From: a virus | Reading direction: 5' to 3' (one strand) | Length of the DNA: 64,000 bases | Virus record (IMG/VR): IMGVR_UViG_3300023223_000669 | Coordinates: 1-64,000 of that record | Shown: one piece after another, positions 1-64,000 of the stretch | Layout of the letters: each line of letters starts with the position of its first letter | Position numbering within the stretch: the stretch's first letter is position 1 | Notes under the pieces: model-generated | Database searches by the model: none | The model's input: only the letters and a program-made list of their open reading frames with translations | Told to the model about the DNA's origin: nothing | Translations under genes and position numbers: made by a program

Positions 1-922
1 GATGCGTGTTCGGAACATGCAGACGATTGCATACTTGATGTACCAAAGGCACACCAAGGGCCTCATGATTATAGTGATGCGGTAGATTATCGTCGTCCGT
101 TACGGCTTTTCCCAGGTCGTGGACCATCGCTGCAAACATAGCCTCGTCGTCACCACCGAGGCGTCTCGCCTCGTCAACGACGAGGAGAGTGTGAACGTAG
201 GCGTCCCCTTCGGGGTGGTACTTTTCAGGCTGAACGCGGCCCTTTAGAGCCGCAATTTCAGGCAGCACAATCTCCAGGGCACCCAGCTTATCGAGTGCCT
301 TGAAAAAGACAGAGGGTTTATCCGTACGGAGTGCCTTCTCAATCTCCATCCACAGGCGTTCGCCTGGAACGTCTTTGAGTTCGTCCAGCACCGGGATCGC
401 CGCCTCTACAAGCTCGTCCGTCACTTCCATATGTAGTTGAGCCGCGAATCTTGCAGCACGCAGCACACGCACCGGATCTTCCCCGAAGTGCGGTCCTACT
501 GGACGCAGACGACCAGCCTTGAGGTCTAGGACCCCTTTGTATGGATCGAGGATCGTCCCCGTGAACGGGTGCATGGCCATAGCATTAATCGTAAGGTCAC
601 GACGCTGGAGGTCTTGCTCTAGCGTTACATCGTTTACCTCATAGGCGAAACCATGATAGCCGGGACCTGTTTTACGCTCCGTACGAGCAATGGCAATCTC
701 AATGCCATCCTTCACAAATACAGGGAAGTCTGCCCCAACGACCTTGGCATCGTCCCCTAGTGCTTCTTTCACTAGGGCAACGTCAAGATCAACCACGACA
801 ATATCCCTATCCTTAGGTGCTCGCCCAAGTAGGGTATCCCTTACGTAGCCGCCCACATAGTAGGGCTTGCCGCCAGCGTCAACAATCAGTTGGCAGATAT
901 CTTTAGCTTTATCGTTCTTCAA
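1..922 (-). CDS. cca: CCA-adding enzyme (tRNA nucleotidyltransferase), C-terminus cut by window edge
   Basis: Class II nucleotidyltransferase that adds or repairs the 3' CCA of tRNAs. The visible 307 residues start at TTG (M-K-N-D-K), overlapping the end of the upstream gene by 14 nt. They show the nucleotide-binding GGYVRDTLLGR segment, the DRDIVV acidic pair, RRDLTINAMA, and the EDPVRVLRAARF region, then an HD-type metal-binding segment (HTLLV...MVHDLGK) as in bacterial CCA/HD enzymes. The gene runs off the left edge. A phage CCA enzyme makes sense here because tRNA-Pro and the irregular Leu-type tRNA in this window lack an encoded CCA. Family assignment is firm; activity is inferred. Confidence 0.93.
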   Translation of the reverse strand, partial: MKNDKAKDICQLIVDAGGKPYYVGGYVRDTLLGRAPKDRDIVVVDLDVALVKEALGDDAKVVGADFPVFVKDGIEIAIARTERKTGPGYHGFAYEVNDVTLEQDLQRRDLTINAMAMHPFTGTILDPYKGVLDLKAGRLRPVGPHFGEDPVRVLRAARFAAQLHMEVTDELVEAAIPVLDELKDVPGERLWMEIEKALRTDKPSVFFKALDKLGALEIVLPEIAALKGRVQPEKYHPEGDAYVHTLLVVDEARRLGGDDEAMFAAMVHDLGKAVTDDDNLPHHYNHEALGVPLVHQVCNRLHVPNTH

Positions 923-1235
923 AACGGCTGCACTCTTTCACGTACGCAACACCGATAGGTGGCGTAACTTCGATACCGTCTGGTCTCCAGTAGCAAATAG
1001 TCTTGATGCGTTTGTGTTCTACCGTATGTTCAATTAGCTCGGGTTCGTTTCTTTCATCCGGCATTTCGTCTTGGCCGAACTCGGTCAGCCGGAAGAGGTC
1101 TTCTTCTTCGCCCGATATGTGTTTGAGCCCTTGATGATAGACGTGTTCTTGTTGTGTTTCTAGTATCGTCAAACCATGCTTGCATCGCCAGCATAAGGTA
1201 GACTGCACATCGAGTTCTTTGGGTTCGTCATTCAT
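909..1235 (-). CDS. hypothetical protein with CWRC motif
   Basis: 108 residues, family not recognised. It has an N-terminal C-x2-C pair (CWRC, residues 16-19) and an acidic middle; a second CYW near residue 81 could complete a metal site. It overlaps the kinase-like gene upstream by 4 nt (ATGA coupling) and the cca start downstream, so it belongs to the same minus-strand operon. Confidence 0.7.
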   Translation of the reverse strand: MNDEPKELDVQSTLCWRCKHGLTILETQQEHVYHQGLKHISGEEEDLFRLTEFGQDEMPDERNEPELIEHTVEHKRIKTICYWRPDGIEVTPPIGVAYVKECSRFEER

Positions 1236-1735
1236 GATGAGAAAACAGTCATGTCAGACCATTCGGTTTCGTCAGTGTGAGGTTGATAGTTATTGACGTG
1301 GCGATGAATTACATCAAGCGGAACGTCATGTTCATTACGCCCGAACAACACATCGGGATCCCAGGGGCCAGGAGTACGAATGATCTCGACTTCATAGTCA
1401 TAGATTTCGGCAAGCTCCAAGTATGCTTCCATTTCCCAATGAGCGATAAAAGTGTTGGCTACAATTACCAAGGGTACACCATGAAGCATACTACGTTCTG
1501 TTTGTAGCTGATTCCATTTGTGGGCGTCTTTCAGTTTGTTCAACCGAAAATGGTAGATTCCTTGTCTATCAGCCCAAAATTCATCAGTTTCGTGGAAGGA
1601 CGATAGCTCTCTGTTGTTGGATGAACACAAGTTGTGCTTAAGTCGTAGATGATTAGCAATCGTGCTCTTGCCTGTGCCAGATGCACCACGAATTAATATT
1701 AAATTACGTGTTTCCATTGTTTTTTGATTTATCAT
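1232..1735 (-). CDS. P-loop kinase-like NTPase
   Basis: 167 residues with a Walker A motif near the N-terminus (RGASGTGKST, about residues 16-25) and a short AAA_33-type core as in polynucleotide/zeta-toxin-like small kinases and N4BP2-like proteins. A conserved aromatic HETDEFW follows. No separate phosphatase domain is visible, so it is not a full T4-type Pnkp. It lies beside cca and within 2 kb of an RNA ligase, so a role in 5' phosphorylation of RNA ends is possible but inferred. The first ATG is used: a GGGG run lies 3-6 nt before it. Confidence 0.75.
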   Translation of the reverse strand: MINQKTMETRNLILIRGASGTGKSTIANHLRLKHNLCSSNNRELSSFHETDEFWADRQGIYHFRLNKLKDAHKWNQLQTERSMLHGVPLVIVANTFIAHWEMEAYLELAEIYDYEVEIIRTPGPWDPDVLFGRNEHDVPLDVIHRHVNNYQPHTDETEWSDMTVFSS

Positions 1736-1913
1736 CTACCCCTACTGTTTTGAAGGCGGCATCACGCAAAGGTTTGCCCGTGCATAGCCAGAATATGAAG
1801 CAACATACTGTCCACGCAATCGAGATAAACGTGCTGATCACGAACATCGTGACAACGAAGAATCCTACTAGGCAACAGATGAATAGGTATGCTACGAGAG
1901 CAGTTTCTAACAT
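1704..1913 (-). CDS. small membrane protein
   Basis: 69 residues starting MLETAL, with one or two hydrophobic segments (about residues 5-25 and 28-45) and a short polar tail. An upstream in-frame ATG exists but lies inside the -10 box of the promoter at 1920-1947, so the start is placed 6 nt after that box, giving a leaderless mRNA. It overlaps the kinase-like gene by 32 nt. Function unknown. Confidence 0.65.
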   Translation of the reverse strand: MLETALVAYLFICCLVGFFVVTMFVISTFISIAWTVCCFIFWLCTGKPLRDAAFKTVGVDDKSKNNGNT

Positions 1914-1919
1914 GCCCTC

Positions 1920-1947
1920 ATTATACCACAAAACAACGACTAGTCAA
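1920..1947 (-). promoter_or_regulatory. sigma70-like promoter
   Basis: TTGACT, 16-nt spacer ending GTGG, TATAAT; the next start codon is 6 nt beyond the -10 box. Confidence 0.8.
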
Positions 1948-1972
1948 GAAAAATCTTGGTTTGTTGACAATC

Positions 1973-1982
1973 TTAGTGTATT
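1973..1982 (+). promoter_or_regulatory. TAGTGTATT motif, probable phage late promoter
   Basis: Same nonamer as found before the other against-the-grain plus genes; 7 nt upstream of the HNH start. Confidence 0.6.
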
Positions 1983-1989
1983 TATCATC

Positions 1990-2400
1990 ATGCGGAGCAA
2001 ACCACACATCTGGAAAACGACATGTGGCATTGAACATAAACAATGTCACGATTGTAAGGAATTCAAACCTGTTACGACAGAGTTCTACTATTTTCGTAAG
2101 ATAGAGCCTTGCCACCCTTATGCTGCATGTAAAGTTTGCACGAAACTAAGGGCCGCCACTAGAGCACGAGGTAGGCGTCGTAGGCGTAAATTAGAGGCTA
2201 TCGAATACAAGGGTGGCAAATGTCAGGATTGTCAGCAGACGTTTCCTGTATGTGTATTCGATTTTCACCATGTTGATCCAAGTCAAAAAGACTTTACTAT
2301 TGGTGAACATATGGATATATCAGAGAAAAAACTTAGAGCAGAGCTGGACAAATGCGTCCTGCTCTGCTCTAATTGTCACAGAATGAGGCACGATACCTAA
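1990..2400 (+). CDS. HNH homing endonuclease
   Basis: 136 residues. Zinc-knuckle pairs (CHDC, CKVC), a basic stretch of arginines, then a treble-clef HNH core: CQDC, FDFHHVDP, and LLCSNCHRMRHD at the C-terminus. Close relative of the genes at 22033, 26120 and 32048. Encoded against the surrounding operon. No good Shine-Dalgarno is seen, so it may be expressed weakly. Probably a freestanding mobile element. Confidence 0.88.
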   Translation: MRSKPHIWKTTCGIEHKQCHDCKEFKPVTTEFYYFRKIEPCHPYAACKVCTKLRAATRARGRRRRRKLEAIEYKGGKCQDCQQTFPVCVFDFHHVDPSQKDFTIGEHMDISEKKLRAELDKCVLLCSNCHRMRHDT

Positions 2401-2407
2401 GGCGTGA

Positions 2408-2851
2408 CTAGAATAGTTTTCCGCCCTCGCCTTCGGCGGCTACAGCGACTTCGGCTACAGCGACTTCGGCTGCAACGGGCTCATCCTCAATCGTCGCCGC
2501 GACGGCCGGGGCAGCGTTGCCAGCGGCGTTGCCAGTGAAGAAGAAACCACTAAAGTTTTCAAGCCGTACTTCGAGTCTGGAACGCTTGACGGTTTCACCG
2601 TCAACTTCTTGTTCCCAACGGTTTTGGATCAGCGTGCCACGCACGATGATTTGCTTACCCTTGGTCAGATGCTCAGCAATAACGAGTGCTTGTGCCTTGA
2701 AAGCAACGCAGTCCACAAAGGTCGTTTCCTTATAGTCACCAAAGCCGGTGTTAACGGCGATAGTAAATCGAGCGACTTTATTCTCGCCGTCAAAAAGTTT
2801 GGGGTCTTCTACGAGGTTACCCTGTAGAATGACTTGGTTCAGATTACTCAT
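2408..2851 (-). CDS. ssb: single-stranded DNA-binding protein
   Basis: 147 residues with an OB fold typical of bacterial SSB: LNQVILQGNLVEDPKL, KVARFTIAVNTGF, TTFVDCVAF, GKQIIVRGTL. Binds ssDNA in replication and recombination. The C-terminal third is a low-complexity Ala/Val/Glu linker ending EGGKLF, so the canonical acidic DDDIPF-like tip that recruits host partners is absent or altered. 3 nt downstream of the gene at 2855 in one operon. Confidence 0.93.
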   Translation of the reverse strand: MSNLNQVILQGNLVEDPKLFDGENKVARFTIAVNTGFGDYKETTFVDCVAFKAQALVIAEHLTKGKQIIVRGTLIQNRWEQEVDGETVKRSRLEVRLENFSGFFFTGNAAGNAAPAVAATIEDEPVAAEVAVAEVAVAAEGEGGKLF

Positions 2852-2854
2852 AGA

Positions 2855-3250
2855 TTAATTGCCCGTAGCTAGCACGGGTTCTTGTGTGGGGGTTTCAGTA
2901 ATACGTTTGGCTGCCACAACTTCTGCCAACGCCTGTTCACGAGTCAGGCTACCAGCTTCGATGCGGGCATACTGTTCGCGGGAGACACGGAAGCGGCGAG
3001 GCGTACCGATAGCTGCCTCCACCTTTTCTGAGAAGTTATCTAGGGTGAGATCGGCGTCAAGATAGACACTATTCGGAATAGAGCCGGGACGACCTTGGAG
3101 TCTTTCAAGACCTCCACCTTCGATAAATTGCGTGAAGGCTTGATCGCGGGTCAACTGACCGTCAGCAATGAGAGCCTTCTGCTCGCGGGTTACACGGAAA
3201 CGAAAGCCAGTGACCCTCGCGAAGCTGTCGAGTGTTAGATTTTCTGTCAT
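2855..3250 (-). CDS. hypothetical protein with internal repeat
   Basis: 131 residues made of two copies of one module: FRVTREQKALIADGQLTRDQ (about residues 17-36) and FRVSREQYARIEAGSLTREQ (about residues 88-107). Each is preceded by LTLD-x-F. No known family recognised. Immediately upstream of ssb, so perhaps DNA-related. A Shine-Dalgarno (TAGGAGA) precedes the ATG. Confidence 0.75.
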   Translation of the reverse strand: MTENLTLDSFARVTGFRFRVTREQKALIADGQLTRDQAFTQFIEGGGLERLQGRPGSIPNSVYLDADLTLDNFSEKVEAAIGTPRRFRVSREQYARIEAGSLTREQALAEVVAAKRITETPTQEPVLATGN

Positions 3251-3263
3251 TTGATTTTATCTC

Positions 3264-3311
3264 CTACAGGGGAGTTCAACGGTTCAATACATTATGACCT
3301 GTTCCCTGTAG
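3264..3311 (-). promoter_or_regulatory. inverted repeat overlapping the ribosome-binding site
   Basis: CTACAGGG and CCCTGTAG, 32 nt apart, in the leader of the 2855/ssb operon. The start-proximal arm contains the TAGG of the Shine-Dalgarno, so the hairpin could hide it. The rest of 3251-3493 holds no convincing gene; a second short repeat (GACGACC/GGTCGTC) lies near 3344-3359. Confidence 0.45.
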
Positions 3312-3493
3312 AATGTAAGGGACTTTTTCAAGTTTTCGTAGAGACGACCGGGGTCGTCTTATCGAACGGGGATATGGGGTGTTTTGACAAATTCGGAGAA
3401 GGTGTGTTTTGGGGATTTTGGCTATTCATGGCCTTTACTGTGTGAATCCCACAAAATGCTACGAGCGTGGATATTCACTATAGGCACATTTTT

Positions 3494-4579
3494 CTAATGC
3501 AACTCAGTTCCTCCCTTTCGGGTCAAATACTCGCTTGACAGGATTTTGAAGATCATTCGCTTAGGATTGGGATCTTGTGTACCTTTACCCCAAGTGAGTT
3601 CTTGCACCATTGGCCGAATCACAATTCCTTCGCGAATATGGCTATCGTCAAGCCGTGTGTCGCCCTCGGCCTCTTCAAGCAATTGCTCGAAATCGAAGAC
3701 TCCGCGTGTGATCACGGGAACCAGCGGAATGCCGAACATTCCGGTTAGATGTTCCAGCGACATCCAATTAATATATTCGCCGTTCACAGCAATGTCGAAT
3801 AGGCGATATCCTTTCTCCGTCTTGGCTCCGTAATGTAAGTCTTGCACGCCCGCTCCGAAAATTTCCCCGAAGAAGATGACGGAGTTGATTCGTCCTTCTT
3901 CCTCGTCACGATGTTCTTCGAGCCACAGGACGACGTGAGCCATTGCTTCGCCGTACAAATCCATAGGCAAGCCATAGATGCCGCAATCGTCGGGGTCACG
4001 TTGCGTCTTGTGCGTTCCTACGACGAGATCGAGCATATCGACCATGCCCTCTTCGGCATTTCGTACCCAGCCAACACGACTATTCGTGCCATGAATCTTC
4101 TCTGTTACGACGAGTGGCTCGCCGTAACAAAGTCTGTCGGGGTGATTGCGGAGATTTTGGATATTCGTGTAGTTGTGGAAAAGTGGGTGTTGCTTTCGTA
4201 CCTGACCCGCCCCAAGATTCTGCGGAGGATCATATTTAACGATACCGTAATAATCTGCAAGATCTTCCCCAATCTCTGCCCCGGTATTGTTAGGGACCAG
4301 AAATCCGAAGCTAACTACGCCCCGTAGGCGTGCAGCACGCACCCTGCCTTCCCTGGCGTTTTTACGCCACGAGAGATACTTGGTCACGTCCCATTCATCA
4401 GCCCGATCTCGCGGTATCATGCTTTCGGGCTGCACATGGACTACAACGTCGCCTGCGTCGTGATTGCCTTTTCCGGTAATCACTTCCCAACCGCCCACGA
4501 CCGCAATTTCTAGTCTGTCAGCGTTCGGGTGTGGTTTGATAGCATCAATTTTGATGGGTTGTACGACTAGATCACTCAT
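3494..4579 (-). CDS. RNA ligase, DraRnl (DRB0094)-like
   Basis: 361 residues. N-terminal OB-like module (HPNADRLEIAVVGGWEV, about residues 16-32) as in Deinococcus Rnl, then the ATP-grasp ligase core: motif I VVTEKIHGTN with the adenylated Lys, motif III FFGEIFG, motif IV EGIVIRP, motif V RMIFKILSSEYL. DraRnl-type enzymes seal 3'-OH/5'-P nicks in RNA-containing duplexes. With cca, the kinase-like protein and the RlaP-like protein at 54830 it points to tRNA or RNA repair during infection. Family call firm; substrate inferred. Confidence 0.9.
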   Translation of the reverse strand: MSDLVVQPIKIDAIKPHPNADRLEIAVVGGWEVITGKGNHDAGDVVVHVQPESMIPRDRADEWDVTKYLSWRKNAREGRVRAARLRGVVSFGFLVPNNTGAEIGEDLADYYGIVKYDPPQNLGAGQVRKQHPLFHNYTNIQNLRNHPDRLCYGEPLVVTEKIHGTNSRVGWVRNAEEGMVDMLDLVVGTHKTQRDPDDCGIYGLPMDLYGEAMAHVVLWLEEHRDEEEGRINSVIFFGEIFGAGVQDLHYGAKTEKGYRLFDIAVNGEYINWMSLEHLTGMFGIPLVPVITRGVFDFEQLLEEAEGDTRLDDSHIREGIVIRPMVQELTWGKGTQDPNPKRMIFKILSSEYLTRKGGTELH

Positions 4580-4583
4580 TTTA

Positions 4584-4889
4584 TCAAAATATAGTTACGA
4601 GAATATCGTCTACTTTGTCTTCTAGATCCCAGGCTTCACCATGCCAGCGGAGTACGGTACCGTCGGGATTGATACATACTACAGGATTGTTGTTTTCGAG
4701 TTTTTCAACCAAAAGGCTGAGATCTTTTGTACCTACTCCAATCACAATCTCATCATCAGAGTAGAATATCGCGTCTTGGTCATAGCGAAAATGACAGGCA
4801 ACACGATTAGACAATAGGAGACGCTCGTTGGGCTGACCCAGAATGCGGCCAATAAAACGACAGATTTCGATGAATTGTTCTTCCTTCAT
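4584..4889 (-). CDS. hypothetical protein
   Basis: 101 residues, acidic, no recognised domain. A segment RFIGRILGQPNERLLLSN resembles RFIGRAGERLLF in the gene immediately upstream, so the two may be diverged duplicates. One nt separates them. Confidence 0.65.
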   Translation of the reverse strand: MKEEQFIEICRFIGRILGQPNERLLLSNRVACHFRYDQDAIFYSDDEIVIGVGTKDLSLLVEKLENNNPVVCINPDGTVLRWHGEAWDLEDKVDDILVTIF

Positions 4890-4890
4890 G

Positions 4891-5202
4891 TTATAAGTCT
4901 ACAATTTTTCCACTGATTGTATAATCATTGATTAAAGGTCGATCAAGCAATTCATAACAAAACAGAAGACGTTCTCCAGCCCGGCCAATGAATCTACCGG
5001 GTTTCCTAGGCATTTCTTCTCCTAGTTTGTACCATTTTAAAGTACGCTTTTGTGGAGACATTTGGTCATCGACTAATGTGTATAGATACGATACGCCGCG
5101 TCGTGTTTGAGAAAGCGACAATATATCAGCAGGATATCCCAGCATGAGCACTTGCTCGTCCTGGTCGTCCATTTTGATTTTCTGGATGCTACGCATTGAC
5201 AA
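4891..5202 (-). CDS. hypothetical protein
   Basis: 103 residues, no recognised family. Shares the RFIGR..ERLLF segment with its downstream neighbour. The start may instead be the internal ATG at MDDQDEQ, about 10 codons in. Confidence 0.6.
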   Translation of the reverse strand: MSMRSIQKIKMDDQDEQVLMLGYPADILSLSQTRRGVSYLYTLVDDQMSPQKRTLKWYKLGEEMPRKPGRFIGRAGERLLFCYELLDRPLINDYTISGKIVDL

Positions 5203-5293
5203 CTTGGGATCAAACGTGATTAGCTAGAAGCAGCAGTACTGTCATGCCGCTGGTATGTTTTTTGCCGTCGAATGATACTTGCATAATGTATAC

Positions 5294-5373
5294 TGGTCCC
5301 GGGAGTAGGAATTGCACCTACCTGCTACTAACTACTCTTTCAACCGTGTATCGGACGGAGGAGATATCCCGGG
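5294..5373 (-). tRNA. tRNA-like element, isoacceptor unclear
   Basis: Perfect 7-bp acceptor stem (CCCGGGA/TCCCGGG), discriminator A, encoded CCA, and a sound T arm (GTAGG, loop TGCAATT, CCTAC). The 5' half does not fold into a standard D arm plus 5-bp/7-nt anticodon arm, so no anticodon can be read with confidence. Either a degenerate tRNA or a tRNA mimic. Confidence 0.5.
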
Positions 5374-5381
5374 GATTTCAA

Positions 5382-5391
5382 TTAGTGTATT
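5382..5391 (+). promoter_or_regulatory. TAGTGTATT motif, probable late promoter
   Basis: Followed by an A/T run, then GGAG and the ATG of the structural-type gene at 5410. Confidence 0.65.
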
Positions 5392-5409
5392 ATTATATAG
5401 GAGACAATT

Positions 5410-6192
5410 ATGGTTATAATTAATGGCGATCTTATTCCGTTTGCTAGTGGTTTAGGCCATCTGGGCGTAGACGGTAGTGTTGGTGATGCCACAGGTGGCT
5501 TTGATATCTCGACACTTGCACCTTTTGGCCATATTCATATGCTATCGGGTGTTTGGCACGATCCTATGCAGGGTCAATCTGGTGTCATGCGATTCAATCT
5601 CGCAATGCAACGCTTTGAGGTGTCGGTTGATGGTGGATCGTCTTTTCAAGGTTTAACTACTGCTGGATCGGCTGTTAGCTCAGTTGGTGTTCTTGGTGGT
5701 GCTGATCTCACTGGTGACGTTGACCTCTCTCCTGCAACTGGTTCTGGTTTTATTGTAATCGGGGACACAGGCGGCACCAGTCCCATCACATTTGCAGTTG
5801 ATCAGCTTAGTTTATCTGGTCTTTGGGATTTCCCAACACAGGGTTTCAATGGTCGCGTTGTAAATGCATTAACAGATGATAATGGTACTGAGGCACAAGG
5901 CATCATCAACGTTGCTGGTGCATCAGGTGTTACCGTCGATATTATCGGTCAAACTTTGATAATTGCTCCTGCTGGCTCTGGTATCGCAAGATCCTACGCT
6001 CAGGATTTTAATGGCAAAAACATCACTATCACTCATAATCTCAATACAATTAATGTGATCGTTCAGGCCGTCGATGACAAATCGCCACCTAAGGTGTTAA
6101 TTCCTCACAACATTGAAATTGTCGATGTGAATGTTATTAACCTTAGATTTAATGGCAACCAAACAGGACGTGTGGTTGTTCTAGGGGGTTAA
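5410..6192 (+). CDS. probable virion structural protein (fibre/decoration type)
   Basis: 260 residues rich in Gly, Val, Thr, Asp and Asn, with alternating hydrophobic residues typical of beta-structured phage tail or decoration proteins (GLWDFPTQGFNGRVV; THNLNTINVIVQAVDD). The C-terminal 70 residues resemble small beta-sandwich domains seen at the ends of fibre proteins. No enzymatic motif. Alone on the plus strand with its own late-type promoter and a clear GGAG ribosome site, which fits late expression. Exact role unknown. Confidence 0.7.
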   Translation: MVIINGDLIPFASGLGHLGVDGSVGDATGGFDISTLAPFGHIHMLSGVWHDPMQGQSGVMRFNLAMQRFEVSVDGGSSFQGLTTAGSAVSSVGVLGGADLTGDVDLSPATGSGFIVIGDTGGTSPITFAVDQLSLSGLWDFPTQGFNGRVVNALTDDNGTEAQGIINVAGASGVTVDIIGQTLIIAPAGSGIARSYAQDFNGKNITITHNLNTINVIVQAVDDKSPPKVLIPHNIEIVDVNVINLRFNGNQTGRVVVLGG

Positions 6193-6193
6193 G

Positions 6194-6748
6194 TTATCTA
6201 ATTCTTTGCGGCAACACAAATTCTCCGTTGTTCCGAACAACGTTGAGCATGATTGCTCGAAGCCGTTGATTATCATCCGGATATTTATCGTAGTATTGTT
6301 GACCTTTTCTCGTTAGCTTTTCTTTTTCTTCGGGGCAATCATCAAGTTCGGCAGGGCATACTTCCCAATTACCTTCAAAAACAAATTCCATGAGGCGTAA
6401 TTGGAATTCACTAAATATACCGTCGAGAAGCGTAACGATGTCTGTGGACATCACGTTCTTAACACTGTCATTGACTACTTCATTGAATCGATTAATATAT
6501 CCAATAAACACAGCCCCCATGGCACAAACACCACATGAAACCTTCTTGTCGTTTTTGAAAGTTTCTTGAAAGCTATGATCGAGATTGACTGCATCTTCAA
6601 AATACTGATGTGCATCATCGTAATATACACGACAATATATTCCAGTATCGGCTATCAGGCGTTTTAAACGCAATTGTGCGATAACGTCTTTCGCAATTGC
6701 CACGGCTTTTTTACGACGAGTTGCTGTCATTTTTATTTTAGTTTTCAT
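6194..6748 (-). CDS. conserved phage hypothetical protein
   Basis: 184 residues; basic N-terminus (TATRRKKAVAIAKDV), central CGVCAMGAVF of the kind seen in several phage proteins of unknown role. Overlaps the HNH gene upstream by 11 nt. Function unknown. Confidence 0.72.
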   Translation of the reverse strand: MKTKIKMTATRRKKAVAIAKDVIAQLRLKRLIADTGIYCRVYYDDAHQYFEDAVNLDHSFQETFKNDKKVSCGVCAMGAVFIGYINRFNEVVNDSVKNVMSTDIVTLLDGIFSEFQLRLMEFVFEGNWEVCPAELDDCPEEKEKLTRKGQQYYDKYPDDNQRLRAIMLNVVRNNGEFVLPQRIR

Positions 6749-7139
6749 TGCCTTTTCTCATGTTGCAGTAAATGCACATTGTTTGTTGATTACTCAGGGC
6801 GTCGTTTCCGCCCTTCGAACGAGGTTGAATATGATCGCGTGTCATAAGGACCTCGCCTCCGCGAGAGCTAACGGCATAGAGATTCATGTGATACTTTGTC
6901 GCGTGAGTATCACGCTCCAGGGCGAAGTATTGAGCCTCGATACCACAGGCAACACAGGTGGTACCAGAGTAAGCGAAGACCCTGTAGCGTCTTCCAGCTA
7001 ATGAAATCCAAACATCTTTGTCGAACTTCTTCTTGACGTGGCCGCCTTTGCGGATCCATTCAATCACAAGTTCGACAGGATATACACTATGCCTATCGTA
7101 ATGATAGCTGTGTTTGGATCGTCTTGCTTCTAGTAGCAT
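6738..7139 (-). CDS. HNH endonuclease
   Basis: 133 residues. C-terminal HNH core: CVAC, LMTRDHIQPRSKGG, N-x3-N, and CIYCNMRKGN, matching the McrA-like HNH family. Unlike the plus-strand HNH genes it runs with the operon and has no late motif. Ends 7 nt before tRNA-Ser in transcription order upstream. Confidence 0.85.
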   Translation of the reverse strand: MLLEARRSKHSYHYDRHSVYPVELVIEWIRKGGHVKKKFDKDVWISLAGRRYRVFAYSGTTCVACGIEAQYFALERDTHATKYHMNLYAVSSRGGEVLMTRDHIQPRSKGGNDALSNQQTMCIYCNMRKGNEN

Positions 7140-7146
7140 AGTTATT

Positions 7147-7233
7147 TGGAGGAGGGTAGAGAGAATCGAACCCCGAACCTTTTACAATCCCCCTGATGTT
7201 CAAAACCAGTTTGTCACCTTGACGGTACCCTCC
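7147..7233 (-). tRNA. tRNA-Ser(UGA)
   Basis: 7-bp acceptor (GGAGGGT/ACCCTCC), anticodon loop TTTGAAC reading UGA, long variable arm as expected for Ser, T loop TTCGATT, encoded CCA. Confidence 0.9.
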
Positions 7234-7235
7234 AT

Positions 7236-7631
7236 TTATTGAATCAAACGCTTGATCTCAAGCCAGGCATAATATTCTGGGTTGAGAATTTGGCCGAGCG
7301 ATTCCTGGAACTTCGATAGCAAACCAATGCCGCTTACCAATAAAGTCACAATGCCACCGATCAAGACAAAAAATGTACCCGTGGGCTCGTCACCAGTAGA
7401 AAAGTAAGGCTTATGATTCTTCAACGTGGCATGTCGCACTAGCCATATACCAATGAGACAAACAACACTGAATACACATAAAGTGGTTGTGCCCGTAATG
7501 ATGGCTTGTTGTGTAAAGATTTCCCATAGATGTTCGGCAGCAACGCCAAGCTTCTCGGCTATTACATCTAGGCGGGTAAAAATCTCTTCTTTGAGAGTTG
7601 AGTCTACAATTTCAGCTTCTTGAATCTTCAT
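7236..7631 (-). CDS. membrane protein, two TM segments
   Basis: 131 residues. A soluble N-terminal 45 residues, TM1 at about 49-70 (LCVFSVVCLIGIWLV) and TM2 at about 87-106 (FFVLIGGIVTLLVSGIGLL). Followed by tRNA-Ser after 2 nt. Overlaps the upstream gene by 20 nt. A holin-like role is possible from topology alone but not supported by context. Confidence 0.75.
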   Translation of the reverse strand: MKIQEAEIVDSTLKEEIFTRLDVIAEKLGVAAEHLWEIFTQQAIITGTTTLCVFSVVCLIGIWLVRHATLKNHKPYFSTGDEPTGTFFVLIGGIVTLLVSGIGLLSKFQESLGQILNPEYYAWLEIKRLIQ

Positions 7632-8103
7632 TTACATCGGCCTCGGTATGCATTGTGGTTAGTACTTCGCCTATGCCCAGGTTGAGAATATGTTCTAGAA
7701 GCTTCTCGTGATTCCCATAGTAGGGATGATCTAGAAGCCCGTCAAACCATCCATACCATTTTTCATCAAGGATGACTTGAATCTCGCTCTTGGGGACCCG
7801 CTCGAAATAGTTACTGTCAACCCCGGCTTGCGGTCTGAGCTTGAGGCTCATGTTGCCTTTCCGGGACGTGGACGGGCGTGGGCCTTTTTGAGTATTTTGC
7901 TTACGACTCGCCCTGTCGGGCGAGGAGTCGTCTTTTTGGGTATGATTCGGCCCACCCCTGGCTGCATTTATTCTTTCTTGAAGGGCCTTCTCGGGAGAGA
8001 GCCCTCTGGTCATTTCGTCAGCGGTTCGCTTGAAACGCTTGGCCCCCGTCACTCGCTTGTAGCTGGCGAGGTCGGTGATTTCCTTGGCTTGTTGACTGTT
8101 CAT
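7612..8103 (-). CDS. hypothetical protein with disordered middle
   Basis: 163 residues starting MNSQQAKE, whose ATG overlaps the stop of the 39-residue membrane peptide upstream (TAATG). Ordered basic N-terminus, a Ser/Lys/Arg/Pro-rich disordered stretch (about 50-95), then an acidic aromatic C-terminal part. A longer ORF reaches 8184 but its extra N-terminus duplicates the other gene's frame. Confidence 0.65.
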   Translation of the reverse strand: MNSQQAKEITDLASYKRVTGAKRFKRTADEMTRGLSPEKALQERINAARGGPNHTQKDDSSPDRASRKQNTQKGPRPSTSRKGNMSLKLRPQAGVDSNYFERVPKSEIQVILDEKWYGWFDGLLDHPYYGNHEKLLEHILNLGIGEVLTTMHTEADVNEDSRS

Positions 8104-8222
8104 TACAAACGTTTTTCCAGATGACAGATGATAAGAGCCAATAATATCGCTGGCGAGGCTATCGCCAAGAAAAGATATGACCACCCATCCAAAAAGCTAG
8201 GTGTCTTGTCATCTGCATTCAT
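8103..8222 (-). CDS. 39-residue membrane peptide
   Basis: Short ORF in the gap between two genes: MNADDKTPSF, then one clear TM segment (SYLFLAIASPAILLALII) and a basic end. Its stop overlaps the next ATG and its start is 2 nt after the previous stop, so the operon spacing supports it. Confidence 0.6.
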   Translation of the reverse strand: MNADDKTPSFLDGWSYLFLAIASPAILLALIICHLEKRL

Positions 8223-8224
8223 AG

Positions 8225-8410
8225 TTATCTGCGTGTAGTTTGACGGCCGGTAAGCTTGAATTTGATTCTAGGATACCACTTGTTCCATTTCCAGCCAAAT
8301 ATCACGGCAAGGACTATACCAAAAGGAAAGATAGGAAGCATGGCAGTTGACACAAGCATAAGGGCTACCACGAGCCATGCACCTTCCTCAAACATGCTGT
8401 GAGTGTTCAT
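8225..8410 (-). CDS. small membrane protein
   Basis: 61 residues; hydrophobic residues 11-40 form two short or one long TM segment, followed by a basic tail with KWNKWYPR. The ATG is 6 nt after the -10 box of the promoter at 8417-8444, so the mRNA is expected to be leaderless. First gene of a run with two more membrane proteins. Confidence 0.72.
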   Translation of the reverse strand: MNTHSMFEEGAWLVVALMLVSTAMLPIFPFGIVLAVIFGWKWNKWYPRIKFKLTGRQTTRR

Positions 8411-8416
8411 GGTTAC

Positions 8417-8444
8417 ATTATACCACGCGAAGCGTGATAGTCAA
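8417..8444 (-). promoter_or_regulatory. sigma70-like promoter with hairpin spacer
   Basis: TTGACT-N16-TATAAT; the spacer holds CACGC-TTC-GCGTG. Start codon 6 nt after the -10. Confidence 0.8.
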
Positions 8445-8452
8445 GCAAAAAA

Positions 8453-8542
8453 TGGAGGTAGGTGTGGGATTTGAACCCACGGAGCCCCTAGGAGCCCTAC
8501 GGCTTAGCAAGCCGCTGCAATAGACCACTCTGCCAACCTACC
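8453..8542 (-). tRNA. tRNA-Ser(GCU)
   Basis: Acceptor GGTAGGT/ACCTACC, anticodon loop TTGCTAA, long variable arm, T loop TTCAAAT, encoded CCA. Confidence 0.92.
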
Positions 8543-8556
8543 CAATTGTGTTGTAT

Positions 8557-8633
8557 TGGCACCGAGGGTGAGATTCGAACTCACGTCTTCCTGATTCAAA
8601 GTCAGGCGTCTTGGACCGCTAGACTACCTCGGA
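8557..8633 (-). tRNA. tRNA-Gln(UUG)
   Basis: Anticodon loop CTTTGAA, T loop TTCGAAT, CCA encoded. Position 1-72 is unpaired (T-T), in line with the weak 1-72 pair of tRNA-Gln. Confidence 0.92.
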
Positions 8634-8636
8634 TTA

Positions 8637-8710
8637 TGGCGAGGCATACGGGAATCGGACCCGTCTCTTCGGATCGACAATCCGATATTTTACCGATAAA
8701 CTAATGCCTC
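8637..8710 (-). tRNA. tRNA-Asp(GUC)
   Basis: Acceptor GAGGCAT/ATGCCTC, anticodon loop TTGTCGA, discriminator G, CCA encoded. Confidence 0.93.
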
Positions 8711-8716
8711 TTGTGT

Positions 8717-8791
8717 TGGTGCCGCCTCTAGGTACTGCCCCTAGACCCTCGGCTTTTCAGACCGACGTGCAGACTTCTACACCAAAGCGGC
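8717..8791 (-). tRNA. tRNA-Phe(GAA)
   Basis: Acceptor GCCGCTT/AGGCGGC, anticodon loop CTGAAAA, discriminator A, CCA encoded. T loop GGCAGTA lacks the usual TTC. First of the four-tRNA run behind the promoter at 8808. Confidence 0.88.
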
Positions 8792-8807
8792 TTATATTGA
8801 ATACTTC

Positions 8808-8836
8808 ATTATACCATCGATATCATGGATTGTCAA
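8808..8836 (-). promoter_or_regulatory. sigma70-like promoter of the Phe-Asp-Gln-Ser tRNA run
   Basis: TTGACA-N17-TATAAT; the -35 box overlaps the stop region of the endonuclease gene at 8833. Confidence 0.85.
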
Positions 8837-9279
8837 CTCGTTTCAGGATTTGTTTTTCTGATGTAATCTGTGGCAGAGAGTAGAATATCAATGTTTTCTT
8901 TGAACATACCCAAGCCAGTATTACATTGTTGACACAACCACCCTCGATGCTTACCTGTTTTATGATGATGATCAAAGTGTGTGCCGGGACGACGTTTGCA
9001 AATAGTACAATTACCATCTACTCTTTTTAAGGCAAGAGCATCTTTTAACTCTATACCATATTTAAATCTGAATTGACTTTCACGGCGTCTTTTAGGGTGT
9101 TTATCATAATATCGTTTAGAACGGCTACGACCATCTTTTTTATGTTTCTCTGTCCCCGCTTGTTTTAAATGGTAATGTATAGCTTGTCTACTAACACCAA
9201 GACGACGTGCAATTTCTGACTGCGAAATGCCTTCGTCATACATGCTGCTGATGCTAGACGAATTAAGTTTAGTATTCAC
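8833..9279 (-). CDS. endonuclease VII-type HNH protein with HTH
   Basis: 148 residues. N-terminal helix-turn-helix (SQSEIARRLGVSRQAIHYHL, about 20-39) then a recombination endonuclease VII-like zinc core: CTICKRRPG, HFDHHHKTGK, RGWLCQQCNTGLG. Relative of T4 gp49 family nucleases, many of which are freestanding homing enzymes. Overlaps the DNA ligase end by 11 nt. Confidence 0.87.
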   Translation of the reverse strand: MNTKLNSSSISSMYDEGISQSEIARRLGVSRQAIHYHLKQAGTEKHKKDGRSRSKRYYDKHPKRRRESQFRFKYGIELKDALALKRVDGNCTICKRRPGTHFDHHHKTGKHRGWLCQQCNTGLGMFKENIDILLSATDYIRKTNPETS

Positions 9280-10396
9280 TTGGTAAATCTATAATATCTC
9301 TAAAAACGATGCCTACCGGGAATCTTGGCAAACAATCGTCCGTCCTATCAAAAAAACGTACAGTCAACATTTTACCAATGTATTGATCGGCTTCCTGATA
9401 CATACGTCGTCTTTCCTGCATCGTAGTTTTCATCGTGCATTCAAAAGTACGATCATTGTTGTCGTTCCGGCAGACAAACACCACGCAGCCCGCCATCTTG
9501 CCCTTGCCGTCGCGAGCACCAGTGACTTCGAACTCGTCGTCTTGAAACTGCTTCACTTTCAAGAGTTCTGCTGAGCGATAACCCCAAAGGTATAAACCTT
9601 CGTATCCCCTCAAAATTGCCCCTTCATAACCCGCCTGAATAAAGTTACCATGCTGTTCCCAAAGGGCCTGTTCGTCTTGTACGGTTTTGCTACGTACAAT
9701 TTGAACACAAGCGGACTCAACTACCACGGTTTCAAGATGGTAACGACGACGACTCCAGGCGAGAGAATCATCACCTTCAATCATTGGCATGTCATATACG
9801 TGATAGACAAGCTGTTCGCTTTCGGGCTTGTATGATTTTCCGTTAGGATCGGCAGATTTCGCCCATGATGTGATACGCTGGCAAGATTCGCCATGCACAT
9901 AAATCTCGCCGTCCAGGACTGTACCTTCTGGTAACCAATTAGCTAGTTGCTCAGCAATAATCGGTAGAGTCCAGGGCTTGCCCTGGCGGGAGGTAAGCGA
10001 AATCGTGCCATCCTCAGCCCTTTGGGCTAAGCATCGTACACCGTCGAGCTTAGGTTGAGCGTCTCCGGGCCACACAAACTTCTTCTTTTTCGAGCCTTTA
10101 TACCCATGAGCTAACATAGGCAAGGGTAGTTGCTCCTGAGCCGCCTCTGGCGTCTCGCTGTATTTTCTTTGGACCTTGTAGGTCCAAAGGGCCTTGGCTT
10201 CCAGATCAGCTTGTTCCTCAGGTAAGGTCTCGTTGGTCTTCCCAACATTCTTCGGTACGGCCACCTTCGGCTCAGAGGTCTGGAGCTTACCGTTAACCTG
10301 GCCGTACCGAGTGAAGATTTCATCGCCCACGGTCCAAATTTCCCATTGGCGGAGGTCTCCGCCTTTGGCCTTATGATACAGAATCGGATATTTCAT
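9269..10396 (-). CDS. ATP-dependent DNA ligase
   Basis: 375 residues. N-terminal WGR-like module (about 1-60, RYGQVNGK), then the ligase core: motif I QPKLDGVRC with catalytic Lys, DGEIYVHG (III), EGAILRG (IV), LLKVKQF (V), followed by an OB-fold region. Seals DNA nicks in replication and repair. The WGR-ligase fusion is known from some phages. Overlaps the gene upstream by 26 nt. Confidence 0.92.
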   Translation of the reverse strand: MKYPILYHKAKGGDLRQWEIWTVGDEIFTRYGQVNGKLQTSEPKVAVPKNVGKTNETLPEEQADLEAKALWTYKVQRKYSETPEAAQEQLPLPMLAHGYKGSKKKKFVWPGDAQPKLDGVRCLAQRAEDGTISLTSRQGKPWTLPIIAEQLANWLPEGTVLDGEIYVHGESCQRITSWAKSADPNGKSYKPESEQLVYHVYDMPMIEGDDSLAWSRRRYHLETVVVESACVQIVRSKTVQDEQALWEQHGNFIQAGYEGAILRGYEGLYLWGYRSAELLKVKQFQDDEFEVTGARDGKGKMAGCVVFVCRNDNNDRTFECTMKTTMQERRRMYQEADQYIGKMLTVRFFDRTDDCLPRFPVGIVFRDIIDLPSEY

Positions 10397-10748
10397 ATTC
10401 CCATTCTCCGTCAGGAGCGATGATTTTAATAGCCTGAACCGGGCTAGTGATTACGATTTTGGTTCCAACGGTAGGATGGCTTATTTCGATGTGCATATAG
10501 ATACCGATCCATTTGATCTTAATTATGGACCCGCCCCAGGTTGAGCCACCGATGTTTACCTCAGTGGGTGCGGCGAAATAAGAGCCACCATCGACCATGA
10601 ACTTGCCATTTTCAAGCACTTCAATCTTGTAAAGAGTATTGAGCGTTTGTGCTTCGATTTTGGTGCCAGGCTTTAGGTCGTCTAGTTTGACGCCGCCTAG
10701 CCTCTTCTGTTCGTCGATACGCTTCTGAATTTCAGGGTGTAGATTCAT
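10371..10748 (-). CDS. hypothetical protein, beta-rich
   Basis: 125 residues starting MNLHPEIQKR. The open frame extends to 10826 but that part is tRNA-Arg, so the start is placed at the first ATG after the tRNA, behind a GAGAG. Two similar stretches (DLKPGTKIEAQTLNTLYKIE, SHPTVGTKIVITSPVQAIKI) suggest a small beta-barrel. Function unknown. Confidence 0.7.
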   Translation of the reverse strand: MNLHPEIQKRIDEQKRLGGVKLDDLKPGTKIEAQTLNTLYKIEVLENGKFMVDGGSYFAAPTEVNIGGSTWGGSIIKIKWIGIYMHIEISHPTVGTKIVITSPVQAIKIIAPDGEWEYEISDSVS

Positions 10749-10774
10749 TTTGCTCTCTACGCTCGCAGGGTGTA

Positions 10775-10850
10775 TGGCAGGCCCGGAAAGAATTGCACTC
10801 TCATCTGATGATTCGTAGTCACCCATTCTGGTCTGTTGAACTACGGGCCC
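10775..10850 (-). tRNA. tRNA-Arg(ACG)
   Basis: Acceptor GGGCCCG/CGGGCCT, D stem GTTC/GAAT, anticodon arm GGTGA-CTACGAA-TCATC, T arm GAGAG/CTTTC, discriminator G, CCA encoded. Promoter 12 nt upstream. Confidence 0.87.
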
Positions 10851-10861
10851 TCTTATGTTCT

Positions 10862-10889
10862 ATTATACCGCAAGAAACGCCTTTGTCAA
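10862..10889 (-). promoter_or_regulatory. sigma70-like promoter of tRNA-Arg
   Basis: TTGACA-N16-TATAAT ending GCGG before the -10. Confidence 0.85.
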
Positions 10890-10906
10890 GGCTTTTCTTG
10901 CGAAGA

Positions 10907-10980
10907 TGGTCGGGAATCTGAGGGTCGAACTCAGGGTTTCGGCTCATGAGACCGATGTGTTACCGCTACACCAATTCCCA
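10907..10980 (-). tRNA. tRNA with CAU anticodon (elongator Met or Ile2)
   Basis: Acceptor TGGGAAT/ATTCCCG, anticodon loop CTCATGA, T loop TTCGACC, CCA encoded. The anticodon stem TCGGT/GCCGA lacks initiator features. Overlaps the 3' end of the gene at 10966. Confidence 0.85.
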
Positions 10981-11181
10981 ATGTTTCACAATCGTCATGA
11001 CGGTTTCTACTTCTACAACATGACAGTCTTTCAAGCTATCGAAAAAGCCAATGACGATTTTTGCTCTTTCAAAGGAAGGATAGCTCGTCACGTCGGCAGC
11101 TTTGTGACCACAAGTCCATCCACCCTCGGTCATGTGGACATACGACTTTGTAGCAGGGCTGTAAATGAGAAATCTTGTCAT
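10966..11181 (-). CDS. hypothetical protein
   Basis: 71 residues with WTCGHKAADVTSYPSFERAK in the middle; the repeated aromatic/basic pattern resembles small phage proteins of unknown function. Its last five codons lie inside the 5' part of tRNA-CAU. Its ATG shares one base with the pyrB stop (TAATG). Confidence 0.68.
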   Translation of the reverse strand: MTRFLIYSPATKSYVHMTEGGWTCGHKAADVTSYPSFERAKIVIGFFDSLKDCHVVEVETVMTIVKHWELV

Positions 11182-12014
11182 TAGAATAATACCGATGCTA
11201 GGAGTGCCATGCGTACTTGCACTCCGTATCCAATTTGTTTGAAGAAAACTGCTCGTGGATCGTTCTCCACTTCCTCGGGTAGCTCTGCTGTCCGAGGAAG
11301 AGGGTGCATGATAATTGCCTCTTTTTTTAGAAGAGGCAGCATAGCTTTTTCAATACCGTAGTAGTGATGTTCCGGGTGAAAATGTCTATGACCATTATCA
11401 ATACGCTCTTTTTGTGGACGAGTCATATAGATAACGTCCGCTTCGCGGAGTGCCGCTTCGTCTACAGACTCCAGCAGGCTTCGCTTAATGACTTCTACAT
11501 CGTATTGTTCTAGAAGCGTGGTCAGCGAGTTGACCGTGCGAGCGTGGTCGATATCTCCCCAGATCAGGATTTTGTTGCCATCGATCTGACCTTTTTCCTG
11601 CCGGATCGTGTAAAGATCCAGTAAAGCCTGCGTTGGGTGATGGCCTACACCATCGCCAGCATTGATCACCGGCACAGTGGAAACTCTTGCTGCTTCTTCT
11701 GCGGCACCACGGTCAGGGTGTCGCAACACAATTACATCGCCGTACTGGCAAACCACCTTCACGGTGTCGTGCAGGCTCTCGCCTTTCGCCACTGAGGCAT
11801 TTTCAAAGGCGTTTTCTACACTGAGCGTGCGTCCTCCTAGGCGTAGGGCCGCACACTCAAACGAAAGGCGAGTGCGGGTGGACGGCTCATAGAATAGTGA
11901 AACCAGCACGAAAGGCCGTCCGGTTGCGGTCAGCACGTTTGTGCTGTCCGCCAGCGTGAAAAGCGTTTCGATGCTCTCTCTGTCAAATTGGTCAGACTTG
12001 AGAATGTGTTTCAC
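11181..12014 (-). CDS. pyrB: aspartate carbamoyltransferase catalytic chain
   Basis: 277 residues. Condenses carbamoyl phosphate and aspartate in pyrimidine synthesis. All catalytic motifs are present: FYEPSTRTRLSFE, SVAKGESLHDT (Ser and Lys of the 80s loop), GDGVGHHPTQALLDLYTI, MTRPQKER and MHPLPR. It is about 30 residues shorter than the E. coli chain, mainly from a compact aspartate-domain loop after GDIDHARTVNSL. The start is GTG, 5 nt after the -10 of its promoter, so leaderless. No pyrI nearby; with the dCMP deaminase at 57100 it suggests a push to raise pyrimidine supply. Confidence 0.93.
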   Translation of the reverse strand: MKHILKSDQFDRESIETLFTLADSTNVLTATGRPFVLVSLFYEPSTRTRLSFECAALRLGGRTLSVENAFENASVAKGESLHDTVKVVCQYGDVIVLRHPDRGAAEEAARVSTVPVINAGDGVGHHPTQALLDLYTIRQEKGQIDGNKILIWGDIDHARTVNSLTTLLEQYDVEVIKRSLLESVDEAALREADVIYMTRPQKERIDNGHRHFHPEHHYYGIEKAMLPLLKKEAIIMHPLPRTAELPEEVENDPRAVFFKQIGYGVQVRMALLASVLF

Positions 12015-12019
12015 GCCGC

Positions 12020-12048
12020 AGTATAGCCTACCGCGATCACGTTGTCAA
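12020..12048 (-). promoter_or_regulatory. sigma70-like promoter of pyrB
   Basis: TTGACA-N17-TATACT; GTG start 5 nt after the -10. The spacer is nearly identical to that of the next promoter at 12375. Confidence 0.85.
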
Positions 12049-12368
12049 GAGAGATATTCAGTATCTTCTAGCACAATCAGCTTTCTTACCCGGACACTGG
12101 TGATTGTATGAACTCCGTATTCGCCGCAAGGAACGTGATCCATGAATTCTTCAAGTACTTCGATATCGATGTCGGAATACATTTCCATGGGGCGAGGGTC
12201 TTGTCCATATTCAGAAGTAACCCAATTGTAGTGTCCCTTGGCCTTGAGTGCTTCGATCAACGGCATCAAACGATCTAGCTGTTCTTGTTTGATAATCCAA
12301 GTCTCTTTAAGATAATCAGCGTCGTTCGTGTCAGCAGTAATGTTTAGTTCTAGGATGGGTTCTTGCAT
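12045..12368 (-). CDS. hypothetical protein
   Basis: 107 residues starting MQEPILELN. A longer frame continues upstream through its promoter and into tRNA-Cys, so the start is set at the ATG 6 nt after the -10 box. Acidic; no recognised domain (YSDIDIEVLEEFMDHVPCGEYGVH). Confidence 0.72.
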   Translation of the reverse strand: MQEPILELNITADTNDADYLKETWIIKQEQLDRLMPLIEALKAKGHYNWVTSEYGQDPRPMEMYSDIDIEVLEEFMDHVPCGEYGVHTITSVRVRKLIVLEDTEYLS

Positions 12369-12374
12369 GGTCAT

Positions 12375-12403
12375 ATTATAGCCTATCGCGGTCACTTTGT
12401 CAA
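12375..12403 (-). promoter_or_regulatory. sigma70-like promoter
   Basis: TTGACA-N17-TATAAT, start codon 6 nt after the -10. Confidence 0.83.
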
Positions 12404-12474
12404 GAAATTTCTTGAGTATCTGATAATGCGATTCGTAAAAGACTAAGAAATCACAGCTAACACCGGGGTTGTTT

Positions 12475-12561
12475 TGGAGACCGGGGTGAGAATCGAACTC
12501 ACCTATCGGCTTTCGCCTTATGGTTTTGCAGACCATTGCCTACCCACTCGGCCACCCGGCC
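12475..12561 (-). tRNA. tRNA-Cys(GCA) with long variable arm
   Basis: Acceptor GGCCGGG/CCCGGTC, D arm of the Ser/Leu kind (GCCGAGTGGGTAGGC), anticodon arm ATGGT-CTGCAAA-ACCAT, and a class II variable arm (GGC-GAAA-GCC). U73 is the main CysRS identity base, so it should be charged with Cys despite the class II body. CCA encoded. Normal tRNA-Cys is class I. Confidence 0.87.
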
Positions 12562-12595
12562 TTTCAAAAAACGCTACAAGTATCCAATGTTACTA

Positions 12596-13039
12596 TTAGG
12601 TCCACATATATGGGGACAGGTCAATGATCTCTTTACACTTGTCGAGCAATTCTTTTTGATATTTTTCTTCTTCTTGAAAAGAATTCATATCGTTTAGTTC
12701 TTCTTCTGATAAATTCCAGGGATACCATTCGTCGTATTCCTCGGTCCACCATTTGTATAAGGTTTCCATGCGGTCTCGTGCGTCGGCTTGGTCGGGGAAA
12801 GCATCCCAATCGACGTGTCCGTCTCGAAGTTCCTTCTCGACAAAATCACAGAGCATTTCGAAAAGCACATGGGGAATTAAATGAGTTTTATCACTCCATG
12901 TGTGCCCCAGCTTGCGAGGTTTGACTGTGGTGTAACGATGCCAAGCCCAGCATTTAAAGCAATACCAAATCTGGCCGGGTCTCCACTCGTAAGGGACAAC
13001 CCTCCAGTAACAGGATTCAATTTTTTCGAATAGTTTCAT
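12596..13039 (-). CDS. conserved phage hypothetical protein
   Basis: 147 residues starting MKLFEKIE. The frame is open upstream through tRNA-Ile, so the start is the ATG 5 nt after the tRNA CCA; no Shine-Dalgarno fits, and tRNA 3' processing would leave an almost leaderless mRNA. Trp-rich, with WYCFKCWAWHRY (about 24-35) and a strongly acidic C-terminal third. Function unknown. Confidence 0.72.
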   Translation of the reverse strand: MKLFEKIESCYWRVVPYEWRPGQIWYCFKCWAWHRYTTVKPRKLGHTWSDKTHLIPHVLFEMLCDFVEKELRDGHVDWDAFPDQADARDRMETLYKWWTEEYDEWYPWNLSEEELNDMNSFQEEEKYQKELLDKCKEIIDLSPYMWT

Positions 13040-13044
13040 TGTTT

Positions 13045-13121
13045 TGGTTGGAGCGGTGAGACTTGCACTCACTGTCATTAAGATATAAGCTTAACGGCTC
13101 TACTATTTTGCCTTCGCTCCG
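13045..13121 (-). tRNA. tRNA-Ile(UAU)
   Basis: Anticodon arm TTAAG-CTTATAT-CTTAA, T arm GTGAG-TGCAAGT-CTCAC, CCA encoded. Position 1-72 is C-A, then six acceptor pairs. The 5' part overlaps the stop of the gene at 13103. Confidence 0.78.
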
Positions 13122-13564
13122 ATATGTTCAATTAAAGATGCTAGATCAGACACTTGTTCTATCGAGTAGTGCCGACATACCATATCAACATTACCTTTTC
13201 TCCAAAAGCCGTCCTCGCAACACACGATAATGGCCTTATCCATATCAGTAGCATGTAGTCCTAATTCTAGTAATGTAATTGGAGATTTCGTGTTAGGATC
13301 AAAATAGAATATGATAAGATTAGCAGCATCCATTGCATCAATTTCCCACTGAACCTGTTGAACAAAACGATAATCTTCAAGTGTATTGCCCCACGAACTA
13401 TCCCAATCTTTGCGACGAGGATTGAGAATCGTGAGATCTACATCATGTAATTTAGTGATGACTTCATCTTGCCAATGTATAGCGGTGTCCTGTTCAATAC
13501 TGCCTGCTAGAAAGACAGAGAAGCCTTGAGGAAAGATTGGTTGGGGTGCGTAAATGACTTTCAT
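13103..13564 (-). CDS. nucleoside 2-deoxyribosyltransferase-like protein
   Basis: 153 residues matching the short nucleoside deoxyribosyltransferase-like family (Nuc_deoxyrib_tr_2): FSVFLAGSIEQ near the N-terminus, ILNPRRKDW, QVQWEIDAMDAANLIIFYF, and a C-terminal SPITLLELGLH with the conserved Glu. Such proteins transfer deoxyribose between bases or hydrolyse nucleotides; the real substrate is unknown. The last codons run into tRNA-Ile. Confidence 0.82.
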   Translation of the reverse strand: MKVIYAPQPIFPQGFSVFLAGSIEQDTAIHWQDEVITKLHDVDLTILNPRRKDWDSSWGNTLEDYRFVQQVQWEIDAMDAANLIIFYFDPNTKSPITLLELGLHATDMDKAIIVCCEDGFWRKGNVDMVCRHYSIEQVSDLASLIEHIGAKAK

Positions 13565-13572
13565 TTTTAAGC

Positions 13573-13779
13573 TTATTTTTCGAGTAAAGATTTGTTTTCT
13601 ACTATAATTCCAGGTTGAACATCTGGCTCACTGAAATGTGGATATCTGATATCTCCCAAGGGAATATCCATACATTCGCAACCATGACGGAATGCTTCCT
13701 CGCCTTTCCCGTTACATAGCCAAGCAACAAAGTTATCGTAAAGCTGTTCTGTATCAAATCTGATGGTAAGTTCTTTCAT
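13573..13779 (-). CDS. hypothetical protein
   Basis: 68 residues, no recognised domain. Overlaps the HNH gene upstream by 4 nt (ATGA-type). Operon member. Confidence 0.62.
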   Translation of the reverse strand: MKELTIRFDTEQLYDNFVAWLCNGKGEEAFRHGCECMDIPLGDIRYPHFSEPDVQPGIIVENKSLLEK

Positions 13780-14114
13780 AGTGATTTATACGTGTTGCCC
13801 TTTTGGATTTCGTGGATAGTTGTTTTGCTAACTCCATATTGGTCGGCAATCTGCCGTTCTGTCAAATTAGATCCACGAATTGCAACAACCTGGTTATTTG
13901 TTAGCTTTCGATTATGGGCCTTGCGTCCTTTCAATGTATTCGAAATTTTTCGACGCACAGTATCGCTTGTCGTTTGGCCAAGCCGATGATGACGTGCATG
14001 CTCGGAAAGAGTCATAATTTCTAGATTTGCTATGTTATTATTCTGAGGATTACCATCAATATGATGAACAATTTCGGTAGATAAAAGTTCTCGGCCCAAA
14101 TGAGCTTCCATCAC
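13776..14114 (-). CDS. HNH endonuclease, possibly N-terminally truncated
   Basis: 112 residues from the first usable ATG: AHLGRELLSTEIVHHIDGNP, NNNIANLEIMT, then a C-terminal HTH (LTERQIADQYGVSKTTI). Homologues begin earlier with an EHRLVMEAHLGR stretch. That stretch and more is open in frame upstream (RIRVSKTKTKDEHRLVMEA) up to the edge of tRNA-Pro, but contains no ATG, GTG or TTG before the last two codons. Either it starts at GTG/ATG here, uses a rare start, or is a decayed gene. Confidence 0.7.
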   Translation of the reverse strand: MMEAHLGRELLSTEIVHHIDGNPQNNNIANLEIMTLSEHARHHRLGQTTSDTVRRKISNTLKGRKAHNRKLTNNQVVAIRGSNLTERQIADQYGVSKTTIHEIQKGNTYKSL

Positions 14115-14187
14115 TAATCGATGCTCATCTTTGGTTTTTGTTTTACTGACTCTAATCCTCTTATACGTCGCGTAAAATCTAGTTATA

Positions 14188-14258
14188 TCAGGCCACTCAG
14201 AGTTGAACTGAGGCCGAATGCTTCCAAAGCACCCATGCTACCGTAACACCTTGGCCTG
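14188..14258 (-). tRNA. tRNA-Pro(UGG), no encoded CCA
   Basis: Acceptor CAGGCCA/TGGCCTG, anticodon loop TTTGGAA, T loop TTCAACT, discriminator A followed by TAT, so CCA must be added by a CCA enzyme. Confidence 0.87.
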
Positions 14259-14260
14259 TT

Positions 14261-14349
14261 TGGCTCCAGGGGGAGGAATCGGACCTCCGGTGGGGTTTCC
14301 CCCGCTTGACTAACAGTCAAGTGGCTTTTCCAACGTCGCCTACCCTGGA
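14261..14349 (-). tRNA. tRNA-Asn(GUU) with long variable arm
   Basis: Acceptor TCCAGGG/CCCTGGA, anticodon arm CTTGA-CTGTTAG-TCAAG, class II variable arm (GGGG-AAA-CCCC), T loop TCCGATT, G73, CCA encoded. G73 and GUU are AsnRS identity elements. A long variable arm is abnormal for Asn. Confidence 0.85.
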
Positions 14350-14712
14350 TCATTGTTCTCTATACTCTTTCAACTCTTGCATCGTCATGTCTTTGATTTC
14401 AAGGTAATGCCAATGCCATACTGTCATACGTTCCATTGTTTCTTCAAAAGATGGACCGCTGATGATTGCAATAAATTTACCACCGCTCGCTAACGGTAAC
14501 CCACCATCCTCTAGTTGTATTACATGGCAGCGTCCCATCGCGAGGTTTTCTTCTTTGGTTTTTCCAAGGACCCACCAGTCACGCTCCGTATAGTGATACC
14601 TGTATTTGATGCCATGAAGTTCTACGACATCATCGATTTCAAGATGTGTCGTAGGTCTCCAAGGGTCCTCATAGTCTTGCCAGTCAGAAATGTCTTTGAA
14701 GTAATCATTCAT
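14350..14712 (-). CDS. hypothetical protein
   Basis: 120 residues; DDVVELHGIKYRYHY and a WHWHYLEIKDMTMQELKEY C-terminus. No known family. Start is 9 nt after the CCA of tRNA-His with no clear Shine-Dalgarno; the stop abuts tRNA-Asn. Confidence 0.7.
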   Translation of the reverse strand: MNDYFKDISDWQDYEDPWRPTTHLEIDDVVELHGIKYRYHYTERDWWVLGKTKEENLAMGRCHVIQLEDGGLPLASGGKFIAIISGPSFEETMERMTVWHWHYLEIKDMTMQELKEYREQ

Positions 14713-14721
14713 GGTATTGTT

Positions 14722-14797
14722 TGGTCAGGAGCCGAGGCATCGAACCTCAATCTTGGGAGTCACAGTCCCGTATTTTAGCCATTTAAACTAGCCCCTG
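14722..14797 (-). tRNA. tRNA-His(GUG), alphaproteobacterial-like end
   Basis: Acceptor CAGGGGC/GCTCCTG, anticodon loop CTGTGAC, T loop TTCGATG, A73 and CCA. No G-1 is encoded (the preceding base is A), unlike most bacterial tRNA-His. Confidence 0.88.
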
Positions 14798-14798
14798 T

Positions 14799-14875
14799 TG
14801 GTTGCGGGACTGAGATTCGAACTCAGGCTCTCCGGTTTCAGAGACCGGCGTATTAGGCCGCTATACTATCCCGCT
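14799..14875 (-). tRNA. tRNA-Gln(CUG)
   Basis: Anticodon arm CCGGT-CTCTGAA-ACCGG, T loop TTCGAAT, CCA encoded; 1-72 is A-A, unpaired as in the other Gln tRNA. Confidence 0.9.
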
Positions 14876-15035
14876 AGTTAAAGCTGTCGTGTTTGACTAC
14901 AACTTTCTTCTTTTTGTAGTCTACTCTGATCGTAGTATGACGATCTGGAAATTGATCAGTGATATCCCACCACTCTCCAAACATGAGAACGTGAGTAAAA
15001 CCCATGCTCGACCAACGCATTAATTGTTTATCCAT
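14874..15035 (-). CDS. small hypothetical protein
   Basis: 53 residues, MDKQLMRWSS..., with EWWDITDQFPD and a basic VDYKKKKVVVKHD end. Strong Shine-Dalgarno (AGGAGA) inside the end of the upstream MESH1-like gene. The stop lies at the first bases of tRNA-Gln. Confidence 0.7.
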   Translation of the reverse strand: MDKQLMRWSSMGFTHVLMFGEWWDITDQFPDRHTTIRVDYKKKKVVVKHDSFN

Positions 15036-15036
15036 A

Positions 15037-15561
15037 CTATCTCCTGTACCCCGCTTTGATCACACGATCAAGGTCTTTGTTATTATACCATTCGCCTGTC
15101 AAAAGGTAGTGACGACCTCTTGTATACTTCGCGGCCAGCCGTACTTGCTTCTCCACGGGCAGATACGCTAAGCGATCTGGCCGTGAGTTATCTGCCATGT
15201 CTGCAAGCTTAACAGTAATAGCGACAAGAGAATGGTCGTCTCGAATGCGATCTAGATACTGTCGATATGTTTCCTTATGCTTACGCTTCGTGAGTGCGTC
15301 CACGATATCGGCAAGAAAAGGATCGAATCGTACTCGAATATCCTCAAGGGTAATATCGGTATCTTCTACAACATCGTGCAGGAGGGCAGCGATTTGCGTA
15401 TAGCTTTCTTTGTGGGCAACGGAACCCTCAATTGTCATATCTTTGACGGTTTCTGCCACACGAATCGGATGCATAATATAGGGAAAACCAGCTTTATCAA
15501 ACTGGCCGTCGTGTGCCTCTACTGCAAATCGTAGGGCCTTACTGAGTCTTTCTTTTTTCAT
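15037..15561 (-). CDS. MESH1/SpoT-like HD hydrolase
   Basis: 174 residues, the single-domain HD family that hydrolyses (p)ppGpp (MESH1) or related nucleotides. Seen: LRFAVEAHDGQFDKAGFPYI, MHPIRVAETV, ALLHDVVEDTDIT (HDxxED motif), and VAITVKLADMADN with the distal Asp. No synthetase or regulatory domain. The start overlaps the previous stop (ATGA); a longer frame upstream is not used. Could switch off stringent response during infection (inference). Confidence 0.87.
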   Translation of the reverse strand: MKKERLSKALRFAVEAHDGQFDKAGFPYIMHPIRVAETVKDMTIEGSVAHKESYTQIAALLHDVVEDTDITLEDIRVRFDPFLADIVDALTKRKHKETYRQYLDRIRDDHSLVAITVKLADMADNSRPDRLAYLPVEKQVRLAAKYTRGRHYLLTGEWYNNKDLDRVIKAGYRR

Positions 15562-15806
15562 TGTACGTTCGGGTGATTTCTTAGTCGTTGTGGACACGGA
15601 GGGCATTGCTCACCATTATATTCCGTAGGTAGACCACCATCTGCTGGATACGTACTAACAAGTACTCCATCGACAATTACTCCAAGACGTTCTGCCTGTG
15701 AAATCGCATCATCCCATGTACGACCTGATAGATAGCCTCCGAATCTGCGACCATCACTAATTTTACGTATATAAGTAAATGTAAACATTGATTTTTTATT
15801 TGACAT
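15558..15806 (-). CDS. hypothetical protein
   Basis: 82 residues; FTYIRKISDGRRFGGYLSGR then a CPPCPQR tail. Overlaps both neighbours (11 nt upstream; ATGA downstream). Unknown. Confidence 0.65.
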   Translation of the reverse strand: MSNKKSMFTFTYIRKISDGRRFGGYLSGRTWDDAISQAERLGVIVDGVLVSTYPADGGLPTEYNGEQCPPCPQRLRNHPNVQ

Positions 15807-16074
15807 AACTTTCTAGAAATCCAATGAGCTTTTTAGCTTCCTCTCTTGAAAGAATGAAACAATCAAAATGTCCAAAACGTGACCTGCGGCCAAAGATATA
15901 TTGGACAGCACGAATTATACGTTGCCACCATGTACGATTCCACGAGAGCGACACATAAAAATATACTTCGTCAGACCATATGTCGTCTTCGTCCGGTGGA
16001 TCATAAGCCCACTGGAGCGTGTGATCGGGACTTTGACATATACAAATTGAAAAATGTTTTTTACTGTCTTCCAT
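15796..16074 (-). CDS. hypothetical protein
   Basis: 92 residues starting MEDSKKHF, 7 nt after tRNA-Val. The frame continues upstream into the tRNA and that part is excluded. WNRTWWQRIIRAVQYIFGRR forms a basic amphipathic helix. Unknown role. Confidence 0.65.
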   Translation of the reverse strand: MEDSKKHFSICICQSPDHTLQWAYDPPDEDDIWSDEVYFYVSLSWNRTWWQRIIRAVQYIFGRRSRFGHFDCFILSREEAKKLIGFLESYVK

Positions 16075-16081
16075 GTTAGTT

Positions 16082-16155
16082 TGGTGGGCAATGAGTGAAT
16101 CGAACACTCGCCTTTGGTATGTAACACCAACATTCTACCGTTAAACTAATCGCCC
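16082..16155 (-). tRNA. tRNA-Val(UAC)
   Basis: Acceptor GGGCGAT/ATTGCCC, anticodon loop GTTACAT, T arm GAGTG-TTCGATT-CACTC, A73, CCA encoded. Confidence 0.92.
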
Positions 16156-16422
16156 TTATAAGACCTCGTGTTCTTCTAAAAGCCATACCTCGTCTTGAAC
16201 CCAATAGTCCCCATTATCAAACAGGATCTCAAGAGACCATCGGCATGGTCCCATTTCTTGCAAACGCACTTCCCAGAGACCCCTTTCCGTTTGTTCCTCT
16301 AAATCTTCTTGTATATCAGTTTCCACAAAAGCTACAGCAGCTTCACGATCAGCAAAGACTTTCTTGATCTGCGGAGAACAATCAGGATCGTCCCAGCCGC
16401 GTCTGACGATATATACTTTCAT
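16156..16422 (-). CDS. hypothetical protein
   Basis: 88 residues: short basic N-terminus (MKVYIVRRGWDD) then an acidic, Trp-rich body. Ends at the base before tRNA-Val. Unknown. Confidence 0.65.
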   Translation of the reverse strand: MKVYIVRRGWDDPDCSPQIKKVFADREAAVAFVETDIQEDLEEQTERGLWEVRLQEMGPCRWSLEILFDNGDYWVQDEVWLLEEHEVL

Positions 16423-16423
16423 T

Positions 16424-16615
16424 TTAAGAGATCAAGTTATAATCAAAGTCTGGTGCAACTTCGAGAAACTCATTCTTAACGTATTCCGCCAGAACACCAT
16501 AACCACATTTGCGACAAAAAAGCATGTTTAAAGCACCATGTAATTCCATCACAGATATATCATGAGGCCGAGTAGGCGATAAACCAGATCCGTCACAAAC
16601 AATTTTCTTCATCAC
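16424..16615 (-). CDS. small zinc-ribbon-like protein
   Basis: 63 residues: VCDGSGLSPTRP at the start and FCRKCGYGV at 34-42 give a likely zinc ribbon, a pattern common in small phage proteins. Unknown role. Confidence 0.68.
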   Translation of the reverse strand: MMKKIVCDGSGLSPTRPHDISVMELHGALNMLFCRKCGYGVLAEYVKNEFLEVAPDFDYNLIS

Positions 16616-16620
16616 TTATG

Positions 16621-16629
16621 TAGTGTATT
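16621..16629 (+). promoter_or_regulatory. TAGTGTATT motif, probable late promoter
   Basis: 129 nt upstream of the HNH gene at 16758; the RNA would cross tRNA-Thr in antisense. Confidence 0.5.
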
Positions 16630-16658
16630 ATTGAATCAGAGCGAAAACACTTCTATTT

Positions 16659-16733
16659 TGGAGCCGGTTGGAGGAATCGAACCCCCACATCTAATTTACA
16701 AAACTAGACCTCTGCCACTAAGGTTAAACCGGC
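16659..16733 (-). tRNA. tRNA-Thr(UGU)
   Basis: Acceptor GCCGGTT/AACCGGC, anticodon loop TTTGTAA, T loop TTCGATT, CCA encoded. Confidence 0.92.
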
Positions 16734-16757
16734 ATTATATTCTAATGGAGATATCTC

Positions 16758-17318
16758 ATGCTAGACAATTATACCCTAGAAACACTTGTTAGTCAAGGAC
16801 TTTCTCAACACGAAATGGCTGAAAAACTCAATTGCAGTCAGTCTCATGTTTTCCGTAGCTTGCGTCACCACGATCTACAGACTAGGTTTACTGGTCGATC
16901 TTCTATTCGCAATTGTATTCAGTGTGATCAGCCATATAAGGCTCATGGCAATAGGCAGAAATATTGCTCTCATACCTGTCAACATCGCTTCGCATATGAA
17001 CGCTATATTGAAAAGTGGCTATGTGGAGAAAAGGATAGCTTAGTTGCTTACTCTATTTCAAATCACATTCGACGCTGGTTGATCGAGCGACGTGGCGAGC
17101 AATGCTGGGAGTGCGGCTGGAATGAAAAACACCCAATTGGGGGCAATGTTCCTTTGGAAGCTGATCATATTGACGGCAATCACAGGAACAATATGCCAGA
17201 AAATCTACGCTTACTTTGTCCTAATTGTCATTCGTTAACCCCTACATACAAAGCTCGTAATAAGGGCAACGGTCGTCACGCAAGACGCGAACGATATCGA
17301 GCAGGTAAAAGTTATTAA
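16758..17318 (+). CDS. HNH endonuclease with HTH
   Basis: 186 residues. HTH at 11-35 (SQGLSQHEMAEKLNCSQSHV), a zinc finger (CIQC...CSHTC), then HNH: CWECGWNEKHP, LEADHIDGNHRNN, LLCPNCHSLTPTY. Shine-Dalgarno GGAGA. Plus-strand island in a minus operon, convergent with the gene at 17315. Confidence 0.88.
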   Translation: MLDNYTLETLVSQGLSQHEMAEKLNCSQSHVFRSLRHHDLQTRFTGRSSIRNCIQCDQPYKAHGNRQKYCSHTCQHRFAYERYIEKWLCGEKDSLVAYSISNHIRRWLIERRGEQCWECGWNEKHPIGGNVPLEADHIDGNHRNNMPENLRLLCPNCHSLTPTYKARNKGNGRHARRERYRAGKSY

Positions 17319-17488
17319 CTGGCGTGTTTTTCTAAGGCATCCACCTGGGATGCGGCCCGCATGGCTACTACATCCTGCATGTCTAATCCTTCTTTTTCTG
17401 CTGCTTCTCGCACTTCTGCCATATAGTGAGCATTTGCACGAATACCAGCAGCAACAATAGTCATTAGTAGCAATCTATTTTCATTCAT
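17315..17488 (-). CDS. small hypothetical protein
   Basis: 57 residues (MNENRLLLMTIVAAG...), likely all-helical; overlaps the end of the HNH gene by 4 nt. Unknown. Confidence 0.6.
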   Translation of the reverse strand: MNENRLLLMTIVAAGIRANAHYMAEVREAAEKEGLDMQDVVAMRAASQVDALEKHAS

Positions 17489-17512
17489 CTGTTTAACATC
17501 TCTTTTGGAATT

Positions 17513-17665
17513 TTATAAGGAGTACGACTCTTTGCTTCTCTCGTCTAACCAAGCTCTGTACGGCACATAACACTCCTCGCACATATCACCGAAGGCTGTT
17601 CTTCTGGCAAGCGGCACAGGAGCCTTGATAGATTTCTTACAACCAATACACGTTTTATCTTTCAC
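17513..17665 (-). CDS. four-cysteine zinc-binding peptide
   Basis: 50 residues from GTG: CIGCKK...MCEECY gives two C-x2-C knuckles 25 residues apart, a likely zinc ribbon. Starts 2 nt after the HAD gene stop. Confidence 0.65.
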   Translation of the reverse strand: MKDKTCIGCKKSIKAPVPLARRTAFGDMCEECYVPYRAWLDERSKESYSL

Positions 17666-17667
17666 GA

Positions 17668-18246
17668 TTATCTTAAAAAGGACTCTTCTAATCGTTTGTG
17701 TACCTCGTCGTATCCGTCTTCGATACTGACTAGGTTTGTGTGTAATTCTGATGAGTAGTTGACTACTCCCAATCCTCGTGGTCTATTTTTCAGCCACAAT
17801 TCCATGAAGGGCCAGTAGTCGTCTACGAAAACTCTACCATAGGCAATACGCTTGTCGTCCGTGATATGTAATGTGGCGAAGGGCATGTTTTCACGCACCC
17901 AATCCACCTTTTCCATCCAGGCCCGCGATCCAGTCGTCGGACCTTTCGTCAATACATGGATATCATACCCGATGGACCGGCATATGTCAAGCACTTTCCA
18001 GCCCCATTCTAGGCGAGGAAGATTCCGCCAGAAACCAGGCTCTTTCTTGATGGCTTGAGCACGCTCATACCAGTAATCAGGCATTTGCCAGAGATCCTGC
18101 GGGAATTCTTCTTCTGGCGATTTCATTGCTTTCAAGCGTTCCCGCAGAGGTCCTTGAAAGTTGACAAGGGTTTCATCCATGTCAAACAGGGCGATCTTAT
18201 CAGGATTGAGAGCTTTTGGATTTACGTAGCCTGGGGGTAGACTCAT
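17668..18246 (-). CDS. HAD-family phosphatase (5'-nucleotidase-like)
   Basis: 192 residues. HAD motif I FDMDETLVNF with the nucleophile Asp, motif II HVLTKG, and FVDDYWPFM as motif IV; the cap between I and II is typical of 5'(3')-deoxyribonucleotidases, also found in other phages. The start is the ATG overlapping the stop of the upstream peptide (ATGA) and preceded by AAGGA; a longer frame to 18363 is out of phase with that peptide and rejected. Confidence 0.85.
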   Translation of the reverse strand: MSLPPGYVNPKALNPDKIALFDMDETLVNFQGPLRERLKAMKSPEEEFPQDLWQMPDYWYERAQAIKKEPGFWRNLPRLEWGWKVLDICRSIGYDIHVLTKGPTTGSRAWMEKVDWVRENMPFATLHITDDKRIAYGRVFVDDYWPFMELWLKNRPRGLGVVNYSSELHTNLVSIEDGYDEVHKRLEESFLR

Positions 18247-18419
18247 GCAGTTTTCCTTTGGACATTGTATAGACGATGCCCGCCCGCTCTGTTTTGATTG
18301 ATCGTGCGGCAATACCTGTAGGCGGCACTCTTGCTGGTGAACTCGGCGTTGCCGACCATCCAAGTGTTTGTCATTGTTGTTTTATAGACTTCTTGTTTTT
18401 TCTTTCTAGTTTTGACCAT
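18243..18419 (-). CDS. small basic protein
   Basis: 58 residues: Lys/Arg-rich N-terminus (MVKTRKKKQ), then FTSKSAAYRYCRTIN, a pattern seen in small phage proteins. AAAGG 8 nt before the ATG; ATGA coupling to the HAD gene. 30 nt after tRNA-Glu. Confidence 0.68.
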   Translation of the reverse strand: MVKTRKKKQEVYKTTMTNTWMVGNAEFTSKSAAYRYCRTINQNRAGGHRLYNVQRKTA

Positions 18420-18449
18420 GATATTGCCTTTGTTTGCGGTAAATTGAAT

Positions 18450-18524
18450 TGGTCACCCCAGACAGTTTCGATCTGTCTTCTCCACGTTGAAAGCGTAGTA
18501 TCCTAGCCAGTAGACGATGGGGCG
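18450..18524 (-). tRNA. tRNA-Glu(UUC)
   Basis: Acceptor CGCCCCA/TGGGGTG, anticodon arm CTACG-CTTTCAA-CGTGG, T arm GACAG/CTGTC, A73, CCA encoded. Confidence 0.87.
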
Positions 18525-18799
18525 AAGCGGCGTTGAGGATTCCAACCTCTACAGTCCCGAAGACGTTAAGGATTCTAACCTTTACAGCCCTGTATGAGAC
18601 TCCAGGTGATTCTCCTAACCTGACCTCGCCTCGCCAAAGAGACAAGTGGCGAGACGAGGCGTAGGTCGGGAGGTCTGCCCGGAGTGATCTAAGAAGGCTG
18701 GGCTACAGTGTGATCAATGCTTGTACCGATCAGCCAATATTGATCGCTTTAAAGACGTGCTAAATACACATTGCACATATAGTTGATCGCCTTCTTGTT
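18525..18799 (-). ncRNA. gene-free structured stretch
   Basis: No convincing ORF. Two tandem units of about 33 nt carry T-arm-like hairpins (GAGG-TTGGAAT-CCTC and AAGG-TTAGAAT-CCTT on the minus strand). A long imperfect hairpin with core CTCGCCA/TGGCGAG and flanking GACCT/AGGTC lies at about 18626-18686. Candidate structured RNA or decayed tRNA remains. Confidence 0.4.
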
Positions 18800-18875
18800 T
18801 GGTGGACCGGGGCGGTTACGATCCGCCGATCCCTGATTGCAAGTCAGGAGTTTTACCGATTAGAACTACCAGCCC
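18800..18875 (-). tRNA. tRNA-Ala(UGC)
   Basis: Acceptor GGGCTGG/CCGGTCC with the G3-U70 pair that defines tRNA-Ala, anticodon arm CCTGA-CTTGCAA-TCAGG, A73, CCA encoded. Confidence 0.92.
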
Positions 18876-18935
18876 ATTCGCCTCGCTCACAAGGCGTTGT
18901 TTCAAGTGGCCTTTTATACTCATACCCAGGAGTAG

Positions 18936-19019
18936 CTCGAAACTGACCCGCCGAGATCGACCCCCACAACTCACGCCCAGCATTACCTGATAGTGGGGAT
19001 CTCGACCTCTGGTTTCGAG
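18936..19019 (-). ncRNA. long inverted repeat, candidate structured RNA
   Basis: Arms CTCGAAAC and GTTTCGAG close an 84-nt element with an inner stem (GAGATC/GATCTC plus CCCAC/GTGGG). No ORF in 18876-19129. A hairpin CGCCTTG-TGAG-CGAGGCG lies just after tRNA-Ala. Confidence 0.4.
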
Positions 19020-19090
19020 TGAATTATTGGGCTGTTCTCCTATATACTATAGAATGCCTTGCCAGGAGTCTAGAGATTTGAGCACAGCCC

Positions 19091-19120
19091 ACCCCCCAGG
19101 GAGACCGGGGGGTCTGTTTT
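19091..19120 (+). terminator. hairpin, terminator-like
   Basis: ACCCCCC/GGGGGGT with a 9-nt loop, then CTGTTTTG. Lies just before the late motif at 19130, where it could block read-through from upstream. Confidence 0.5.
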
Positions 19121-19129
19121 GTAACCGCT

Positions 19130-19138
19130 TAGTGTATT
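19130..19138 (+). promoter_or_regulatory. TAGTGTATT motif, probable late promoter
   Basis: Followed by TTGGAGG and the HNH ATG at 19161. Confidence 0.65.
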
Positions 19139-19160
19139 TCTATTTGGAGGCAAATCAAAT

Positions 19161-19664
19161 ATGTTACAACCAAGCGAAAGATCTTGTGAAACTTGTGGTG
19201 ATACTTTTATACCTCACTACAAAAATATAAACAAACCCAAAAAAGGGCGTTTCTGTTCTATTAGCTGTTCTAGTAAACGACAACGCTATTGGACTAAGAT
19301 CCCCAATGTGATTTGTTCTTATTGTGATAAACCATTTTATAAATGTAAATCCAAACAATTAACATCTAGGTCGGGTCACTATTTTTGTTGCCGTCAACAT
19401 CGAGATTTAGCATTGCGTGTGGGCACCGCAAAAACTATTGAAGCTATACAGCCGTTAAGATATCGTGGACAAGAATGTGTAGCATATGATTATCGCATTG
19501 TAGCACTTCGTCACTATAAACCTATTTGTCATAGATGTGATTTTAAACAAAAACCAGAAATACTAATCGTCCATCACAAGGATAGAGATAGGTCTAATAA
19601 TTTGTTAGACAATCTTGAAATACTCTGTCCCAATTGTCATGCTACAGAACACTATGGGGAGTGA
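19161..19664 (+). CDS. HNH endonuclease
   Basis: 167 residues, four zinc knuckles (CETCGDTF, CSISC, CSYCDKPF, CCRQH), then HNH: CHRCDFKQ, LIVHHKDRDRSNN, ILCPNCHATEH. GGAGG ribosome site. Lies inside the tRNA island, a typical spot for mobile endonucleases. Confidence 0.88.
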   Translation: MLQPSERSCETCGDTFIPHYKNINKPKKGRFCSISCSSKRQRYWTKIPNVICSYCDKPFYKCKSKQLTSRSGHYFCCRQHRDLALRVGTAKTIEAIQPLRYRGQECVAYDYRIVALRHYKPICHRCDFKQKPEILIVHHKDRDRSNNLLDNLEILCPNCHATEHYGE

Positions 19665-19665
19665 T

Positions 19666-19741
19666 TGGAGCATCGCCCGGATCCTGCCACCGGAACTACA
19701 GCTTGGAAGGCTGTCGTGTTACTTTTAAACACCAGCGATGC
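19666..19741 (-). tRNA. tRNA-Gly(UCC)
   Basis: Acceptor GCATCGC/GCGATGC, D stem GTGT/ACAC, anticodon arm ACAGC-CTTCCAA-GCTGT, CCA encoded. T loop GGCAGGA is atypical. Confidence 0.88.
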
Positions 19742-19792
19742 GTAAAAATGATTTTCTGGAAAAACTCTACAAGTATCCAGATATATGCTTAG

Positions 19793-19914
19793 TGGTCGTT
19801 TCGGCACGAATTGAACGTGCTCCTCCCACTGTTCGGGCGGGCGTGCTCGGTCCCGATTGGAGAGACCCGACTGACAATACCAATCATGATCAGTCGCCAT
19901 TACACCACAAAACG
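19793..19914 (-). tRNA. oversized tRNA-like element, perhaps Trp(CCA)
   Basis: 122 nt. Acceptor CGTTTTG/CGAAACG, T arm GCACG-TTCAATT-CGTGC, A73 and CCA are all intact. Between them lie three hairpins instead of two: GACTGA/TCAGTC with a GG-containing loop, GGTC/GACC enclosing CTCCAAT (Trp-like loop), and a GC-rich third arm. No Trp tRNA is otherwise present. Could be a real but aberrant tRNA or a mimic. Confidence 0.45.
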
Positions 19915-20496
19915 TATTTACGATCCACGACTAACGCCTAACCATGCCTGCGTCCGATCGCTCTATCATGTAGGGTTATTGCATATGACAGCATAAAACA
20001 CCACGGGCCGCATGTCTGCGACAGGAGCACCCTCCTGGACGACACGGGACTCGCACCCGCTTTGGCTTCTAGATCATCACTAATCCGTGGTTGTACAACG
20101 TTATCGCTGATGTCTTTCTTCGTCCCTTATCCATGTCCGGCATGGATTGGCACACATGGTAGTTCTGGTGCCGGGATCGGTACTTGATCATCGCAGACCT
20201 ACCTGTCCGCTGCGATAACGTATTTTGAAAGCTAGTACGAAACACAATCGCATCCTGTTAAGGTCCTATTACTAAGGGTTATTGATTATGTCTCTGGCAA
20301 ACTCGCGTAGCTAACGCAAGGACCTGTTTCCTGTCCACCACTAGCTTATTCTGTTCGCTCCGCTCACGGAGCGTTGTGCGTGCTGGGAATAGGTGCCCTT
20401 CACCCAGCTATACCTCCCACCTACTGCTCGGAATGAGCAGCGTTGGCTTTATATCATGAAATTACTAAGCGTCCCTAGCGTTTTCATGCTACTCTA
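19915..20496 (-). ncRNA. gene-free structured stretch in the tRNA island
   Basis: About 580 nt without a convincing ORF. Minus-strand hairpins: CTGCTC/GAGCAG, CGCTCCG-TGAG-CGGAGCG, ATCGCAG/CTGCGAT around 20 nt, and a T-arm-like GCGGG-TGCGAGT-CCCGT near 20040 whose flanks partly pair as an acceptor but lack CCA. Candidate large ncRNA of the GOLLD/ROOL kind, or eroded tRNAs. Confidence 0.4.
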
Positions 20497-20571
20497 TGGT
20501 GGACCGAATGGGGTTCTCGCCCATATCTCCGCTTGGAAAATCCGGTGTTTTGTAGTTTAAACTACCAGCCC
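20497..20571 (-). tRNA. tRNA, anticodon probably UUC but irregular
   Basis: Acceptor GGGCTGG/TCGGTCC, D stem GTTT/AAAC, T arm ATGGG-CGAGAAC-CCCAT, CCA encoded. The anticodon stem has only three pairs (CCG/CGG); standard spacing reads UUC. It has the same acceptor as tRNA-Ala including G3-U70, so charging is uncertain. Confidence 0.6.
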
Positions 20572-20574
20572 GTT

Positions 20575-20943
20575 CTAGTTTACTCGATACTCTTGGTAGC
20601 CATTACCAACAGTAATCGTTTTCTTGTTCTGAATTTCGCGGGCAGGCATCAGGTAGTTGATCCCGCCAGCATGAATGAATAACATTTCGACTGTAGTATT
20701 GTCGAAGGGTTGAACGTCTGTGCCCTGTGTACCTCCCTTGGTGCAGAGGCCCACTTCATACGATCCAGGGCGACGTGCGAACAGCGTCGTCTTGACGGAC
20801 ACTCTGGCGAGTACTCCATCGTTATCCACGATTAGGTCATAAGGTTGGCTATCGTTAAGAGGAATTGATACTCTCATCCCATTTCTAGTGAAATAGGCAA
20901 TCGCCTCACCTAGACCAATATTACCAATTGTTTTAGTTTTCAT
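20575..20943 (-). CDS. PD-(D/E)XK-type nuclease-like protein
   Basis: 122 residues: KTIGNIGLGEAIAYFTRNG, then YDLIVDNDGVLARVSVKTTLF, which fits the E...D...VxVK pattern of small endonuclease-fold (DUF4365/PDDEXK_11-like) proteins. The acidic-to-Lys spacing is right but the family call is by eye. Flanked by tRNAs on both sides. Confidence 0.65.
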   Translation of the reverse strand: MKTKTIGNIGLGEAIAYFTRNGMRVSIPLNDSQPYDLIVDNDGVLARVSVKTTLFARRPGSYEVGLCTKGGTQGTDVQPFDNTTVEMLFIHAGGINYLMPAREIQNKKTITVGNGYQEYRVN

Positions 20944-20946
20944 ATC

Positions 20947-21034
20947 TGGTGCCGCATCTGAGAATCGAACTCAGCGAGGGCCTGAGCCCACCAGATTTAC
21001 AGCCTGGTCCGTCTCCATAACGGTATACTACGAC
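20947..21034 (-). tRNA. tRNA-Tyr(GUA)
   Basis: Anticodon arm CCAGG-CTGTAAA-TCTGG, long variable arm (GGGC/GCCC) as expected for bacterial Tyr, D stem CCGT/ACGG, T loop TTCGATT, CCA. Acceptor GTCGTAG/ATGCGGC has two G-U pairs and a G-A at the base. Confidence 0.87.
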
Positions 21035-21060
21035 GTTCGCTTCGCTCACGAAGCGATGAT

Positions 21061-21128
21061 TGGTCGGGCGTGTGGACTTACACCACGCTACTTCCCTCAT
21101 GAAAGGCTGTAGGATATCTATTCGCCCG
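21061..21128 (-). tRNA. compact tRNA-like element with CAU loop
   Basis: 68 nt. Acceptor CGGGCG/CGCCCG, T arm of only 4 bp (GTGG-TGTAAGT-CCAC), short D arm (TAG/CTA), loop TTCATGA reading CAU, A73, CCA encoded. Reduced arms make function uncertain. Confidence 0.5.
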
Positions 21129-21169
21129 CCGACCCACGGTATAGCTATAGTGCCGTGGTGCGGTGTACC

Positions 21170-21301
21170 TTGTCATTTCGCCATCTACTTTCTTCGTTTG
21201 AATTCTTGTTAACTCTGTAGTGCAGATAACTTCTTGGTCTGTTAAACGATTATCCTAGTTTAAACAAGTTTATAGGGTCGCCAGGCACACTGAAATGACA
21301 A
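21170..21301 (-). ncRNA. candidate structured ncRNA with 10-bp closing stem
   Basis: TTGTCATTTC and GAAATGACAA pair perfectly at the ends of a 132-nt element. Inside are GTTTAAAC/GTTTAAC and CAGA/TCTG hairpins. No ORF. Neighbouring hairpin CCACGG/CCGTGG at about 21135-21159. Confidence 0.5.
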
Positions 21302-21311
21302 TGTAGGATAT

Positions 21312-21412
21312 TGAGGATAGGAGGACTCGAACCTCCATTTCGAGCGTTTCAAATAGTACTCGAAAACCAGTCCTGACCGACTGTGCATTGGACTCTATTC
21401 AGCCATATCCCC
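21312..21412 (-). tRNA. class II tRNA, probably Leu(CAG), no encoded CCA
   Basis: 101 nt. Acceptor GGGGATA/TATCCTC, T arm GGAGG-TTCGAGT-CCTCC, very long variable arm (TTTCGAG/CTCGAAA). The anticodon arm CAGTC/GACTG has an odd 6-nt loop GGTCAG, or an 8-nt loop if the stem is 4 bp; CAG with a 3' G fits Leu. Discriminator A is followed by ATA. Confidence 0.6.
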
Positions 21413-22001
21413 AGGCCCGCTTTCATGGTCAGTGTCCACGGGCTGTTCTACCCTTAGCCTTAGCACGTATCGGGGTATGCCAGTCCGAACCCAATACTCG
21501 CGACAGACCGATTCTCCTCGCTGGCCGGGGTGTCGGTTACGCCCTACCTCTAGGGCTAAGGGAAACGCACAAGACTTTGTAGCTACGCTTATGCGTTGTT
21601 CGGTGGAGGAATCCCCTTGCACCATGATTCCTCTGCTATCCGCCATTCGTGCCGATGCAAAGATAGCCGGGCGTTTTTACGTGCAGCCCTGAGCACGATG
21701 TACGGTACGGTCGTCACCCGCTTGTATAACACCCGGTTGGTGTCACCTTTTTCAGCTTCAAAAAGATGCCTCACGAACCACCGTGATGGCCGGATGGGGA
21801 GTGACTAGTCTCCCAATAATGCCCGGCGTCACCAGGCTATTCTACGTCGCAAGCTCTAGAGTGCTTGCCCAGGCTGTCGAGATTTATTACAGGATATCCT
21901 GGTCTCGATCCGGTCGCTTGCCTTGCGACGTTGTGTTCGGTGGAGGGTTTTGACTATTTCTAATATGGCATGCCGCTAAGCACCACCCTCCGTGCCGTTT
22001 G
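21413..22001 (-). ncRNA. gene-free structured stretch, candidate large ncRNA
   Basis: About 590 nt next to tRNAs without a credible ORF; the open frames are GC-shadow frames on both strands. It ends with a tRNA-like 7-bp stem (GGAGGGT at 21991-21985 with ACCCTCC at 21948-21942) around a 36-nt core, too short for a tRNA. Size and position resemble phage GOLLD or ROOL RNA loci; no sequence match was tested. Confidence 0.4.
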
Positions 22002-22010
22002 TAGTGTATT
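22002..22010 (+). promoter_or_regulatory. TAGTGTATT motif, probable late promoter
   Basis: Followed by TGAGG and the HNH ATG at 22033. Confidence 0.65.
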
Positions 22011-22032
22011 AACATGATGAGGTAATCCTATC

Positions 22033-22374
22033 ATGCAATGTACTTATCATTTATGCAACAACATACTTACTGGAAAACAGACTAAATACTGTTCTCTTAG
22101 CTGTAAAAACAAAGCTGGTGTCAGGAAATTTCGTAGGAACCTCAAGAGACGAGCGGTCGTCTACAAAGGTGGCAAGTGTCTTCGCTGCGGATATAATCGC
22201 TATGTTGAAGCGTTGGAGTTTCATCATAGAGATCCTGACGAAAAAGACTTTACCATTTCTAAATACATGAGAAGCTGTGGAAAGTCTACTTCATGGGATA
22301 CCATTGCGTTAGAACTGGACAAATGTGATATGTTGTGTTCTAATTGCCACAAAGGAATGCATGCTGTCGCATAG
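22033..22374 (+). CDS. HNH endonuclease
   Basis: 113 residues: knuckle CTYHLCN/CSLSCKNK, then KGGKCLRCGYN, ALEFHHRDPDEKDFTI, LDKCDMLCSNCHKGMH. Same subfamily as 1990, 26120 and 32048, shorter N-terminus. Confidence 0.87.
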   Translation: MQCTYHLCNNILTGKQTKYCSLSCKNKAGVRKFRRNLKRRAVVYKGGKCLRCGYNRYVEALEFHHRDPDEKDFTISKYMRSCGKSTSWDTIALELDKCDMLCSNCHKGMHAVA

Positions 22375-22693
22375 TGTTCGAAGTGAGGCCCTGCCCCACA
22401 CGTCGCTCATACCGGCTGTCACGGTCCACCCTAGGTTGCCTATCCCTGGGTTCGGACAGCCCGTCCATGAGATAAGGGTGGCTAAGAGTCGCACTCTACG
22501 AGCGGACGCTTCGCGTCTCCGCTCGTGTGAATGATCCCAAGTTGTCGCATCGGCCTTGGCTCCTATGGGAGCCTGCCTAGCCGGGGTATGACCCGCCCCA
22601 TGATCGTCTTTATCGACCCGGTTGTTCGGAGGTCCGGTGCTGGTATCCTACCAGCGGAGGTCGGCTTGAGCCTGTTGGAAACCGGACCCTAGT
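22375..22693 (-). ncRNA. leader of the tRNA-island transcript, hairpin-rich
   Basis: Starts at the promoter 22694-22721. The first 60 nt form a tRNA-like minihelix: GTCCGGT/ACCGGAC plus T-like arm GCTGG-TAGGATA-CCAGC, but no CCA and no room for D and anticodon arms. A long hairpin follows near 22498-22524 (CGAGCGGA arms). No credible ORF. Confidence 0.45.
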
Positions 22694-22721
22694 ATTATAC
22701 ACTCATATCGCGTCTTGTCAA
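22694..22721 (-). promoter_or_regulatory. sigma70-like promoter of the tRNA island
   Basis: TTGACA-N16-TATAAT reading left into the island. Confidence 0.82.
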
Positions 22722-22758
22722 GTGATTTTTTGAGAACTTTCGGTATTTAAGTTGAGGA

Positions 22759-22782
22759 GGCAGAGCCCGCGACGGCTCTGCC
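22759..22782 (-). terminator. hairpin after rIIB
   Basis: GGCAGAGCC/GGCTCTGCC with a 6-nt loop; no U-run, so factor-independent termination is unsure. Confidence 0.5.
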
Positions 22783-22808
22783 CCCTCTGACACACAAGGA
22801 GATTAAGC

Positions 22809-23654
22809 TTAGTTCAGGTTCAAGTAGTCGTCGTCGTAGTCGTCCAGGTCACCGTCTTCCAGCATGTCGTCAACGTGGACAGCCACAGGCTCCCGGAACA
22901 GCGGTTCGGTCAGGAGGTTGGCCTCCACGCGGATCACTTCGTACCTGCACACCCGAAGCTTTTCACCGCCATCGAAGGGTACTGAAACGGCGTCAGCGGG
23001 ATCGACCTTGACAATCACGACCGTCTGGCCCCAATTAGCAGCGTAGCGTTGAGAGCCAACGTGGAAGCCGTTGGAGCAGGACCGGCGAGCGTCGTCGTCC
23101 ACGTCGTTCCGTGCCATTTCCAGGACTTGTCCAGGAGTGTTATCAAACTTGCTAGTGCGACGATCCGTGAAATCCTCGTTCACGCCCTTGTAGCCAATGA
23201 AGCAGCCGTCTTTGGTGATCGGCATGCCTTCGTTTTCAAGGAAGCCATAAAGTTCCTCGACAGCACGGCGAGACGGGTTAGCCATCAGCCGCTCCAGGAA
23301 ACGGACAAGCGGCATGTAGGGTAGACCATCACGATAAAACTCAGCGATACGCTTGGTCACGGAGTTGTGGATCTGCTCACCGTTGAAGATAACCTCTCCG
23401 AACCCGTTAACGCTAATATTGCCCTCGGTGTAGGTGGTGATGGCTCGCGGCACGTCCACGAGTGCGGGCAGGCTGGCCCAATCCTCGTCACGAATTGCTT
23501 CCAGGATGGAGCCGTGATTCGGATGGCCCGTGCCGATGGCGTGAGTTTCATCCTCAAGGATCAGCGTGATGTTTTTGTCATGACTCACCATCCATGCGGG
23601 AGCCTCGACGGCAATAGTGCTTTCGAGCACTTTCTTTTTAAACCATTTGAACAT
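22809..23654 (-). CDS. rIIB: rIIB-like protein
   Basis: 281 residues. Matches T4 rIIB over its C-terminal two thirds: PRAITTYTEGNISVNGFGEV, LVRFLERLMANPSRRAVEEL, ITKDGCFIGYKGV, DNTPGQVLEM, SCSNGFHVGSQRY and VKVDPADAVSVP. It lacks T4 rIIB's N-terminal HTH. Acidic C-terminus (DDMLEDGDLDDYDDD). Two nt downstream of rIIA. rII proteins act at the membrane/nucleoid and block superinfection exclusion systems in T4; here the role is inferred. Confidence 0.92.
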   Translation of the reverse strand: MFKWFKKKVLESTIAVEAPAWMVSHDKNITLILEDETHAIGTGHPNHGSILEAIRDEDWASLPALVDVPRAITTYTEGNISVNGFGEVIFNGEQIHNSVTKRIAEFYRDGLPYMPLVRFLERLMANPSRRAVEELYGFLENEGMPITKDGCFIGYKGVNEDFTDRRTSKFDNTPGQVLEMARNDVDDDARRSCSNGFHVGSQRYAANWGQTVVIVKVDPADAVSVPFDGGEKLRVCRYEVIRVEANLLTEPLFREPVAVHVDDMLEDGDLDDYDDDYLNLN

Positions 23655-23656
23655 GA

Positions 23657-25615
23657 TTAGTTCCCCTTGTTAGTTTCGATTAGTTTGATGTAGTTGGTTA
23701 TGTCTTTGATTTCCGCGTAGTGAAGATCAACGTTTGCGAGTAGCGGATATCGTTTCTTGAAATTGTCTTGGAAGTCAGCCGCATCGTTGGGCACTTCCAC
23801 TCCGAATGTAACGAATAGTTGCTTGATTGTGTAATTGATTTCCTGAGCCTTCGACATAGCGATTAGATTATCGCAAGTATCAGAAAGTCCAGCGATTGCT
23901 TTGAGTAGTGCATTAGGAGTGCTTCCGTCCCAATCGTGATGGAAGCGAGCCCGCTCGAACTCGGTCAAACCTGCGACTTTTACTTTAGCAAATTCCTTGG
24001 CCTTCTCTTCCAGGTTTTCCAGTCCCAATTGATCGCAGATACGCTTATAGTGCTTGTCGGCAATACCGTAAATCTTGGTGTAACCAAGTGCCTGAGCGAT
24101 TGAGTAAATGGTACCCGTTGTGGTGTGCGAGGCGTCCCGCCAGATTACTTGGAAGCCCTTGCGAGGTACCGCGATAGCTCCCGATGTATCCGGGTCGTCG
24201 TCCAGCATGGTTTTCCATCTGTCGGTTTGACGAGTAGCGTTAGGGTGAACCAACAGCTTCACGAAGGAACGTGGGCCGGTATAGCCACCGGCACGGCTCT
24301 GCTTCGGCACGTTGGGCAGGGCAGACATTGTGATGGTCACGGCTCCGAAGAGTTCCGCGAACCGTGCCGGGTCTTCGATTTCGCAAAGGAAGCACTTGGC
24401 ACCGTTCCGATTTGCCATGAGCCAATGACGTAGCCGGTTCTTGTCAGCTTGCTTGATCTTTCCATCGGGAAGATCGTTTTCTACAAAGATATATGTAGAG
24501 TTGCTTGAAGGACGAATTTCAGAATCCCACCTACGTCCACCCAGGAACAGTTTGTTTCGGTTAATCATCAAGTCCGTCAGGCGATACTTGTCTTCTTCGC
24601 ATAGATTGATCCCGCTAGCAGAGTAACTCACCGTCAGCAAGCTACTATAAGTCCGCAGAGCGATGATTTTTTCAATCTGGATTGTGTAGTTCTTTAGCTT
24701 TTCGTCAATGTCTTTGCGAGCAGCAGCCACGGCAATATCGACAAGTTTTTGGATATGGGTTTTTGTTCTGTCGTCGTAGTGAAGCTCCTCACGGCTGGCG
24801 GCCACTTCACAGGTACCAATATCGGTATACAGAACTAACACACAATCGAATCCAAGGTCGCTATGAGTCGCGGCGGAGTCTGCCGTGTAGCAAACGTTAC
24901 CCATAACCACATTGATCTTGCCAGGAGTACCAGCTTCGCGGCATCGCATTTCGAAAAACTCATATCCATCACCCTGGAGGGCGGGCGTGGGATCAGGGAT
25001 GTCCAAGCGGTGCCCTGTCACGTTCGGGCGAGGCGTGAAAAAGCGATATACTTTTTGGCCTGCCTCATGAAAGTCACGATGATCGCCGAGCTTTACCTCA
25101 ATCTTGATTTCAAGACCGTTCGGCCGATCGGTGGCTGCTTCGTTTAGTAAAGCTATAGCCGGTTCACCACTTTCGCTTTTGAAAGCCGAATAAACGTACA
25201 TCGTACCGTAGTAGTACGAGGTCACGGTGAACATGTCCGTGTAGGAAAAGGGCGACTTCGAACCCAGCCCCAATGCACCCGTGTAATTATTGGAATCGTT
25301 ACGAGTACTTTGGAAGTACGTCGTGTAGATGGTCTCAAGGTCTTCTTGGGACAGGCCGGTGCCGAAGTCACGGATCGAAAAATACGGATCCATTGAATTC
25401 GGCATGTGAACGTCGAAGTTCTTATCGGTGGTGCCTGCATCGACATGAGCGTCGGCGGCGTTCGTGGAAAGCTCCCGAACGATGGCAAGGATCGGATCTG
25501 TGTAGATCCGAGACGACAAAATCTTGAAGGCTTGAGGAGATGCAGCGATCTTGAAGCTTGTTTCGCGGAAAGCTTCCGACCGCTGAACGTCGCGGTTTTC
25601 AGTAGTCAGTTTCAT
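23657..25615 (-). CDS. rIIA: rIIA-like protein (GHKL ATPase)
   Basis: 652 residues. N-terminal GHKL ATPase fold: ELSTNAADAHVDAG (N box), FSIRDFGTGLSQEDL (G1), GALGLGSKSPFSY (G2). This is the T4 rIIA arrangement. Sigma70-like promoter with AAAGGA ribosome site upstream. Partner of rIIB. Confidence 0.94.
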   Translation of the reverse strand: MKLTTENRDVQRSEAFRETSFKIAASPQAFKILSSRIYTDPILAIVRELSTNAADAHVDAGTTDKNFDVHMPNSMDPYFSIRDFGTGLSQEDLETIYTTYFQSTRNDSNNYTGALGLGSKSPFSYTDMFTVTSYYYGTMYVYSAFKSESGEPAIALLNEAATDRPNGLEIKIEVKLGDHRDFHEAGQKVYRFFTPRPNVTGHRLDIPDPTPALQGDGYEFFEMRCREAGTPGKINVVMGNVCYTADSAATHSDLGFDCVLVLYTDIGTCEVAASREELHYDDRTKTHIQKLVDIAVAAARKDIDEKLKNYTIQIEKIIALRTYSSLLTVSYSASGINLCEEDKYRLTDLMINRNKLFLGGRRWDSEIRPSSNSTYIFVENDLPDGKIKQADKNRLRHWLMANRNGAKCFLCEIEDPARFAELFGAVTITMSALPNVPKQSRAGGYTGPRSFVKLLVHPNATRQTDRWKTMLDDDPDTSGAIAVPRKGFQVIWRDASHTTTGTIYSIAQALGYTKIYGIADKHYKRICDQLGLENLEEKAKEFAKVKVAGLTEFERARFHHDWDGSTPNALLKAIAGLSDTCDNLIAMSKAQEINYTIKQLFVTFGVEVPNDAADFQDNFKKRYPLLANVDLHYAEIKDITNYIKLIETNKGN

Positions 25616-25648
25616 GGTGTGTCCTTTGTGTGTCTCAACGAACGCTAC

Positions 25649-25676
25649 ATTATACCACCTTCGCTGGCAATGTCAA
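25649..25676 (-). promoter_or_regulatory. sigma70-like promoter of rIIA-rIIB
   Basis: TTGACA-N16-TATAAT. The -10 contains the stop codon of the upstream gene. Here a 33-nt leader with AAAGGA precedes the ATG. Confidence 0.85.
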
Positions 25677-26018
25677 GGTCATCTTTAAAATAGTGATTCG
25701 TGTTGCCTTTCCTTTACCAGCGAAGAAGTCGGTAAATCCTTCTGGTATCCACAGGCCGGGTTTATCTACAAGCGTGGACAATCTCCTAGGAAAGTTTTTG
25801 AAGGTGGCCAAGCGACATTCACCCCAGCCATTCTTTCTAGCTGCCGTTGTGCTTGGGAAAACTCCTGTCAGTTTCAGGATTTCAGGAAAAGTTATCTGAT
25901 CGGGAGGCTCTAGGAAAAACTCATCCCGATTGAGAGGTCCGAAAAGGACCTCCCAATCGGGGGTCGTCCAACGATCACCGATCAGGAAGTTCCATTCCTT
26001 TTCTACTACACGTTTCAC
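25650..26018 (-). CDS. hypothetical protein
   Basis: 122 residues from GTG (M-K-R-V-V-E-K-E-W-N), 6 nt after a TATACT box, instead of the longer ATG frame that runs through the promoter. Contains ITFPEILKLTGVFPSTTAARKNGWG, which looks like a small winged or HTH fold. Its stop lies in the -10 of the rIIA promoter. Confidence 0.72.
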   Translation of the reverse strand: MKRVVEKEWNFLIGDRWTTPDWEVLFGPLNRDEFFLEPPDQITFPEILKLTGVFPSTTAARKNGWGECRLATFKNFPRRLSTLVDKPGLWIPEGFTDFFAGKGKATRITILKMTLTLPAKVV

Positions 26019-26024
26019 GCAGGG

Positions 26025-26053
26025 AGTATACCCTACCGGATGCGGTAAAGCAA
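26025..26053 (-). promoter_or_regulatory. sigma70-like promoter
   Basis: TTGCTT-N17-TATACT; GTG start 6 nt after the -10. Confidence 0.75.
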
Positions 26054-26092
26054 GGCCGTTCCACGAAATCTTCAAATATCACAGTTCACGTT

Positions 26093-26101
26093 TAGTGTAT
26101 T
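26093..26101 (+). promoter_or_regulatory. TAGTGTATT motif, probable late promoter
   Basis: Then GTGGAGG and the HNH ATG at 26120. Confidence 0.65.
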
Positions 26102-26119
26102 AATACGTGGAGGTCGATT

Positions 26120-26680
26120 ATGAACATTAAGTATTCAAAATGTAAGAAACCTAATATCTGCAAGTGGTGTCGAGCTGAGTATCCTAATTATGCCACTATT
26201 GATGGTAAACGTGTACGGTTAGCTGGGCGACGTTATTGTTTAACGTGTTCTCCATATACTGGTAAACGCAATAACCCAAGACCATACACACGTAAAAATA
26301 AAACAATAGATGGGATAGAACACAAGTGGTGCCCATATCAAAAACATTGGGCACCTTATAATAATTTTGGATTATTCGAAAGAAATGATAGACAAGAATA
26401 TCAAAGTTACTGTCGCGACTGCCAGCGATCTAGAGCATCGCAATTGCAATCAGACTTTAAAAGAAAAATCGTAGAATACTTTGGCAATAGATGTTGCGAC
26501 TGTGATGGTGTTTTTTATGATTGTGTTTATGATTGTCACCACATAGATCCCAGCAAAAAAAGCTTTAAGTTATCTTCGCCTAAAGCTCTTCGTTTGTCGT
26601 GGCGGAAAGTTAAAGAAGAACTTGATAAATGCGTACTTCTTTGTGCTAATTGCCATCGCATTAGACATCATCATGTGTGA
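26120..26680 (+). CDS. HNH endonuclease
   Basis: 186 residues; N-terminal zinc module shared with the gene at 32048 (KCKKPNICKWC...YCLTCSPY), second knuckle WCPYQ/YCRDCQ, HNH core CCDCDGVFYD, YDCHHIDPSKK, LDKCVLLCANCHRIRHH. GGAGG ribosome site. Convergent with the minus operon. Confidence 0.88.
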   Translation: MNIKYSKCKKPNICKWCRAEYPNYATIDGKRVRLAGRRYCLTCSPYTGKRNNPRPYTRKNKTIDGIEHKWCPYQKHWAPYNNFGLFERNDRQEYQSYCRDCQRSRASQLQSDFKRKIVEYFGNRCCDCDGVFYDCVYDCHHIDPSKKSFKLSSPKALRLSWRKVKEELDKCVLLCANCHRIRHHHV

Positions 26681-26681
26681 A

Positions 26682-26954
26682 TCAGGGTTTCAAGAATTCT
26701 TCTTTGTTGATTGACATTACGACTTTTCTATAAACACCTAATCCTTGTGGAGCAATATTCAAATACGCTAGAAAATGCCCTTTGCATAGAAAGTCAACAT
26801 GCGGACAACTACCACTTTTATCTAATAATTGCCATTTGCTATTGTCTAAGTTGACGGTAAATACTTGCAATATTTGATCATTGTGTACCCAGGCAATTTT
26901 ATTGCCTGGGTACACATTATAAATCAATGGGCTGTTATCTAGAAGCATGTTCAT
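26682..26954 (-). CDS. hypothetical protein
   Basis: 90 residues, beta-rich, no known family. Overlaps the NMNAT fusion stop by 4 nt, so it is the third gene of the NAD-salvage operon. Confidence 0.65.
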   Translation of the reverse strand: MNMLLDNSPLIYNVYPGNKIAWVHNDQILQVFTVNLDNSKWQLLDKSGSCPHVDFLCKGHFLAYLNIAPQGLGVYRKVVMSINKEEFLKP

Positions 26955-28531
26955 TTGATACGATATAGCACATCAGTCCCACGCACTAGTTTTCTGTTTA
27001 CACTGGTACTCTTTATAAAGATATCCCAGTTACCAAAGTTACCTGGCTTGACTCTCACCCTGGCACTCGTCGGCATACCGATAAGGGCTCGGGCTTCATG
27101 TCCACCGTAGATAGCTCCCGAGGACTTATCCCTAACGACAAGATCCTTAGCGGGTTGCACGTCTTCGGGCTTAGTCAATTGATAGTAGGCAAGGCCGACG
27201 CCGTATACACCACCGGCCTGACGACCGAAGGTTTTATTGCGTGACATACGGTCTTCTACGAAATCACGGATCTGCCACTCGACACCACCAGCAGCAGCGT
27301 TGTCAACCTTGAGAGCCCTGAAAGTAGAAGAGACATCGTTCATGTTACGAATATCCGAGTCCGCGACTCGTTCACCATATAGCCGGTGAGTTACAATGTA
27401 CTTAGCGATTGAGTTTGTTAGGAAAGAATGCTCGCCTGGAAATATAGCCTCGCGAACAGCCGTCGAGTTATGATTTTCGAATCTCTCTGGATCTAACACT
27501 CTAAAGTTTAGATGTGCAGAAACAGGAGTCTCAGTTATGACTTCGTTATCCCTAGGCATGATGTAAAAACCAGCATGGGTTAGTTCCTTGCCAAGCCACT
27601 TGTGGCTCGGGTACTGGTGAGCCGCGATGGTCGCGTTCCATGCATCGGCCCCTACCAAGAAACTCCAATGGTAATCATCGCTAGGCACATAACTTCTAAT
27701 GAGCTTATGTTTTTGCCAAAATATGGGTGCTTGCGTAATCAACGTAGGCTTACCCTCCAGGTCCAACATGCGTACCCGGTGGAGTAGGTCTTCGATATCC
27801 ATACTGCCCTTATAGCAATGCCCTTGAGAAATCTCGAAAAGTTCACCAGCCTCAATATGCTTACGAGTCGGTGGGTTGAACGCACCAGGATAGATGACTT
27901 CGTACCGACGTAGGTAGTCTGTGACCCTATGGAATAGTCCTTTATGGTATACTAGAGCAGTATCCTCACTCAGCAAGAGTAGACGCTCGAAATCACTAAT
28001 ACCAGGAGCATATAGTACGTCAATGCGTGCAAAGTTGAGGTCCGCATTGACCCGGCTAAGTTTCGAGGCCCAGGATTCAGTACTCAATAGACAACCATCG
28101 AGGAACCACTGAGCGAGACATGCGACCCGATCGCCTAGCCTAGTCCTATTGAAACGAACGCCACTAAGGGCAAAATGCATATATGCTTCCCATTCATCAG
28201 TCACAAGATACATCCATCCATGTGACTTACGATCACGATAATGGGCTCCGGTAATTGCAAAACCAAACCGGCTCTGCGGCGGTTCGTATTCCGATAGGTT
28301 CTCTTTGGCTCTAATGTGATTACATTTGGCCAAAAAACCAGCATTATCGAGAGACACACCCCTCATGCCATGCGGCCTATCCAGGCCAGCATAATCGCAG
28401 TTAACGCCAATTACAGTTTGAGATGCACCCGGCACCCGGAGGAATCTGGAGCTAAACTCCAGTCCCATGCCAGCCTCAGAGATCACGCCCTGCCAGGACG
28501 AAGAGTTAAGTCTATTAGCAAAGTCTTGCAT
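26951..28531 (-). CDS. CinA-like/NMN adenylyltransferase fusion protein
   Basis: 526 residues. Residues about 1-150 resemble the CinA C-terminal (PncC) domain: SSWQGVISEAGMGLEFSSRF, VPGASQTVIGVNCDYA. Residues about 215-385 form a nucleotidyltransferase of the NMNAT class: YPGAFNPPTRKHIEAGELFE (the GxFxPxHxGH-type motif, with one His altered), SFLVGADAW and NSTAVREAIF (ISSTxxR-type). The C-terminal 140 residues are unassigned (TFRALKVDNAAAGGVEWQIR; GGHEARALIG). With the NAMPT next door it would make NAD from nicotinamide. PncC normally deamidates NMN, so the first domain may be catalytically changed. Confidence 0.83.
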   Translation of the reverse strand: MQDFANRLNSSSWQGVISEAGMGLEFSSRFLRVPGASQTVIGVNCDYAGLDRPHGMRGVSLDNAGFLAKCNHIRAKENLSEYEPPQSRFGFAITGAHYRDRKSHGWMYLVTDEWEAYMHFALSGVRFNRTRLGDRVACLAQWFLDGCLLSTESWASKLSRVNADLNFARIDVLYAPGISDFERLLLLSEDTALVYHKGLFHRVTDYLRRYEVIYPGAFNPPTRKHIEAGELFEISQGHCYKGSMDIEDLLHRVRMLDLEGKPTLITQAPIFWQKHKLIRSYVPSDDYHWSFLVGADAWNATIAAHQYPSHKWLGKELTHAGFYIMPRDNEVITETPVSAHLNFRVLDPERFENHNSTAVREAIFPGEHSFLTNSIAKYIVTHRLYGERVADSDIRNMNDVSSTFRALKVDNAAAGGVEWQIRDFVEDRMSRNKTFGRQAGGVYGVGLAYYQLTKPEDVQPAKDLVVRDKSSGAIYGGHEARALIGMPTSARVRVKPGNFGNWDIFIKSTSVNRKLVRGTDVLYRIK

Positions 28532-30111
28532 TACGACACCGTGATAAGATCCTTGAGAGCATAGTGCGGGCCGGTCGAATTCAGATCAGACAAAGCACGC
28601 ACATTGTCCAGGGTTTCATGGTACATGATTTCGCCATTAAAGAACTTAGTAGTAAGGAAGTTCTGGAAGACGCTGCCTTCGCCAGTACGACCTTGCAGCA
28701 GCCTCAGTTGTTTCTCTGTACCAGTAATGATCTCACCAGGCACGCTACGGAACACGGCGAGACGACCACGCTTTGAATTCTTGGTCGGATCGGTTGCGGG
28801 TTGCTTGAACACGTCTCGCCACTCACCGCCACTTTTCATAGCAGAACACTTGATGGCGAAGCGTTGCGTGTCGCGGGTGAAGTCCTGTAGAAGTCCACCG
28901 CCAGAGCCAAAGGCAATGTTATCCGCAGAAATACCTTCGTCTTTGAAGGCCCGCAAGATAACGCCAACGGTATGGTCAGGAATACGAATGAGATTATCTT
29001 TAATCTCTAGGGCACGTTCAAATTCCTGAGCACGGATAGCAGCCTCTAATTCTTCGTTGTGTGGATTCATACTATCCAGCCACTTGATGCCGTCACCCTG
29101 GATCATACGGACATAATCGGGTAGCACACGGAACCCCTTAGCGTTTTCTTCGCTGCCGAATACACTCTCGATAGCATGGAATACGTCAATATCAATGTCC
29201 GGAATGTCGCCAGAGTCGGGACGGATCACAACCGTTCCTTCACGTTCTCTAATCATTTTAAGAATATCAGGGTTCCCACCGATCACGTCCGTCACGAACC
29301 GGAACATATCGTAGGAGTCGCCTACCATTGCGACGAGGCCAGTCGGGTGTGCTTGCAGGACGCGACGTACGATGTTGGCCTCGCCAGTCGGACCTTCGGC
29401 CGTCATGACAGAGTGCTCGGTTGCAGGGATAGAGAAGCCCGCCATGTCTGCACTATAGTATTGACGCAGGAGAGCGATAGCAGCCATGTTATCTGTACCC
29501 AACGCTCCCGTAGCCAGGTGAGCAGCACCAGCTAGGGCAGCGGTTTCAAGCGAAGACACGCCACGGAAACCAAAGTCATGAAGCTTGAAGGGAAGGCCAG
29601 CCATGTCACCAGTGAGATCCAGGTACTTAGCAATGATCTGTCTCACGGCACGGCTACCAGTGGCAACCGTAGTCGGAGACCAAATCTGCGAAAGCATGGT
29701 CTCTAGGTAGTTCGTCAGGAACGCTGTACGCTCACCACCAGTGTTTTCAATGGTGAATAGTGCAGTAGACTCGGGCACCACCATGCCCTCGGGTAAAGCA
29801 GCAATACGAACAGGAAGATGACCCTGATGCTCGTTGAGAATGTACTCCCAACCAGCACGATTAAATATGTCTGCTCGTCCAAAATGGGCCTCACAGACAG
29901 CAGCGGCTTCGTCGATTTTATCTTGTGTCACGACATGGCCAGTGAAATATCTTGCAAGAATATATTGGAGGCCAAAAAAGCAAGTTTCAGGAAATCTTGC
30001 ACCGATCCTGGGTTCACAATAGCTATAAACAGCTTCGGTTCCCTCTGGATAAAACTTATGATGACTATGTTTATACGAATCTGAGCCAAAAGCAACGATA
30101 TTGAAATTCAT
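28531..30111 (-). CDS. nadV: nicotinamide phosphoribosyltransferase
   Basis: 526 residues, NAMPT/NadV family of type II phosphoribosyltransferases. FGSDSYKHSHHKFYPEGTE at the start, EPRIGARF, a central KLHDFGFRGVSSLETAALAG, VVIRPDSGD (PRPP site), and FGSGGGLLQDF. Makes NMN from nicotinamide and PRPP. Shares one base with the next gene (TAATG), so translation is coupled to the NMNAT fusion. Nampt plus NMNAT is the phage NARP2-type NAD-rebuilding pair. Confidence 0.94.
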   Translation of the reverse strand: MNFNIVAFGSDSYKHSHHKFYPEGTEAVYSYCEPRIGARFPETCFFGLQYILARYFTGHVVTQDKIDEAAAVCEAHFGRADIFNRAGWEYILNEHQGHLPVRIAALPEGMVVPESTALFTIENTGGERTAFLTNYLETMLSQIWSPTTVATGSRAVRQIIAKYLDLTGDMAGLPFKLHDFGFRGVSSLETAALAGAAHLATGALGTDNMAAIALLRQYYSADMAGFSIPATEHSVMTAEGPTGEANIVRRVLQAHPTGLVAMVGDSYDMFRFVTDVIGGNPDILKMIREREGTVVIRPDSGDIPDIDIDVFHAIESVFGSEENAKGFRVLPDYVRMIQGDGIKWLDSMNPHNEELEAAIRAQEFERALEIKDNLIRIPDHTVGVILRAFKDEGISADNIAFGSGGGLLQDFTRDTQRFAIKCSAMKSGGEWRDVFKQPATDPTKNSKRGRLAVFRSVPGEIITGTEKQLRLLQGRTGEGSVFQNFLTTKFFNGEIMYHETLDNVRALSDLNSTGPHYALKDLITVS

Positions 30112-30689
30112 AATTGTAATATAGCGTGAATGTAATTGATCGTTATAAGTTGATCTTGATTGTAAAAATCTTCTGGAAAACGATCGCCCTTGATTGTGTT
30201 ACACATCTTACATAATAAGGTCGCATTGTTGAGATTTAAACCAAATCCTTTTGCGAGTGGGTAGTGATGATCGATCTGTAATTCTATTTTAGAACTACAG
30301 TTGAAGCATTGATTACAAAATATACGCCGTGTTGTTTCGATAAGATATTGGGTTACTTGAGCATCTAAGTTACGCTGACGTTCTCTTCTGTTGTGTGCAT
30401 AAATTTGATTGGCGGCTTTACCTTTTTGGCTTTTCTTATAAAACCTGCGTGATGCTTTTCTTTTTTCTGAACGTCTATATCGTTTTTGTGCTTTGAGACA
30501 TGCTTTTTTGCCATTTTCGGTGCGAATATAGTTTTGTCTTGTTAATTTCCCTGTGCTAGTGTTTTGATATCTTTTTTGGTTATGCCGTACACAGTCTTTG
30601 TACCACGGTCTTAGGCCATCACGTTTTTGAATATCTTTGTAATAATCATTTTCGTGTTGCCAAAGTTTGCACTTGGTACATTGTTTCAT
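30108..30689 (-). CDS. HNH endonuclease
   Basis: 193 residues: MKQCTKCKLWQ, a long Lys/Arg/Gln-rich middle with repeats (RRSEKRKASRRFYKKSQKGK), then HNH CNQCFNCSSKIELQIDHHYP and LLCKMCNTIKGDR. Inserted between the Nudix and NAMPT genes with overlaps at both ends, so it rides in the operon. Confidence 0.86.
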   Translation of the reverse strand: MKQCTKCKLWQHENDYYKDIQKRDGLRPWYKDCVRHNQKRYQNTSTGKLTRQNYIRTENGKKACLKAQKRYRRSEKRKASRRFYKKSQKGKAANQIYAHNRRERQRNLDAQVTQYLIETTRRIFCNQCFNCSSKIELQIDHHYPLAKGFGLNLNNATLLCKMCNTIKGDRFPEDFYNQDQLITINYIHAILQL

Positions 30690-31321
30690 TATTCCCTTGT
30701 TGGTCTTTTTCCAGTACGATTGAAAATAAGGTAGTCGGTGATGATTTCTTGATGATCAAAACAGAGTGAGTCGATCATTGTGGCTCCAAGCTGTTTGGGG
30801 TCTACGATGCGTGCTTCTTTTGCATCATCAGCGGCTTCGGGATACCCTATTGCTTTAGCAATGTAGACGATACTGATAGCATGAAAACGACTGTCACGAC
30901 CAGGATTGGGGTAGGTATGAAATTGCTCTAGTTGCGTTATATGCAGACCAGTTTCCTCGGTAGCCTCACGGGCCGCAGCATCAATAGCACGTTCCCCAAT
31001 GTCTACGAAGCCGCCGGGGAGAGCCCAGCCTAGCGGTTCATTCACTCTGGAGATAAGTACAATACCATCTTTTCGGAGCATAGGCGTAGACGTACCATCT
31101 AGTCTGAGTTGTCCGAAAGGATAGAGATGCCAGTCTTGCATTTCGATGATGATATCGACTGTAACTTTCGGTGTTGTGTGGTGCCAATGCTTAGGTGCTT
31201 GATGGTGGCAATCGGGGTGAGTCTCGTCACAATAATCCTTATCTATCCCTGTAGCGGGACAAATATGCCAATCGTCCAATATATCAAGCCAATGAATATT
31301 CATTAGAAATTCACTTTTCAT
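30689..31321 (-). CDS. Nudix hydrolase
   Basis: 210 residues. N-terminal 60 residues with a Cys/His cluster (CPATGIDKDYCDETHPDCHHQ), then a Nudix box GGFVDIGERAIDAAAREATEETGLHI (GX5EX7REUXEEXGU). Similar to ADP-ribose or NADH pyrophosphatases of the NadM-Nudix type. Same operon as NAMPT and NMNAT; it could hydrolyse ADP-ribose or damaged dinucleotides. Start couples to the receiver-gene stop (ATGA). Confidence 0.9.
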   Translation of the reverse strand: MKSEFLMNIHWLDILDDWHICPATGIDKDYCDETHPDCHHQAPKHWHHTTPKVTVDIIIEMQDWHLYPFGQLRLDGTSTPMLRKDGIVLISRVNEPLGWALPGGFVDIGERAIDAAAREATEETGLHITQLEQFHTYPNPGRDSRFHAISIVYIAKAIGYPEAADDAKEARIVDPKQLGATMIDSLCFDHQEIITDYLIFNRTGKRPTRE

Positions 31322-31947
31322 GATAGAAAATTCGGGTCGTCTAGATATGTGTCAACCAGCTTGGTGAATGGAATACGATGATTCTCAAAGCCCGCGTACG
31401 TAAGCTTGTGCTCCATGTTTTCAGCAGCAGGGGTGTTTATCGAGTGGACAATAACCACGGGAGAATCGGTATAGTCGTCCTTCACCATCCACCGGACTAC
31501 TTCGCTGCCGGTGTTCGGGTCGGAAATGTCGCAGTTTTGTCCATAGAACATCGGGGGCTCGCCCCCAAGATCATGGTCGAGAAAGACTACATCGAATTTG
31601 TCTTTGGCCAAAGCTTTGATCGCGGCGTCAGCCGTGTCTACCCAATATATACTATGCTTAGGAGTCAGCTTTGCAACGAAGATCTCCATGCGTCTCGGAT
31701 CATCCTCTAGGATCAGTATGTTAAGCATTCTATCACGATCGTCATTAAAAGTGCAGCCGGTAATGGGATTGAATTGCGGGTTGTATTCCTCCATGTCCAG
31801 AAGTGCTTTGATTTTCGTTAAAGCTAGAATCTGTCCCGCATGATTGTCCCGCGTGGGTTCGTGTATTTTGCGACGATCCAAGACTACAGACTCAGCCCTT
31901 GCAAGCTCAAGCTCTATCCAGGAACGTAAAGTATTCAGGATCTCCAA
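31318..31947 (-). CDS. cREC-type receiver-like protein
   Basis: 209 residues. Residues about 75-190 match the receiver fold called cyclic-phosphate processing receiver (cREC): ILILEDDPRRMEIF, DVVFLDHDLGG, VVIVHSINTPAAENM. Such domains accompany RNA-repair and nucleotide-processing genes in phages and bacteria. TTG start 6 nt after the -10. First gene of the Nudix-HNH-NAMPT-NMNAT operon, so it may act in the same pathway. Confidence 0.8.
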   Translation of the reverse strand: MEILNTLRSWIELELARAESVVLDRRKIHEPTRDNHAGQILALTKIKALLDMEEYNPQFNPITGCTFNDDRDRMLNILILEDDPRRMEIFVAKLTPKHSIYWVDTADAAIKALAKDKFDVVFLDHDLGGEPPMFYGQNCDISDPNTGSEVVRWMVKDDYTDSPVVIVHSINTPAAENMEHKLTYAGFENHRIPFTKLVDTYLDDPNFLS

Positions 31948-31953
31948 TGTCCT

Positions 31954-31981
31954 ATTATACCACCGATTCAGGGTTTGTCAA
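31954..31981 (-). promoter_or_regulatory. sigma70-like promoter of the NAD operon
   Basis: TTGACA-N16-TATAAT; TTG start 6 nt after the -10. Confidence 0.85.
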
Positions 31982-32018
31982 GAGAAAAGGCCGGGAATCT
32001 TTTATAATCGATGTCATG

Positions 32019-32027
32019 TAGTGTATT
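32019..32027 (+). promoter_or_regulatory. TAGTGTATT motif, probable late promoter
   Basis: Then TGTGGAGG and the HNH ATG at 32048; back to back with the NAD-operon promoter. Confidence 0.65.
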
Positions 32028-32047
32028 ATTATGTGGAGGACTATCTT

Positions 32048-32629
32048 ATGAAGATTGAGCTACTCAAATGCAAGAACCCAAATATCTGCAAACACTGTGG
32101 GTCGGAATTTCCTAACTGGATTCTAGTCGATGGCGTCAGAAAGAATCTCTCGACTAGAAGCTATTGTCTAGGCTGTAAGCCTTACAGTAGTGGCAACACT
32201 AAAAGACTCTCACGATACCGCGAAATCAATGGTCACGAACAGAAACTTTGTTCTGTTTGTCAAAAATGGAAAGATGTAGAATATGCATGGTATAAAGTCA
32301 CGAGGGGTGACAAAGTATATACCAACTCACATTGTAAGGATTGCACTAATGCTCGCTCTCGGTGTCTTGCTGCTGATCTTAAGAGAAAAGCCGTCAATTA
32401 CAAAGGCGAAAAATGTTATGATTGTGGTGAGTTGTTTCCTGATTACATTTACGACTTTCATCATCGTGACCCGTCTGCTAAAGACTTCAAAGTATCAAAT
32501 CACCTAACACGAAACATGGACTGGCAAAAAGTAAAAGATGAACTGGATAAATGCGATATGCTTTGTTCCAACTGCCATAGGCACCGCCATTACGATAAGG
32601 ATAATCCTAACTACTGTCCGACTCGCTAG
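32048..32629 (+). CDS. HNH endonuclease
   Basis: 193 residues; the N-terminal NPNICKHCGSEFPN...YCLGCKPY module and HNH core (CYDCGELFPDYIYDFHHRDP; LDKCDMLCSNCHRHRH) make it the nearest relative of the 26120 gene. The frame is open far upstream, but the ATG behind GGAGG is the clear start. Confidence 0.88.
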   Translation: MKIELLKCKNPNICKHCGSEFPNWILVDGVRKNLSTRSYCLGCKPYSSGNTKRLSRYREINGHEQKLCSVCQKWKDVEYAWYKVTRGDKVYTNSHCKDCTNARSRCLAADLKRKAVNYKGEKCYDCGELFPDYIYDFHHRDPSAKDFKVSNHLTRNMDWQKVKDELDKCDMLCSNCHRHRHYDKDNPNYCPTR

Positions 32630-32834
32630 GTCGTTTTTCTTTAGGATAATCTAGCGAATGAAATCCGCTGTTACCGGGTGTGCCTCGAAAAATGATGCCG
32701 CCACCCTTACCGATAAGTCTTTTCAGTTTCAGCTTACCACAGGTGGGGCATTTCCTTCTCTTACCCTCAATGATATACTGAAAAATCTCGTGCATGCTGC
32801 CACATTCGCGGCAAAGATAGTCGTAAGTAGGCAT
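32607..32834 (-). CDS. FmdB-like zinc-ribbon protein
   Basis: 75 residues, matching the FmdB putative regulatory family: MPTYDYLCRECGSMHEIFQ, KCPTCGKL, and KRLIGKGGGIIFRG. Small DNA/RNA-associated zinc ribbon. Its tail overlaps the convergent HNH gene by 23 nt. Confidence 0.85.
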   Translation of the reverse strand: MPTYDYLCRECGSMHEIFQYIIEGKRRKCPTCGKLKLKRLIGKGGGIIFRGTPGNSGFHSLDYPKEKRPSESDSS

Positions 32835-33122
32835 TTAGTCTTTTAGTGCTTTTACAAGACCCTTAGCTCTCTCGAAATCACCATCGAATACAATGAGGAC
32901 ACGCTTAGCTCTTTGAATTTCCCGATTTCTAGTGTAGCCCATGTTGTCCCACGATTCGTGATAGTAACCACAGCCATCAGTATGATTGCGATGGCACAAT
33001 TGCTCATGTAGAAGCCCGCCAAGTTTCTGTGCATCTGTCAGGGCCTCAAACTTGGCTTTGGCCACTTTGACTGCGATCAACTTGCCTTCAAGCTCCTCGA
33101 TTTCTTTGTCGTGATCTTGCAT
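32835..33122 (-). CDS. hypothetical protein
   Basis: 95 residues: helical N-terminus (EIEELEGKLIAVKVAKAKFE), then a Cys/His segment LCHRNHTDGCGYYHESW, common in small phage proteins. Unknown. Confidence 0.68.
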   Translation of the reverse strand: MQDHDKEIEELEGKLIAVKVAKAKFEALTDAQKLGGLLHEQLCHRNHTDGCGYYHESWDNMGYTRNREIQRAKRVLIVFDGDFERAKGLVKALKD

Positions 33123-33125
33123 AGC

Positions 33126-33305
33126 TTATTGAGTCCTTGCATTTGCGATAACGAAATCGAGTACTTCGTCGTCGGTCAGGTCTTTTAGCTCAGGGATAAC
33201 GGCTCGAAACTTGGCGGCCAGAGACACTGTTGTCTCTGCGACCTCTTTAGGGGTCAATTCGATCCCCTCTTCGGCCAAGCCGTTGCGTAGTTCGCTATCT
33301 TTCAT
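33126..33305 (-). CDS. small acidic protein
   Basis: 59 residues starting MKDSELRNG, set by the ATGA overlap with the upstream peptide; a longer frame to 33356 is in conflict. DEVLDFVIANARTQ end. Unknown. Confidence 0.65.
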   Translation of the reverse strand: MKDSELRNGLAEEGIELTPKEVAETTVSLAAKFRAVIPELKDLTDDEVLDFVIANARTQ

Positions 33306-33448
33306 TTCGTGATCTGATACAAGAAAAACGGCAGTAGAAAGCCGAAGAGGAACCATCCGTGCTTCGGCACGCTGCGGACGGTTGTGTACGTTGCAGCCCG
33401 AGTAACTTCGGGGATGCGAGACATGACTATGGTTTTAAGGGTGCTCAT
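33302..33448 (-). CDS. small membrane peptide
   Basis: 48 residues: basic N-terminus and one TM segment near the C-terminus (GWFLFGFLLPFFLYQI). ATGA overlaps on both sides support it. Confidence 0.65.
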   Translation of the reverse strand: MSTLKTIVMSRIPEVTRAATYTTVRSVPKHGWFLFGFLLPFFLYQITK

Positions 33449-33642
33449 TCGCTGTAATTGGCAGGAGTGAGGGTTTTAACCTTTATCCCAAATTCATCGC
33501 CACCGGATGTCAGTGTGATTTGGGCAAGAATATCGTCACCCTTTATATAAATGTCCTTCACCGTGCCTACTTGGCCGGTTTCGAGACGGACTACGGTACC
33601 GATTGCGATACCGTCTTTGGGTTGTGCATCAAAGTCTTCCAT
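33445..33642 (-). CDS. hypothetical protein, SH3-like
   Basis: 65 residues: IGTVVRLETGQVGTVKDIYIKGDDILAQITL reads as a small beta-barrel. ATG 9 nt after the -10. Confidence 0.68.
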   Translation of the reverse strand: MEDFDAQPKDGIAIGTVVRLETGQVGTVKDIYIKGDDILAQITLTSGGDEFGIKVKTLTPANYSE

Positions 33643-33651
33643 TACGGTTAC

Positions 33652-33679
33652 AGTATACCGTCGTTTCGAGGATTGTCAA
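33652..33679 (-). promoter_or_regulatory. sigma70-like promoter
   Basis: TTGACA-N16-TATACT. Confidence 0.8.
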
Positions 33680-33686
33680 GTAAAAG

Positions 33687-33947
33687 CTATGTCTTGAGCC
33701 TTTCGCTAAGTGCGTCAAACGAGAAGGACCGTTCCACGTTCAAGAGTCCGGGTAACGTGGGAGACTCGCCGTGAGGGCCAGCACAAGCACGCGAGACCTT
33801 ACCCCATAGTTCTTGCAATTCTTCCTCTGTCTTGGCTTCCCGGCAAAGGGATGCCAGGTTCTCATCGTACCAAGCATCGATGCCTGTAAGAATTATACGG
33901 AGACGTTGTGCTAAATCAGAGATAAGGTCTAAGTTTATGTCACTCAT
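33687..33947 (-). CDS. hypothetical protein
   Basis: 86 residues, helical N-terminal half (LDLISDLAQRLRIILTGIDA). AGGAAAAG ribosome site. Unknown. Confidence 0.65.
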   Translation of the reverse strand: MSDINLDLISDLAQRLRIILTGIDAWYDENLASLCREAKTEEELQELWGKVSRACAGPHGESPTLPGLLNVERSFSFDALSERLKT

Positions 33948-33973
33948 GGGTCACTTTTCCTGCATACAAAAAC

Positions 33974-34138
33974 TCAAGGAATGTACCAGACTGGTCCGCC
34001 ATGCTTGGGATTGAAGGAATGAAGGGCCGGGAAGTTCTCTAGTAAATTCTCTAGTGTTACTAGGGCCTCGCGGACCTCCTGCTGGGTTGTCCCAGGCTTG
34101 AACACCAGGACCGTTCCAAGCTGATTTTCTAGGTCCAT
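33974..34138 (-). CDS. small hypothetical protein
   Basis: 54 residues: MDLENQLGTVLVFKPGTT, helix, then HSFNPKHGGPVWYIP. Overlaps the upstream gene's stop by 10 nt. Confidence 0.6.
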   Translation of the reverse strand: MDLENQLGTVLVFKPGTTQQEVREALVTLENLLENFPALHSFNPKHGGPVWYIP

Positions 34139-34530
34139 GATGATTCTCTAATATATCTTATCTCTACGTCCCACCCTTCGCCTTTACAGAAAGACAGTAC
34201 TTCTGCAATGCATTCCGCCTCGCCCTCATTCTCGCTGTGGAAAGAAAAGAATGTGTCCTCCCAATCCTTAAGATTGCCTTCAAAGATATCAGGAATTTCG
34301 ATTGTTAGATTGTATTCAAGTTTGGGAACAGGGGGCACGTCTATAGGCATCCAGGCGGCACCGGGGAGTTCTTCGATACGTCTGCATGTGTCCTCGCCAA
34401 TAAACCATACCCAGATCTGTTGATCGGCACCAGAATGAACGGGACCCACACGAACAGGCTTAGGAGTTCTGCCGCCAGGGCGTTGCAGCCAGTATAAGCC
34501 ATGTATGGTAGGTTTGTTTCTAGTCCACAT
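34129..34530 (-). CDS. hypothetical protein
   Basis: 133 residues from MWTRNKPTIHGLYWL (AAAGG upstream). GLYWLQRPGGR with later VWFIGEDT resembles small phage proteins of unknown function; acidic C-terminal half. Confidence 0.65.
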   Translation of the reverse strand: MWTRNKPTIHGLYWLQRPGGRTPKPVRVGPVHSGADQQIWVWFIGEDTCRRIEELPGAAWMPIDVPPVPKLEYNLTIEIPDIFEGNLKDWEDTFFSFHSENEGEAECIAEVLSFCKGEGWDVEIRYIRESSWT

Positions 34531-34546
34531 TATGATGTAATCCTTT

Positions 34547-34666
34547 TTACCATACCCAAAACAGCCATCTATGGACACGAGGGTTGGAAGGCAGCGTCAA
34601 ACGACGAGGGTACCAATGTCGCCACCAGCGGCGTTGATTAGAGTGTATCTTAATGGGCCACTTCAT
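34547..34666 (-). CDS. tryptophan/arginine-rich micropeptide
   Basis: 39 residues (MKWPIKIHSNQRRWWRHW...), with seven Trp and eight Arg. AGGAAAAG 8 nt before the ATG and placement between two small genes support translation. Composition is like membrane-active or nucleic-acid-binding peptides. Confidence 0.6.
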   Translation of the reverse strand: MKWPIKIHSNQRRWWRHWYPRRLTLPSNPRVHRWLFWVW

Positions 34667-34670
34667 CAGG

Positions 34671-34808
34671 CTACTTTTCCTGCTTATACAGCAAATACAG
34701 ACAGTCTAGCCCGATTAGCACCAGTAGCAGACTGTAAAACTCTTGCGAGTTGTCGGCAAAGTACCATGCTACCAGAAAGTCAATGCCCACGGTGAATAGG
34801 AATTTCAT
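34671..34808 (-). CDS. small membrane protein
   Basis: 45 residues with two hydrophobic stretches (FLFTVGIDFLVAWYF and FYSLLLVLIGLDCLYLLY). ATG 8 nt after the -10 at 34817. Confidence 0.68.
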   Translation of the reverse strand: MKFLFTVGIDFLVAWYFADNSQEFYSLLLVLIGLDCLYLLYKQEK

Positions 34809-34816
34809 AGTGCCAC

Positions 34817-34844
34817 AGTATACCGCCGTTAGGGCCTAAGTCAA
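34817..34844 (-). promoter_or_regulatory. sigma70-like promoter, junction-repeat type
   Basis: TTGACT-N16-TATACT inside the GAGCTTGACTTAGG junction unit. Confidence 0.8.
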
Positions 34845-34858
34845 GCTCAAAATCATCG

Positions 34859-35098
34859 CTATTTCATCAGATTACCACTAAAGATATGGTGGTCTGGATG
34901 CTGTTTCGAGAATTCGCGAGCCTCGGGGTAAGACTGGAAATCGTGAATGCAGAGTGTTCCACCAGGCCCAAGATGGGCTACCCAATACACTTTTGTTGCC
35001 AGAAGCTCACCTATGACCGCAAGCTGGTCCTGATGCTCAAGAGCAAGGATTTCGCGAGCAAGCTGTACGTGTTTGGGTTTACGTAGTACCATTTTCAA
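34859..35098 (-). CDS. hypothetical protein
   Basis: 79 residues; VQLAREILALEHQDQLAVIGEL then beta segments. Start ATG lies inside the junction repeat GAGCTTGAAAATG and overlaps the upstream gene. Confidence 0.62.
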   Translation of the reverse strand: MKMVLRKPKHVQLAREILALEHQDQLAVIGELLATKVYWVAHLGPGGTLCIHDFQSYPEAREFSKQHPDHHIFSGNLMK

Positions 35099-35228
35099 GC
35101 TCCAACCGTTGTTTTAGCAGAGCCAGGAGAACTTCAACGTCATAAGATTGTGATGGACCTGAAAAACTTGTATTGACCTCCAAAACAAGAGGAAGACCCG
35201 CAATCAGGACTGATGTTGTCACCTTCAT
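35079..35228 (-). CDS. small hypothetical protein
   Basis: 49 residues (MKVTTSVLIAG...), ending with LELENGTT, i.e. the junction repeat translated. Unknown. Confidence 0.55.
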   Translation of the reverse strand: MKVTTSVLIAGLPLVLEVNTSFSGPSQSYDVEVLLALLKQRLELENGTT

Positions 35229-35234
35229 TATGTT

Positions 35235-35423
35235 CTACTTCTTTTCAAGCTCTCTTCCAAGAGCCACAGTACCAATCATAGCAAGCCTGAGAATCTCTTC
35301 CCAAGTAGCAAGGTCTGTACTGGCATCTGCAAGATGCTCGACCAATTGGATGCGTTCGGAGGTACTACGGCAGGCCGCATATTCTAGGACGATATGACGT
35401 GCGTTTTCTTGCCATCTATTCAT
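35235..35423 (-). CDS. small hypothetical protein
   Basis: 62 residues starting MNRWQENAR; ends RELEKK (junction repeat). The start MNRWQENAR is similar to MDQWQQNAR of the 36374 protein, so these are cassette relatives. Confidence 0.62.
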   Translation of the reverse strand: MNRWQENARHIVLEYAACRSTSERIQLVEHLADASTDLATWEEILRLAMIGTVALGRELEKK

Positions 35424-35583
35424 TTTCAAGCTCCTCCTCCGGTAATACCACTAATTCTAGATGCAACTCTTCCTCGGAGAGAGAAAGAAAACCCTCCATG
35501 AGAGCAGTAACTTGATTGTCACTTGCCCAATAGGCCATGACCCAGATATGCTTGATCTGTTTGGTGGTAAGTTCCACTTTCAT
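35416..35583 (-). CDS. small hypothetical protein
   Basis: 55 residues (MKVELTTKQIKHIWVMAYW...), acidic end with EEELENE from the junction repeat. ATG 8 nt after the -10. Confidence 0.62.
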   Translation of the reverse strand: MKVELTTKQIKHIWVMAYWASDNQVTALMEGFLSLSEEELHLELVVLPEEELENE

Positions 35584-35591
35584 GATGCCAC

Positions 35592-35619
35592 AGTATACCC
35601 TCGTTAGCGGCTAAGTCAA
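35592..35619 (-). promoter_or_regulatory. sigma70-like promoter, junction-repeat type
   Basis: TTGACT-N16-TATACT; the -35 encodes the last codons (LT) of the upstream gene. Confidence 0.82.
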
Positions 35620-35964
35620 GTCCTTTTCAAGCTCCCCATTGATCCCACGTAGCAATTGAAGGGTCTCGTTAGCAATCGACATGAGGCCGCTGATCTTGGC
35701 AGGATCGGCACCACGGCGGATAAGCTCATCGCAAACCACATGCAGACTGATTAGATTGATGGCTGAGCATAAATCATAATTGCGTTTACGAAAGCGATCG
35801 TTGCGTGCAAAGGAATCGTCTTTTTCAAGCTCACTGACAGCAAAATCCCTAATAGGATAAGGATGAGTCATAAGACATACAGCGAATGCTCCGTTGGGAT
35901 AGATGGTGACGATTGTGCCGCGTTCGCCGGTTGCTTTAACTCTAATCATGTCGTGTTCTTTCAT
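35611..35964 (-). CDS. hypothetical protein, DUF4926-like N-terminus
   Basis: 117 residues: DMIRVKATGERGTIVTIYPNGAFAV is a small beta-barrel like DUF4926, followed by a helical part; ends GELEKDLT. Family link by eye only. Confidence 0.66.
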   Translation of the reverse strand: MKEHDMIRVKATGERGTIVTIYPNGAFAVCLMTHPYPIRDFAVSELEKDDSFARNDRFRKRNYDLCSAINLISLHVVCDELIRRGADPAKISGLMSIANETLQLLRGINGELEKDLT

Positions 35965-35967
35965 TAG

Positions 35968-36168
35968 TTATAAACTAGCTCCTGCGGCGTCTTGAGCGTT
36001 TTCAAGCCCTTCGTCGTCCCTACCGCGACTATAAGCCCAATCCATTTTCTGAATGACTAGATCAACGAGTTCGTCCCAGAATTCGGATGGCATCTTGCTG
36101 TAAATGTGACCGAGGGCGTTCGTGGCCTTGAGTTCGGTCTCTACAATCTCTCGCATTGAGTGCATCAT
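35968..36168 (-). CDS. small hypothetical protein
   Basis: 66 residues, helical, acidic (SEFWDELVDLVIQKMDWAYS). ATG 6 nt after the -10: leaderless. Confidence 0.65.
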   Translation of the reverse strand: MMHSMREIVETELKATNALGHIYSKMPSEFWDELVDLVIQKMDWAYSRGRDDEGLENAQDAAGASL

Positions 36169-36174
36169 GGTGTC

Positions 36175-36202
36175 ATTATATCCTCGTTAGAGCCTAAGTC
36201 AA
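36175..36202 (-). promoter_or_regulatory. sigma70-like promoter, junction-repeat type
   Basis: TTGACT-N16-TATAAT; the -35 lies in the ELEKDLT-stop codons of the gene at 36194. Confidence 0.83.
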
Positions 36203-36367
36203 GTCCTTTTCAAGCGAACGTCCCAAGTATTCCATAAGAGACAACATACTCTCTCTAGAAAGCAAAACCTTGACGCCGGGGACATCCTCGAAGGACTTGG
36301 TACACAGGCTGATGCCTCCGTCGCGAGGGTCACGTTGGACAGATAAGTAGCGGTTGATTTCCATCAT
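36194..36367 (-). CDS. small hypothetical protein, paralogue of 36374
   Basis: 57 residues: RDPRDGGISLCTK...LSRESMLSLMEYLGRSLEKDLT. The LSLMEYLG segment and the upstream strands match the neighbouring 87-residue protein (ALSLMEFLGQLL), so one arose by duplication. Confidence 0.65.
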   Translation of the reverse strand: MMEINRYLSVQRDPRDGGISLCTKSFEDVPGVKVLLSRESMLSLMEYLGRSLEKDLT

Positions 36368-36373
36368 TATGAT

Positions 36374-36637
36374 CTAATCCTTTTCAAGCTCTTTAGGGAA
36401 GCGAATAGAGGTCCAAAAACTGTTGTGATGTATTACTTGGACTCCTGTATCCTCCATTTCAAGCAATTGTCCTAAAAACTCCATAAGAGACAAAGCATTA
36501 TCTTTGGACAAGGAAAGACTGGGGCCATCGCCTGTGCTGGTCTTCACGGTAAGTATTATACGACCATCAGTAGGATCGTATGTTGCTAAAAGATCACCAT
36601 TGGTGATGCTACGTGCATTTTGTTGCCATTGATCCAT
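36374..36637 (-). CDS. hypothetical protein
   Basis: 87 residues: YDPTDGRIILTVK, LSKDNALSLMEFLGQLLEM, ends ELEKD. AAAAGGA of the junction repeat serves as the ribosome site. Confidence 0.65.
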   Translation of the reverse strand: MDQWQQNARSITNGDLLATYDPTDGRIILTVKTSTGDGPSLSLSKDNALSLMEFLGQLLEMEDTGVQVIHHNSFWTSIRFPKELEKD

Positions 36638-36643
36638 TAGAGT

Positions 36644-36820
36644 CTAATCCTTTTCAAGCACACGCCTAGCAAAACACTTACTACCCCTACAAGGAACATT
36701 ACGACGATCCTTATGAGAGAACATGCGAGGGAGCCCGTAGCCACCTTGGCTCCAATAGGCTTTAAGCGTACGGTCACAGTATGAGCATTGTGCCAGTGTA
36801 TAGGATTTAGTCTGTGTCAT
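36644..36820 (-). CDS. small zinc-finger-like protein
   Basis: 58 residues starting MTQTKSYTLAQC: QCSYCDRTLKAYW...VPCRGSKCFARR gives a C-x2-C/C-x4-C site. The ATG lies in the end of the upstream gene. Ends VLEKD. Confidence 0.65.
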   Translation of the reverse strand: MTQTKSYTLAQCSYCDRTLKAYWSQGGYGLPRMFSHKDRRNVPCRGSKCFARRVLEKD

Positions 36821-37103
36821 TTTTAAGATTAGTTTTACAGAAGGCCCAAGAGGATCCGTCGCGTTGATTATGAGAGATCTTAATGTCCCAACCAGCAGCC
36901 TCAAAAGCCTCCTTGAGCATCATGACTACCTTTTGGTGCTTGGGTGGAGCACTTATATAAACGGGATTTAAGCGACCAGTATACCATTCTTTTTGAAGTA
37001 CAGCGTTGATCTTTTCTGTATACTTTTTATACTCTGCCTCAATTGTAGCATTTTGTAGCTTGGCGGCTTCCTCGGGTGTTATAGGTTTTATATTCTCATT
37101 CAT
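36807..37103 (-). CDS. hypothetical protein
   Basis: 98 residues: helical N-terminus, then KVVMMLKEAFEAAGWDIKI, as in small phage proteins of unknown role. ATG 6 nt after the -10: leaderless. Confidence 0.68.
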   Translation of the reverse strand: MNENIKPITPEEAAKLQNATIEAEYKKYTEKINAVLQKEWYTGRLNPVYISAPPKHQKVVMMLKEAFEAAGWDIKISHNQRDGSSWAFCKTNLKNDTD

Positions 37104-37109
37104 GGTCTT

Positions 37110-37137
37110 ATTATACCACCATTAGAGTCTAAGTCAA
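37110..37137 (-). promoter_or_regulatory. sigma70-like promoter, junction-repeat type
   Basis: TTGACT-N16-TATAAT overlapping the ELEKDLT end of the gene at 37129. Confidence 0.83.
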
Positions 37138-37344
37138 GTCCTTTTCAAGCTCCTCTCCAAGTGATACCAAAACAATACCAGATGAATGGAAGAAAGAACC
37201 GTGTGAGTGAATGAGACAATACATGAAGCACCATTGGTTGAGGGATGGATCATACCATAGCTCTGCGTGTATTAGCTCATAATAGGCTGTATCCACGTTG
37301 CTCCGCGTCTCCTGGGTGTAAGATATAGGTAACGGCGTACACAC
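37129..37344 (-). CDS. hypothetical protein
   Basis: 71 residues from GTG; YYELIHAELWYDPSLNQWCFMY and a LGEELEKDLT end. Start less certain. Confidence 0.55.
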   Translation of the reverse strand: MCTPLPISYTQETRSNVDTAYYELIHAELWYDPSLNQWCFMYCLIHSHGSFFHSSGIVLVSLGEELEKDLT

Positions 37345-37376
37345 ACTCTCTAGTAGCCTTTATGTATAGCCCCCTC

Positions 37377-37586
37377 CTAGGTCACCAGGGCCGCTGCGAT
37401 AGTGACTAACGCCCCAATCAGGAGCAGCCAGGCCATGCAGTAACACGCCCATCCTAGTCCTTCTCTTACTGTAATTTTGCTTGAAATAGGCTTACAGCCA
37501 CAGTCGCCCCACAGGACCCTAGCCGCAGCCACAGGTCCGCTCATGTGCGTGAAGCATTTAGCACATATCTCCATTATGTCTTTCAT
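37377..37586 (-). CDS. Cys-rich membrane protein
   Basis: 69 residues: CAKCF and CGCK pairs in the N-terminal half, then a TM segment (CYCMAWLLLIGALVTIAAALV). Start set by ATGA overlap with the upstream peptide; the open frame upstream to 37847 is discarded. Confidence 0.65.
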   Translation of the reverse strand: MKDIMEICAKCFTHMSGPVAAARVLWGDCGCKPISSKITVREGLGWACYCMAWLLLIGALVTIAAALVT

Positions 37587-37681
37587 AATTTTAAGCATAC
37601 AATCATCACAACACCAACAGTAAACGCTACAGTCAATAGCGTCATGATGACGATCAAGTTTTCTCTTTGCTGCTTGGTCAT
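37583..37681 (-). CDS. 32-residue membrane peptide
   Basis: MTKQQRENL followed by one TM helix to the end (IVIMTLLTVAFTVGVVMIV). ATG 8 nt after the -10; ATGA-coupled to the next gene. Confidence 0.6.
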   Translation of the reverse strand: MTKQQRENLIVIMTLLTVAFTVGVVMIVCLKL

Positions 37682-37689
37682 GGTGATCC

Positions 37690-37717
37690 ACTATACCACA
37701 TAAGTAGGCGAAGTCAA
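37690..37717 (-). promoter_or_regulatory. sigma70-like promoter, divergent
   Basis: TTGACT-N16-TATAGT; divergent from the plus promoter at 37728, so this is the switch from the left to the right block. Confidence 0.8.
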
Positions 37718-37727
37718 GGGAATTCGC

Positions 37728-37756
37728 TTGACAGCGGGATGGTTTTGGTGTATTAT
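37728..37756 (+). promoter_or_regulatory. sigma70-like promoter
   Basis: TTGACA-N17-TATTAT, ATG 5 nt after the -10. Confidence 0.75.
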
Positions 37757-37761
37757 GTGTA

Positions 37762-37965
37762 ATGAGACAAGAGGATAGTCCTGGCGAGGGCTTGAAAAGG
37801 ACAATTGTGAAGGTTTGTGGCAGCAGACTGGCCGATATCGGCCGCACGAGCGTTTTTCCTCGTATTACCTTGACATTGGGCGTTTTTGAGCGTATAATGA
37901 GGTATGCAAAAATTCATCACATACGACGATGGGAACGAGATTCTCGTGACTACTCCCGAAGCTGA
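37762..37965 (+). CDS. possible small basic protein or sRNA
   Basis: 67 residues, Arg-rich, placed at the leaderless distance from its promoter. It contains a plus-strand copy of the junction repeat (GCTTGAAAAGGAC) and a palindrome GGCCGATATCGGCC followed by a T-run, so the transcript could instead be a terminated sRNA of about 100 nt. It overlaps the next gene. Confidence 0.4.
   Translation: MRQEDSPGEGLKRTIVKVCGSRLADIGRTSVFPRITLTLGVFERIMRYAKIHHIRRWERDSRDYSRS
37870..37898 (+). promoter_or_regulatory. sigma70-like promoter
   Basis: TTGACA-N17-TATAAT, ATG 5 nt after the -10. Confidence 0.83.
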
Positions 37966-38083
37966 AGCAGAGGCCATTCGTCTCTATTTCATTGAAGGTG
38001 GTCGCCTCCTCGATGATTTCGATCGTGAGGAACGTACTACTGAGGCGATTTGTATTACATTCATGAGCAAGGTAGGGTACTAA
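37904..38083 (+). CDS. small acidic protein
   Basis: 59 residues, MQKFITYDDGNEILVTTPEA..., leaderless start. Unknown function. Confidence 0.7.
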   Translation: MQKFITYDDGNEILVTTPEAEAEAIRLYFIEGGRLLDDFDREERTTEAICITFMSKVGY

Positions 38084-38087
38084 TTGA

Positions 38088-38164
38088 CGCAGGGTGGAGC
38101 AGCAAGGCAGCTCGTCAGCTTCATAAGCTGAAGGTCGTGGGTTCGAATCCCACTCCTGCTACCA
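38088..38164 (+). tRNA. initiator-type tRNA-fMet(CAU)
   Basis: 77 nt, the same length and D-arm sequence as E. coli tRNA-fMet (GGAGCAGC...GCTCGTC), position 1-72 unpaired (C-U), anticodon loop TTCATAA, T loop TTCGAAT, CCA encoded. The anticodon stem is TCAGC/GCTGA, so the three consecutive G-C pairs normal for initiators are absent. Confidence 0.88.
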
Positions 38165-38316
38165 GTACAGGCGGTGTAAATGACTAATGCCACACCGTGC
38201 AAGAGGGGCTTTAAAAGAGAGGACAAAGCGATTGGGTCCGTCGATTTTCCGCCAATCGTGAAAACCTCAGCCGCAGACGGGCGGAAGCGGTGATAAATTT
38301 CATCGCCCCCTCAGGA
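38165..38316 (+). ncRNA. structured stretch between tRNA-fMet and terminator
   Basis: Hairpins CGGTGT/ACACCG, CGATTGG/CCAATCG and GGCG-type stems; a 37-codon ORF from the ATG at 38178 is possible but has no convincing ribosome site. Candidate sRNA co-transcribed with tRNA-fMet. Confidence 0.4.
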
Positions 38317-38347
38317 GACCGGGGCCGAAAAGGCTCTGGTCTTTTTT
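38317..38347 (+). terminator. rho-independent terminator
   Basis: 10-bp stem (GACCGGGGCC/GGCTCTGGTC) with GAAAA loop and a T6 tail. Confidence 0.88.
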
Positions 38348-38780
38348 ATGCCTATAGAGGATGGGGGTCATCATGCACAGTGGTTCATAAACTATTTATG
38401 ATCCGCCGTGTAGCATTGCTTGAAAATCCTGCAAGTACCACGTTTTCCCTTACTATGTAATTGCCACAAAATCGTGGCAGGCTGGGAAATGCCCTTACTG
38501 TATTCTGGCCCTCCTCGCCCGCTCGGCGGGCGAGGAGGGAAAAAGATTCCTCACCGGGAACAAAGTTCCCGGCGGGAAGCCTGTTCTCGGTGGAAGGACT
38601 TTACCAGCGGGTGCATTATGTTTTTAGGGTGGGAAATGCGGTAATTCCACACATTCATATATAATTTTTAAATGTGTTCTCTCAGACAGTCACGCCTGTT
38701 TTACGCTCGGCGTCCTCGATACGCTCACATCATACTACACTCACGGTAGAATGCAAGCTTGAAATAGATTTTCTTTTCGC
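38348..38780. other. gene-free region with perfect hairpins
   Basis: About 430 nt with no credible ORF. Hairpins: GCCAC/GTGGC near 38472-38487, a perfect 13-bp CCTCCTCGCCCGC/GCGGGCGAGGAGG at about 38511-38539, and CCGGGAAC/GTTCCCGG near 38557. Short direct repeats of GGGAAATGC. Could be a regulatory region or replication origin at the start of the right-hand block; nothing decides this. Confidence 0.4.
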
Positions 38781-38808
38781 TTGCCTTTTCGCGAAATTAC
38801 GTTATACT
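38781..38808 (+). promoter_or_regulatory. sigma70-like promoter
   Basis: TTGCCT-N16-TATACT; 54-nt leader with AGAGGG before the ATG. Confidence 0.75.
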
Positions 38809-38862
38809 GCTGGCGTCAACACAAAAACGCCCCGCGTGGGCACAATCCAAGAGGGTAAACAT

Positions 38863-39093
38863 ATGGCCAAGGCCAACACCGAAGAGAAACGCGGCAGGGG
38901 CCGCCCCGCCAACTTCCCGAAGGACGTGGAAACCATCGCCCGCCTTTACAAGCTGCCCGTCGCCACCGTCGAGGCCGCCGAGCAAGCCCGTAAGACGCTC
39001 CCGGGCGACCGCCTGGAGCCCATCGGCGTGACCATCGACCGCCTGATCAATCGTGGTCTGCGGGAGGTCAACCGCCGCAACCGCAAGTCGTAG
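38863..39093 (+). CDS. small basic protein with AT-hook-like motif
   Basis: 76 residues: EKRGRGRPANFPKDV (AT-hook-like GRGRP) then a helical part (VATVEAAEQAR; GVTIDRLINRGLREV) like a short DNA-binding or RHH protein. GC-rich codon use unlike the minus blocks. First gene of the right-hand block, so an early regulator is plausible. Confidence 0.72.
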   Translation: MAKANTEEKRGRGRPANFPKDVETIARLYKLPVATVEAAEQARKTLPGDRLEPIGVTIDRLINRGLREVNRRNRKS

Positions 39094-39116
39094 AACATCC
39101 TACGCGGGGTCTTTTC

Positions 39117-39192
39117 GAGCCCCATCAGCTCTGCTGGAATCACAATAGGATACTATTCACTGATTCGGAGCCGCTGATGGGGCTCGATCTTT
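39117..39192 (+). terminator. long inverted repeat, terminator-like
   Basis: Perfect 13-bp GAGCCCCATCAGC/GCTGATGGGGCTC around 43 nt, then GATCTTTTATC. Confidence 0.6.
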
Positions 39193-39205
39193 TATCAGAA
39201 TTGCC

Positions 39206-39233
39206 TTGCTTTTCTGCCAATCGGTGCTATACT
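39206..39233 (+). promoter_or_regulatory. sigma70-like promoter
   Basis: TTGCTT-N16-TATACT before the DUF932 gene. Confidence 0.75.
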
Positions 39234-39268
39234 GCTGGTGAATCGCAACCCTAACCAAAGGTAATACC

Positions 39269-40324
39269 ATGACGATTCAAGGTTATTTCAATGCTCGCCT
39301 GGAAGGCGACACCCGCCCCAAGGGCATGTTCGCTGGTATCGAAGGGGAGACCTCCGAAGATATCATCGAGAGCATCCAGGACTTCCTGGTAGCTGCTGGG
39401 CGGAACTACGGCATCCTCCGGGTGCCTGCCTATGTCAACGATCCGTTCGGTGGGGTGGATGATGATGGGAAAGTCGTTCCCGCTCTCCGCGAGGTCGAGA
39501 ATCAATTTCACCTCGCCCGCACGAACGACGGGCACATCGTTTCACCGCATACGGTCACCGCACAGTATGCCCCGATGACCCTGATGGATGTCGCGACCGA
39601 GGTGCAGCCGTTTTGTGATAACGGTTGGGCTACCCCCGATGCCGTCTATGATGGCAAGAATGGTAGCGTTGAGCTTCTTTCGCTTCGCCTTGATGCTGGC
39701 GGTAGGCTTCCCAACGGGGAACTATGGTCGCATCATATCGTGTTCCGTCTCCCGCATGGTAGCGGCGGGAAAATCAAGGGCACGATCATGAGCCACCGCA
39801 ACACTTGCTCTAACGTGTTTAGTGCAATTGGACGGGGCTTCGAACTCGTGGTCACGCACCGTTGTTCCGCCAAGATGACGGAAGATGAGCGTCAAGCCAT
39901 CATGTCCGAACGGGCACAAGCCGCCATCTCTGCATGGGCTCAAGTCCAGGACTACCTCGATACCCTTTCCAAGCGTATCGAAACGTGGTCCGCACAAGCC
40001 GTCTCCTTCGCTCAGGCGGAGGGACTGACGGACAAGCTGCTGGGTATCACCGATCTCGATAAGGCCAGCACGCGGAAGAAGAACGTCCGAGAGGCCATCC
40101 TCTCCGGGTTCTCCATGCCGCAGTATGGCACGTTCGGGGCGACTGTGTACGATTGGATGAACGCCGTGACGTTTATCAACTCCAGCCCGAATTCGGCCAT
40201 GGTGAAGAAGTCCAAGGTTTCGGCCGTGGACCGTCTCATCCGCATCATCGACCCGAACGGCTCAGGCTACAAGCTTGAGGCAAAGGCCGAGAAAATCGCT
40301 GCCGCGTTCGTAAGCAACGCCTAA
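39269..40324 (+). CDS. DUF932-family protein
   Basis: 351 residues, phage/plasmid DUF932 family: SPHTVTAQYAPMTLMDVATEVQPF, FRLPHGSGGKIKGTIMSHRNTCSNVF, and a C-terminal helical part with YGTFGATVYDWMNAVT. AAAGGT ribosome site. Members are abundant in phages; molecular role unknown. Confidence 0.85.
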   Translation: MTIQGYFNARLEGDTRPKGMFAGIEGETSEDIIESIQDFLVAAGRNYGILRVPAYVNDPFGGVDDDGKVVPALREVENQFHLARTNDGHIVSPHTVTAQYAPMTLMDVATEVQPFCDNGWATPDAVYDGKNGSVELLSLRLDAGGRLPNGELWSHHIVFRLPHGSGGKIKGTIMSHRNTCSNVFSAIGRGFELVVTHRCSAKMTEDERQAIMSERAQAAISAWAQVQDYLDTLSKRIETWSAQAVSFAQAEGLTDKLLGITDLDKASTRKKNVREAILSGFSMPQYGTFGATVYDWMNAVTFINSSPNSAMVKKSKVSAVDRLIRIIDPNGSGYKLEAKAEKIAAAFVSNA

Positions 40325-40331
40325 TCAAACC

Positions 40332-40372
40332 CTCAAGGGGCCGCTTGACAAAGCGGCCCCTTGAGGTATACT
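40332..40372 (+). promoter_or_regulatory. promoter inside a perfect inverted repeat
   Basis: CTCAAGGGGCCGCTT/AAGCGGCCCCTTGAG (15 bp) with the loop GACA; the -35 TTGACA spans arm and loop, TATACT lies 16 nt on, ATG 6 nt further. May double as a terminator for the upstream gene. Confidence 0.8.
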
Positions 40373-40378
40373 CTGTCA

Positions 40379-40597
40379 ATGGCAAGACACACTATCGGTT
40401 TCAAACGTGGTTCCGTCCGGGGTGCTCCGCCAGATGTGTACATCGGATTCGGGACCTACGCTAACGAGAATGACAGAGAACCCTGGGCAGACGCTTTCAA
40501 GCTCTGCAAGCATTACGGCATCATCGCCCTAGGTTTGGTTCTCCTGTTCTTTGTCGGTTCCGTTCTTTGGGTTCTCGGATGGATACCCGACGACTAA
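40379..40597 (+). CDS. small membrane protein
   Basis: 72 residues: soluble N-terminal 40 residues and a C-terminal TM segment (IIALGLVLLFFVGSVLWVLGW). Leaderless start. Confidence 0.72.
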   Translation: MARHTIGFKRGSVRGAPPDVYIGFGTYANENDREPWADAFKLCKHYGIIALGLVLLFFVGSVLWVLGWIPDD

Positions 40598-40605
40598 ACA
40601 TAAAT

Positions 40606-40646
40606 CCAAGGGGCCGCTTGACAAAGCGGCCCCTTGGTGTTATACT
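40606..40646 (+). promoter_or_regulatory. promoter inside a perfect inverted repeat
   Basis: CCAAGGGGCCGCTT/AAGCGGCCCCTTGG, loop GACA; TTGACA-N17-TATACT. Confidence 0.8.
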
Positions 40647-40654
40647 GTAGCATC

Positions 40655-40837
40655 ATGGATAAAGAAACAACAATCTTCGCGACCATCGGGGTCTTCGTCC
40701 TCGTGATCCTGACCGCCCTATGCACATGGGGTCTCACCCGTGACACAATGCGGACCGACGCCATGGCCCACGGTGCGGGTCATTGGGTCATCGTGGACAG
40801 TGACAATGCTTTCGTTTGGGGACCGGCCCCAGAATAG
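40655..40837 (+). CDS. small membrane protein
   Basis: 60 residues; N-terminal TM (FATIGVFVLVILTALCTWGL), short soluble tail. ATG 8 nt after the -10. Confidence 0.7.
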   Translation: MDKETTIFATIGVFVLVILTALCTWGLTRDTMRTDAMAHGAGHWVIVDSDNAFVWGPAPE

Positions 40838-40869
40838 CTACAAGTTTTTCAAGACCCCTTAACGTATAT

Positions 40870-40993
40870 CATACGTGACCGCCCCTGCCGATATGGCCTG
40901 CCATATCGGCAGGAATATGTTTCCTGCCAATTTGGCCGAGTACACGCTGCTCCTCAACACTACCATTATACCGCCCCGAAGGGCGGTAGTCAA
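40870..40993 (-). ncRNA. candidate minus-strand sRNA with its promoter
   Basis: Promoter TTGACT-N17-TATAAT (40965-40993; spacer hairpin CCGCCC-TTCG-GGGCGG) reads left. The RNA would carry GGCAGGAA/TTCCTGCC and a 12-bp TGCCGATATGGC/GCCATATCGGCA hairpin. No ORF. Similar set-up at 45.5 kb. Confidence 0.5.
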
Positions 40994-40995
40994 GC

Positions 40996-41165
40996 TAGAA
41001 AACACAAACCATACAAACTAAGTGCTCGATGTCGTGTAAAATGGGCCGCTCAAGGGGGCTGGGATGCCGCGTGCTGGCATATCTCGACCCGCCCGCGTAC
41101 CCATAGCACGCAGAGCGTGCGAAAGCCCGGGAGGGACGAGGAGAGGGCGGGTCGAGCGATTTCAA
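40996..41165. repeat. duplicated noncoding element, copy A
   Basis: Matches 45550-45718 in many blocks: CGTGTAAAATGG, CCGCTCAAGG, GCATATCTCGACCC, GCACGC.GAGCGTGCGAA, GAGGAGAG. Each copy sits between a leftward sRNA-type promoter and a rightward leaderless promoter. Confidence 0.6.
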
Positions 41166-41173
41166 TTTAGAGC

Positions 41174-41201
41174 TTGCATTCTCCCGATTGTGGGGTATGA
41201 T
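41174..41201 (+). promoter_or_regulatory. sigma70-like promoter
   Basis: TTGCAT-N16-TATGAT, ATG 5 nt after the -10. Confidence 0.72.
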
Positions 41202-41206
41202 AGGGC

Positions 41207-41431
41207 ATGAAGCAAGAAGATAACAATCCGTTCCGCCCCGTGGCTCCCCGCCCCGGTGATGCCCTGTTTGGGGGTCGCCGTGAGGCTATCGCTGCCTCTC
41301 GCTGCATGCCCGCCCCTGTCGGGTGCGGCGGATCCGTTTCGGTTCAAGGGTTCCGCGACGATCTCTCCCGGAAAGAATTTCGCATCTCTGGTCTTTGCCA
41401 GGCATGTCAGGATTCTGTTTTCGGAACATGA
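41207..41431 (+). CDS. Cys-rich small phage protein
   Basis: 74 residues: RCMPAPVGCGG...FRDDLSRKEFRISGLCQACQDSVFG, a widespread small phage family with a four-Cys zinc site (C..C / CQAC). Leaderless start; ATGA overlap with the HNH gene. Role unknown. Confidence 0.78.
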   Translation: MKQEDNNPFRPVAPRPGDALFGGRREAIAASRCMPAPVGCGGSVSVQGFRDDLSRKEFRISGLCQACQDSVFGT

Positions 41432-41877
41432 AATCGCATAAGTTTTGGAAAAAGGCTTCCATCCCGGATCAATGCTGGGAATGGCAAGGTGGGAAATCTG
41501 TTCCTGGTGGATATGGAAAGACAACCCGGAAAAATAGGACAGAATATGCCCATAGAGTAGCCTGGGAATTATTTCACGGCGAGAAAATTCCCGACGATCT
41601 TTGTGTTTTACATAAGTGTGACAATACAGCATGTGTAAATCCTTTCCACCTATTTCTAGGAACGAAGGGAGAAAATAATACCGATCGGGCAAACAAAGGC
41701 CGTAATGGCAATGTAAGAGGTGAAGCCCACGGTAATGCAAAACTTTCTGCTAAACAAGTCGAGCAGATTAGAAAACTTTACACAACGAAAAATTATTCTC
41801 ATAGTGATCTAGCAGAAATGTTTTCGGTTTGTGCGGCTACAATCGGAAAAATTTGTAGACAAGAAAGATGGAAATAA
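41428..41877 (+). CDS. HNH endonuclease
   Basis: 149 residues: CWEWQGGKSVPGGYGK, HRVAWELFHGEKIPD, VLHKCDNTACVNPFHLFLGT (HNH_3 type), then a C-terminal HTH (HSDLAEMFSVCAATIGKI). AT-rich against GC-rich neighbours, a sign of recent arrival. Confidence 0.9.
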   Translation: MKSHKFWKKASIPDQCWEWQGGKSVPGGYGKTTRKNRTEYAHRVAWELFHGEKIPDDLCVLHKCDNTACVNPFHLFLGTKGENNTDRANKGRNGNVRGEAHGNAKLSAKQVEQIRKLYTTKNYSHSDLAEMFSVCAATIGKICRQERWK

Positions 41878-41901
41878 TCCTTGCCCAAAAGTCGATTTCC
41901 C

Positions 41902-41929
41902 TTGCTTTCCGCCCGTAGGATAGTATACT
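41902..41929 (+). promoter_or_regulatory. sigma70-like promoter
   Basis: TTGCTT-N16-TATACT, ATG 6 nt after the -10. Confidence 0.78.
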
Positions 41930-41935
41930 GCTGTC

Positions 41936-42100
41936 ATGGATGAAAAGCTGTTTGAGCGTTTCGAGGAAGCCGTCCAAGAGTATTTCGACCACGGCACGGC
42001 AGCGGGCCTTGCAGCCAAGAAAACCCTTCGCGAAGAGGTGGGCGACGAAATAATGGTAGAGCTTGCCGACGAGTATCGAAAACGTAAGGGAATGAAATGA
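41936..42100 (+). CDS. small acidic protein
   Basis: 54 residues (MDEKLFERFEEAVQEYFDHG...), helical. Leaderless start, ATGA overlap with the next gene. Confidence 0.7.
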   Translation: MDEKLFERFEEAVQEYFDHGTAAGLAAKKTLREEVGDEIMVELADEYRKRKGMK

Positions 42101-42417
42101 CAGAATACCCCGAAAGTCAGATAGGCTGGATCCGCGAGCGTCCTGCTCGTGCCCTGAAAATCTATTTCAAGGGTAGCCGATCGTCTGCCATTACGGAGAT
42201 GTGCATTGGATGCATTGGCTCCGCTCAAGAGGCTAAGAAATGCGAATGTCTTGATTGCCCCTTGTGGCTGTTCCGTCCAGGGGCAATCAAGGGGCAGGTA
42301 CCGGAGCACGTCCCTTCGTCGGACGAGCTTGCAAAGCTCGCCGACGAGAAGGTATCGCCCGCCGTGCGGGAGCACGCACGGAGGCTAGGCGAGTCGAGGA
42401 AAAAGGTGACGGAATGA
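42097..42417 (+). CDS. Cys-rich phage protein
   Basis: 106 residues with MCIGCIGSAQEAKKCECLDCPLWLFRPG, a small conserved phage pattern (C-x2-C ... C-x-C-x2-CPLW-FR) that probably binds zinc. Unknown role. Confidence 0.76.
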   Translation: MTEYPESQIGWIRERPARALKIYFKGSRSSAITEMCIGCIGSAQEAKKCECLDCPLWLFRPGAIKGQVPEHVPSSDELAKLADEKVSPAVREHARRLGESRKKVTE

Positions 42418-42740
42418 AATTCGAAGAAGCATTAGCTATCGTTTTTTGTCTAGCCCAACAGAATCAACTCGAAAACGACGTTATCGAGGATGATCCGGTT
42501 TTGCTGAAAGAATATGAACGCCAGACAGAAGCTATTGAGATTGTGAGTGATTTTGCTCATAACGTAGACCTTTCCGAATTCGACGCGGACGACGAACCGA
42601 CGGGGCGGCCCGTTGTTGTGACGTGTCATTCATGCGGGGAGGTACTTGATTCGCATGATGAAGGTGAAGATCAAACATGCGGCGGTTGCGGTTCTTGTGA
42701 CGTGACGGTGGATGCCAATGGACCACCTATCGGCTCGTGA
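42414..42740 (+). CDS. zinc-ribbon protein
   Basis: 108 residues; acidic helical N-terminal part, C-terminal zinc ribbon CHSCGEVL...CGGCGSCD. Start by ATGA overlap; the longer frame is discarded. Confidence 0.72.
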   Translation: MKFEEALAIVFCLAQQNQLENDVIEDDPVLLKEYERQTEAIEIVSDFAHNVDLSEFDADDEPTGRPVVVTCHSCGEVLDSHDEGEDQTCGGCGSCDVTVDANGPPIGS

Positions 42741-42758
42741 AACTTCTCCTTTTTCTCC

Positions 42759-42786
42759 TTGCTTATTGTCATACGTGGGGTATAAT
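42759..42786 (+). promoter_or_regulatory. sigma70-like promoter
   Basis: TTGCTT-N16-TATAAT. Confidence 0.75.
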
Positions 42787-42795
42787 CCTGATACT

Positions 42796-42963
42796 ATGGA
42801 TAAGGAGAACAAAGGGATGATACAAGTAGAAATCACCGAAGAGGATGCTGTAGAGCTTCGCTGGATCATACGATCCAGGGGCGGCAGCGGACTACGTAGC
42901 AAACTCAAAACCGCCTTATTCGGTCTCAAGCCTGAATGGGCTGAGGAATTCGAGGAAGAATAA
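42796..42963 (+). CDS. small hypothetical protein
   Basis: 55 residues: MIQVEITEEDAVELRWIIRSRGG, acidic tail. ATG 9 nt after the -10. Confidence 0.68.
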   Translation: MDKENKGMIQVEITEEDAVELRWIIRSRGGSGLRSKLKTALFGLKPEWAEEFEEE

Positions 42964-42966
42964 GAC

Positions 42967-43293
42967 ATGGAAATCATTACCGAACAAGTCGCGGGTCGCA
43001 TGATCCGCCAGGAAAGTGGCGGCAGGCTCTTTGGCGTTACCTTCCGCAAGGCGGACGGCAACGTCCGTAGGCTCGTCGGCCGTCGCGGCGTGCAACTCGG
43101 CGTCAAGGGCACCGGCAACCCCGAGCCCGTTGGTATCGTCCGGGTTCACGAGTTCGTCACGCGAGCCGAAACGGTCCGCGACGGCAAGGGCCTCTACGCG
43201 GGTGACGGCAACGCCACCACGCAATGGCGGAGCTTCCGGCTCGATCGGCTGGAGAAACTCCGCATGGGCGGAAAAGAGTACCAGGTCGCTTAG
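42967..43293 (+). CDS. hypothetical protein
   Basis: 108 residues, basic, GC-rich: GGRLFGVTFRKADGNVRRLVGRRGV and WRSFRLDRLEKLRMGGKEYQ. Looks like a small beta domain of the WYL/SH3 size; family uncertain. Confidence 0.7.
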   Translation: MEIITEQVAGRMIRQESGGRLFGVTFRKADGNVRRLVGRRGVQLGVKGTGNPEPVGIVRVHEFVTRAETVRDGKGLYAGDGNATTQWRSFRLDRLEKLRMGGKEYQVA

Positions 43294-43310
43294 CCTTCGG
43301 CTAAAGAAAA

Positions 43311-43351
43311 CCCAAGGGGCCGCTTGACATGGCGGCCCCTTGGGGTATACT
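43311..43351 (+). promoter_or_regulatory. promoter inside a perfect inverted repeat
   Basis: CCCAAGGGGCCGC/GCGGCCCCTTGGG; -35 TTGACA in the loop, TATACT 16 nt on, ATG 6 nt further. Confidence 0.8.
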
Positions 43352-43357
43352 ACTAAC

Positions 43358-43588
43358 ATGAAATTAGAATTCGACAGTATAGAGGAAGTCAAAGCATTCG
43401 TGGTCAACCTTGGTGGCGTGAATACCGCTACCTTCAAGCATCCCGGCGACGTAGCTCTCACGCTTGCCAAACTTGCGAATGAGGGCATGCGTGGTGGTAA
43501 AATTCAGGCTATCAAAATCTTTCGAGCTGTCACTGGACATGATCTCAAAGCATCAAAGGTAGCGATCGATAATGTTTGGGATTATTAG
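43358..43588 (+). CDS. ribosomal L7/L12 C-terminal-like protein
   Basis: 76 residues. The last 30 (KIQAIKIFRAVTGHDLKASK) match the C-terminal fold of ribosomal protein L7/L12 that contacts translation factors. No N-terminal dimer or hinge region. Such stand-alone domains occur in other phages; a second one is at 48174. Confidence 0.78.
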   Translation: MKLEFDSIEEVKAFVVNLGGVNTATFKHPGDVALTLAKLANEGMRGGKIQAIKIFRAVTGHDLKASKVAIDNVWDY

Positions 43589-43589
43589 C

Positions 43590-43617
43590 TTGCTTCCTAG
43601 TATAGCCGTGCTATACT
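43590..43617 (+). promoter_or_regulatory. promoter overlapping a palindrome
   Basis: TTGCTT-N16-TATACT; the -10 lies in CCTAGTATAGC-CGT-GCTATACTAGG. Confidence 0.78.
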
Positions 43618-43622
43618 AGGGT

Positions 43623-43769
43623 ATGAACGAGCAAAACGAAATCCGTGGCGACGAGCGTGAAGACGCTTTCGAGAATGCCCCCGAGCAGTCCGAGCTTACC
43701 GAGAAGGAGCTTGACGAGCAGGAGGCCATGCAGAATCCCGGCGGGGATCCTTGGCGACTGGAGTGGTAA
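43623..43769 (+). CDS. small acidic protein
   Basis: 48 residues, Glu/Asp-rich (SELTEKELDEQEAMQNPGG), leaderless start (5 nt). Unknown. Confidence 0.68.
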   Translation: MNEQNEIRGDEREDAFENAPEQSELTEKELDEQEAMQNPGGDPWRLEW

Positions 43770-43882
43770 TGATGGACCACGGTCCTGCTGTCCGTAAGCC
43801 CAAGATGGTCATAACCGTTTTATGCTTATGGGTAATCCTCGTTTTCGGGCTTGACATCTTGAAAGCATGGGGTATACTCTAG
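43769..43882 (+). CDS. 37-residue membrane peptide
   Basis: One TM helix (MVITVLCLWVILVFGLDIL). Starts in TAATG overlap; its 3' end contains the next promoter. Confidence 0.58.
   Translation: MMDHGPAVRKPKMVITVLCLWVILVFGLDILKAWGIL
43851..43878 (+). promoter_or_regulatory. sigma70-like promoter
   Basis: TTGACA-N16-TATACT inside the end of the preceding ORF. Confidence 0.8.
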
Positions 43883-43923
43883 TGGTTCGAATGATCGAGC
43901 AGAGTCAAGTAGGAGACTGAGCC

Positions 43924-44130
43924 ATGAAAGAGAAAGACACGAAGGCCTGGAGGGAAGTTAGCCGTATGCAACGAGAAGCCGCAAAAGAGACAAAAGGTGA
44001 ACTGGTGGCATCGTGCAGGCTGCACGAGAAAACTATCGTTGCTCTGATCGAAGAGAACAAGTGCCTACGGCTAAAGCTTTCTCAAGCTGAGAAACACCTA
44101 GCTAACCTTGGTGCTACCAAGGAGGACTGA
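43924..44130 (+). CDS. coiled-coil protein
   Basis: 68 residues, helical throughout; heptads in LIEENKCLRLKLSQAEKHL. AGGAG ribosome site. Unknown. Confidence 0.7.
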   Translation: MKEKDTKAWREVSRMQREAAKETKGELVASCRLHEKTIVALIEENKCLRLKLSQAEKHLANLGATKED

Positions 44131-44180
44131 GCCACGAGTGTAAACCATATGCTCCTTGAGCGGAGCGAAGGGACGAAGCA

Positions 44181-44375
44181 ATGAAAATCCGCACCATTTC
44201 GAGCAACGACAAAAAAGGCACGGCTATGATCGTGCTAGTGCAGCCCGATCCCAATAACAAGGGACGGGATATGAGCGAAACTCGCCACCTCAAGGGGAAA
44301 GGCGATTTCTGGACGGACAACGACGGAAACGTGTTCACCCGCAACGGTGCTAGCTTCACGCTGAGGGGCGAGTAA
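44181..44375 (+). CDS. small hypothetical protein
   Basis: 64 residues, polar (GDFWTDNDGNVFTRNGASF). Upstream GGAGCG and AAGGGA. Unknown. Confidence 0.66.
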   Translation: MKIRTISSNDKKGTAMIVLVQPDPNNKGRDMSETRHLKGKGDFWTDNDGNVFTRNGASFTLRGE

Positions 44376-44626
44376 TGCTAACCAGCAAGGAAGCAAAACG
44401 CAAGGCGGCGGTTATAGCGGTCCGTTGTCGTGTCATCGCCGACATTGCCGTAGCCGTAGGGAGCGAAGCGGTCAAGCTGCCCGAGGGCCACCCTAACAAG
44501 AAGCAAGTCCGCATGTGCCTTGAAACACTCAAGAAAATCGTGGATAAAGCGACCGAAGAGGCCATGCTTTACCTGGCCTTTGCGGACGAGGTGCCCGAGC
44601 AAGTCTTGAGAGATCGCCTCAAGTAA
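44375..44626 (+). CDS. hypothetical helical protein
   Basis: 83 residues, Ala-rich helices; TAATG-coupled to the gene before. Unknown. Confidence 0.67.
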   Translation: MLTSKEAKRKAAVIAVRCRVIADIAVAVGSEAVKLPEGHPNKKQVRMCLETLKKIVDKATEEAMLYLAFADEVPEQVLRDRLK

Positions 44627-44631
44627 TCACA

Positions 44632-44674
44632 ATCGGGGGAAGTCGCTTGACTTCCCCCGATGATGTGGTACTAT
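44632..44674 (+). promoter_or_regulatory. promoter inside a perfect inverted repeat
   Basis: ATCGGGGGAAGTC-GCTT-GACTTCCCCCGAT; -35 TTGACT spans loop and arm, -10 TACTAT, ATG 5 nt on. Confidence 0.78.
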
Positions 44675-44679
44675 ACAGC

Positions 44680-44871
44680 ATGGAAGCACAGCACACATGC
44701 CGTTTCTGTGACGCCCCTGTGACGGATCCCCTAGCAATCGAACGAGCAGAGCGTATTGCTCGCAACGTCAATGCAAGGGGCAACCATGTCACGGGGCAGC
44801 CCTGGATTACGCCGGTACGCCCCGCCTATTTCTGCTCCCCTGAGTGCGTATACGCCAAGTATATAGGCTGA
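44680..44871 (+). CDS. small zinc-binding protein
   Basis: 63 residues: HTCRFCDAPV at the N-terminus and FCSPECVYAKY at the C-terminus form a likely zinc site. Leaderless start. Confidence 0.72.
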   Translation: MEAQHTCRFCDAPVTDPLAIERAERIARNVNARGNHVTGQPWITPVRPAYFCSPECVYAKYIG

Positions 44872-45038
44872 TGGAACGCGGACGCCGAGTAAGGCATTAC
44901 GCCATGGGGCACGAGCAAACGCCTTCGGGTGATAGCCTGGAGGTGCTGGGTAAGCTAGCCAAGGCGATCCTTTGGATCGCCTTGGTGTTTTTACCCTTAG
45001 TTTTTCTTGACTTCGTGTGCGGACGGGGTACACTGTAA
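44871..45038 (+). CDS. small membrane protein overlapping a terminator hairpin
   Basis: 55 residues; basic N-terminus, TM segment ILWIALVFLPLVFLDFV. TGATG overlap with the previous stop. The TM codons coincide with a terminator and the next promoter. Confidence 0.55.
   Translation: MERGRRVRHYAMGHEQTPSGDSLEVLGKLAKAILWIALVFLPLVFLDFVCGRGTL
44959..44992 (+). terminator. rho-independent terminator inside an ORF
   Basis: CCAAGGCGATCC-TTT-GGATCGCCTTGG (12 bp) followed by TGTTTTT. Confidence 0.75.
45007..45034 (+). promoter_or_regulatory. sigma70-like promoter
   Basis: TTGACT-N16-TACACT, ATG 6 nt after the -10. Confidence 0.77.
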
Positions 45039-45040
45039 TC

Positions 45041-45319
45041 ATGCAAGCAATCGAAATACATTCCCTTTTTCAAGCGGACGAAGCATACCGCGAATTGGGA
45101 GCAACGCATTACCACGACTCACACTATCCCGGCAGTCGCCGTATGTGCGATTGGGGTTGGAGAGAGGGCGGCCTATTCTCCCGCCACTATTTCAACGCCG
45201 AAGGAACCGAGATTGGCTTAGTTATTCCCGACTTCTTCCCTCTGGACATGGGGGTCCAAATATTCGATAAGCCCCGCGTGTGGGGAATCGAGCACGACCT
45301 ACACCCGCTGACTGTATAG
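45041..45319 (+). CDS. hypothetical protein
   Basis: 92 residues: YRELGATHYHDSHYPGSRRMCDWGWREGG, His/Trp-rich; leaderless start. Unknown. Confidence 0.7.
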   Translation: MQAIEIHSLFQADEAYRELGATHYHDSHYPGSRRMCDWGWREGGLFSRHYFNAEGTEIGLVIPDFFPLDMGVQIFDKPRVWGIEHDLHPLTV

Positions 45320-45384
45320 CGGCCGGGCGTAGCACTTGGGAACATAGTTCCCAAAAATCGTACAAGGTACACAATAACGCTTTT

Positions 45385-45547
45385 AATACACTACTTTTAC
45401 CCATTTCCCGATTGTAACGGTTGGGTAGCCTGTCGCAGTTTTACATAACTTTTACATTCCCGGATCTGCCAAAATGGCAGTCTGTCCTGCCAAAATGGCG
45501 GTTACGAACTGGACGCTAAATTATACCCTGTTTTACGCCTATGTCAA
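45385..45547 (-). ncRNA. candidate minus-strand sRNA with its promoter
   Basis: Promoter TTGACA-N16-TATAAT (45520-45547) reads left; the RNA has CTGCC-ATTTT-GGCAG and a second GCC-ATTTT-GGC hairpin. The motif TAGTGTATT lies on this strand at 45385-45393. No ORF in 45320-45543. Confidence 0.48.
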
Positions 45548-45549
45548 GT

Positions 45550-45718
45550 AGCAACACAAACTTTACAAACCAGATGCTCGGTCCCGTGTAAAATGGCCCG
45601 CTCAAGGCACCTCAATTGCCTCGTGTTAGCATATCTCGACCCCACCGCGTAGGGCTTGCACGCGGAGCGTGCGAAGGGCTGGCACGAGCGAGGAGAGAGC
45701 GTCTGGAGCGATTGTTCG
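45550..45718. repeat. duplicated noncoding element, copy B
   Basis: Partner of 40996-41165; both contain the hairpin GCACGC-rGA-GCGTGC and flank the same pair of divergent promoters. Confidence 0.6.
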
Positions 45719-45744
45719 AGAATTGTAAGTCTCACATTTGGTTG

Positions 45745-45772
45745 TTGCTTCTCCCCCATTTTACGGTATTGT
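45745..45772 (+). promoter_or_regulatory. sigma70-like promoter
   Basis: TTGCTT-N16-TATTGT, ATG 5 nt after the -10. Confidence 0.68.
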
Positions 45773-45777
45773 TCCTT

Positions 45778-45963
45778 ATGAGAAACGCAAACGGGATGAC
45801 GCGGGAAGAAAATACCGCCCGCCGCATGGTCATCGTGACGGTGCTGAAAAAACTTCGCACCGTGGTCCGGGAAGGCAATTCCGCCTACGAAAGAATGGCA
45901 CAGAACATTCTGACCAGGGAAAATGATGCTGCCGATGCCTTGATTCGGGAAGCCCTTTCCTAG
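45778..45963 (+). CDS. small helical protein
   Basis: 61 residues: MTREENTARRMVIVTVLKKL... Leaderless start. Unknown. Confidence 0.68.
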   Translation: MRNANGMTREENTARRMVIVTVLKKLRTVVREGNSAYERMAQNILTRENDAADALIREALS

Positions 45964-46036
45964 CAAGGGAAATCGAATTTCCCCCTCATGTTTAGCACCC
46001 CGGATGCCGATAGTATACAGTAGGAAGGAAACGAAC

Positions 46037-46120
46037 ATGAGACTAAGAAATAAAATCCTGGCCCTCGCTTTCGCCGTTTCACCCTTTGCTTACATGGCTG
46101 TTAGGGTGATGACGATATGA
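46037..46120 (+). CDS. 27-residue membrane peptide
   Basis: MRLRNKILALAFAVSPFAYM...; basic start and one hydrophobic run. GGAAGGAAA ribosome site and ATGA overlap with the next gene. Confidence 0.55.
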   Translation: MRLRNKILALAFAVSPFAYMAVRVMTI

Positions 46121-46374
46121 GAAAAAAATACCCTGGCCCCGATGGAATTCTTTGCCACCTATGCGGGATCCGCTTGGACGACCCGCGTCATATGGCATGG
46201 GAAAAAAAAGACGGTACTTGCCAAATCTTTCTCCATAGCTTCTCGGATGACGAATCCGGGACAGCGTACCCTACCCTTGTCTGTGAGGCCCCAGGGTGCA
46301 ATACCCTCCACCGTGGAACAATCCGCCCGTGGGCATGCTCATCAGCATGCTATGCGGAAATAGTTTCCCTGTAG
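46117..46374 (+). CDS. Cys-rich zinc-binding protein
   Basis: 85 residues: LCHLCGIRL, VCEAPGCN, and ACSSACY give three paired-Cys knuckles. Likely zinc binder. Unknown role. Confidence 0.72.
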   Translation: MRKKYPGPDGILCHLCGIRLDDPRHMAWEKKDGTCQIFLHSFSDDESGTAYPTLVCEAPGCNTLHRGTIRPWACSSACYAEIVSL

Positions 46375-46387
46375 CCTAGGCGATAGC

Positions 46388-46433
46388 AACGCCTAGGGGT
46401 GGCCCTTGGCCCCCCTATGGCGTTATCTTTTTT
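46388..46433 (+). terminator. rho-independent terminator
   Basis: AACGCC-TAGGGG arm pairs with CCCCTA-GGCGTT; then ATCTTTTTT. Confidence 0.83.
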
Positions 46434-46556
46434 CGTGCGGGGCTAAGCTACGCTCGGCTCGGCCATCATGCGGCATGGGCCAGCACACGCCCCTACAGCA
46501 TATGAAATTTCTTCCTGGGGGTACTGTATCATAACTGTAAGGCACGAATTTGGTTT

Positions 46557-46584
46557 TTGCTTTTCCAAGCGGATAGGGTATACT
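46557..46584 (+). promoter_or_regulatory. sigma70-like promoter
   Basis: TTGCTT-N16-TATACT with a 34-nt leader carrying AAAGGAAACGGA. Confidence 0.76.
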
Positions 46585-46618
46585 GACAACGGATTCGGAA
46601 ACCAAAGGAAACGGAACG

Positions 46619-46879
46619 ATGTCATACGCCGCAAACAAAACAGTGACCGACAGCCTGGCCCGCCAGATTGCCGCTCTGATGGGTCGCCCCCATGGGATCC
46701 GCCTCTATCTGAGGGGCGAATACAGCACCCCCGAGGAGCTTCGGCAGGCCGAACGTAAGGCCCGCGTAATGGCGGAGTGCGAAGCCATCAACGGAGAGCA
46801 ACGGGCCGCCTCCAGGCAGGCCGCCAGTCAGGCCGCATGCGAAATAGTTTACGGTCGGGCCGCCAAGGGTGGAAAATAA
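46619..46879 (+). CDS. Ala-rich helical protein
   Basis: 86 residues; STPEELRQAERKARVMAECEA and RQAASQAACEIVYGRA. GC-rich. Unknown. Confidence 0.7.
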   Translation: MSYAANKTVTDSLARQIAALMGRPHGIRLYLRGEYSTPEELRQAERKARVMAECEAINGEQRAASRQAASQAACEIVYGRAAKGGK

Positions 46880-47124
46880 TGTACACCCTTGCTCTCACCT
46901 CGGCAGACCTCAAGACGATCGCCTTCGTAGGCGGAAGATACTTCTGGAGCGAAAGCCTTTCCAGCCTGGGCTTGGGGTGGAACAAAGTACCCGAGCATGA
47001 GGCATGGGAAATCGTTTCCCATTTTACAGAGGATACTGAGGGGGGACATTCTTTCTTCCCCATGCTATCCCACACGAGCAGCCTAGCAGGAAAACTTTTC
47101 ACATTCATGGAGGAGATCGTCTGA
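46879..47124 (+). CDS. hypothetical protein
   Basis: 81 residues, TAATG-coupled: FVGGRYFWSESLSSLGLGWNKVPEHEAWEI. Small alpha/beta domain. Unknown. Confidence 0.68.
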   Translation: MYTLALTSADLKTIAFVGGRYFWSESLSSLGLGWNKVPEHEAWEIVSHFTEDTEGGHSFFPMLSHTSSLAGKLFTFMEEIV

Positions 47125-47309
47125 TGTGGAAAAAACTTCTCATCGGTGCTGCTCTCGTGGTGGGGGGCTACGCTGTCGGGGCCAAGGCCCCTAGCGTCTA
47201 CTGTGGTACGCTGGAGGGGTGGGCCGATGGCACGGGCTCGCCTTGCGAGGCCGTAGCGGCCCATTTCGAGCCCTTCTGTGCCCGCCATTGGTACGAGGTG
47301 ACACAGTGA
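47124..47309 (+). CDS. small secreted or membrane-anchored protein
   Basis: 61 residues; signal-like N-terminus (MWKKLLIGAALVVGGYAVGAKA) and three Cys in the outer part. TGATG-coupled. Confidence 0.68.
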   Translation: MWKKLLIGAALVVGGYAVGAKAPSVYCGTLEGWADGTGSPCEAVAAHFEPFCARHWYEVTQ

Positions 47310-47401
47310 AGAAAATACGCACACGAACATTCTTCCTAGTGCAGCTAACGGTATTTATTGCTGCATTGCGAGTGTTCGCATACGTCAACGGCTTCGGGTA
47401 G
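47306..47401 (+). CDS. 31-residue membrane peptide
   Basis: GTG start in GTGA overlap; basic start then a hydrophobic helix (FFLVQLTVFIAALRVFAY). Confidence 0.55.
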   Translation: MKKIRTRTFFLVQLTVFIAALRVFAYVNGFG

Positions 47402-47434
47402 CAAGAATTTCCGTCTCGTTTCGTTTCCGGAGTG

Positions 47435-47466
47435 CCCCCTGCCATCGTGGCAGGGGGTACTTTTTT
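47435..47466 (+). terminator. rho-independent terminator of the right-hand block
   Basis: CCCCCTGCCA-TCG-TGGCAGGGGG, then TACTTTTTT. Confidence 0.9.
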
Positions 47467-47544
47467 CATTCCAGCGGTCGGAAATTCTTTCCGGAAGGGG
47501 CCTGGTACCTCAACCACAGGGCAACATGAAAATCCAATTAATAG

Positions 47545-48183
47545 CTACTCATCCCTTTCGCTGTGCGACCAACTCCCATCCTCATTGATCATGACGACCA
47601 ATCGCCTCTTCGGCATCACCCCTTCCACAAGAGTCTTGTGGAAGAAGAATACTAGCTCCTGGAAGACCTCGCATGCTCTCTCGCGGCCCATTGTGTTATA
47701 CCGTTTCTCGGCTTGGCGATAGCCATGCCGAAACCAATCCATATAGTTGTATGGCATACGCGTATGCCGCGAGAAGGCTTGTCGTAAACGGGCCTCAATT
47801 ATAACGTCTAGATGAGGCTCGGGACTCCGCCTCTTTAGGGGCGGACACTTGGTTTTTACCATAGTCTCCACATTGGTTTTCAAGACCAAGTAATGATCGC
47901 GATGCACCCACCAGAATGGATTGCCCACGTCAAAGACCTTAGGAAACTTGATAACAAAATTCCCTGCCCTCATCCATTGTTCACAGCCATGAGCCATCGC
48001 TTCGTCTTCGAAGGACTGCATATCCCAATGGTCCATCGTGTCATGTGCTAGCCCCGGCACATAGGTAGAAGACCTATACGGCGGAACAGCACCAACGCGT
48101 TTCCAGCCATATCGCGTCCTTGCGTAAGGTAGATAATACTCACACGGCTCAGACTGGAATTCCGCTAGGATCATTAGTCCCAT
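47545..48183 (-). CDS. hypothetical protein
   Basis: 212 residues, aromatic and basic (WWVHRDHYLVLKTNVETMV; NYMDWFRHGYRQAEKRY). No known family. Last gene of the third block. Confidence 0.7.
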   Translation of the reverse strand: MGLMILAEFQSEPCEYYLPYARTRYGWKRVGAVPPYRSSTYVPGLAHDTMDHWDMQSFEDEAMAHGCEQWMRAGNFVIKFPKVFDVGNPFWWVHRDHYLVLKTNVETMVKTKCPPLKRRSPEPHLDVIIEARLRQAFSRHTRMPYNYMDWFRHGYRQAEKRYNTMGRERACEVFQELVFFFHKTLVEGVMPKRRLVVMINEDGSWSHSERDE

Positions 48184-48377
48184 CGCGGGCCATCTTTGTG
48201 ATTACCTTGCAAGGCGTTGACCACACGAGTACACTCGCTGAAACCCAAACCCGTATGTGCTCGTAGTCTGCGTACGGCGGTAACGTATTTGCCCTCTGAG
48301 ATCAATCGTGCCATCCGATCTAACAATGACTCGGGCTCGGGCTCCTCGCCCGGTGACGATGTAGTTTGTGTTGACAT
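48174..48377 (-). CDS. L7/L12 C-terminal-like protein
   Basis: 67 residues; disordered start, then YVTAVRRLRAHTGLGFSECT, which fits the L7/L12 C-terminal fold (compare 43358). Most of it overlaps the 48202 frame. Confidence 0.65.
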   Translation of the reverse strand: MSTQTTSSPGEEPEPESLLDRMARLISEGKYVTAVRRLRAHTGLGFSECTRVVNALQGNHKDGPRWD

Positions 48378-48594
48378 AAGGCGTCTGTCTCCTAATTTCT
48401 TCTCTGAATTTACGATACTTCTCTATTTCGACAGCCGCCTGCTGTCGAGAGGCGTTTTGGTATACGGTCATCTGCCTTGCGTATGAGCCATACTGCGAAT
48501 ACGCAGGCTGCGGCGGGCGAATAGTACTCTGGCCCTTAACAGAACTACAAAGCACGATTATTAGCAGAGCAAGCCATATAAGTTTGTTCTTCAT
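48202..48594 (-). CDS. secreted protein overlapping another gene
   Basis: 130 residues with a clear signal peptide (LIWLALLIIVLCSSVKG). The C-terminal 58 residues are read from the same DNA as the L7/L12-like gene in another frame (176-nt overlap). The N-terminal half is firm; the C-terminal half could be affected by a sequencing error or a true overlap. Confidence 0.6.
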   Translation of the reverse strand: MKNKLIWLALLIIVLCSSVKGQSTIRPPQPAYSQYGSYARQMTVYQNASRQQAAVEIEKYRKFREEIRRQTPYVNTNYIVTGRGARARVIVRSDGTIDLRGQIRYRRTQTTSTYGFGFQRVYSCGQRLAR

Positions 48595-48595
48595 T

Positions 48596-48877
48596 TTAAG
48601 CTCCCTGCGGGGGCGTTAGTCCCCGCAACCAATATCCAGTGTCTACATAGTAGTTTCGTTGTGCAAGTATGATAGGTGTTTCCATCGTGCCCGGTTTTCC
48701 ATCGAACTTGTAGACAGCCTTTTCATTGGCTTCATCATATAGAATATCATAGGCGTGTTCGTTGCAACGATACGTCAGGAGTCGGATCGCAGGATCCTCC
48801 TCCTGGGCAGGCTCCGCCGCTCGCTCAAGCTCTTGAGCGAGTATTCGCTCAATGATAGCGTCTACATCACTCATCAT
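48596..48877 (-). CDS. hypothetical protein
   Basis: 93 residues, acidic N-terminus then a beta-rich part (KAVYKFDGKPGTMETPIILA). ATGA overlap with the SET gene. Confidence 0.67.
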   Translation of the reverse strand: MMSDVDAIIERILAQELERAAEPAQEEDPAIRLLTYRCNEHAYDILYDEANEKAVYKFDGKPGTMETPIILAQRNYYVDTGYWLRGLTPPQGA

Positions 48878-49212
48878 CCAAGATCCGTATAGTTGATGTA
48901 GATTTCTTCGCCACTTCTGATGTATCGATTGGCATGGAATGAACCATAGTCATCGGGGACGACATTGGGTATATCCATATGATTGATATACCAACCAATC
49001 GACATACGATGCCAATTCCGAGGACACCACCACCCCTCGTCGGTTTGTAGGGCAAACCGACGAACGAAGAACGCATCCTCATCATCGAGTCGTTTCACAA
49101 GACGCCCACCGCCATCTGCGAACAGCGGCACGACAGTCCCTTTCTTAATTGGCTTGGTTGTAAATATTCCGACGCCTGCGTCGGAAATCTTACTTGGTTT
49201 TAGCATGAGCAT
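48874..49212 (-). CDS. SET-domain methyltransferase-like protein
   Basis: 112 residues. SET core motifs in order: DAGVGIFTTKPIKKGTVV (N-SET), IGWYINHMDIPNV (the NH-x-N SAM site), and YIRSGEEIYINY (C-SET). SET proteins methylate lysines; no pre- or post-SET zinc module is present. Target unknown. Start at the ATG of MLMLKPSK. Confidence 0.85.
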   Translation of the reverse strand: MLMLKPSKISDAGVGIFTTKPIKKGTVVPLFADGGGRLVKRLDDEDAFFVRRFALQTDEGWWCPRNWHRMSIGWYINHMDIPNVVPDDYGSFHANRYIRSGEEIYINYTDLG

Positions 49213-49220
49213 GGCGGCAC

Positions 49221-49337
49221 CTACCAAATATAGAATTCAGAACTAGGACACAACAACACGAGTGCCGCCATACCCAAGATTAGAACAATTTTGATCTTCT
49301 GACCAAGTACAAAGTGTTCTTCTGTTTTATACATCAT
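49221..49337 (-). CDS. 38-residue membrane peptide
   Basis: MMYKTEEHF..., TM segment IVLILGMAALVLLC. Overlaps the zinc-ribbon gene upstream. Confidence 0.55.
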   Translation of the reverse strand: MMYKTEEHFVLGQKIKIVLILGMAALVLLCPSSEFYIW

Positions 49338-49491
49338 TACTCTCCAATTCGTCATCGGAGTGTCCACACTCCGGGCACTTTAGGACGGGACGAAGTTCCG
49401 TGTCTTTGGGCGATGGTCCGAAACATCCAAAGTCTCCTGACACAAAAGCCTTACCAGGTTTCATTTCTATCTTACAGCGGGGGCATTTCAT
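49327..49491 (-). CDS. small zinc-ribbon protein
   Basis: 54 residues: MKCPRCKIEMKPGK ... KCPECGHS, a classic zinc ribbon. Short gap to the Cys-rich gene upstream. Confidence 0.72.
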   Translation of the reverse strand: MKCPRCKIEMKPGKAFVSGDFGCFGPSPKDTELRPVLKCPECGHSDDELESNDV

Positions 49492-49510
49492 TTGTCGCTA
49501 CGCTCCAAGT

Positions 49511-50491
49511 TTACTTGGGCCAAAATACTACCATAGCGTATCCTTCGTAACCGGCCGGATTCCGTTCAACCCGCCAACCGGAGAATCGTCTAATGAGATA
49601 CTCTTCGATATGCTCGTTACCTTTGGCGTCATCGAAACTCACCGAGAGGCCAGTCTTGTTTTCATATACCGTACCTGCAACAGAATCGTTGCGGCGAATA
49701 TACCAATCATCGAGCTTAGTCTCGATCCGTTTCTCCATCGCGTCCGCGATAGCTTGCTCCTCAGGCGTTAATTCAAGTAAATCAGCCAACTTCTCCGCCG
49801 CCTGAGTGGCGGTGACCATAGCTTCGCCGGTTGCTTCTACTTGCTTTCGTAGCTTCTCTAGGCGTTCAGCAGTTTCCGCGAGCCCACCCGTGGGCGGCTC
49901 AACCATGACGCCTTTGGCGAAAATATATTCGCCGGGGGCTTCTCCCGGCGGTACCCCTGTATCTGCGGGATCAGAAGACCGTTTAACGTTTCCTTTCGAA
50001 TCGACTGCGGACACTGTACGTCCGATGTTGGCTCTTATTGCCTTGCCGTTTTCATCAATCATTTTAATGAATGGACCATCTGGATCCTGAGGGGCATTCG
50101 GTCCCTCCTCAGGCATCTTAACGATATTTGTGATTATACGTCGAGGATCGATGATAGCTGTTTCATGCTTTTGCAGACCCTTTTTCAAGGCGTCCATATA
50201 CACTTCGTTCCGCTCGGCGGCAGTTTTCTTGCGTTCCTCAAACGCATCATCCAATGCTTTACTGTGATGCAATTCACAAAACGCCAGACCAGTTTGATCC
50301 GTCAATTGAATAGGAGCATCACCTATAGCATCCTGGTCGCAGTAGTCACATTTGACATTCTTCATAGGTAATCTCACTGTCTTTATCCATCCTCGTGCCT
50401 CGGCGTGCTCCTCACAAAACGAAATGAATTGTCGTTTCGTAATAGAGCCAAATGAACCAACGGCCAGTTTATTGCATAGCTGGCATTTCAT
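49511..50491 (-). CDS. hypothetical protein with two zinc modules
   Basis: 326 residues. Two similar N-terminal modules (MKCQLCNKLAVG..FCEEH; VKCDYCDQDAIG..FCELH), a helical part, a Gly/Pro-rich stretch, a coiled coil (about 205-265) and a beta-rich C-terminus. No enzyme motif. Possibly virion or DNA associated; unknown. Confidence 0.74.
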   Translation of the reverse strand: MKCQLCNKLAVGSFGSITKRQFISFCEEHAEARGWIKTVRLPMKNVKCDYCDQDAIGDAPIQLTDQTGLAFCELHHSKALDDAFEERKKTAAERNEVYMDALKKGLQKHETAIIDPRRIITNIVKMPEEGPNAPQDPDGPFIKMIDENGKAIRANIGRTVSAVDSKGNVKRSSDPADTGVPPGEAPGEYIFAKGVMVEPPTGGLAETAERLEKLRKQVEATGEAMVTATQAAEKLADLLELTPEEQAIADAMEKRIETKLDDWYIRRNDSVAGTVYENKTGLSVSFDDAKGNEHIEEYLIRRFSGWRVERNPAGYEGYAMVVFWPK

Positions 50492-50655
50492 TCTATCTTC
50501 TCCGCATCCACCACGGCCGACGAGACCTCATCGGTCGAGTCGGGCGTAAGCATAAGACCCTCTTGGGCCATTACGATAGCCTCCTCTTGAGAATTAGCTT
50601 CAACAAGATAATTCTCAAGAATCTGCTTTTCTAAGACAACTCGAAAGACGCTCAT
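50488..50655 (-). CDS. small hypothetical protein
   Basis: 55 residues from MSVFRVVLEKQIL: NYLVEANSQEEAIVMAQEG is a short beta-alpha unit seen in small phage proteins. ATGA with both neighbours. Confidence 0.67.
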   Translation of the reverse strand: MSVFRVVLEKQILENYLVEANSQEEAIVMAQEGLMLTPDSTDEVSSAVVDAEKIE

Positions 50656-50741
50656 GATTTTCTCCATAGGCAACAGATAGCACAGAGACACACGGCAGCC
50701 ACATGCTCCAAGTGTCCTTTTGAAGCCTCCAATGACACCAT
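50652..50741 (-). CDS. possible 29-residue peptide
   Basis: Hydrophobic, Cys-rich (VAAVCLCAICCLW), ATGA-coupled to the next gene, but its start lies in a hairpin. Weak. Confidence 0.3.
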   Translation of the reverse strand: MVSLEASKGHLEHVAAVCLCAICCLWRKS

Positions 50742-50763
50742 TTGTACCAAAGTGGTGTCATTG
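50730..50763 (-). terminator. hairpin between operon genes
   Basis: CAATGACACCA/TGGTGTCATTG, 11 bp, 12-nt loop; no U-run. Confidence 0.45.
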
Positions 50764-50785
50764 AGATATGTCCAAAGTCGGTGGA

Positions 50786-51202
50786 TCATTCTCCGTGTCC
50801 TTTTGCAAGGTCCACTTCAACCATAGCATGATAGAGATTAATCTTAAGTCTTTTGATCTCTCCCGCTGGATCCCATAAACCATATGTCAAATGTACATCG
50901 GCTCTAGGATCCCTTACCCAAAATTCTACTTCCCAAAACCTAAGTCGTAACTTACCGTGTTCAGTTATCCATTGACCATTGATGTTATAACCGTCATAAC
51001 CAGCCTTTTGAAGCACACGATGAATTTTGTCGCGAGTATGACTAGCATCAACACGCACAATGGGAGACGTGAATGAATGCCCAGGGCCACCCTCACAAGA
51101 TGCAAAGGTCTTGATATCGCCCACCATCAGATCGTGAACAATAGGAGCGATCTGATCATCGCACATTGACGTAATGAGTCTGATTTTAGTTTCTTTCTTC
51201 AT
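50786..51202 (-). CDS. hypothetical protein, paralogue of 51558
   Basis: 138 residues starting MKKETKIRLI. Shares IAPIVHDL...KTFASCEGGPGHSF and a later EVEFW with the 51558 protein (KTFTSCSGGKGHCF ... EVEWW). The SC-GG-GH core recurs in phage proteins of unknown function. Confidence 0.72.
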   Translation of the reverse strand: MKKETKIRLITSMCDDQIAPIVHDLMVGDIKTFASCEGGPGHSFTSPIVRVDASHTRDKIHRVLQKAGYDGYNINGQWITEHGKLRLRFWEVEFWVRDPRADVHLTYGLWDPAGEIKRLKINLYHAMVEVDLAKGHGE

Positions 51203-51371
51203 TTTTAAGAACCGCACATGCAGATCCGCGACCATCGCGATAGCGACGGATCTCAACCTCAGTTGTCGGGAAATACCGCTTCAAGAACGACATGACTTCA
51301 CGCTTGACGGTCCCTGCGACAAGCAGGGTGTCTTCCGCATAAGCAATATAGATGTAAGTTGATCTAGCCAT
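51186..51371 (-). CDS. conserved small phage protein
   Basis: 61 residues (TYIYIAYAEDTLLVAGTVKREV), a short beta-beta-alpha unit common in phages. Overlaps both neighbours. Confidence 0.7.
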   Translation of the reverse strand: MARSTYIYIAYAEDTLLVAGTVKREVMSFLKRYFPTTEVEIRRYRDGRGSACAVLKNEERN

Positions 51372-51561
51372 CGCTATTCAAAGCCTTTGAGAAACCACAC
51401 GTAGTACAAATCAGGACACGATGAATGAATACGTTCAGCGAAATACCTTTCTCAAATTCGGGATGAGGGCATTGTGCTTGCAATTCTTTAGCTTCATCAA
51501 TGAGCTTCTGTGAAGCCGCACCAAGTTCATCTACGCGTTGTTTGATTTGTTCAGGAGTCAT
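51364..51561 (-). CDS. small coiled-coil zinc protein
   Basis: 65 residues: helical start (QRVDELGAASQKLIDEAKEL), then CPHP ... CTTCG. Likely zinc-binding. Confidence 0.68.
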   Translation of the reverse strand: MTPEQIKQRVDELGAASQKLIDEAKELQAQCPHPEFEKGISLNVFIHRVLICTTCGFSKALNSDG

Positions 51562-51902
51562 TTGTTTTCGTCTAAAAGAAACCTAAGGCCCCACCACTCA
51601 ACCTCTAGAAAATCAAGTTTGTATTCTCGACAATAGATTTTGATATAAAATGCATCATAGCCTACCGCAGATAACACTTGATATGCTCGCCTACTGTCTT
51701 CATCAAGATCCTCGGAATGGAATCGTACTATAGGTTTATTGAAACAATGACCCTTGCCACCACTACAAGACGTAAACGTTTTGAAGCCTGCTTCGCGAAG
51801 CAGAGTGACAACGGGTCGGATTTCAACATCAACCTGAGTAATGTCGAATTCATGATCATCCATACACTTCATGGAGATAGGCGGTTCAGATTGTACCTTC
51901 AT
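51558..51902 (-). CDS. hypothetical protein, paralogue of 50786
   Basis: 114 residues with VVTLLREAGFKTFTSCSGGKGHCFNKPIVRF. Tandem duplicate of the 50786 gene with two small genes in between. Confidence 0.72.
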   Translation of the reverse strand: MKVQSEPPISMKCMDDHEFDITQVDVEIRPVVTLLREAGFKTFTSCSGGKGHCFNKPIVRFHSEDLDEDSRRAYQVLSAVGYDAFYIKIYCREYKLDFLEVEWWGLRFLLDENK

Positions 51903-51906
51903 GCCA

Positions 51907-52986
51907 TTAAAACCCTACCGCCGCAAGACCAAATTGACGACTGATATCAACTTCATTTTTCATATATCGTTTCCCGTACTTCTGCATATCAATATGTTGT
52001 CTAAGCTTCATAAGCTCCGCTTGTTTCACCGTTGACATGCCTTGAAACTGATCAACGAAGTGCCGTTCTTCATATTGCCATTGTGTCCATAGATTCAAGG
52101 CATATTCATACATCAATGGTTCAAGATAAATGAAATCAAAACAACGTCCGTCGCGTGTTAAGGCTGGATCAACTGTTACCAGTTGTTGATTTGTTGTAAT
52201 AATAATTTTGGCACGTCCCTCAAACAATCCATCAGAATATGATAGCAAATGTGACAGGAATTTTTTGCCCTTTTCAGTCTCACGATTTAGTAAATCAACA
52301 TTGATATCGTCAAGAACTAATGCATGAAACTCGCCGAATGTAACAGCGTGCCAAAAAGCATCTGCTAACAAAATATCTTCACTATTGACATAACCAACAG
52401 TATCACCCAAGTATTGACGCAACAACAATTTAATAAAAGTGGTCTTGCCAACACCCGGTTCTCCTGCCAACACTAGTAATGATTCTGATGATGCTTGATA
52501 ATCCTCAACCAACATTGTACTGTCAATATTGGGATATAGATTTGGATCTATAACAAATTCGTCTGGACTAATGTTTTTAATGTTCCAGGAGTCTGGTTTA
52601 TAAAAAAATCGTAATGAGACTTGATCTTTCTCATCAGGAAAAGCCATATATGTACTTATAGACTTTAGAAAATCATATGTGTCTTCATCACTAACCATCT
52701 TAGTAAAAACAAAAGCAATCGTGTGAGAGAACATCAAGTAGATATCTTCCAGATCAACAAAAACGACATGATACGGTGAACTAAAATCAGCAAATCGATG
52801 AATAGCTTTTGCCGTTACAGCAAGATGATCTAGAATCACATTAACATCTTTTACTTCTATTTGGGTTATATAACGATACCCTTCATACCGCAGCGATGTT
52901 ATTTTAGACTGAATAGTATGAGACGGCGACATTTGGGTCGCGTAAGGAACACATTCAATAGGCGGTTTTTGATATTCTATTTTCAT
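51907..52986 (-). CDS. AAA+ ATPase
   Basis: 359 residues. N-terminal 165 residues unassigned, then an AAA core: Walker A LAGEPGVGKTTF, Walker B HALVLDDINVD, sensor 1 IIITTNQ, and DPALTRDGRCFD with the arginine finger as in FtsH/proteasomal ATPases. No protease domain is fused. Could remodel or unfold proteins; partner unknown. Confidence 0.87.
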   Translation of the reverse strand: MKIEYQKPPIECVPYATQMSPSHTIQSKITSLRYEGYRYITQIEVKDVNVILDHLAVTAKAIHRFADFSSPYHVVFVDLEDIYLMFSHTIAFVFTKMVSDEDTYDFLKSISTYMAFPDEKDQVSLRFFYKPDSWNIKNISPDEFVIDPNLYPNIDSTMLVEDYQASSESLLVLAGEPGVGKTTFIKLLLRQYLGDTVGYVNSEDILLADAFWHAVTFGEFHALVLDDINVDLLNRETEKGKKFLSHLLSYSDGLFEGRAKIIITTNQQLVTVDPALTRDGRCFDFIYLEPLMYEYALNLWTQWQYEERHFVDQFQGMSTVKQAELMKLRQHIDMQKYGKRYMKNEVDISRQFGLAAVGF

Positions 52987-53174
52987 CGGTTTATTAGATA
53001 AATTGAATCGAGTTTTAAGCCAGAGGCTATCTCTAGAAAGTCTTTACAAGTCCAATCTGCAATAGCATATGAACGACGGCCATTTGTTCCACTAAGAATA
53101 TATTTAGATGATTGTCCACAACCACAACAACAAAATTGGTAATTAAAGAACCATGTCCTGCTTGGTCGTGCCAT
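52983..53174 (-). CDS. small Cys-rich protein
   Basis: 63 residues from MARPSRTWFF; CCCGCG at about 15-20 and YAIADWTCKDFLEIA. TGATG overlap sets the start. Confidence 0.65.
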   Translation of the reverse strand: MARPSRTWFFNYQFCCCGCGQSSKYILSGTNGRRSYAIADWTCKDFLEIASGLKLDSIYLINR

Positions 53175-53317
53175 CACGCCTTCAATTTTCCAAGCAGAAT
53201 ACCAACGGCCAACAATGGCCAAGCGATCATGCTCATGGCAAGAGTCATAAAGCCATAGGACGGCAGAAATCGCGTGAACCACACACCCACCAGGAGATAA
53301 AGAACAATTTCAAGCAT
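53174..53317 (-). CDS. small membrane protein
   Basis: 47 residues, two hydrophobic segments (IVLYLLVGVWF; MSMIAWPLLAVGILLG). Its ATG lies in the end of the phosphoesterase gene. Confidence 0.67.
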   Translation of the reverse strand: MLEIVLYLLVGVWFTRFLPSYGFMTLAMSMIAWPLLAVGILLGKLKA

Positions 53318-53948
53318 CGTTCCAACCTCGCGGAGCGAGAATATATCGCAGATCACCCGTAAGCTCTACGGGGCCGCCATACGTATCCACTCCTACATCG
53401 TAACGATTCTCTACATGCGGCAGATGAGATTTCGTCCATACGCCATTCGGGAATACCGTATGTTCCTCTGTTACCCGCTCGGGCGTGGGCACGACTTCGA
53501 CGTGAACATGCCCATGCAGACGCACAGAGCCATGGAACCGGCCATTCCAATCACCCATAGGATAATGGCACATTACGAACGAGGTCCCCTCGTGAGTAAG
53601 CTCGTATATATCGGGCAGAATATCAACATACAAGTCTTCGTAGTCCTCTACGATCTTTTTTAAGCCAAGCTGCTTATATTTCTTATTGGGCTGATCATGA
53701 TTCCCAGGAATCATTAGCTTATAACCATTGAGTTGACGAAGGATGTCTAGCACAAACTGCTCGTCTACTCCTGGTCCCATAGCAAGGTCCCCGAGGAAGT
53801 ATACTACATCCTCGGGAGTTACCCGAGAATTCCACCGCTCGATGAGAGCGGCGTTCATTACTACGACAGACTCAAACGGTCTGTCGCAGTAGCGAATGAT
53901 ATTTTTGTGCCCGAAATGCGTGTCCGAGCACATGAAGACTTTACTCAT
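53310..53948 (-). CDS. calcineurin-like metallophosphoesterase
   Basis: 212 residues: MCSDTHFGH, YFLGDLAMG, IPGNHD, MCHYPMGDW and LHGHVH, the full D-x-H/GD/GNHD/H/GHxH metal set. Hydrolyses phosphate esters or nucleotides; specific substrate unknown. Confidence 0.92.
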   Translation of the reverse strand: MSKVFMCSDTHFGHKNIIRYCDRPFESVVVMNAALIERWNSRVTPEDVVYFLGDLAMGPGVDEQFVLDILRQLNGYKLMIPGNHDQPNKKYKQLGLKKIVEDYEDLYVDILPDIYELTHEGTSFVMCHYPMGDWNGRFHGSVRLHGHVHVEVVPTPERVTEEHTVFPNGVWTKSHLPHVENRYDVGVDTYGGPVELTGDLRYILAPRGWNDA

Positions 53949-54342
53949 GATTCTGATTTGGCACTCGGGCGTTCGGTTCCATGTAAGCAGATTTAACGCC
54001 CGTGCTGTTCGGCATCATAATGAGTTCAAAAAATTCGTCCAGATAAGGGTCCTGGCGATTAGCCAGATACTCGCGAGCTTGCCCCATTCTAGAAGCGTCT
54101 CCGGATAGCCAAGCCAGCATTGTTTTGTCGAAGGACTGAATCAATCTGCGACGGATATCCTCAGCGTCCGTTGAAGAAATAGTAATGTGAGGAACTTGGT
54201 CATGTTCATACGGCTTGTTCCAAACACAAAGAGCCGTAGTGAGTGTAATACCCTCTGGCCGGATAACCGGCTGTTCGTTCTTTTGAGGGCGACGAACGAA
54301 CGGCAGGAAGCCGAAAAGACCCATGAAAAATCGTCTGTTCAT
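53941..54342 (-). CDS. hypothetical protein
   Basis: 133 residues; N-terminal basic-hydrophobic start (MNRRFFMGLFGFLPF), acidic/helical rest. Unknown. Confidence 0.67.
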   Translation of the reverse strand: MNRRFFMGLFGFLPFVRRPQKNEQPVIRPEGITLTTALCVWNKPYEHDQVPHITISSTDAEDIRRRLIQSFDKTMLAWLSGDASRMGQAREYLANRQDPYLDEFFELIMMPNSTGVKSAYMEPNARVPNQNHE

Positions 54343-54343
54343 T

Positions 54344-54625
54344 CTATTTTACCTGTTGATTCTGAGGCCAAGACATTGATTCGGCCATTTGATCTTCGGT
54401 CATCCAGAAGCGACCATCGCCGCCGTTTAAGATGCCAACGAGATACCTGTCTGTTACTTCATCGATATAAAGGAAACGACCAGCCATCATGAATATGTGT
54501 CCAGCCTCATACCTTGGCATTCCGGATACAAACGGAAGAGTCCAATCTATTTCTTGCTCTGGCGTCTGACAAGACGCCGCAGTATACCCGATAATTGCCA
54601 CGATGGCAAGTAAAATCTTAGACAT
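54344..54625 (-). CDS. secreted or lipoprotein-like protein
   Basis: 93 residues; signal peptide (ILLAIVAIIGYTAASC) with a Cys that could be lipidated. Unknown. Confidence 0.68.
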   Translation of the reverse strand: MSKILLAIVAIIGYTAASCQTPEQEIDWTLPFVSGMPRYEAGHIFMMAGRFLYIDEVTDRYLVGILNGGDGRFWMTEDQMAESMSWPQNQQVK

Positions 54626-54830
54626 GTTTCTTCCAAATTGTGTCCATATAGTCTATCATGTCATCAATAGATTCGCGACTGTTGATGCTTGGGAAGCGAC
54701 CTTGCAGCATACGGCGAGCCTCGGTCAAACATCTGAGTATTTGACGGAGTGAATCTTTAGGCATGTCGTCTATCGGCTGTAAGGCCGGGAACACAGTGGT
54801 CGATCCATCAATGTGTTTCCAAGTAATCAT
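54618..54830 (-). CDS. small helical protein
   Basis: 70 residues: KDSLRQILRCLTEARRML. Overlaps both neighbours. Unknown. Confidence 0.66.
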   Translation of the reverse strand: MITWKHIDGSTTVFPALQPIDDMPKDSLRQILRCLTEARRMLQGRFPSINSRESIDDMIDYMDTIWKKHV

Positions 54831-55810
54831 TATACAATGATCCTTTCGTCAGCAATATAGTCACACATGATCTCCACGAGGAAGTTGTCCCAAAATTTCA
54901 TATCTACCTTGTCAGGCAGATCACTCTCGCTGGCTAGTCGTTCCACGAACGCGAGGTCGTGATCTAAGATACGTTGGACATATTCAAGCGGACGTTCGCC
55001 TCGTTTGATGGCGAGCAACAAGGGAGCATCTATGAGTGGGAAATACACACGACCATAGGTCAGGATCTCAATCAATTCCTTAGACACCCGAACCGCGTGG
55101 CTAAGGGCCTTCCAATCAACGCCGCCCGCTTCGCGTGCAGCGTTAGCTCTCTTGCCGTAACGATCCAGAGTATTACATACGGCTTCATGCACAAGATACA
55201 GTGGCGTGCTTTCACCGAACCATTTACCTGCAATCTGTAGCTCACGGATACCTTGCGGATTCGTACGTTCGTCGTCCTTCGGTAGTTTGTCCCAACCACA
55301 CCAACTCAATAGTGGTACTGTGTCACCAACAAGACAATCCGGCACTACTAAAGCGTCACGAAACTCGATTAGCTTATCTAGCCTCGATCCTTTCAGACTG
55401 TATTTCGTGGCTTGCCCACGAGCGTAACCAATAAACGCATTCATTTTCTTGCTCAGGAGCAAGGAACGATGCTCCTGAATACGATCCCACACCCATCCAT
55501 AGTCCCCTCGGAAAGTGCAACTTTCCGGTGCGAAAAGCATATCGATAGCTACGGTTTGCCCCTGCGTTGCCAAACGCAAGAAGTGATGTAAACTATAATA
55601 CTCACAGTCTAGCTCGCCCGCTTTGTTTTTACGGGTGTCGTCCTTAGGCGTGGAGGCGGCAGTTTTTGGGATCCTGCCCAAAAAGATCTGTTCCACCGTA
55701 GGTAGAAAGATCCCCTTGAAATCGAGATCAGATGTCTCGGTCGCCGTCCCATACAGGTGGCTACCGAACGTCGTCTCGCAAATCAGGTTCGTTGGTTTTT
55801 CAGTCATCAC
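54830..55810 (-). CDS. RlaP-type nucleotidyltransferase
   Basis: 326 residues, pol-beta fold family RlaP (COG3541): FGSHLYGTATETSDLDFKGIF is the GS...DxD core, LDCEYYSLHHFLRLATQGQT follows, and FIGYARGQATKYSLKGSRL marks the C-terminal helical part. Linked to RNA repair in phages. Overlaps the lipoprotein gene by 11 nt. Confidence 0.9.
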   Translation of the reverse strand: MMTEKPTNLICETTFGSHLYGTATETSDLDFKGIFLPTVEQIFLGRIPKTAASTPKDDTRKNKAGELDCEYYSLHHFLRLATQGQTVAIDMLFAPESCTFRGDYGWVWDRIQEHRSLLLSKKMNAFIGYARGQATKYSLKGSRLDKLIEFRDALVVPDCLVGDTVPLLSWCGWDKLPKDDERTNPQGIRELQIAGKWFGESTPLYLVHEAVCNTLDRYGKRANAAREAGGVDWKALSHAVRVSKELIEILTYGRVYFPLIDAPLLLAIKRGERPLEYVQRILDHDLAFVERLASESDLPDKVDMKFWDNFLVEIMCDYIADERIIV

Positions 55811-56111
55811 CAGGAACCAAATCCAGATCCAAGGCTTCTCTCAGGTCACGATCTAATGCAATCCTATCCAACATGTCCTGGATTTGTCCAGCCGTTGCTA
55901 TGGATTCTTCGCCTTGGTCATTGGTAAACGTATAAATACGCACAACCTCAGAACTTGTAAGAATATACACATGGGAACCATGTATGTCGCACGGAGTATC
56001 AAGCACAGGCCCTTCTTCAAACACGACGGGTACAATGTCATCAGCGGTAACTAGCGGCGTAGTAGAGCAGCCAAGAACAGCTACAAGACTAAGGAGTAAA
56101 AGATTTCGCAT
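55800..56111 (-). CDS. lipoprotein
   Basis: 103 residues; lipobox LVAVLGC, then an acidic body. Function unknown. Confidence 0.72.
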   Translation of the reverse strand: MRNLLLLSLVAVLGCSTTPLVTADDIVPVVFEEGPVLDTPCDIHGSHVYILTSSEVVRIYTFTNDQGEESIATAGQIQDMLDRIALDRDLREALDLDLVPGDD

Positions 56112-56592
56112 TTCTAATTATATCATCAGGATTGAATTTATGGACCGTGCGGCCCCTGATTCCCGCATAGTCTAAACAGTTTTTCGTACCACCCTTGGCT
56201 CCATTCCAGTAGGCAGCCAACTCATCACAATTGTCTACCATCCATTCGTTGCGTGTCTGTAATTTCGACGCAGCATATCCAGGCTCGCAAATATACAACA
56301 CCTGGGTACATTTGTCAAGTAATTTCTGGTATTCTTGTCGCGAAACACCAGGCCACTTCGCGTCATACCCTTCAAATGGTAGAGCAACAGTTACAGGCAA
56401 ATCTAGATGAAAACCGACTTCAATCCAAAACTGATCAATACCCAAGGCTCCCCCGGAGATCAACCCGGGTCGCTCCTCAGGCAATGCCTGTAGGAAGTCT
56501 CGCATATGTCTACGGATAGCCCGAAAATTCTCGTGGGCATCATAGCCACCAAGCTTATCCGGTCTATGTCCTGTCACCGCGTATGTTGTCAT
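56089..56592 (-). CDS. SLOG-family (YpsA/DUF1273-like) protein
   Basis: 167 residues: YAVTGHRPDKLGGY, LISGGALGIDQFWIE, ALPFEGYDAKWP, RNEWMVDNCDELAAYWNG and GGTKNC. The SLOG fold (DprA/LOG) binds nucleotides such as ADP-ribose or NAD derivatives. Start at MTTYAVTG. Fits the NAD/ADP-ribose theme of the phage; ligand inferred. Confidence 0.88.
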   Translation of the reverse strand: MTTYAVTGHRPDKLGGYDAHENFRAIRRHMRDFLQALPEERPGLISGGALGIDQFWIEVGFHLDLPVTVALPFEGYDAKWPGVSRQEYQKLLDKCTQVLYICEPGYAASKLQTRNEWMVDNCDELAAYWNGAKGGTKNCLDYAGIRGRTVHKFNPDDIIRNAKSFTP

Positions 56593-57128
56593 CTTGCTTC
56601 CTCTACCTGACGAGACTGTACTTCCGCAGGCTCCCATGTACGATTACGGTAGAAACCCCATGTTCGTCTTTTCAAGCCAAAGCGAATAAAGAGACTCCAT
56701 GTACCTTCCTGTCCTTCCGGAATGGTAATTCTATGTGCCGCATGTTTTGAACGCACATGAAGCAGGGGGTGTAATGGGCGACGAAGCTTCATGATAGAAG
56801 GACCATATGGCACATTCTGTCGTTCTGGCATTTCTTCGTTGTATGCTCCAGCTAAAAGCACACTGACGCTATTCCAGGGATGGTCATGTAGACCATCATT
56901 ATCATCTGCCCAAAAACGATGAATGTAGATACCTACCCAGGGTGTCGAGAAAATATAGAATCGCTCAAGATAGTCCTCCTCTGCTCCGCCGCGTTCCCGA
57001 GGAATCATACGGCGGCCACCAATACGGACCCTCTTGCGAAAAAAGTTCCGTGTACCCACACGTTCTAGCAGAGCGGCGAACCGCTCGAACCATCGTTGTT
57101 TAGGCTCTCCAGAGGTCTTCGTCGTCAT
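56589..57128 (-). CDS. cupin-like protein
   Basis: 179 residues: YIFSTPWVGIYIHRFWADD, LHDHPWNSVSVLLAGAY, HAAHRITI, WSLFIRFG. Single cupin barrel with the first His pair intact; phage relatives are unassigned. Possible small-molecule dioxygenase or binder. Confidence 0.78.
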   Translation of the reverse strand: MTTKTSGEPKQRWFERFAALLERVGTRNFFRKRVRIGGRRMIPRERGGAEEDYLERFYIFSTPWVGIYIHRFWADDNDGLHDHPWNSVSVLLAGAYNEEMPERQNVPYGPSIMKLRRPLHPLLHVRSKHAAHRITIPEGQEGTWSLFIRFGLKRRTWGFYRNRTWEPAEVQSRQVEEAR

Positions 57129-57627
57129 AGCGTCTACCTTCGTCTTGAAGGTCGAGTTCTTCGTTCACTACATTATGACGTGTATCTGGTATCGTGTCAA
57201 CCTGAATTCCGGCCTTCTGCACAAGTTCTATCCCAGCAGTATCAGGATAATCTTCATACGATTTATAAATCCGAGAATAGACAATCCTCTTGATGCCCGC
57301 CTGAATGATCAGTTTTGCACACTCAAAGCAGGGTGATAATACACAATACAATGTAGACCCTACAGAGCTATTGGTACTGCAAGCAACCTTTGCAATTGCA
57401 TTAGATTCAGCATGGAGACATTCCTGTTTAGTGACAAGACCATCTGGTCCCCCAATCTCACAACAGTTATCAAAACCCGAAGGCGTACCATTCACGCCCT
57501 CAGCAATAATTCCGCCCTTAGGCGAAACGAGAATAGCTCCCACTTGGTATCGCTTTGCATGCGATAGTTGTGCCATTGCGTATGCACATTCCATATACGC
57601 TTTGTCGAGGTTCGCCTGATTAGCCAT
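57100..57627 (-). CDS. dCMP deaminase-like protein
   Basis: 175 residues, cytidine deaminase fold: HAESNAIAK with catalytic Glu and zinc His, SPCFECAKLI with zinc Cys pair. An N-terminal RYQVGAILVSP segment as in T4 Cd. Converts dCMP to dUMP for dTTP supply. Acidic tail. Confidence 0.9.
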   Translation of the reverse strand: MANQANLDKAYMECAYAMAQLSHAKRYQVGAILVSPKGGIIAEGVNGTPSGFDNCCEIGGPDGLVTKQECLHAESNAIAKVACSTNSSVGSTLYCVLSPCFECAKLIIQAGIKRIVYSRIYKSYEDYPDTAGIELVQKAGIQVDTIPDTRHNVVNEELDLQDEGRRYDDEDLWRA

Positions 57628-57629
57628 GT

Positions 57630-58193
57630 TTACATGCCGCCTTTGCCTCCAGGATGAGGTCTATCAGTAGTGTATTTGAACTCTGCGAAGAATCGTTCGA
57701 TATAGGTTTGCTTAATTCGTTCATAAATGGCCTCGGCATTTAACTCGGGCGTATCAGCACTAGCCGCTCTAATCTGACGAGCAAGCTCTGATAGAGTAGC
57801 ATTCAAATCAGTAAGTTGATGTGCAATACGAACAGCAATTTGTTGGGCTGTAGCCCTGCTCGTCAGATGAAGTAATTCCTGTAGCTTGTCTTTGAGTTCC
57901 GGCATAAAGTTTGCCACAAGACGCTGTTGGGCATCATACGCCTTGCGTTTCATGACAATCTCTTTCGGCTCATCTGCCATGATAAAATCGCCGCCATGCT
58001 CCGTGGGGCGGTTGTATACATCGTTTGCTTTTAGTGGCGAATCCGCTTCAACCATTATACCCGTATATGTCATTGTCGCCGGTTTGAATCCATTGATAGC
58101 AAACCCTGCCGCGTCCTCAGAAGCAACATAAGCATAAGTTCGATTCTCGGGAGTATTTCCCATCACGGCATATACAAAGTATTTAGTCATCAT
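57630..58193 (-). CDS. hypothetical protein
   Basis: 187 residues starting MMTKYFVYAV: N-terminal beta domain, C-terminal helical part. The ATG lies in the end of the macro-domain gene. The plus strand holds a TAGTGTATT at 57668 inside the coding region, probably by chance. Confidence 0.7.
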   Translation of the reverse strand: MMTKYFVYAVMGNTPENRTYAYVASEDAAGFAINGFKPATMTYTGIMVEADSPLKANDVYNRPTEHGGDFIMADEPKEIVMKRKAYDAQQRLVANFMPELKDKLQELLHLTSRATAQQIAVRIAHQLTDLNATLSELARQIRAASADTPELNAEAIYERIKQTYIERFFAEFKYTTDRPHPGGKGGM

Positions 58194-58635
58194 ACTGTAC
58201 CAACACAAAACGATCTCCCTCTAGGAGAGAATCAACGACAGGGCGAACTTGTCGTTCCCAATCCAGACCGCCCAAGCCACAGCCTAGCGTGGGCAAGAAA
58301 ATGGTATTGCCATGGCCCACGCTAGAGAGCAATCTAGCAAAACTACTAAGCTCTGTACAACCACGTTCGATCCATTCAAGCCGCGATGGATCACGCCAGT
58401 TGTGTTTGGTAGGCATACAAATCACGGGTCGATGCACAAATAAGATATCGTTCAATAACCGAATATGATCAGCAAGTTCCTTAGGTAGTTCAGGAAACCG
58501 TCTTGCCGCTTCTTTGGCCATACCCGCACCCATAACAGCATTACCATCACGACGTAGTGTTGTATTTGTAGGAACAACTACCCAGCCATCTGCATCATGA
58601 GCTATCTGCCAAATATCACCCTTTGCGTATTTCAT
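58183..58635 (-). CDS. macro-domain protein
   Basis: 150 residues: VVVPTNTTLRRDGNAVMGAGMA (ADP-ribose loop), EAARRFPEL, LPTLGCGLGGLDWE. Binds or hydrolyses ADP-ribose or its 1''-phosphate (a tRNA-splicing by-product). Promoter 10 nt upstream. Confidence 0.9.
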   Translation of the reverse strand: MKYAKGDIWQIAHDADGWVVVPTNTTLRRDGNAVMGAGMAKEAARRFPELPKELADHIRLLNDILFVHRPVICMPTKHNWRDPSRLEWIERGCTELSSFARLLSSVGHGNTIFLPTLGCGLGGLDWERQVRPVVDSLLEGDRFVLVQYDD

Positions 58636-58645
58636 CGTTACTCAC

Positions 58646-58673
58646 ATTATACCGCCACGTCAACATAAGTCAA
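58646..58673 (-). promoter_or_regulatory. sigma70-like promoter
   Basis: TTGACT-N16-TATAAT before the macro-domain gene. Confidence 0.8.
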
Positions 58674-58704
58674 CTTAATGTGGCAATATTTTACGTCTTA
58701 CGAC

Positions 58705-59034
58705 CTAGACAGAAAAACTTTCCCCACAGCCACATGAGTTCCTAGCGTTCGGATTCGTGAACTTGAACCCGCGACCCATCAAGCTGGTTTCAAAATCAAT
58801 CTGAATCCCGTGCAAGTAGAGAAAACTCTTGGGGTCACAAACGACCTGGATGCCTTCTTGCTCAAAGACTTGATCTATCTCAGAAGGAGCTTCATTATCG
58901 AAACCAAGAGTGTATGAAAATCCTGAGCATCCTCCGCCTTTAACACCAACGCGAAGATATGCGTTCTGTCCAAGGTTTTGCTCAGCCATGATACGTGTTA
59001 TTTCTAAAACAGCTCTGCCAGTAAGTGTAATCAT
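58705..59034 (-). CDS. iscA: IscA/HesB-family Fe-S protein
   Basis: 109 residues, A-type Fe-S carrier: GGGCSGFSYTLGF holds the first Cys, NSCGCGESF the CxC pair, with LMGRGFKFTNPNA before it. All three conserved Cys are there. Pairs with the IscU homologue 630 bp away. Confidence 0.92.
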   Translation of the reverse strand: MITLTGRAVLEITRIMAEQNLGQNAYLRVGVKGGGCSGFSYTLGFDNEAPSEIDQVFEQEGIQVVCDPKSFLYLHGIQIDFETSLMGRGFKFTNPNARNSCGCGESFSV

Positions 59035-59038
59035 TGTA

Positions 59039-59395
59039 CTACGCGTCGTTTAGTATTATCCACAATAGCGACATCAGCAAAACCGGTAGAGACATCAGTA
59101 TCAACCAAGCACGCTGCTTCCGTGTTGTACGATGTAGAAATATTTGTTTTAATAACCATCGCTTGCCTGTGCATGTCCAAAATAGATTGTTACGTCCTAC
59201 TAATTCTCTCCTGATTAGTAGTTGTTCTTGATAGTGATCAAGCGACCTCTTCCACATTTCTTGGTAGTGTGGATTGCGGATATGCTCCGCTCTGAGCATT
59301 TCGATATGGCATGCCTGCATACGAGCACAAAGTATCTCTAAAGCGTACTTGACCGACCGTAGCCATAGACGCCGCATTTTGATCTGGGAAACCAC
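59039..59395 (-). CDS. membrane protein
   Basis: 118 residues; basic helical N-terminal part and a C-terminal TM segment (AWLILMSLPVLLMSLLWIIL). GTG start uncertain; MRRLWLR at 59377 is the alternative. Confidence 0.65.
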   Translation of the reverse strand: MVSQIKMRRLWLRSVKYALEILCARMQACHIEMLRAEHIRNPHYQEMWKRSLDHYQEQLLIRRELVGRNNLFWTCTGKRWLLKQIFLHRTTRKQRAWLILMSLPVLLMSLLWIILNDA

Positions 59396-59401
59396 GGAAG
59401 T

Positions 59402-59692
59402 TTATTTGTTTTTGTGCCATTCGTTTAATACACCCAACAATTCGTGTGCTCTGACCTCACACTCCTGACGCACGCCCTTAGATTCTGTAGTCGCTAACCT
59501 TTCTAGCACTACGGCCAACCGTGTGTCAATCGCTTTCAGAAGCTTTTCAATGGAAGCTTTTCTCTTGCGTGTTTTTAAATATGCTCCTACTAGTGTCACA
59601 GCTAAATCAACCCCAAGAGCAACCTGAGGAACAAGAATCTTAAGGCTCTGTCTAAGAACAGGATTACTCAGTATTTTCGTTACCGCATCCAT
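59402..59692 (-). CDS. helical, possibly membrane-associated protein
   Basis: 96 residues; hydrophobic helix (ILVPQVALGVDLAVTLVGAYL), then basic and coiled-coil parts. Overlaps the end of the iscU-like gene by 29 nt. Confidence 0.66.
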   Translation of the reverse strand: MDAVTKILSNPVLRQSLKILVPQVALGVDLAVTLVGAYLKTRKRKASIEKLLKAIDTRLAVVLERLATTESKGVRQECEVRAHELLGVLNEWHKNK

Positions 59693-60065
59693 CTTGTTTC
59701 TCCACGTAATCTGTAATCGCGGCTTTTATCGCGTCTTCCGCGAGGACACTACAATGGATTTTAACAGGCGGGAGTGAAAGCTCTTTGACAATCTCGGTGT
59801 TCCGTACAAGTTTCGCTTCCCCGATGGTCAGCCCCTTGATCCACTCTGTCGCAAGTGACGAAGCAGCAATAGCTGACCCACATCCAAACGTCTTAAATTT
59901 AGCATCTACAATAACGTCTCCTTCCGCCTGGATTTGCAGTTTCATCACGTCGCCGCATTCAGGGGCCCCAACAATCCCCGTGCCCACCTGTGCCGACTCC
60001 TTATCTAAAGAACCCACATTGCGGGGATTATTGAAGTGATCTAATACTTTATCAGAATAAGCCAT
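59664..60065 (-). CDS. iscU: IscU/NifU-like Fe-S scaffold
   Basis: 133 residues: VLDHFNNPRNVGSL, APECGDVMKLQI (first Cys and Asp), FKTFGCGSAIAASSLATEW (second), VKIHCSVLAEDAIKAAI (third). All scaffold Cys are present. Lacks the LPPVK match only in spacing; LPPVKIHC is there, so the HscA-binding motif is kept. Starts at MAYSDKV. Confidence 0.93.
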   Translation of the reverse strand: MAYSDKVLDHFNNPRNVGSLDKESAQVGTGIVGAPECGDVMKLQIQAEGDVIVDAKFKTFGCGSAIAASSLATEWIKGLTIGEAKLVRNTEIVKELSLPPVKIHCSVLAEDAIKAAITDYVEKQDGCGNENTE

Positions 60066-60066
60066 A

Positions 60067-60735
60067 TTACTTCCACCATTCAAAATCGGGGTCGTTCGAA
60101 AGACCAAGGTCACGAAGTTGCTTTTTGCCAAGCTGACGCTTACGTTCCACAACCTCTACCATAGAATACTCTACAACATTGGCTTGTTTGATAAAATCCC
60201 AACGCTGGTGAGCCTTCTCTTTCTTGATGTACCAGACCTCGAACCAGCAGGCGTTGATACGCTCGAAACGGCGATCTCCAATCTGACACTTGTCGGGGTC
60301 ATACTGAGGTTTACGTTGCCAACGATGATGTTCCGTATCCTCACGTAGAAAGCCCTTTGCGTCAACATAGAAGTGACGCCAACGGGGCCAACGTTGGTCC
60401 TTCTTGACTAGTCGCTCTCTCCAAGTGTCAACCTCGAACTCCACATGCTCGCGAAGGTGCTTACCACGCAAACTACGAGCATCAGCATGCTCGCAGATTT
60501 CGCTAAACACCTTGTCCCAGGGACGCCCCACGTTAACACGCAGAAATTTGACAAGAGGAGAAATACGGTCGGCAAGCTCAAGACCCCAACCATTGTAACG
60601 TCGTCTCATCCCCTGCCGTTCCGGCAGGGCATCTAGTTCATCGATAGTTTTGCCGCTAATCTGGGTTCTGATCACGCTGTCGTAACCGCCCCTGCGAACC
60701 GTGTCGATGATCACGTCTTTCATATCTGCACGCAT
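60067..60735 (-). CDS. conserved hypothetical protein
   Basis: 222 residues from MRADMKDVI (GGAGG upstream). VNVGRPWDKVFSEICEHADARS is a signature of a widely spread uncharacterised family; basic and Trp-rich throughout. Function unknown. Confidence 0.8.
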   Translation of the reverse strand: MRADMKDVIIDTVRRGGYDSVIRTQISGKTIDELDALPERQGMRRRYNGWGLELADRISPLVKFLRVNVGRPWDKVFSEICEHADARSLRGKHLREHVEFEVDTWRERLVKKDQRWPRWRHFYVDAKGFLREDTEHHRWQRKPQYDPDKCQIGDRRFERINACWFEVWYIKKEKAHQRWDFIKQANVVEYSMVEVVERKRQLGKKQLRDLGLSNDPDFEWWK

Positions 60736-60883
60736 TTTGTACCTCCGATTCAACTGCTACCAAAATGGCAGCAACTTCGGCGGCTCGGATATCTAGGTGC
60801 AGGTGTTCGGCTTCATGACGCCTATTACGGTAGTCGTCAAGGCGAAGCCTGAGCCAGCTAACCAGAGCTGTCTTATCCAACAA
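60656..60883 (-). CDS. small helical protein
   Basis: 75 residues from TTG: ALVSWLRLRLDDYRNRRHEA. The last 80 nt overlap the next gene. Plausible because it fills the gap, but start and end are unsure. Confidence 0.5.
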   Translation of the reverse strand: MLDKTALVSWLRLRLDDYRNRRHEAEHLHLDIRAAEVAAILVAVESEVQNACRYERRDHRHGSQGRLRQRDQNPD

Positions 60884-61139
60884 GTTGTACCGATTGGATT
60901 TTAAATTCGATTGTCAGACCTTTTGTCAATTCTAAATATTTGGCCTTCACTAAGATTTGTGAGTTCTGCAAATCTGCATTACCCTCAATCCTAGATCTGA
61001 GCCACGCATTCATTACTGGCTTGATCAGATCAATCGCTTGCCGCTGTTCCTCAGTGGCACTTTTTAGCCCAATCGGGATAGAACGGCGAATTCTACCGTT
61101 CTGGACGACAACCTCGGTGTTATAACGTGCTTTGATCAT
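60873..61139 (-). CDS. hypothetical protein
   Basis: 88 residues from MIKARYNTEV, 6 nt after the -10: leaderless. Beta-helix-beta (VVVQNGRIRRSIPIG; GLTIEFKIQSV). Unknown. Confidence 0.7.
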   Translation of the reverse strand: MIKARYNTEVVVQNGRIRRSIPIGLKSATEEQRQAIDLIKPVMNAWLRSRIEGNADLQNSQILVKAKYLELTKGLTIEFKIQSVQLVG

Positions 61140-61145
61140 GATAGC

Positions 61146-61174
61146 ATTATACAACGTTTAGTCCTGGTTGTCAA
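61146..61174 (-). promoter_or_regulatory. sigma70-like promoter
   Basis: TTGACA-N17-TATAAT; the ATG is 6 nt after the -10. Confidence 0.83.
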
Positions 61175-61892
61175 GTAAAAATTCACAATCATCCACATGT
61201 TGCGGTACTCCACCCGGGCGAGTCCACAAGTTAATCAACGTGTGATAAGCAAGACGAATCTCCAAATCGGAGAGTTCTGTCTGGGAATTTCCTTTCACCT
61301 GTCTGGGATACATGACATAATTTTCCGCATCCACCCCGATTGGCAGGATCATCCAACCGGTATAGACACCTTTTGCTTCCCATCCAACCACATGAGGAAC
61401 GCCTAACATATGACCAATCTCATGTAAAGACGTTGAAAAGGCACGTTCTGGAGTCTCTTCCAATTCATCAGCATCCAACAGAATCCTACCGTCCTGTATC
61501 CACACGCCAAGGAGCTTATCTTTCATTTTGAATTCACTACCTTGAAGATCGATCAAACGAACACCAATGATATCAGGACGATTCACCAACCTCATTGGAT
61601 ATTCCATAGACATGACATGGACTTTAAAATGTACTGGAATATGCTTAGCCCATTCTGTTAGGGCTTGCATCATTGCCTTCCACGTTTCAGGATATCGTTT
61701 AACCTCCCAGAGACGTACCTTAAGATTTATACGTACATAAAAATCTGGTGGTAGACCTCGTGCCCCTGTATACCCAGATATGACCGTAAAGTTAGTCTGC
61801 TCCTCTGGACTAAGATCTAATGGAGCCACACAGGCGATACAGGCTAGACAGGAAGCCAGCAACGCAATTAGGAAACCGGTCGTACGATTCAT
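61158..61892 (-). CDS. secreted zinc metalloprotease (matrixin-like lipoprotein)
   Basis: 244 residues. Lipobox-type signal (FLIALLASCLACIAC), then a zincin domain with SLHEIGHMLGVPH (HExxHxxGxxH) and a following YVMYP as Met-turn candidate. Start at MNRTTG with GGGGA upstream. An exported peptidase; could act on host surface protein or during exit. No inhibitor or partner nearby. Confidence 0.85.
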   Translation of the reverse strand: MNRTTGFLIALLASCLACIACVAPLDLSPEEQTNFTVISGYTGARGLPPDFYVRINLKVRLWEVKRYPETWKAMMQALTEWAKHIPVHFKVHVMSMEYPMRLVNRPDIIGVRLIDLQGSEFKMKDKLLGVWIQDGRILLDADELEETPERAFSTSLHEIGHMLGVPHVVGWEAKGVYTGWMILPIGVDAENYVMYPRQVKGNSQTELSDLEIRLAYHTLINLWTRPGGVPQHVDDCEFLLDNQD

Positions 61893-62145
61893 TAGCATTC
61901 CCCAGGCGAAAGAACAGCCGCCCACAAGGGCGACTTTACAGGCCATTACCAATAGTTATTACGCTAAGTGACTATCTGGAAAAAGCTTGAAAAAGGGAAA
62001 AGCATACATATCGTGTACTACGTATAATATGTCGGCCCTCTGTGGGCCATAGAGCTACGTGGCACCGTGTTGCTTCGCCTCTGTTTGTCTCGTCCTGTAT
62101 GGGACTATTATGACATGATTTCACGACTTCGTATAGCACTTTCCC
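61893..62145. other. divergent intergenic region
   Basis: No ORF. Hairpin GGCCC-TCTGT-GGGCC near 62034, TATAAT-like box at 62024, and TTGTCT-N15-TATTAT near 62090-62116 as a possible plus promoter. None is convincing. Confidence 0.35.
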
Positions 62146-62409
62146 ATGAAAACATCAGTACACAACGAAGCTGACTTAGAGGGCTATCCCAAGCCCCTGC
62201 CGGAAGGCATGATAGCGATCCATTTCAAGATGGTCGCAGTAGGCCCTAACACGATGGCCGCAGCCGAACACCGCGGGCCGAGGCTTTGCCAAATTGTTCG
62301 CGAACAGCCCGGGTATTTTTTGTTGAGCCAGGATGGCTCAGGTTTAGGTCTACGAGAAGCCATGCATGGGCTTGTAGACAATTTTTGCGATGCTCAAGAA
62401 GGTAAATAA
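62146..62409 (+). CDS. hypothetical protein
   Basis: 87 residues: GMIAIHFKMVAVGPNTMAAAEHRGPRL. Starts the right-hand structural block. Unknown. Confidence 0.68.
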   Translation: MKTSVHNEADLEGYPKPLPEGMIAIHFKMVAVGPNTMAAAEHRGPRLCQIVREQPGYFLLSQDGSGLGLREAMHGLVDNFCDAQEGK

Positions 62410-62410
62410 T

Positions 62411-62773
62411 ATGAGTCAGAGAAGTAAAAGGTCCAAAAAGGGCAAAGGTGTTCACCAAGATATTAGTGGTTCGACCCTCAATATGGGTGGTCTCATTGCT
62501 CGACATGATAGAGGTAAAGACCCGGAAGTCCGCGTCCCTTTGAAAGCGACGGGTGACATTCCCGCTGAAAAGGCTAAGGGTCTTGCCCAAGCATCTCCTC
62601 TTTTCCAGCCTATCAAAGACGCTGTTAAGCCTGAGTCCAAACAGGAAGAAGCCAAGGCCGTTGCTGAAGCCACGGTCAAGGAAGAGAAGAAGGAAGAGAA
62701 GGCCAAGCATCCTGCTCCTAAGCAGCGTGTTCTTCGTAAGAAAGAAGAGAAGACAGAAGACAACGCGGAGTAA
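62411..62773 (+). CDS. Lys/Glu-rich low-complexity protein
   Basis: 120 residues from MSQRSKRSKKGKG; basic start, GDI..., then a charged coiled or disordered tail (VKEEKKEEKAKHPAPKQR). No domain. Confidence 0.68.
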   Translation: MSQRSKRSKKGKGVHQDISGSTLNMGGLIARHDRGKDPEVRVPLKATGDIPAEKAKGLAQASPLFQPIKDAVKPESKQEEAKAVAEATVKEEKKEEKAKHPAPKQRVLRKKEEKTEDNAE

Positions 62774-62774
62774 C

Positions 62775-63368
62775 ATGACAGCAAGCGGTGTAGCGGCGAG
62801 CAGCACCCCCTCCTATGCCGACGTTTCTGACATTGTTGAAGCGTTAGTCAACATAGAGGGGCGACGAACCCCGATCCCTGGGATGGATTTTGAAGATACC
62901 GCTCAGGAGATCAGGATGGAGTGCGTTCGCGTGCTTCAGTTCTACGATGCCTCCCGCATCGGCCCCTCGCCTTTCAAATATCTCCAAACGTGTGTACGAA
63001 ACTTTTTGTACAATCAGCGTAGAGGTATTTGGGTACCGAATAATCCCCCTTGCGTTCGGTGCCCGCTTTGGGATAAGATGAGAAAGCTTTGTACTATTGA
63101 AGAGGTAGGTTGCGATAAAATCGTATTGTATCGCGAGAACATGGCCACGAAGGCTGCCCTCAAGCAACCAGCCACGCTGGAAATTGATGTCATGGATTAT
63201 CGCCATGAGCAGGAACTTGAGGCAAAACTTCTAGACCGAAGCATTCGTGACGCATTGCCCGAGCATTTGATTGAATACTATGACAAAATGCTCTTGGGCG
63301 AAAAGGTGCCGCCTCGGTACAAAAAACAAGTTCGAGAGATTGCTACGGGGGTGATTAATAATGCCTAG
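62775..63368 (+). CDS. sigma factor-like protein
   Basis: 197 residues: FEDTAQEIRMECVRVLQFYDASRIGPSPFKYLQTCVRNFLYNQRR resembles sigma region 2 (DxxQEI.. F.xYLxxxxxNxLxxxxR), followed by a Cys-rich insert (CVRCPLWDKMRKLC) and a region-4-like helical end (LEAKLLDRSIRDALPEHLI). A candidate for the factor reading the TAGTGTATT promoters. The longer upstream frame is another reading frame and is dropped. By-eye call. Confidence 0.7.
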   Translation: MTASGVAASSTPSYADVSDIVEALVNIEGRRTPIPGMDFEDTAQEIRMECVRVLQFYDASRIGPSPFKYLQTCVRNFLYNQRRGIWVPNNPPCVRCPLWDKMRKLCTIEEVGCDKIVLYRENMATKAALKQPATLEIDVMDYRHEQELEAKLLDRSIRDALPEHLIEYYDKMLLGEKVPPRYKKQVREIATGVINNA

Positions 63369-64000
63369 GACAACACCGCTCGTACAGAGAGATCGTGTAA
63401 TCGCCCTTGTCAAACAAGGCATGAGCAATACCGAAACCGCTCGTCAGATGAAGAAAGAATTTCCTGATGAATGGAGTTCGCAGTATGCACACCGGACGGT
63501 TGCACGTATTCTTAAGGATGCCGCAGAGGAAGCTATTATCGAGCCCTCGGTTGATCCGGAAAAAACACTTGATGAGATGAGTCGTGAAGAACGTTATCGA
63601 TTCATTGAAACCAGACTCCAGCAAACACCACGTTTCCGTATGGCATTTCGTAACTTCAAAAAAGAAGAAAAAGAGGTGTTCGTTGATGAGTATTTGAAGA
63701 TTGTTAAATCTACAGACACATTAACTGAGGCTGAGGAACAAGCTTTGTTTGCGGCCATCCTTGAGCTTGTTCTTGGATTACAGGCATTAGGTAGAAAAGA
63801 ACAACTAGAGCAACTGCGAGAACGAACGTTAGCTGGTGAGATTCCAGATGGCGACCCAAAGCATACTCGTAATGTTGATCCTAGATATCAAAAAGAACAT
63901 AATGACCACATGAAGCTTTATCATGCCGGTATCAGCGAACTGAAGATGTCGCGTTCACAACGACTCAAAGAGGTCCGTTCTCAGAAGCAGACGCTTGTAG
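63361..64000 (+). CDS. probable small terminase subunit, partial
   Basis: First 213 residues; runs off the right edge. N-terminal HTH (VIALVKQGMSNTETARQMKK; SSQYAHRTVARILKD), then a helical part with DPRYQKEHNDHMKLYHAGI, as in phage TerS-like proteins. Overlaps the sigma-like stop by 8 nt. A regulator with the same HTH cannot be excluded. Confidence 0.62.
   Translation, partial: MPRTTPLVQRDRVIALVKQGMSNTETARQMKKEFPDEWSSQYAHRTVARILKDAAEEAIIEPSVDPEKTLDEMSREERYRFIETRLQQTPRFRMAFRNFKKEEKEVFVDEYLKIVKSTDTLTEAEEQALFAAILELVLGLQALGRKEQLEQLRERTLAGEIPDGDPKHTRNVDPRYQKEHNDHMKLYHAGISELKMSRSQRLKEVRSQKQTLV

Follow-up and report, generated by a model that had tools for sequence, protein, structure and literature searches.

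The window analysed here is a stretch of 64,000 bases taken from a virus record of 183,100 bases, and it contains an NAD-salvage operon (Table 1). The ORF list of the window reports six minus-strand ORFs spanning positions 31947 to 26682, with overlaps of 1-4 bases between successive genes, in the order cREC, Nudix, HNH, NAMPT, a 526-residue fusion protein and a 90-residue orphan. The preliminary description had read these genes as one operon and named the first four; all six ORFs were found in place, on the minus strand and overlapping, and the four identities were matched in Pfam, PHROG or NCBIfam. A perfect promoter of the extended -10 type, the sole 12/12 match within 26-33.2 kb, covers 31981-31954 and sets the expected transcription start at ~31947. 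The TTG start of cREC is doubtful since it falls at this same position, and the true start codon may be located further in.

The cREC protein scores 60.9 bits against PF20274, the cut-off being 27. The Nudix protein (63.5 bits with PF00293) possesses an intact Nudix box, GGFVDIGERAIDAAAREATEETGL, in agreement with the GX5EX7REUXEEXGU pattern, and its best NCBIfam matches are an ADPR-responsive NrtR-type protein and NMNAT-Nudix proteins. The HNH gene is a probable mobile passenger; it is missing from the corresponding operon of L001, a 182-kb IMG/VR record. Two other HNH genes, on the plus strand, lie directly outside the two ends of the operon. For the final 90-residue protein, searches of Pfam, PHROGs, NCBIfam and phages gave no convincing relative. 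Together with the receiver it had been proposed as a possible new part; cREC is not one, as the pairing of cREC with Nudix has already been described in phages (PMC7824862, PMC9503650).

NAMPT strongly matches phrog_448 (E 3e-132) and NF006629 (above cut-off), and is identical to the human enzyme at all tested catalytic positions (D16, Y18, F193, R196, D219, H247, R311, D313, G353, D354, and G384). As in NARP1 (Adps plus Namat), the window has a NAMPT-fold transferase using nicotinamide. However, NARP1 is defined by the adenine clamp of Namat, the aromatic residues F392 and Y396 (PMC12774641), and these positions are the non-aromatic Gly and Asp in the window enzyme, so that a Namat identity was rejected; no Adps-like gene is present among the six operon genes. 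Between QGDG and AFGSG, the window NAMPT has 57 residues as compared with 22 in 46 of 50 relatives, the long version being found in the window only. Pfam reports the 35-residue insert after QGDG as UVR-like (E 0.0017, below cut-off).

Table 1. Features of the NAD-salvage locus, in window positions
Feature	Position	Strand	Evidence
HNH gene flanking the operon, left	26120..26680	+	44% identical to right-hand flanking HNH
90-residue orphan, final operon gene	26682..26954	-	no match
526-residue CinA-like / NMNAT / vWA-tail fusion	26951..28531	-	family profile, structure model, Foldseek
C-terminal module, fusion residues 387-526	26954..27373	-	phrog_26613, E 3.5e-23; 37-53% identity to phage proteins
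NMNAT domain, fusion residues 211-386 (GAFNPPTRKH, GAD, NSTAVR, C-terminal LT..IAKYI...LY)	27374..27901	-	TIGR00482, E 8e-4 (weak); Foldseek
CinA/PncC-like domain without Ser/Lys dyad, fusion residues 1-165	28037..28531	-	hhalign, Foldseek, residue check
NAMPT (nicotinamide phosphoribosyltransferase)	28531..30111	-	phrog_448, NF006629; catalytic residues kept
HNH endonuclease inside the operon	30108..30689	-	PF01844, E 3.5e-6; phrog_1035 endonuclease VII
Nudix hydrolase, ADP-ribose-pyrophosphatase-like	30689..31321	-	PF00293, E 2.7e-17; L001 orthologue
cREC (cyclic-phosphate receiver), start codon uncertain	31318..31947	-	PF20274, E 1.9e-16; L001 orthologue 53% identical, adjoins NAMPT
Promoter-like site TTGACA-16-TATAAT, TG before -10	31954..31981	-	12/12 sigma-70 match
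HNH gene flanking the operon, right (TTG-start ORF listed from 31844)	32048..32629	+	paralogue of 26120-26680

Folds and relatives of the fusion protein

When Pfam, PHROG, PDB and tblastn were searched directly with the fusion, CinA did not appear and NMNAT was matched only weakly; neither of the two parts has a Pfam match, and NCBIfam TIGR00482 weakly covers residues 286-385, through the last position of the profile. Relatives were reached with the putative plant protein AT2G01220, which we take to be similarly laid out. It served only as a bait to find real DNA loci; no paper naming an AT2G01220-type plant protein was found in the literature searched. The bait search reports 128 bacterial loci encoding relatives, of which the best 80 were kept (L091-L170), nearly all of full length. 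This cellular family, which joins a CinA-like to a CTP_transf_like domain, is chromosomal and belongs mostly to Chloroflexota, Planctomycetota, and Gammaproteobacteria. The commonest neighbour of its loci is an alpha/beta-hydrolase-like ORF (17 of 80). At a search space of 1000 sequences, the profile built from 81 proteins of this family identifies the fusion (E 4.6e-15) and its L001 relative (E 1.5e-18) over most of the shared length, and the match to the fusion spans both domains in the same order.

Aligned by hhalign with PncC/CinA, the N-terminal half of the cellular family returns a probability of 95.9 and a score of 60.2, the best of 60 column-shuffled versions scoring 21.6, and single family members match Pfam CinA slightly below cut-off. 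The two phage sequences alone (window and L001) return probabilities of 5-12, the hhalign assignment to CinA reaching significance only through the intermediate cellular family. An AlphaFold2 model computed from two sequences (pLDDT 40) was set aside, while the model obtained with 49 sequences is confident (pLDDT 82.8, pTM 0.76) and recovers both folds. Foldseek superimposes the CinA-like domain on 4ct8 (E 2.7e-4, probability 1.00) and the NMNAT part on 5llt, 6buv, and 1nus (P. falciparum, M. tuberculosis NadD, and human cytosolic NMNAT; probabilities 0.99-1.00), the TM-scores normalised by target being modest (0.41-0.66 for single-domain targets). The cellular profile, the model and these matches to CinA and NMNAT crystal structures bear out the joining of a CinA/PncC-like to an NMNAT-like domain proposed in the preliminary description.

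The NMNAT superfamily motifs GxFNPx(T/H)xxH, GxD, and STxxR are present as GAFNPPTRKH, GAD, and NSTAVR. The HxGH position reads FNPPTRKH in the window and FNPPTAKH in L001, near the GSFNPPTFMH of the solved NMNAT 9rpk; a Lys instead of the Gly in the TxKH of both phages is unusual, and eukaryotic NMNATs likewise deviate at HxGH. Residues K241, K274, G294, and D296 are invariant in cellular and viral members, and R327 is nearly so. Loss of active-site residues was looked for and, apart from this unusual Lys, none was found. The cellular proteins share the two-domain order but keep HxGH without exception (FNPLHDGH, with an invariant HDGH that is TRKH in the window) and GxDTxxR, and they end at SSTxxR, whereas the window and L001 proteins exhibit TxKH, GADAWNA and, after STxxR, an extra NMNAT-type C-terminal segment found only in these two, NSTAVREAIFPGEHSFLTNSIAKYIVTHRLYG. 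By these residues, the fusion is a divergent relative, not a close member, of the cellular family. In the tree, a branch of 3.4 changes per column separates window and L001 from the cellular family; the two group together on a long branch, apart from a second lineage of four other viruses, the long branches making the placement uncertain.

The CinA-NMNAT pairing is not unique to the window phage and occurs in bacteria and other viruses; the PncC-like fusion that had been called unexpected has counterparts in the 80 bacterial proteins and in at least six other virus records, a lower bound. In three of these records NAMPT is adjacent or in the same genome, and two further viruses (L027 and L186) encode the CinA and NMNAT halves as separate genes. 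The L001 protein (385 residues, 44% identity to the fusion) adjoins NAMPT in the order Nudix, cREC, NAMPT, fusion, L025 has Nudix, NAMPT and CinA-NMNAT in a row, and the halves of L027 are overlapping genes immediately before NAMPT; most viral NAMPT neighbours were located by a NAMPT search, so that this adjacency is partly ascertained. An independent scan with the family pattern identifies, among the matches listed, L181, L182, L183, L184, and the split L186. NAMPT is present within the same 80-kb record in L181 and is missing from the records of L182, L183/L171, L184, and L186. A family member is also encoded by a 485-kb phage (bait search), and the BFVD predicted structures include a 360-residue homologue from an uncultured Caudovirales (E 1.8e-13).

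A candidate route for NAD rebuilding

We hold it likely, with a probability of roughly 0.7, that the phage uses this operon to rebuild NAD by a route working like NARP2, in which the fusion would be the NMNAT. This reading, already offered in the preliminary description, is the best one in view of the complete set of tested NAMPT catalytic residues, the missing Namat clamp, and the NMNAT signature motifs. NARP2 is reportedly the NAMPT plus NMNAT salvage of NAD in phages resembling Vibrio phage phi-Grn1/KVP40. The window operon resembles it in that its NAMPT belongs to the same family (phrog_448), has an NMNAT as neighbour and is accompanied by a Nudix activity. Phage NMNATs described so far have Nudix or a P-loop kinase as fusion partner (PMC7824862); in the window the partner is instead a CinA-like domain, and Nudix is a separate gene adjoining cREC.

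In the proposed route, NAMPT would join nicotinamide, released by NADases, to PRPP, yielding NMN, and the NMNAT domain, as its motifs and modelled fold suggest, would adenylate NMN with ATP to NAD. The Nudix protein would probably split ADP-ribose, the other NADase product, into AMP and ribose-5-phosphate, which the host would convert back to PRPP, and the predicted task of cREC, ahead of Nudix, is to open ADP-ribose derivatives that carry a cyclic phosphate. The roles assumed for Nudix and cREC on the ADP-ribose side follow PMC7824862 and PMC9503650; we infer them, as well as the role of the tail module (below) and the use of the route against NAD-draining defence. Adjacent cREC and Nudix genes are also found in jumbo phages (PMC9503650), where they accompany sirtuin or RNA-repair genes, whereas the window pair precedes NAMPT and NMNAT. 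A cREC-Nudix operon with NAMPT and a CinA-type NMNAT was not found described in PMC7824862 or PMC9503650.

The NAMPT-fusion pair might instead boost NAD generally in support of phage growth (replication, ligase, RNA repair) and have no special anti-defence role, which we regard as possible, if clearly the less likely reading. In favour of this, the window also encodes an RNA ligase (3494-4579), an ATP-dependent DNA ligase (9269-10396) and an RlaP-type nucleotidyltransferase (54830-55810), and cREC has been tied to RNA repair (PMC7824862, PMC9503650). A booster is nevertheless compatible with counter-defence, and NAD rebuilding against NADases has been experimentally established for NARP1 phages (PMC12774641); sequence alone is compatible with defence evasion and with plain metabolism.

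It is improbable that the adenylyltransferase domain uses a mononucleotide other than NMN and that its NAMPT neighbour is fortuitous. PF01467 covers several activities, clustering of the neighbours at the 80 bacterial loci reveals no NAMPT, Nudix or cREC relative, and most of the independently found viral records are devoid of NAMPT, so that these viral members may use a different substrate or be fed by the host. On the other hand, the top 30 Foldseek matches of the fusion model include no adenylyltransferase family besides NMNAT/NaMNAT, the fusion adjoins NAMPT in three phages and the split form does so in a fourth, and the NMNAT C-terminal segment is present in window and L001. A PF01467 search of the 183-kb record reports no other adenylyltransferase, although this search is weak, as it also misses the fusion.

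The CinA-like domain and the C-terminal tail

In A. tumefaciens CinA, S31 and K63 form the catalytic dyad, the S31A and K63A mutations abolishing activity, and a part in substrate binding was probed for S48, Y58, and T105 (PMC5384747). Alignment assigns A20, R52, S37, Y47, and T94 of the fusion to S31, K63, S48, Y58, and T105, respectively. In L001, the dyad positions are occupied by Ala and Val, and the T105 equivalent is unaligned in one alignment. As compared with the PncC/CinA NMN deamidases, the domain thus keeps the fold and the Ser48, Tyr58, and Thr105 positions but is devoid of the Ser31 and Lys63 equivalents and of the ESxTGG signature. The dyad Lys is also absent from all 80 cellular members, in which the Ser position is occupied by Thr (38), Ala (29) or Ser (13), while the S48 position is Ser or Thr in 80/80 and Y58 is kept in 77/80. 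With the dyad replaced by Ala20 and Arg52, the earlier worry that a PncC-like part would destroy NMN falls away.

The domain could still be an amidohydrolase acting through other residues, the protein making NaMN and then NaAD, with host NadE finishing the synthesis. The retained fold and substrate-contact positions, the Ser of the 13 cellular members, and the E19, C45, D46, H97, and H104 common to window and L001 would fit this view, which we hold to be quite unlikely given the loss of K63 across the whole family, the Ala at S31 in both phages, and the inactivity of either A. tumefaciens mutant. Within the NAD-rebuilding reading, the CinA-like domain is probably NMN-binding and non-deamidating, most likely a holding, sensing or dimerising domain for NMNAT, the holding of NMN being suggested because the substrate-contact positions are retained. 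Inactive CinA homologues are known, namely E. coli YdeJ and YfaY (PMC3855486). A more specific proposal, tentative and rather doubtful in its full extent, is that this half is a pseudo-deamidase gripping NMN, handing it to the attached NMNAT and shielding it from diversion by host PncC, and that the bacterial family does likewise in NAD homeostasis.

Phage NAD rebuilding is an active topic, to which the fusion would add a separate phage NMNAT lineage whose base is a deamidase, apparently inactivated, and which is found next to NAMPT in several phages. Two surveys of phage NAD systems make no mention of CinA (PMC7824862, PMC9503650), and a survey of CinA proteins set aside the occasional fusions with other domains that it noted (PMC3855486). 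No description of a CinA-NMNAT fusion was found in the literature searched, whose coverage leaves out the original NARP2 report and in which absence is not proof, and no enzymatic activity report for any member of the CinA-NTase family was found either; a cyanobacterial 'NMNAT-C' paper is unrelated to the fusion. Since the same two-domain protein is present in many bacterial chromosomes, the phage context yields a concrete and cheap functional prediction for this unstudied family, NMN binding and NAD synthesis.

The last ~140 residues of the fusion, which had been thought to match nothing, correspond to the tail of von Willebrand-A proteins in other large phages. This module has no second copy in the window genome; it was probably gained in the lineage of the window phage, and its probable role is to dock the enzyme to a partner. 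Its absence from the L001 relative and its membership of another protein family could point to an assembly or annotation artefact joining unrelated genes, a very remote prospect that is rejected because seven virus records and 80 bacterial loci show the same joining of CinA to NMNAT, the ORF being moreover a single open frame that overlaps the adjacent genes at both ends. Residues 420-523 match the tails of proteins of 326-367 residues from Caulobacter, Rhizobium, Synechococcus, and Mycobacterium phages and from Virus Rctr197k, and Pfam identifies a vWA-type N-terminus, in some cases weakly, in four of the five tail-bearing phage proteins examined.

Split and stand-alone relatives

Two further virus records, L027 and L186, carry the CinA-like and nucleotidyltransferase halves as two overlapping genes, lying upstream of NAMPT in L027, and this version is possibly an ancestral or a reverted split form. 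In L185, the nucleotidyltransferase lacks the CinA-like half, and the next gene resembles a bifunctional sugar kinase/nucleotidyltransferase. The L024 protein, encoded near a phage NAMPT, has a long N-terminal region, HD-like in appearance, preceding its adenylyltransferase motif. Among bacteria, CinA-like + CTP_transf_like two-domain proteins are widespread (L091-L170); no curated full-length model in Pfam or NCBIfam matched this family, and no paper on it was found.

NAMPT insert and flanking HNH genes

The window NAMPT contains a 35-residue UVR-like insert immediately past the active-site QGDG loop, which is absent from all others among 50 NAMPTs, the 182-kb virus record L001 having a shorter one. 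Of a family of mutually related HNH genes in the window, the two bracketing the NAD operon are 44% identical, with about 80% DNA identity over 74- and 57-base stretches, and the operon is placed as if it were cargo with homing endonucleases on either side.

Features of the window and of other virus records
Feature	Record	Position	Strand	Detail
CinA-like/nucleotidyltransferase pair	L027	6264-7501		two overlapping genes
CinA-like/nucleotidyltransferase pair	L186	7247-8489		two overlapping genes
Nucleotidyltransferase, CinA-NMNAT family	L185	7920-8507		stand-alone
Adenylyltransferase-motif protein	L024	10575-11708		motif VYAGSFNPFHKGHLNIL
NAMPT	window	28531-30111	-	insert at about residues 345-385
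HNH, related family	window	26120-26680	+	brackets operon
HNH, related family	window	32048-32629	+	brackets operon
HNH, related family	window	22033-22374	+	
HNH, related family	window	about 2014-2391	+	
RNA ligase	window	3494-4579	-	PHA02142 OB fold
RNA-repair nucleotidyltransferase	window	54830-55810	-	RlaP-type
Carbamoyltransferase	window	11181-12014	-	OTCace_N, E 3.7e-42

RNA repair and tRNA genes

The RNA ligase and the RlaP-type nucleotidyltransferase are candidate partners of cREC, the cyclic-phosphate receiver encoded first in the NAD operon. Fifteen tRNA genes are dispersed across 12.6 kb (8453-21031, minus strand), and within this cluster sits the carbamoyltransferase gene, unusual for a phage.
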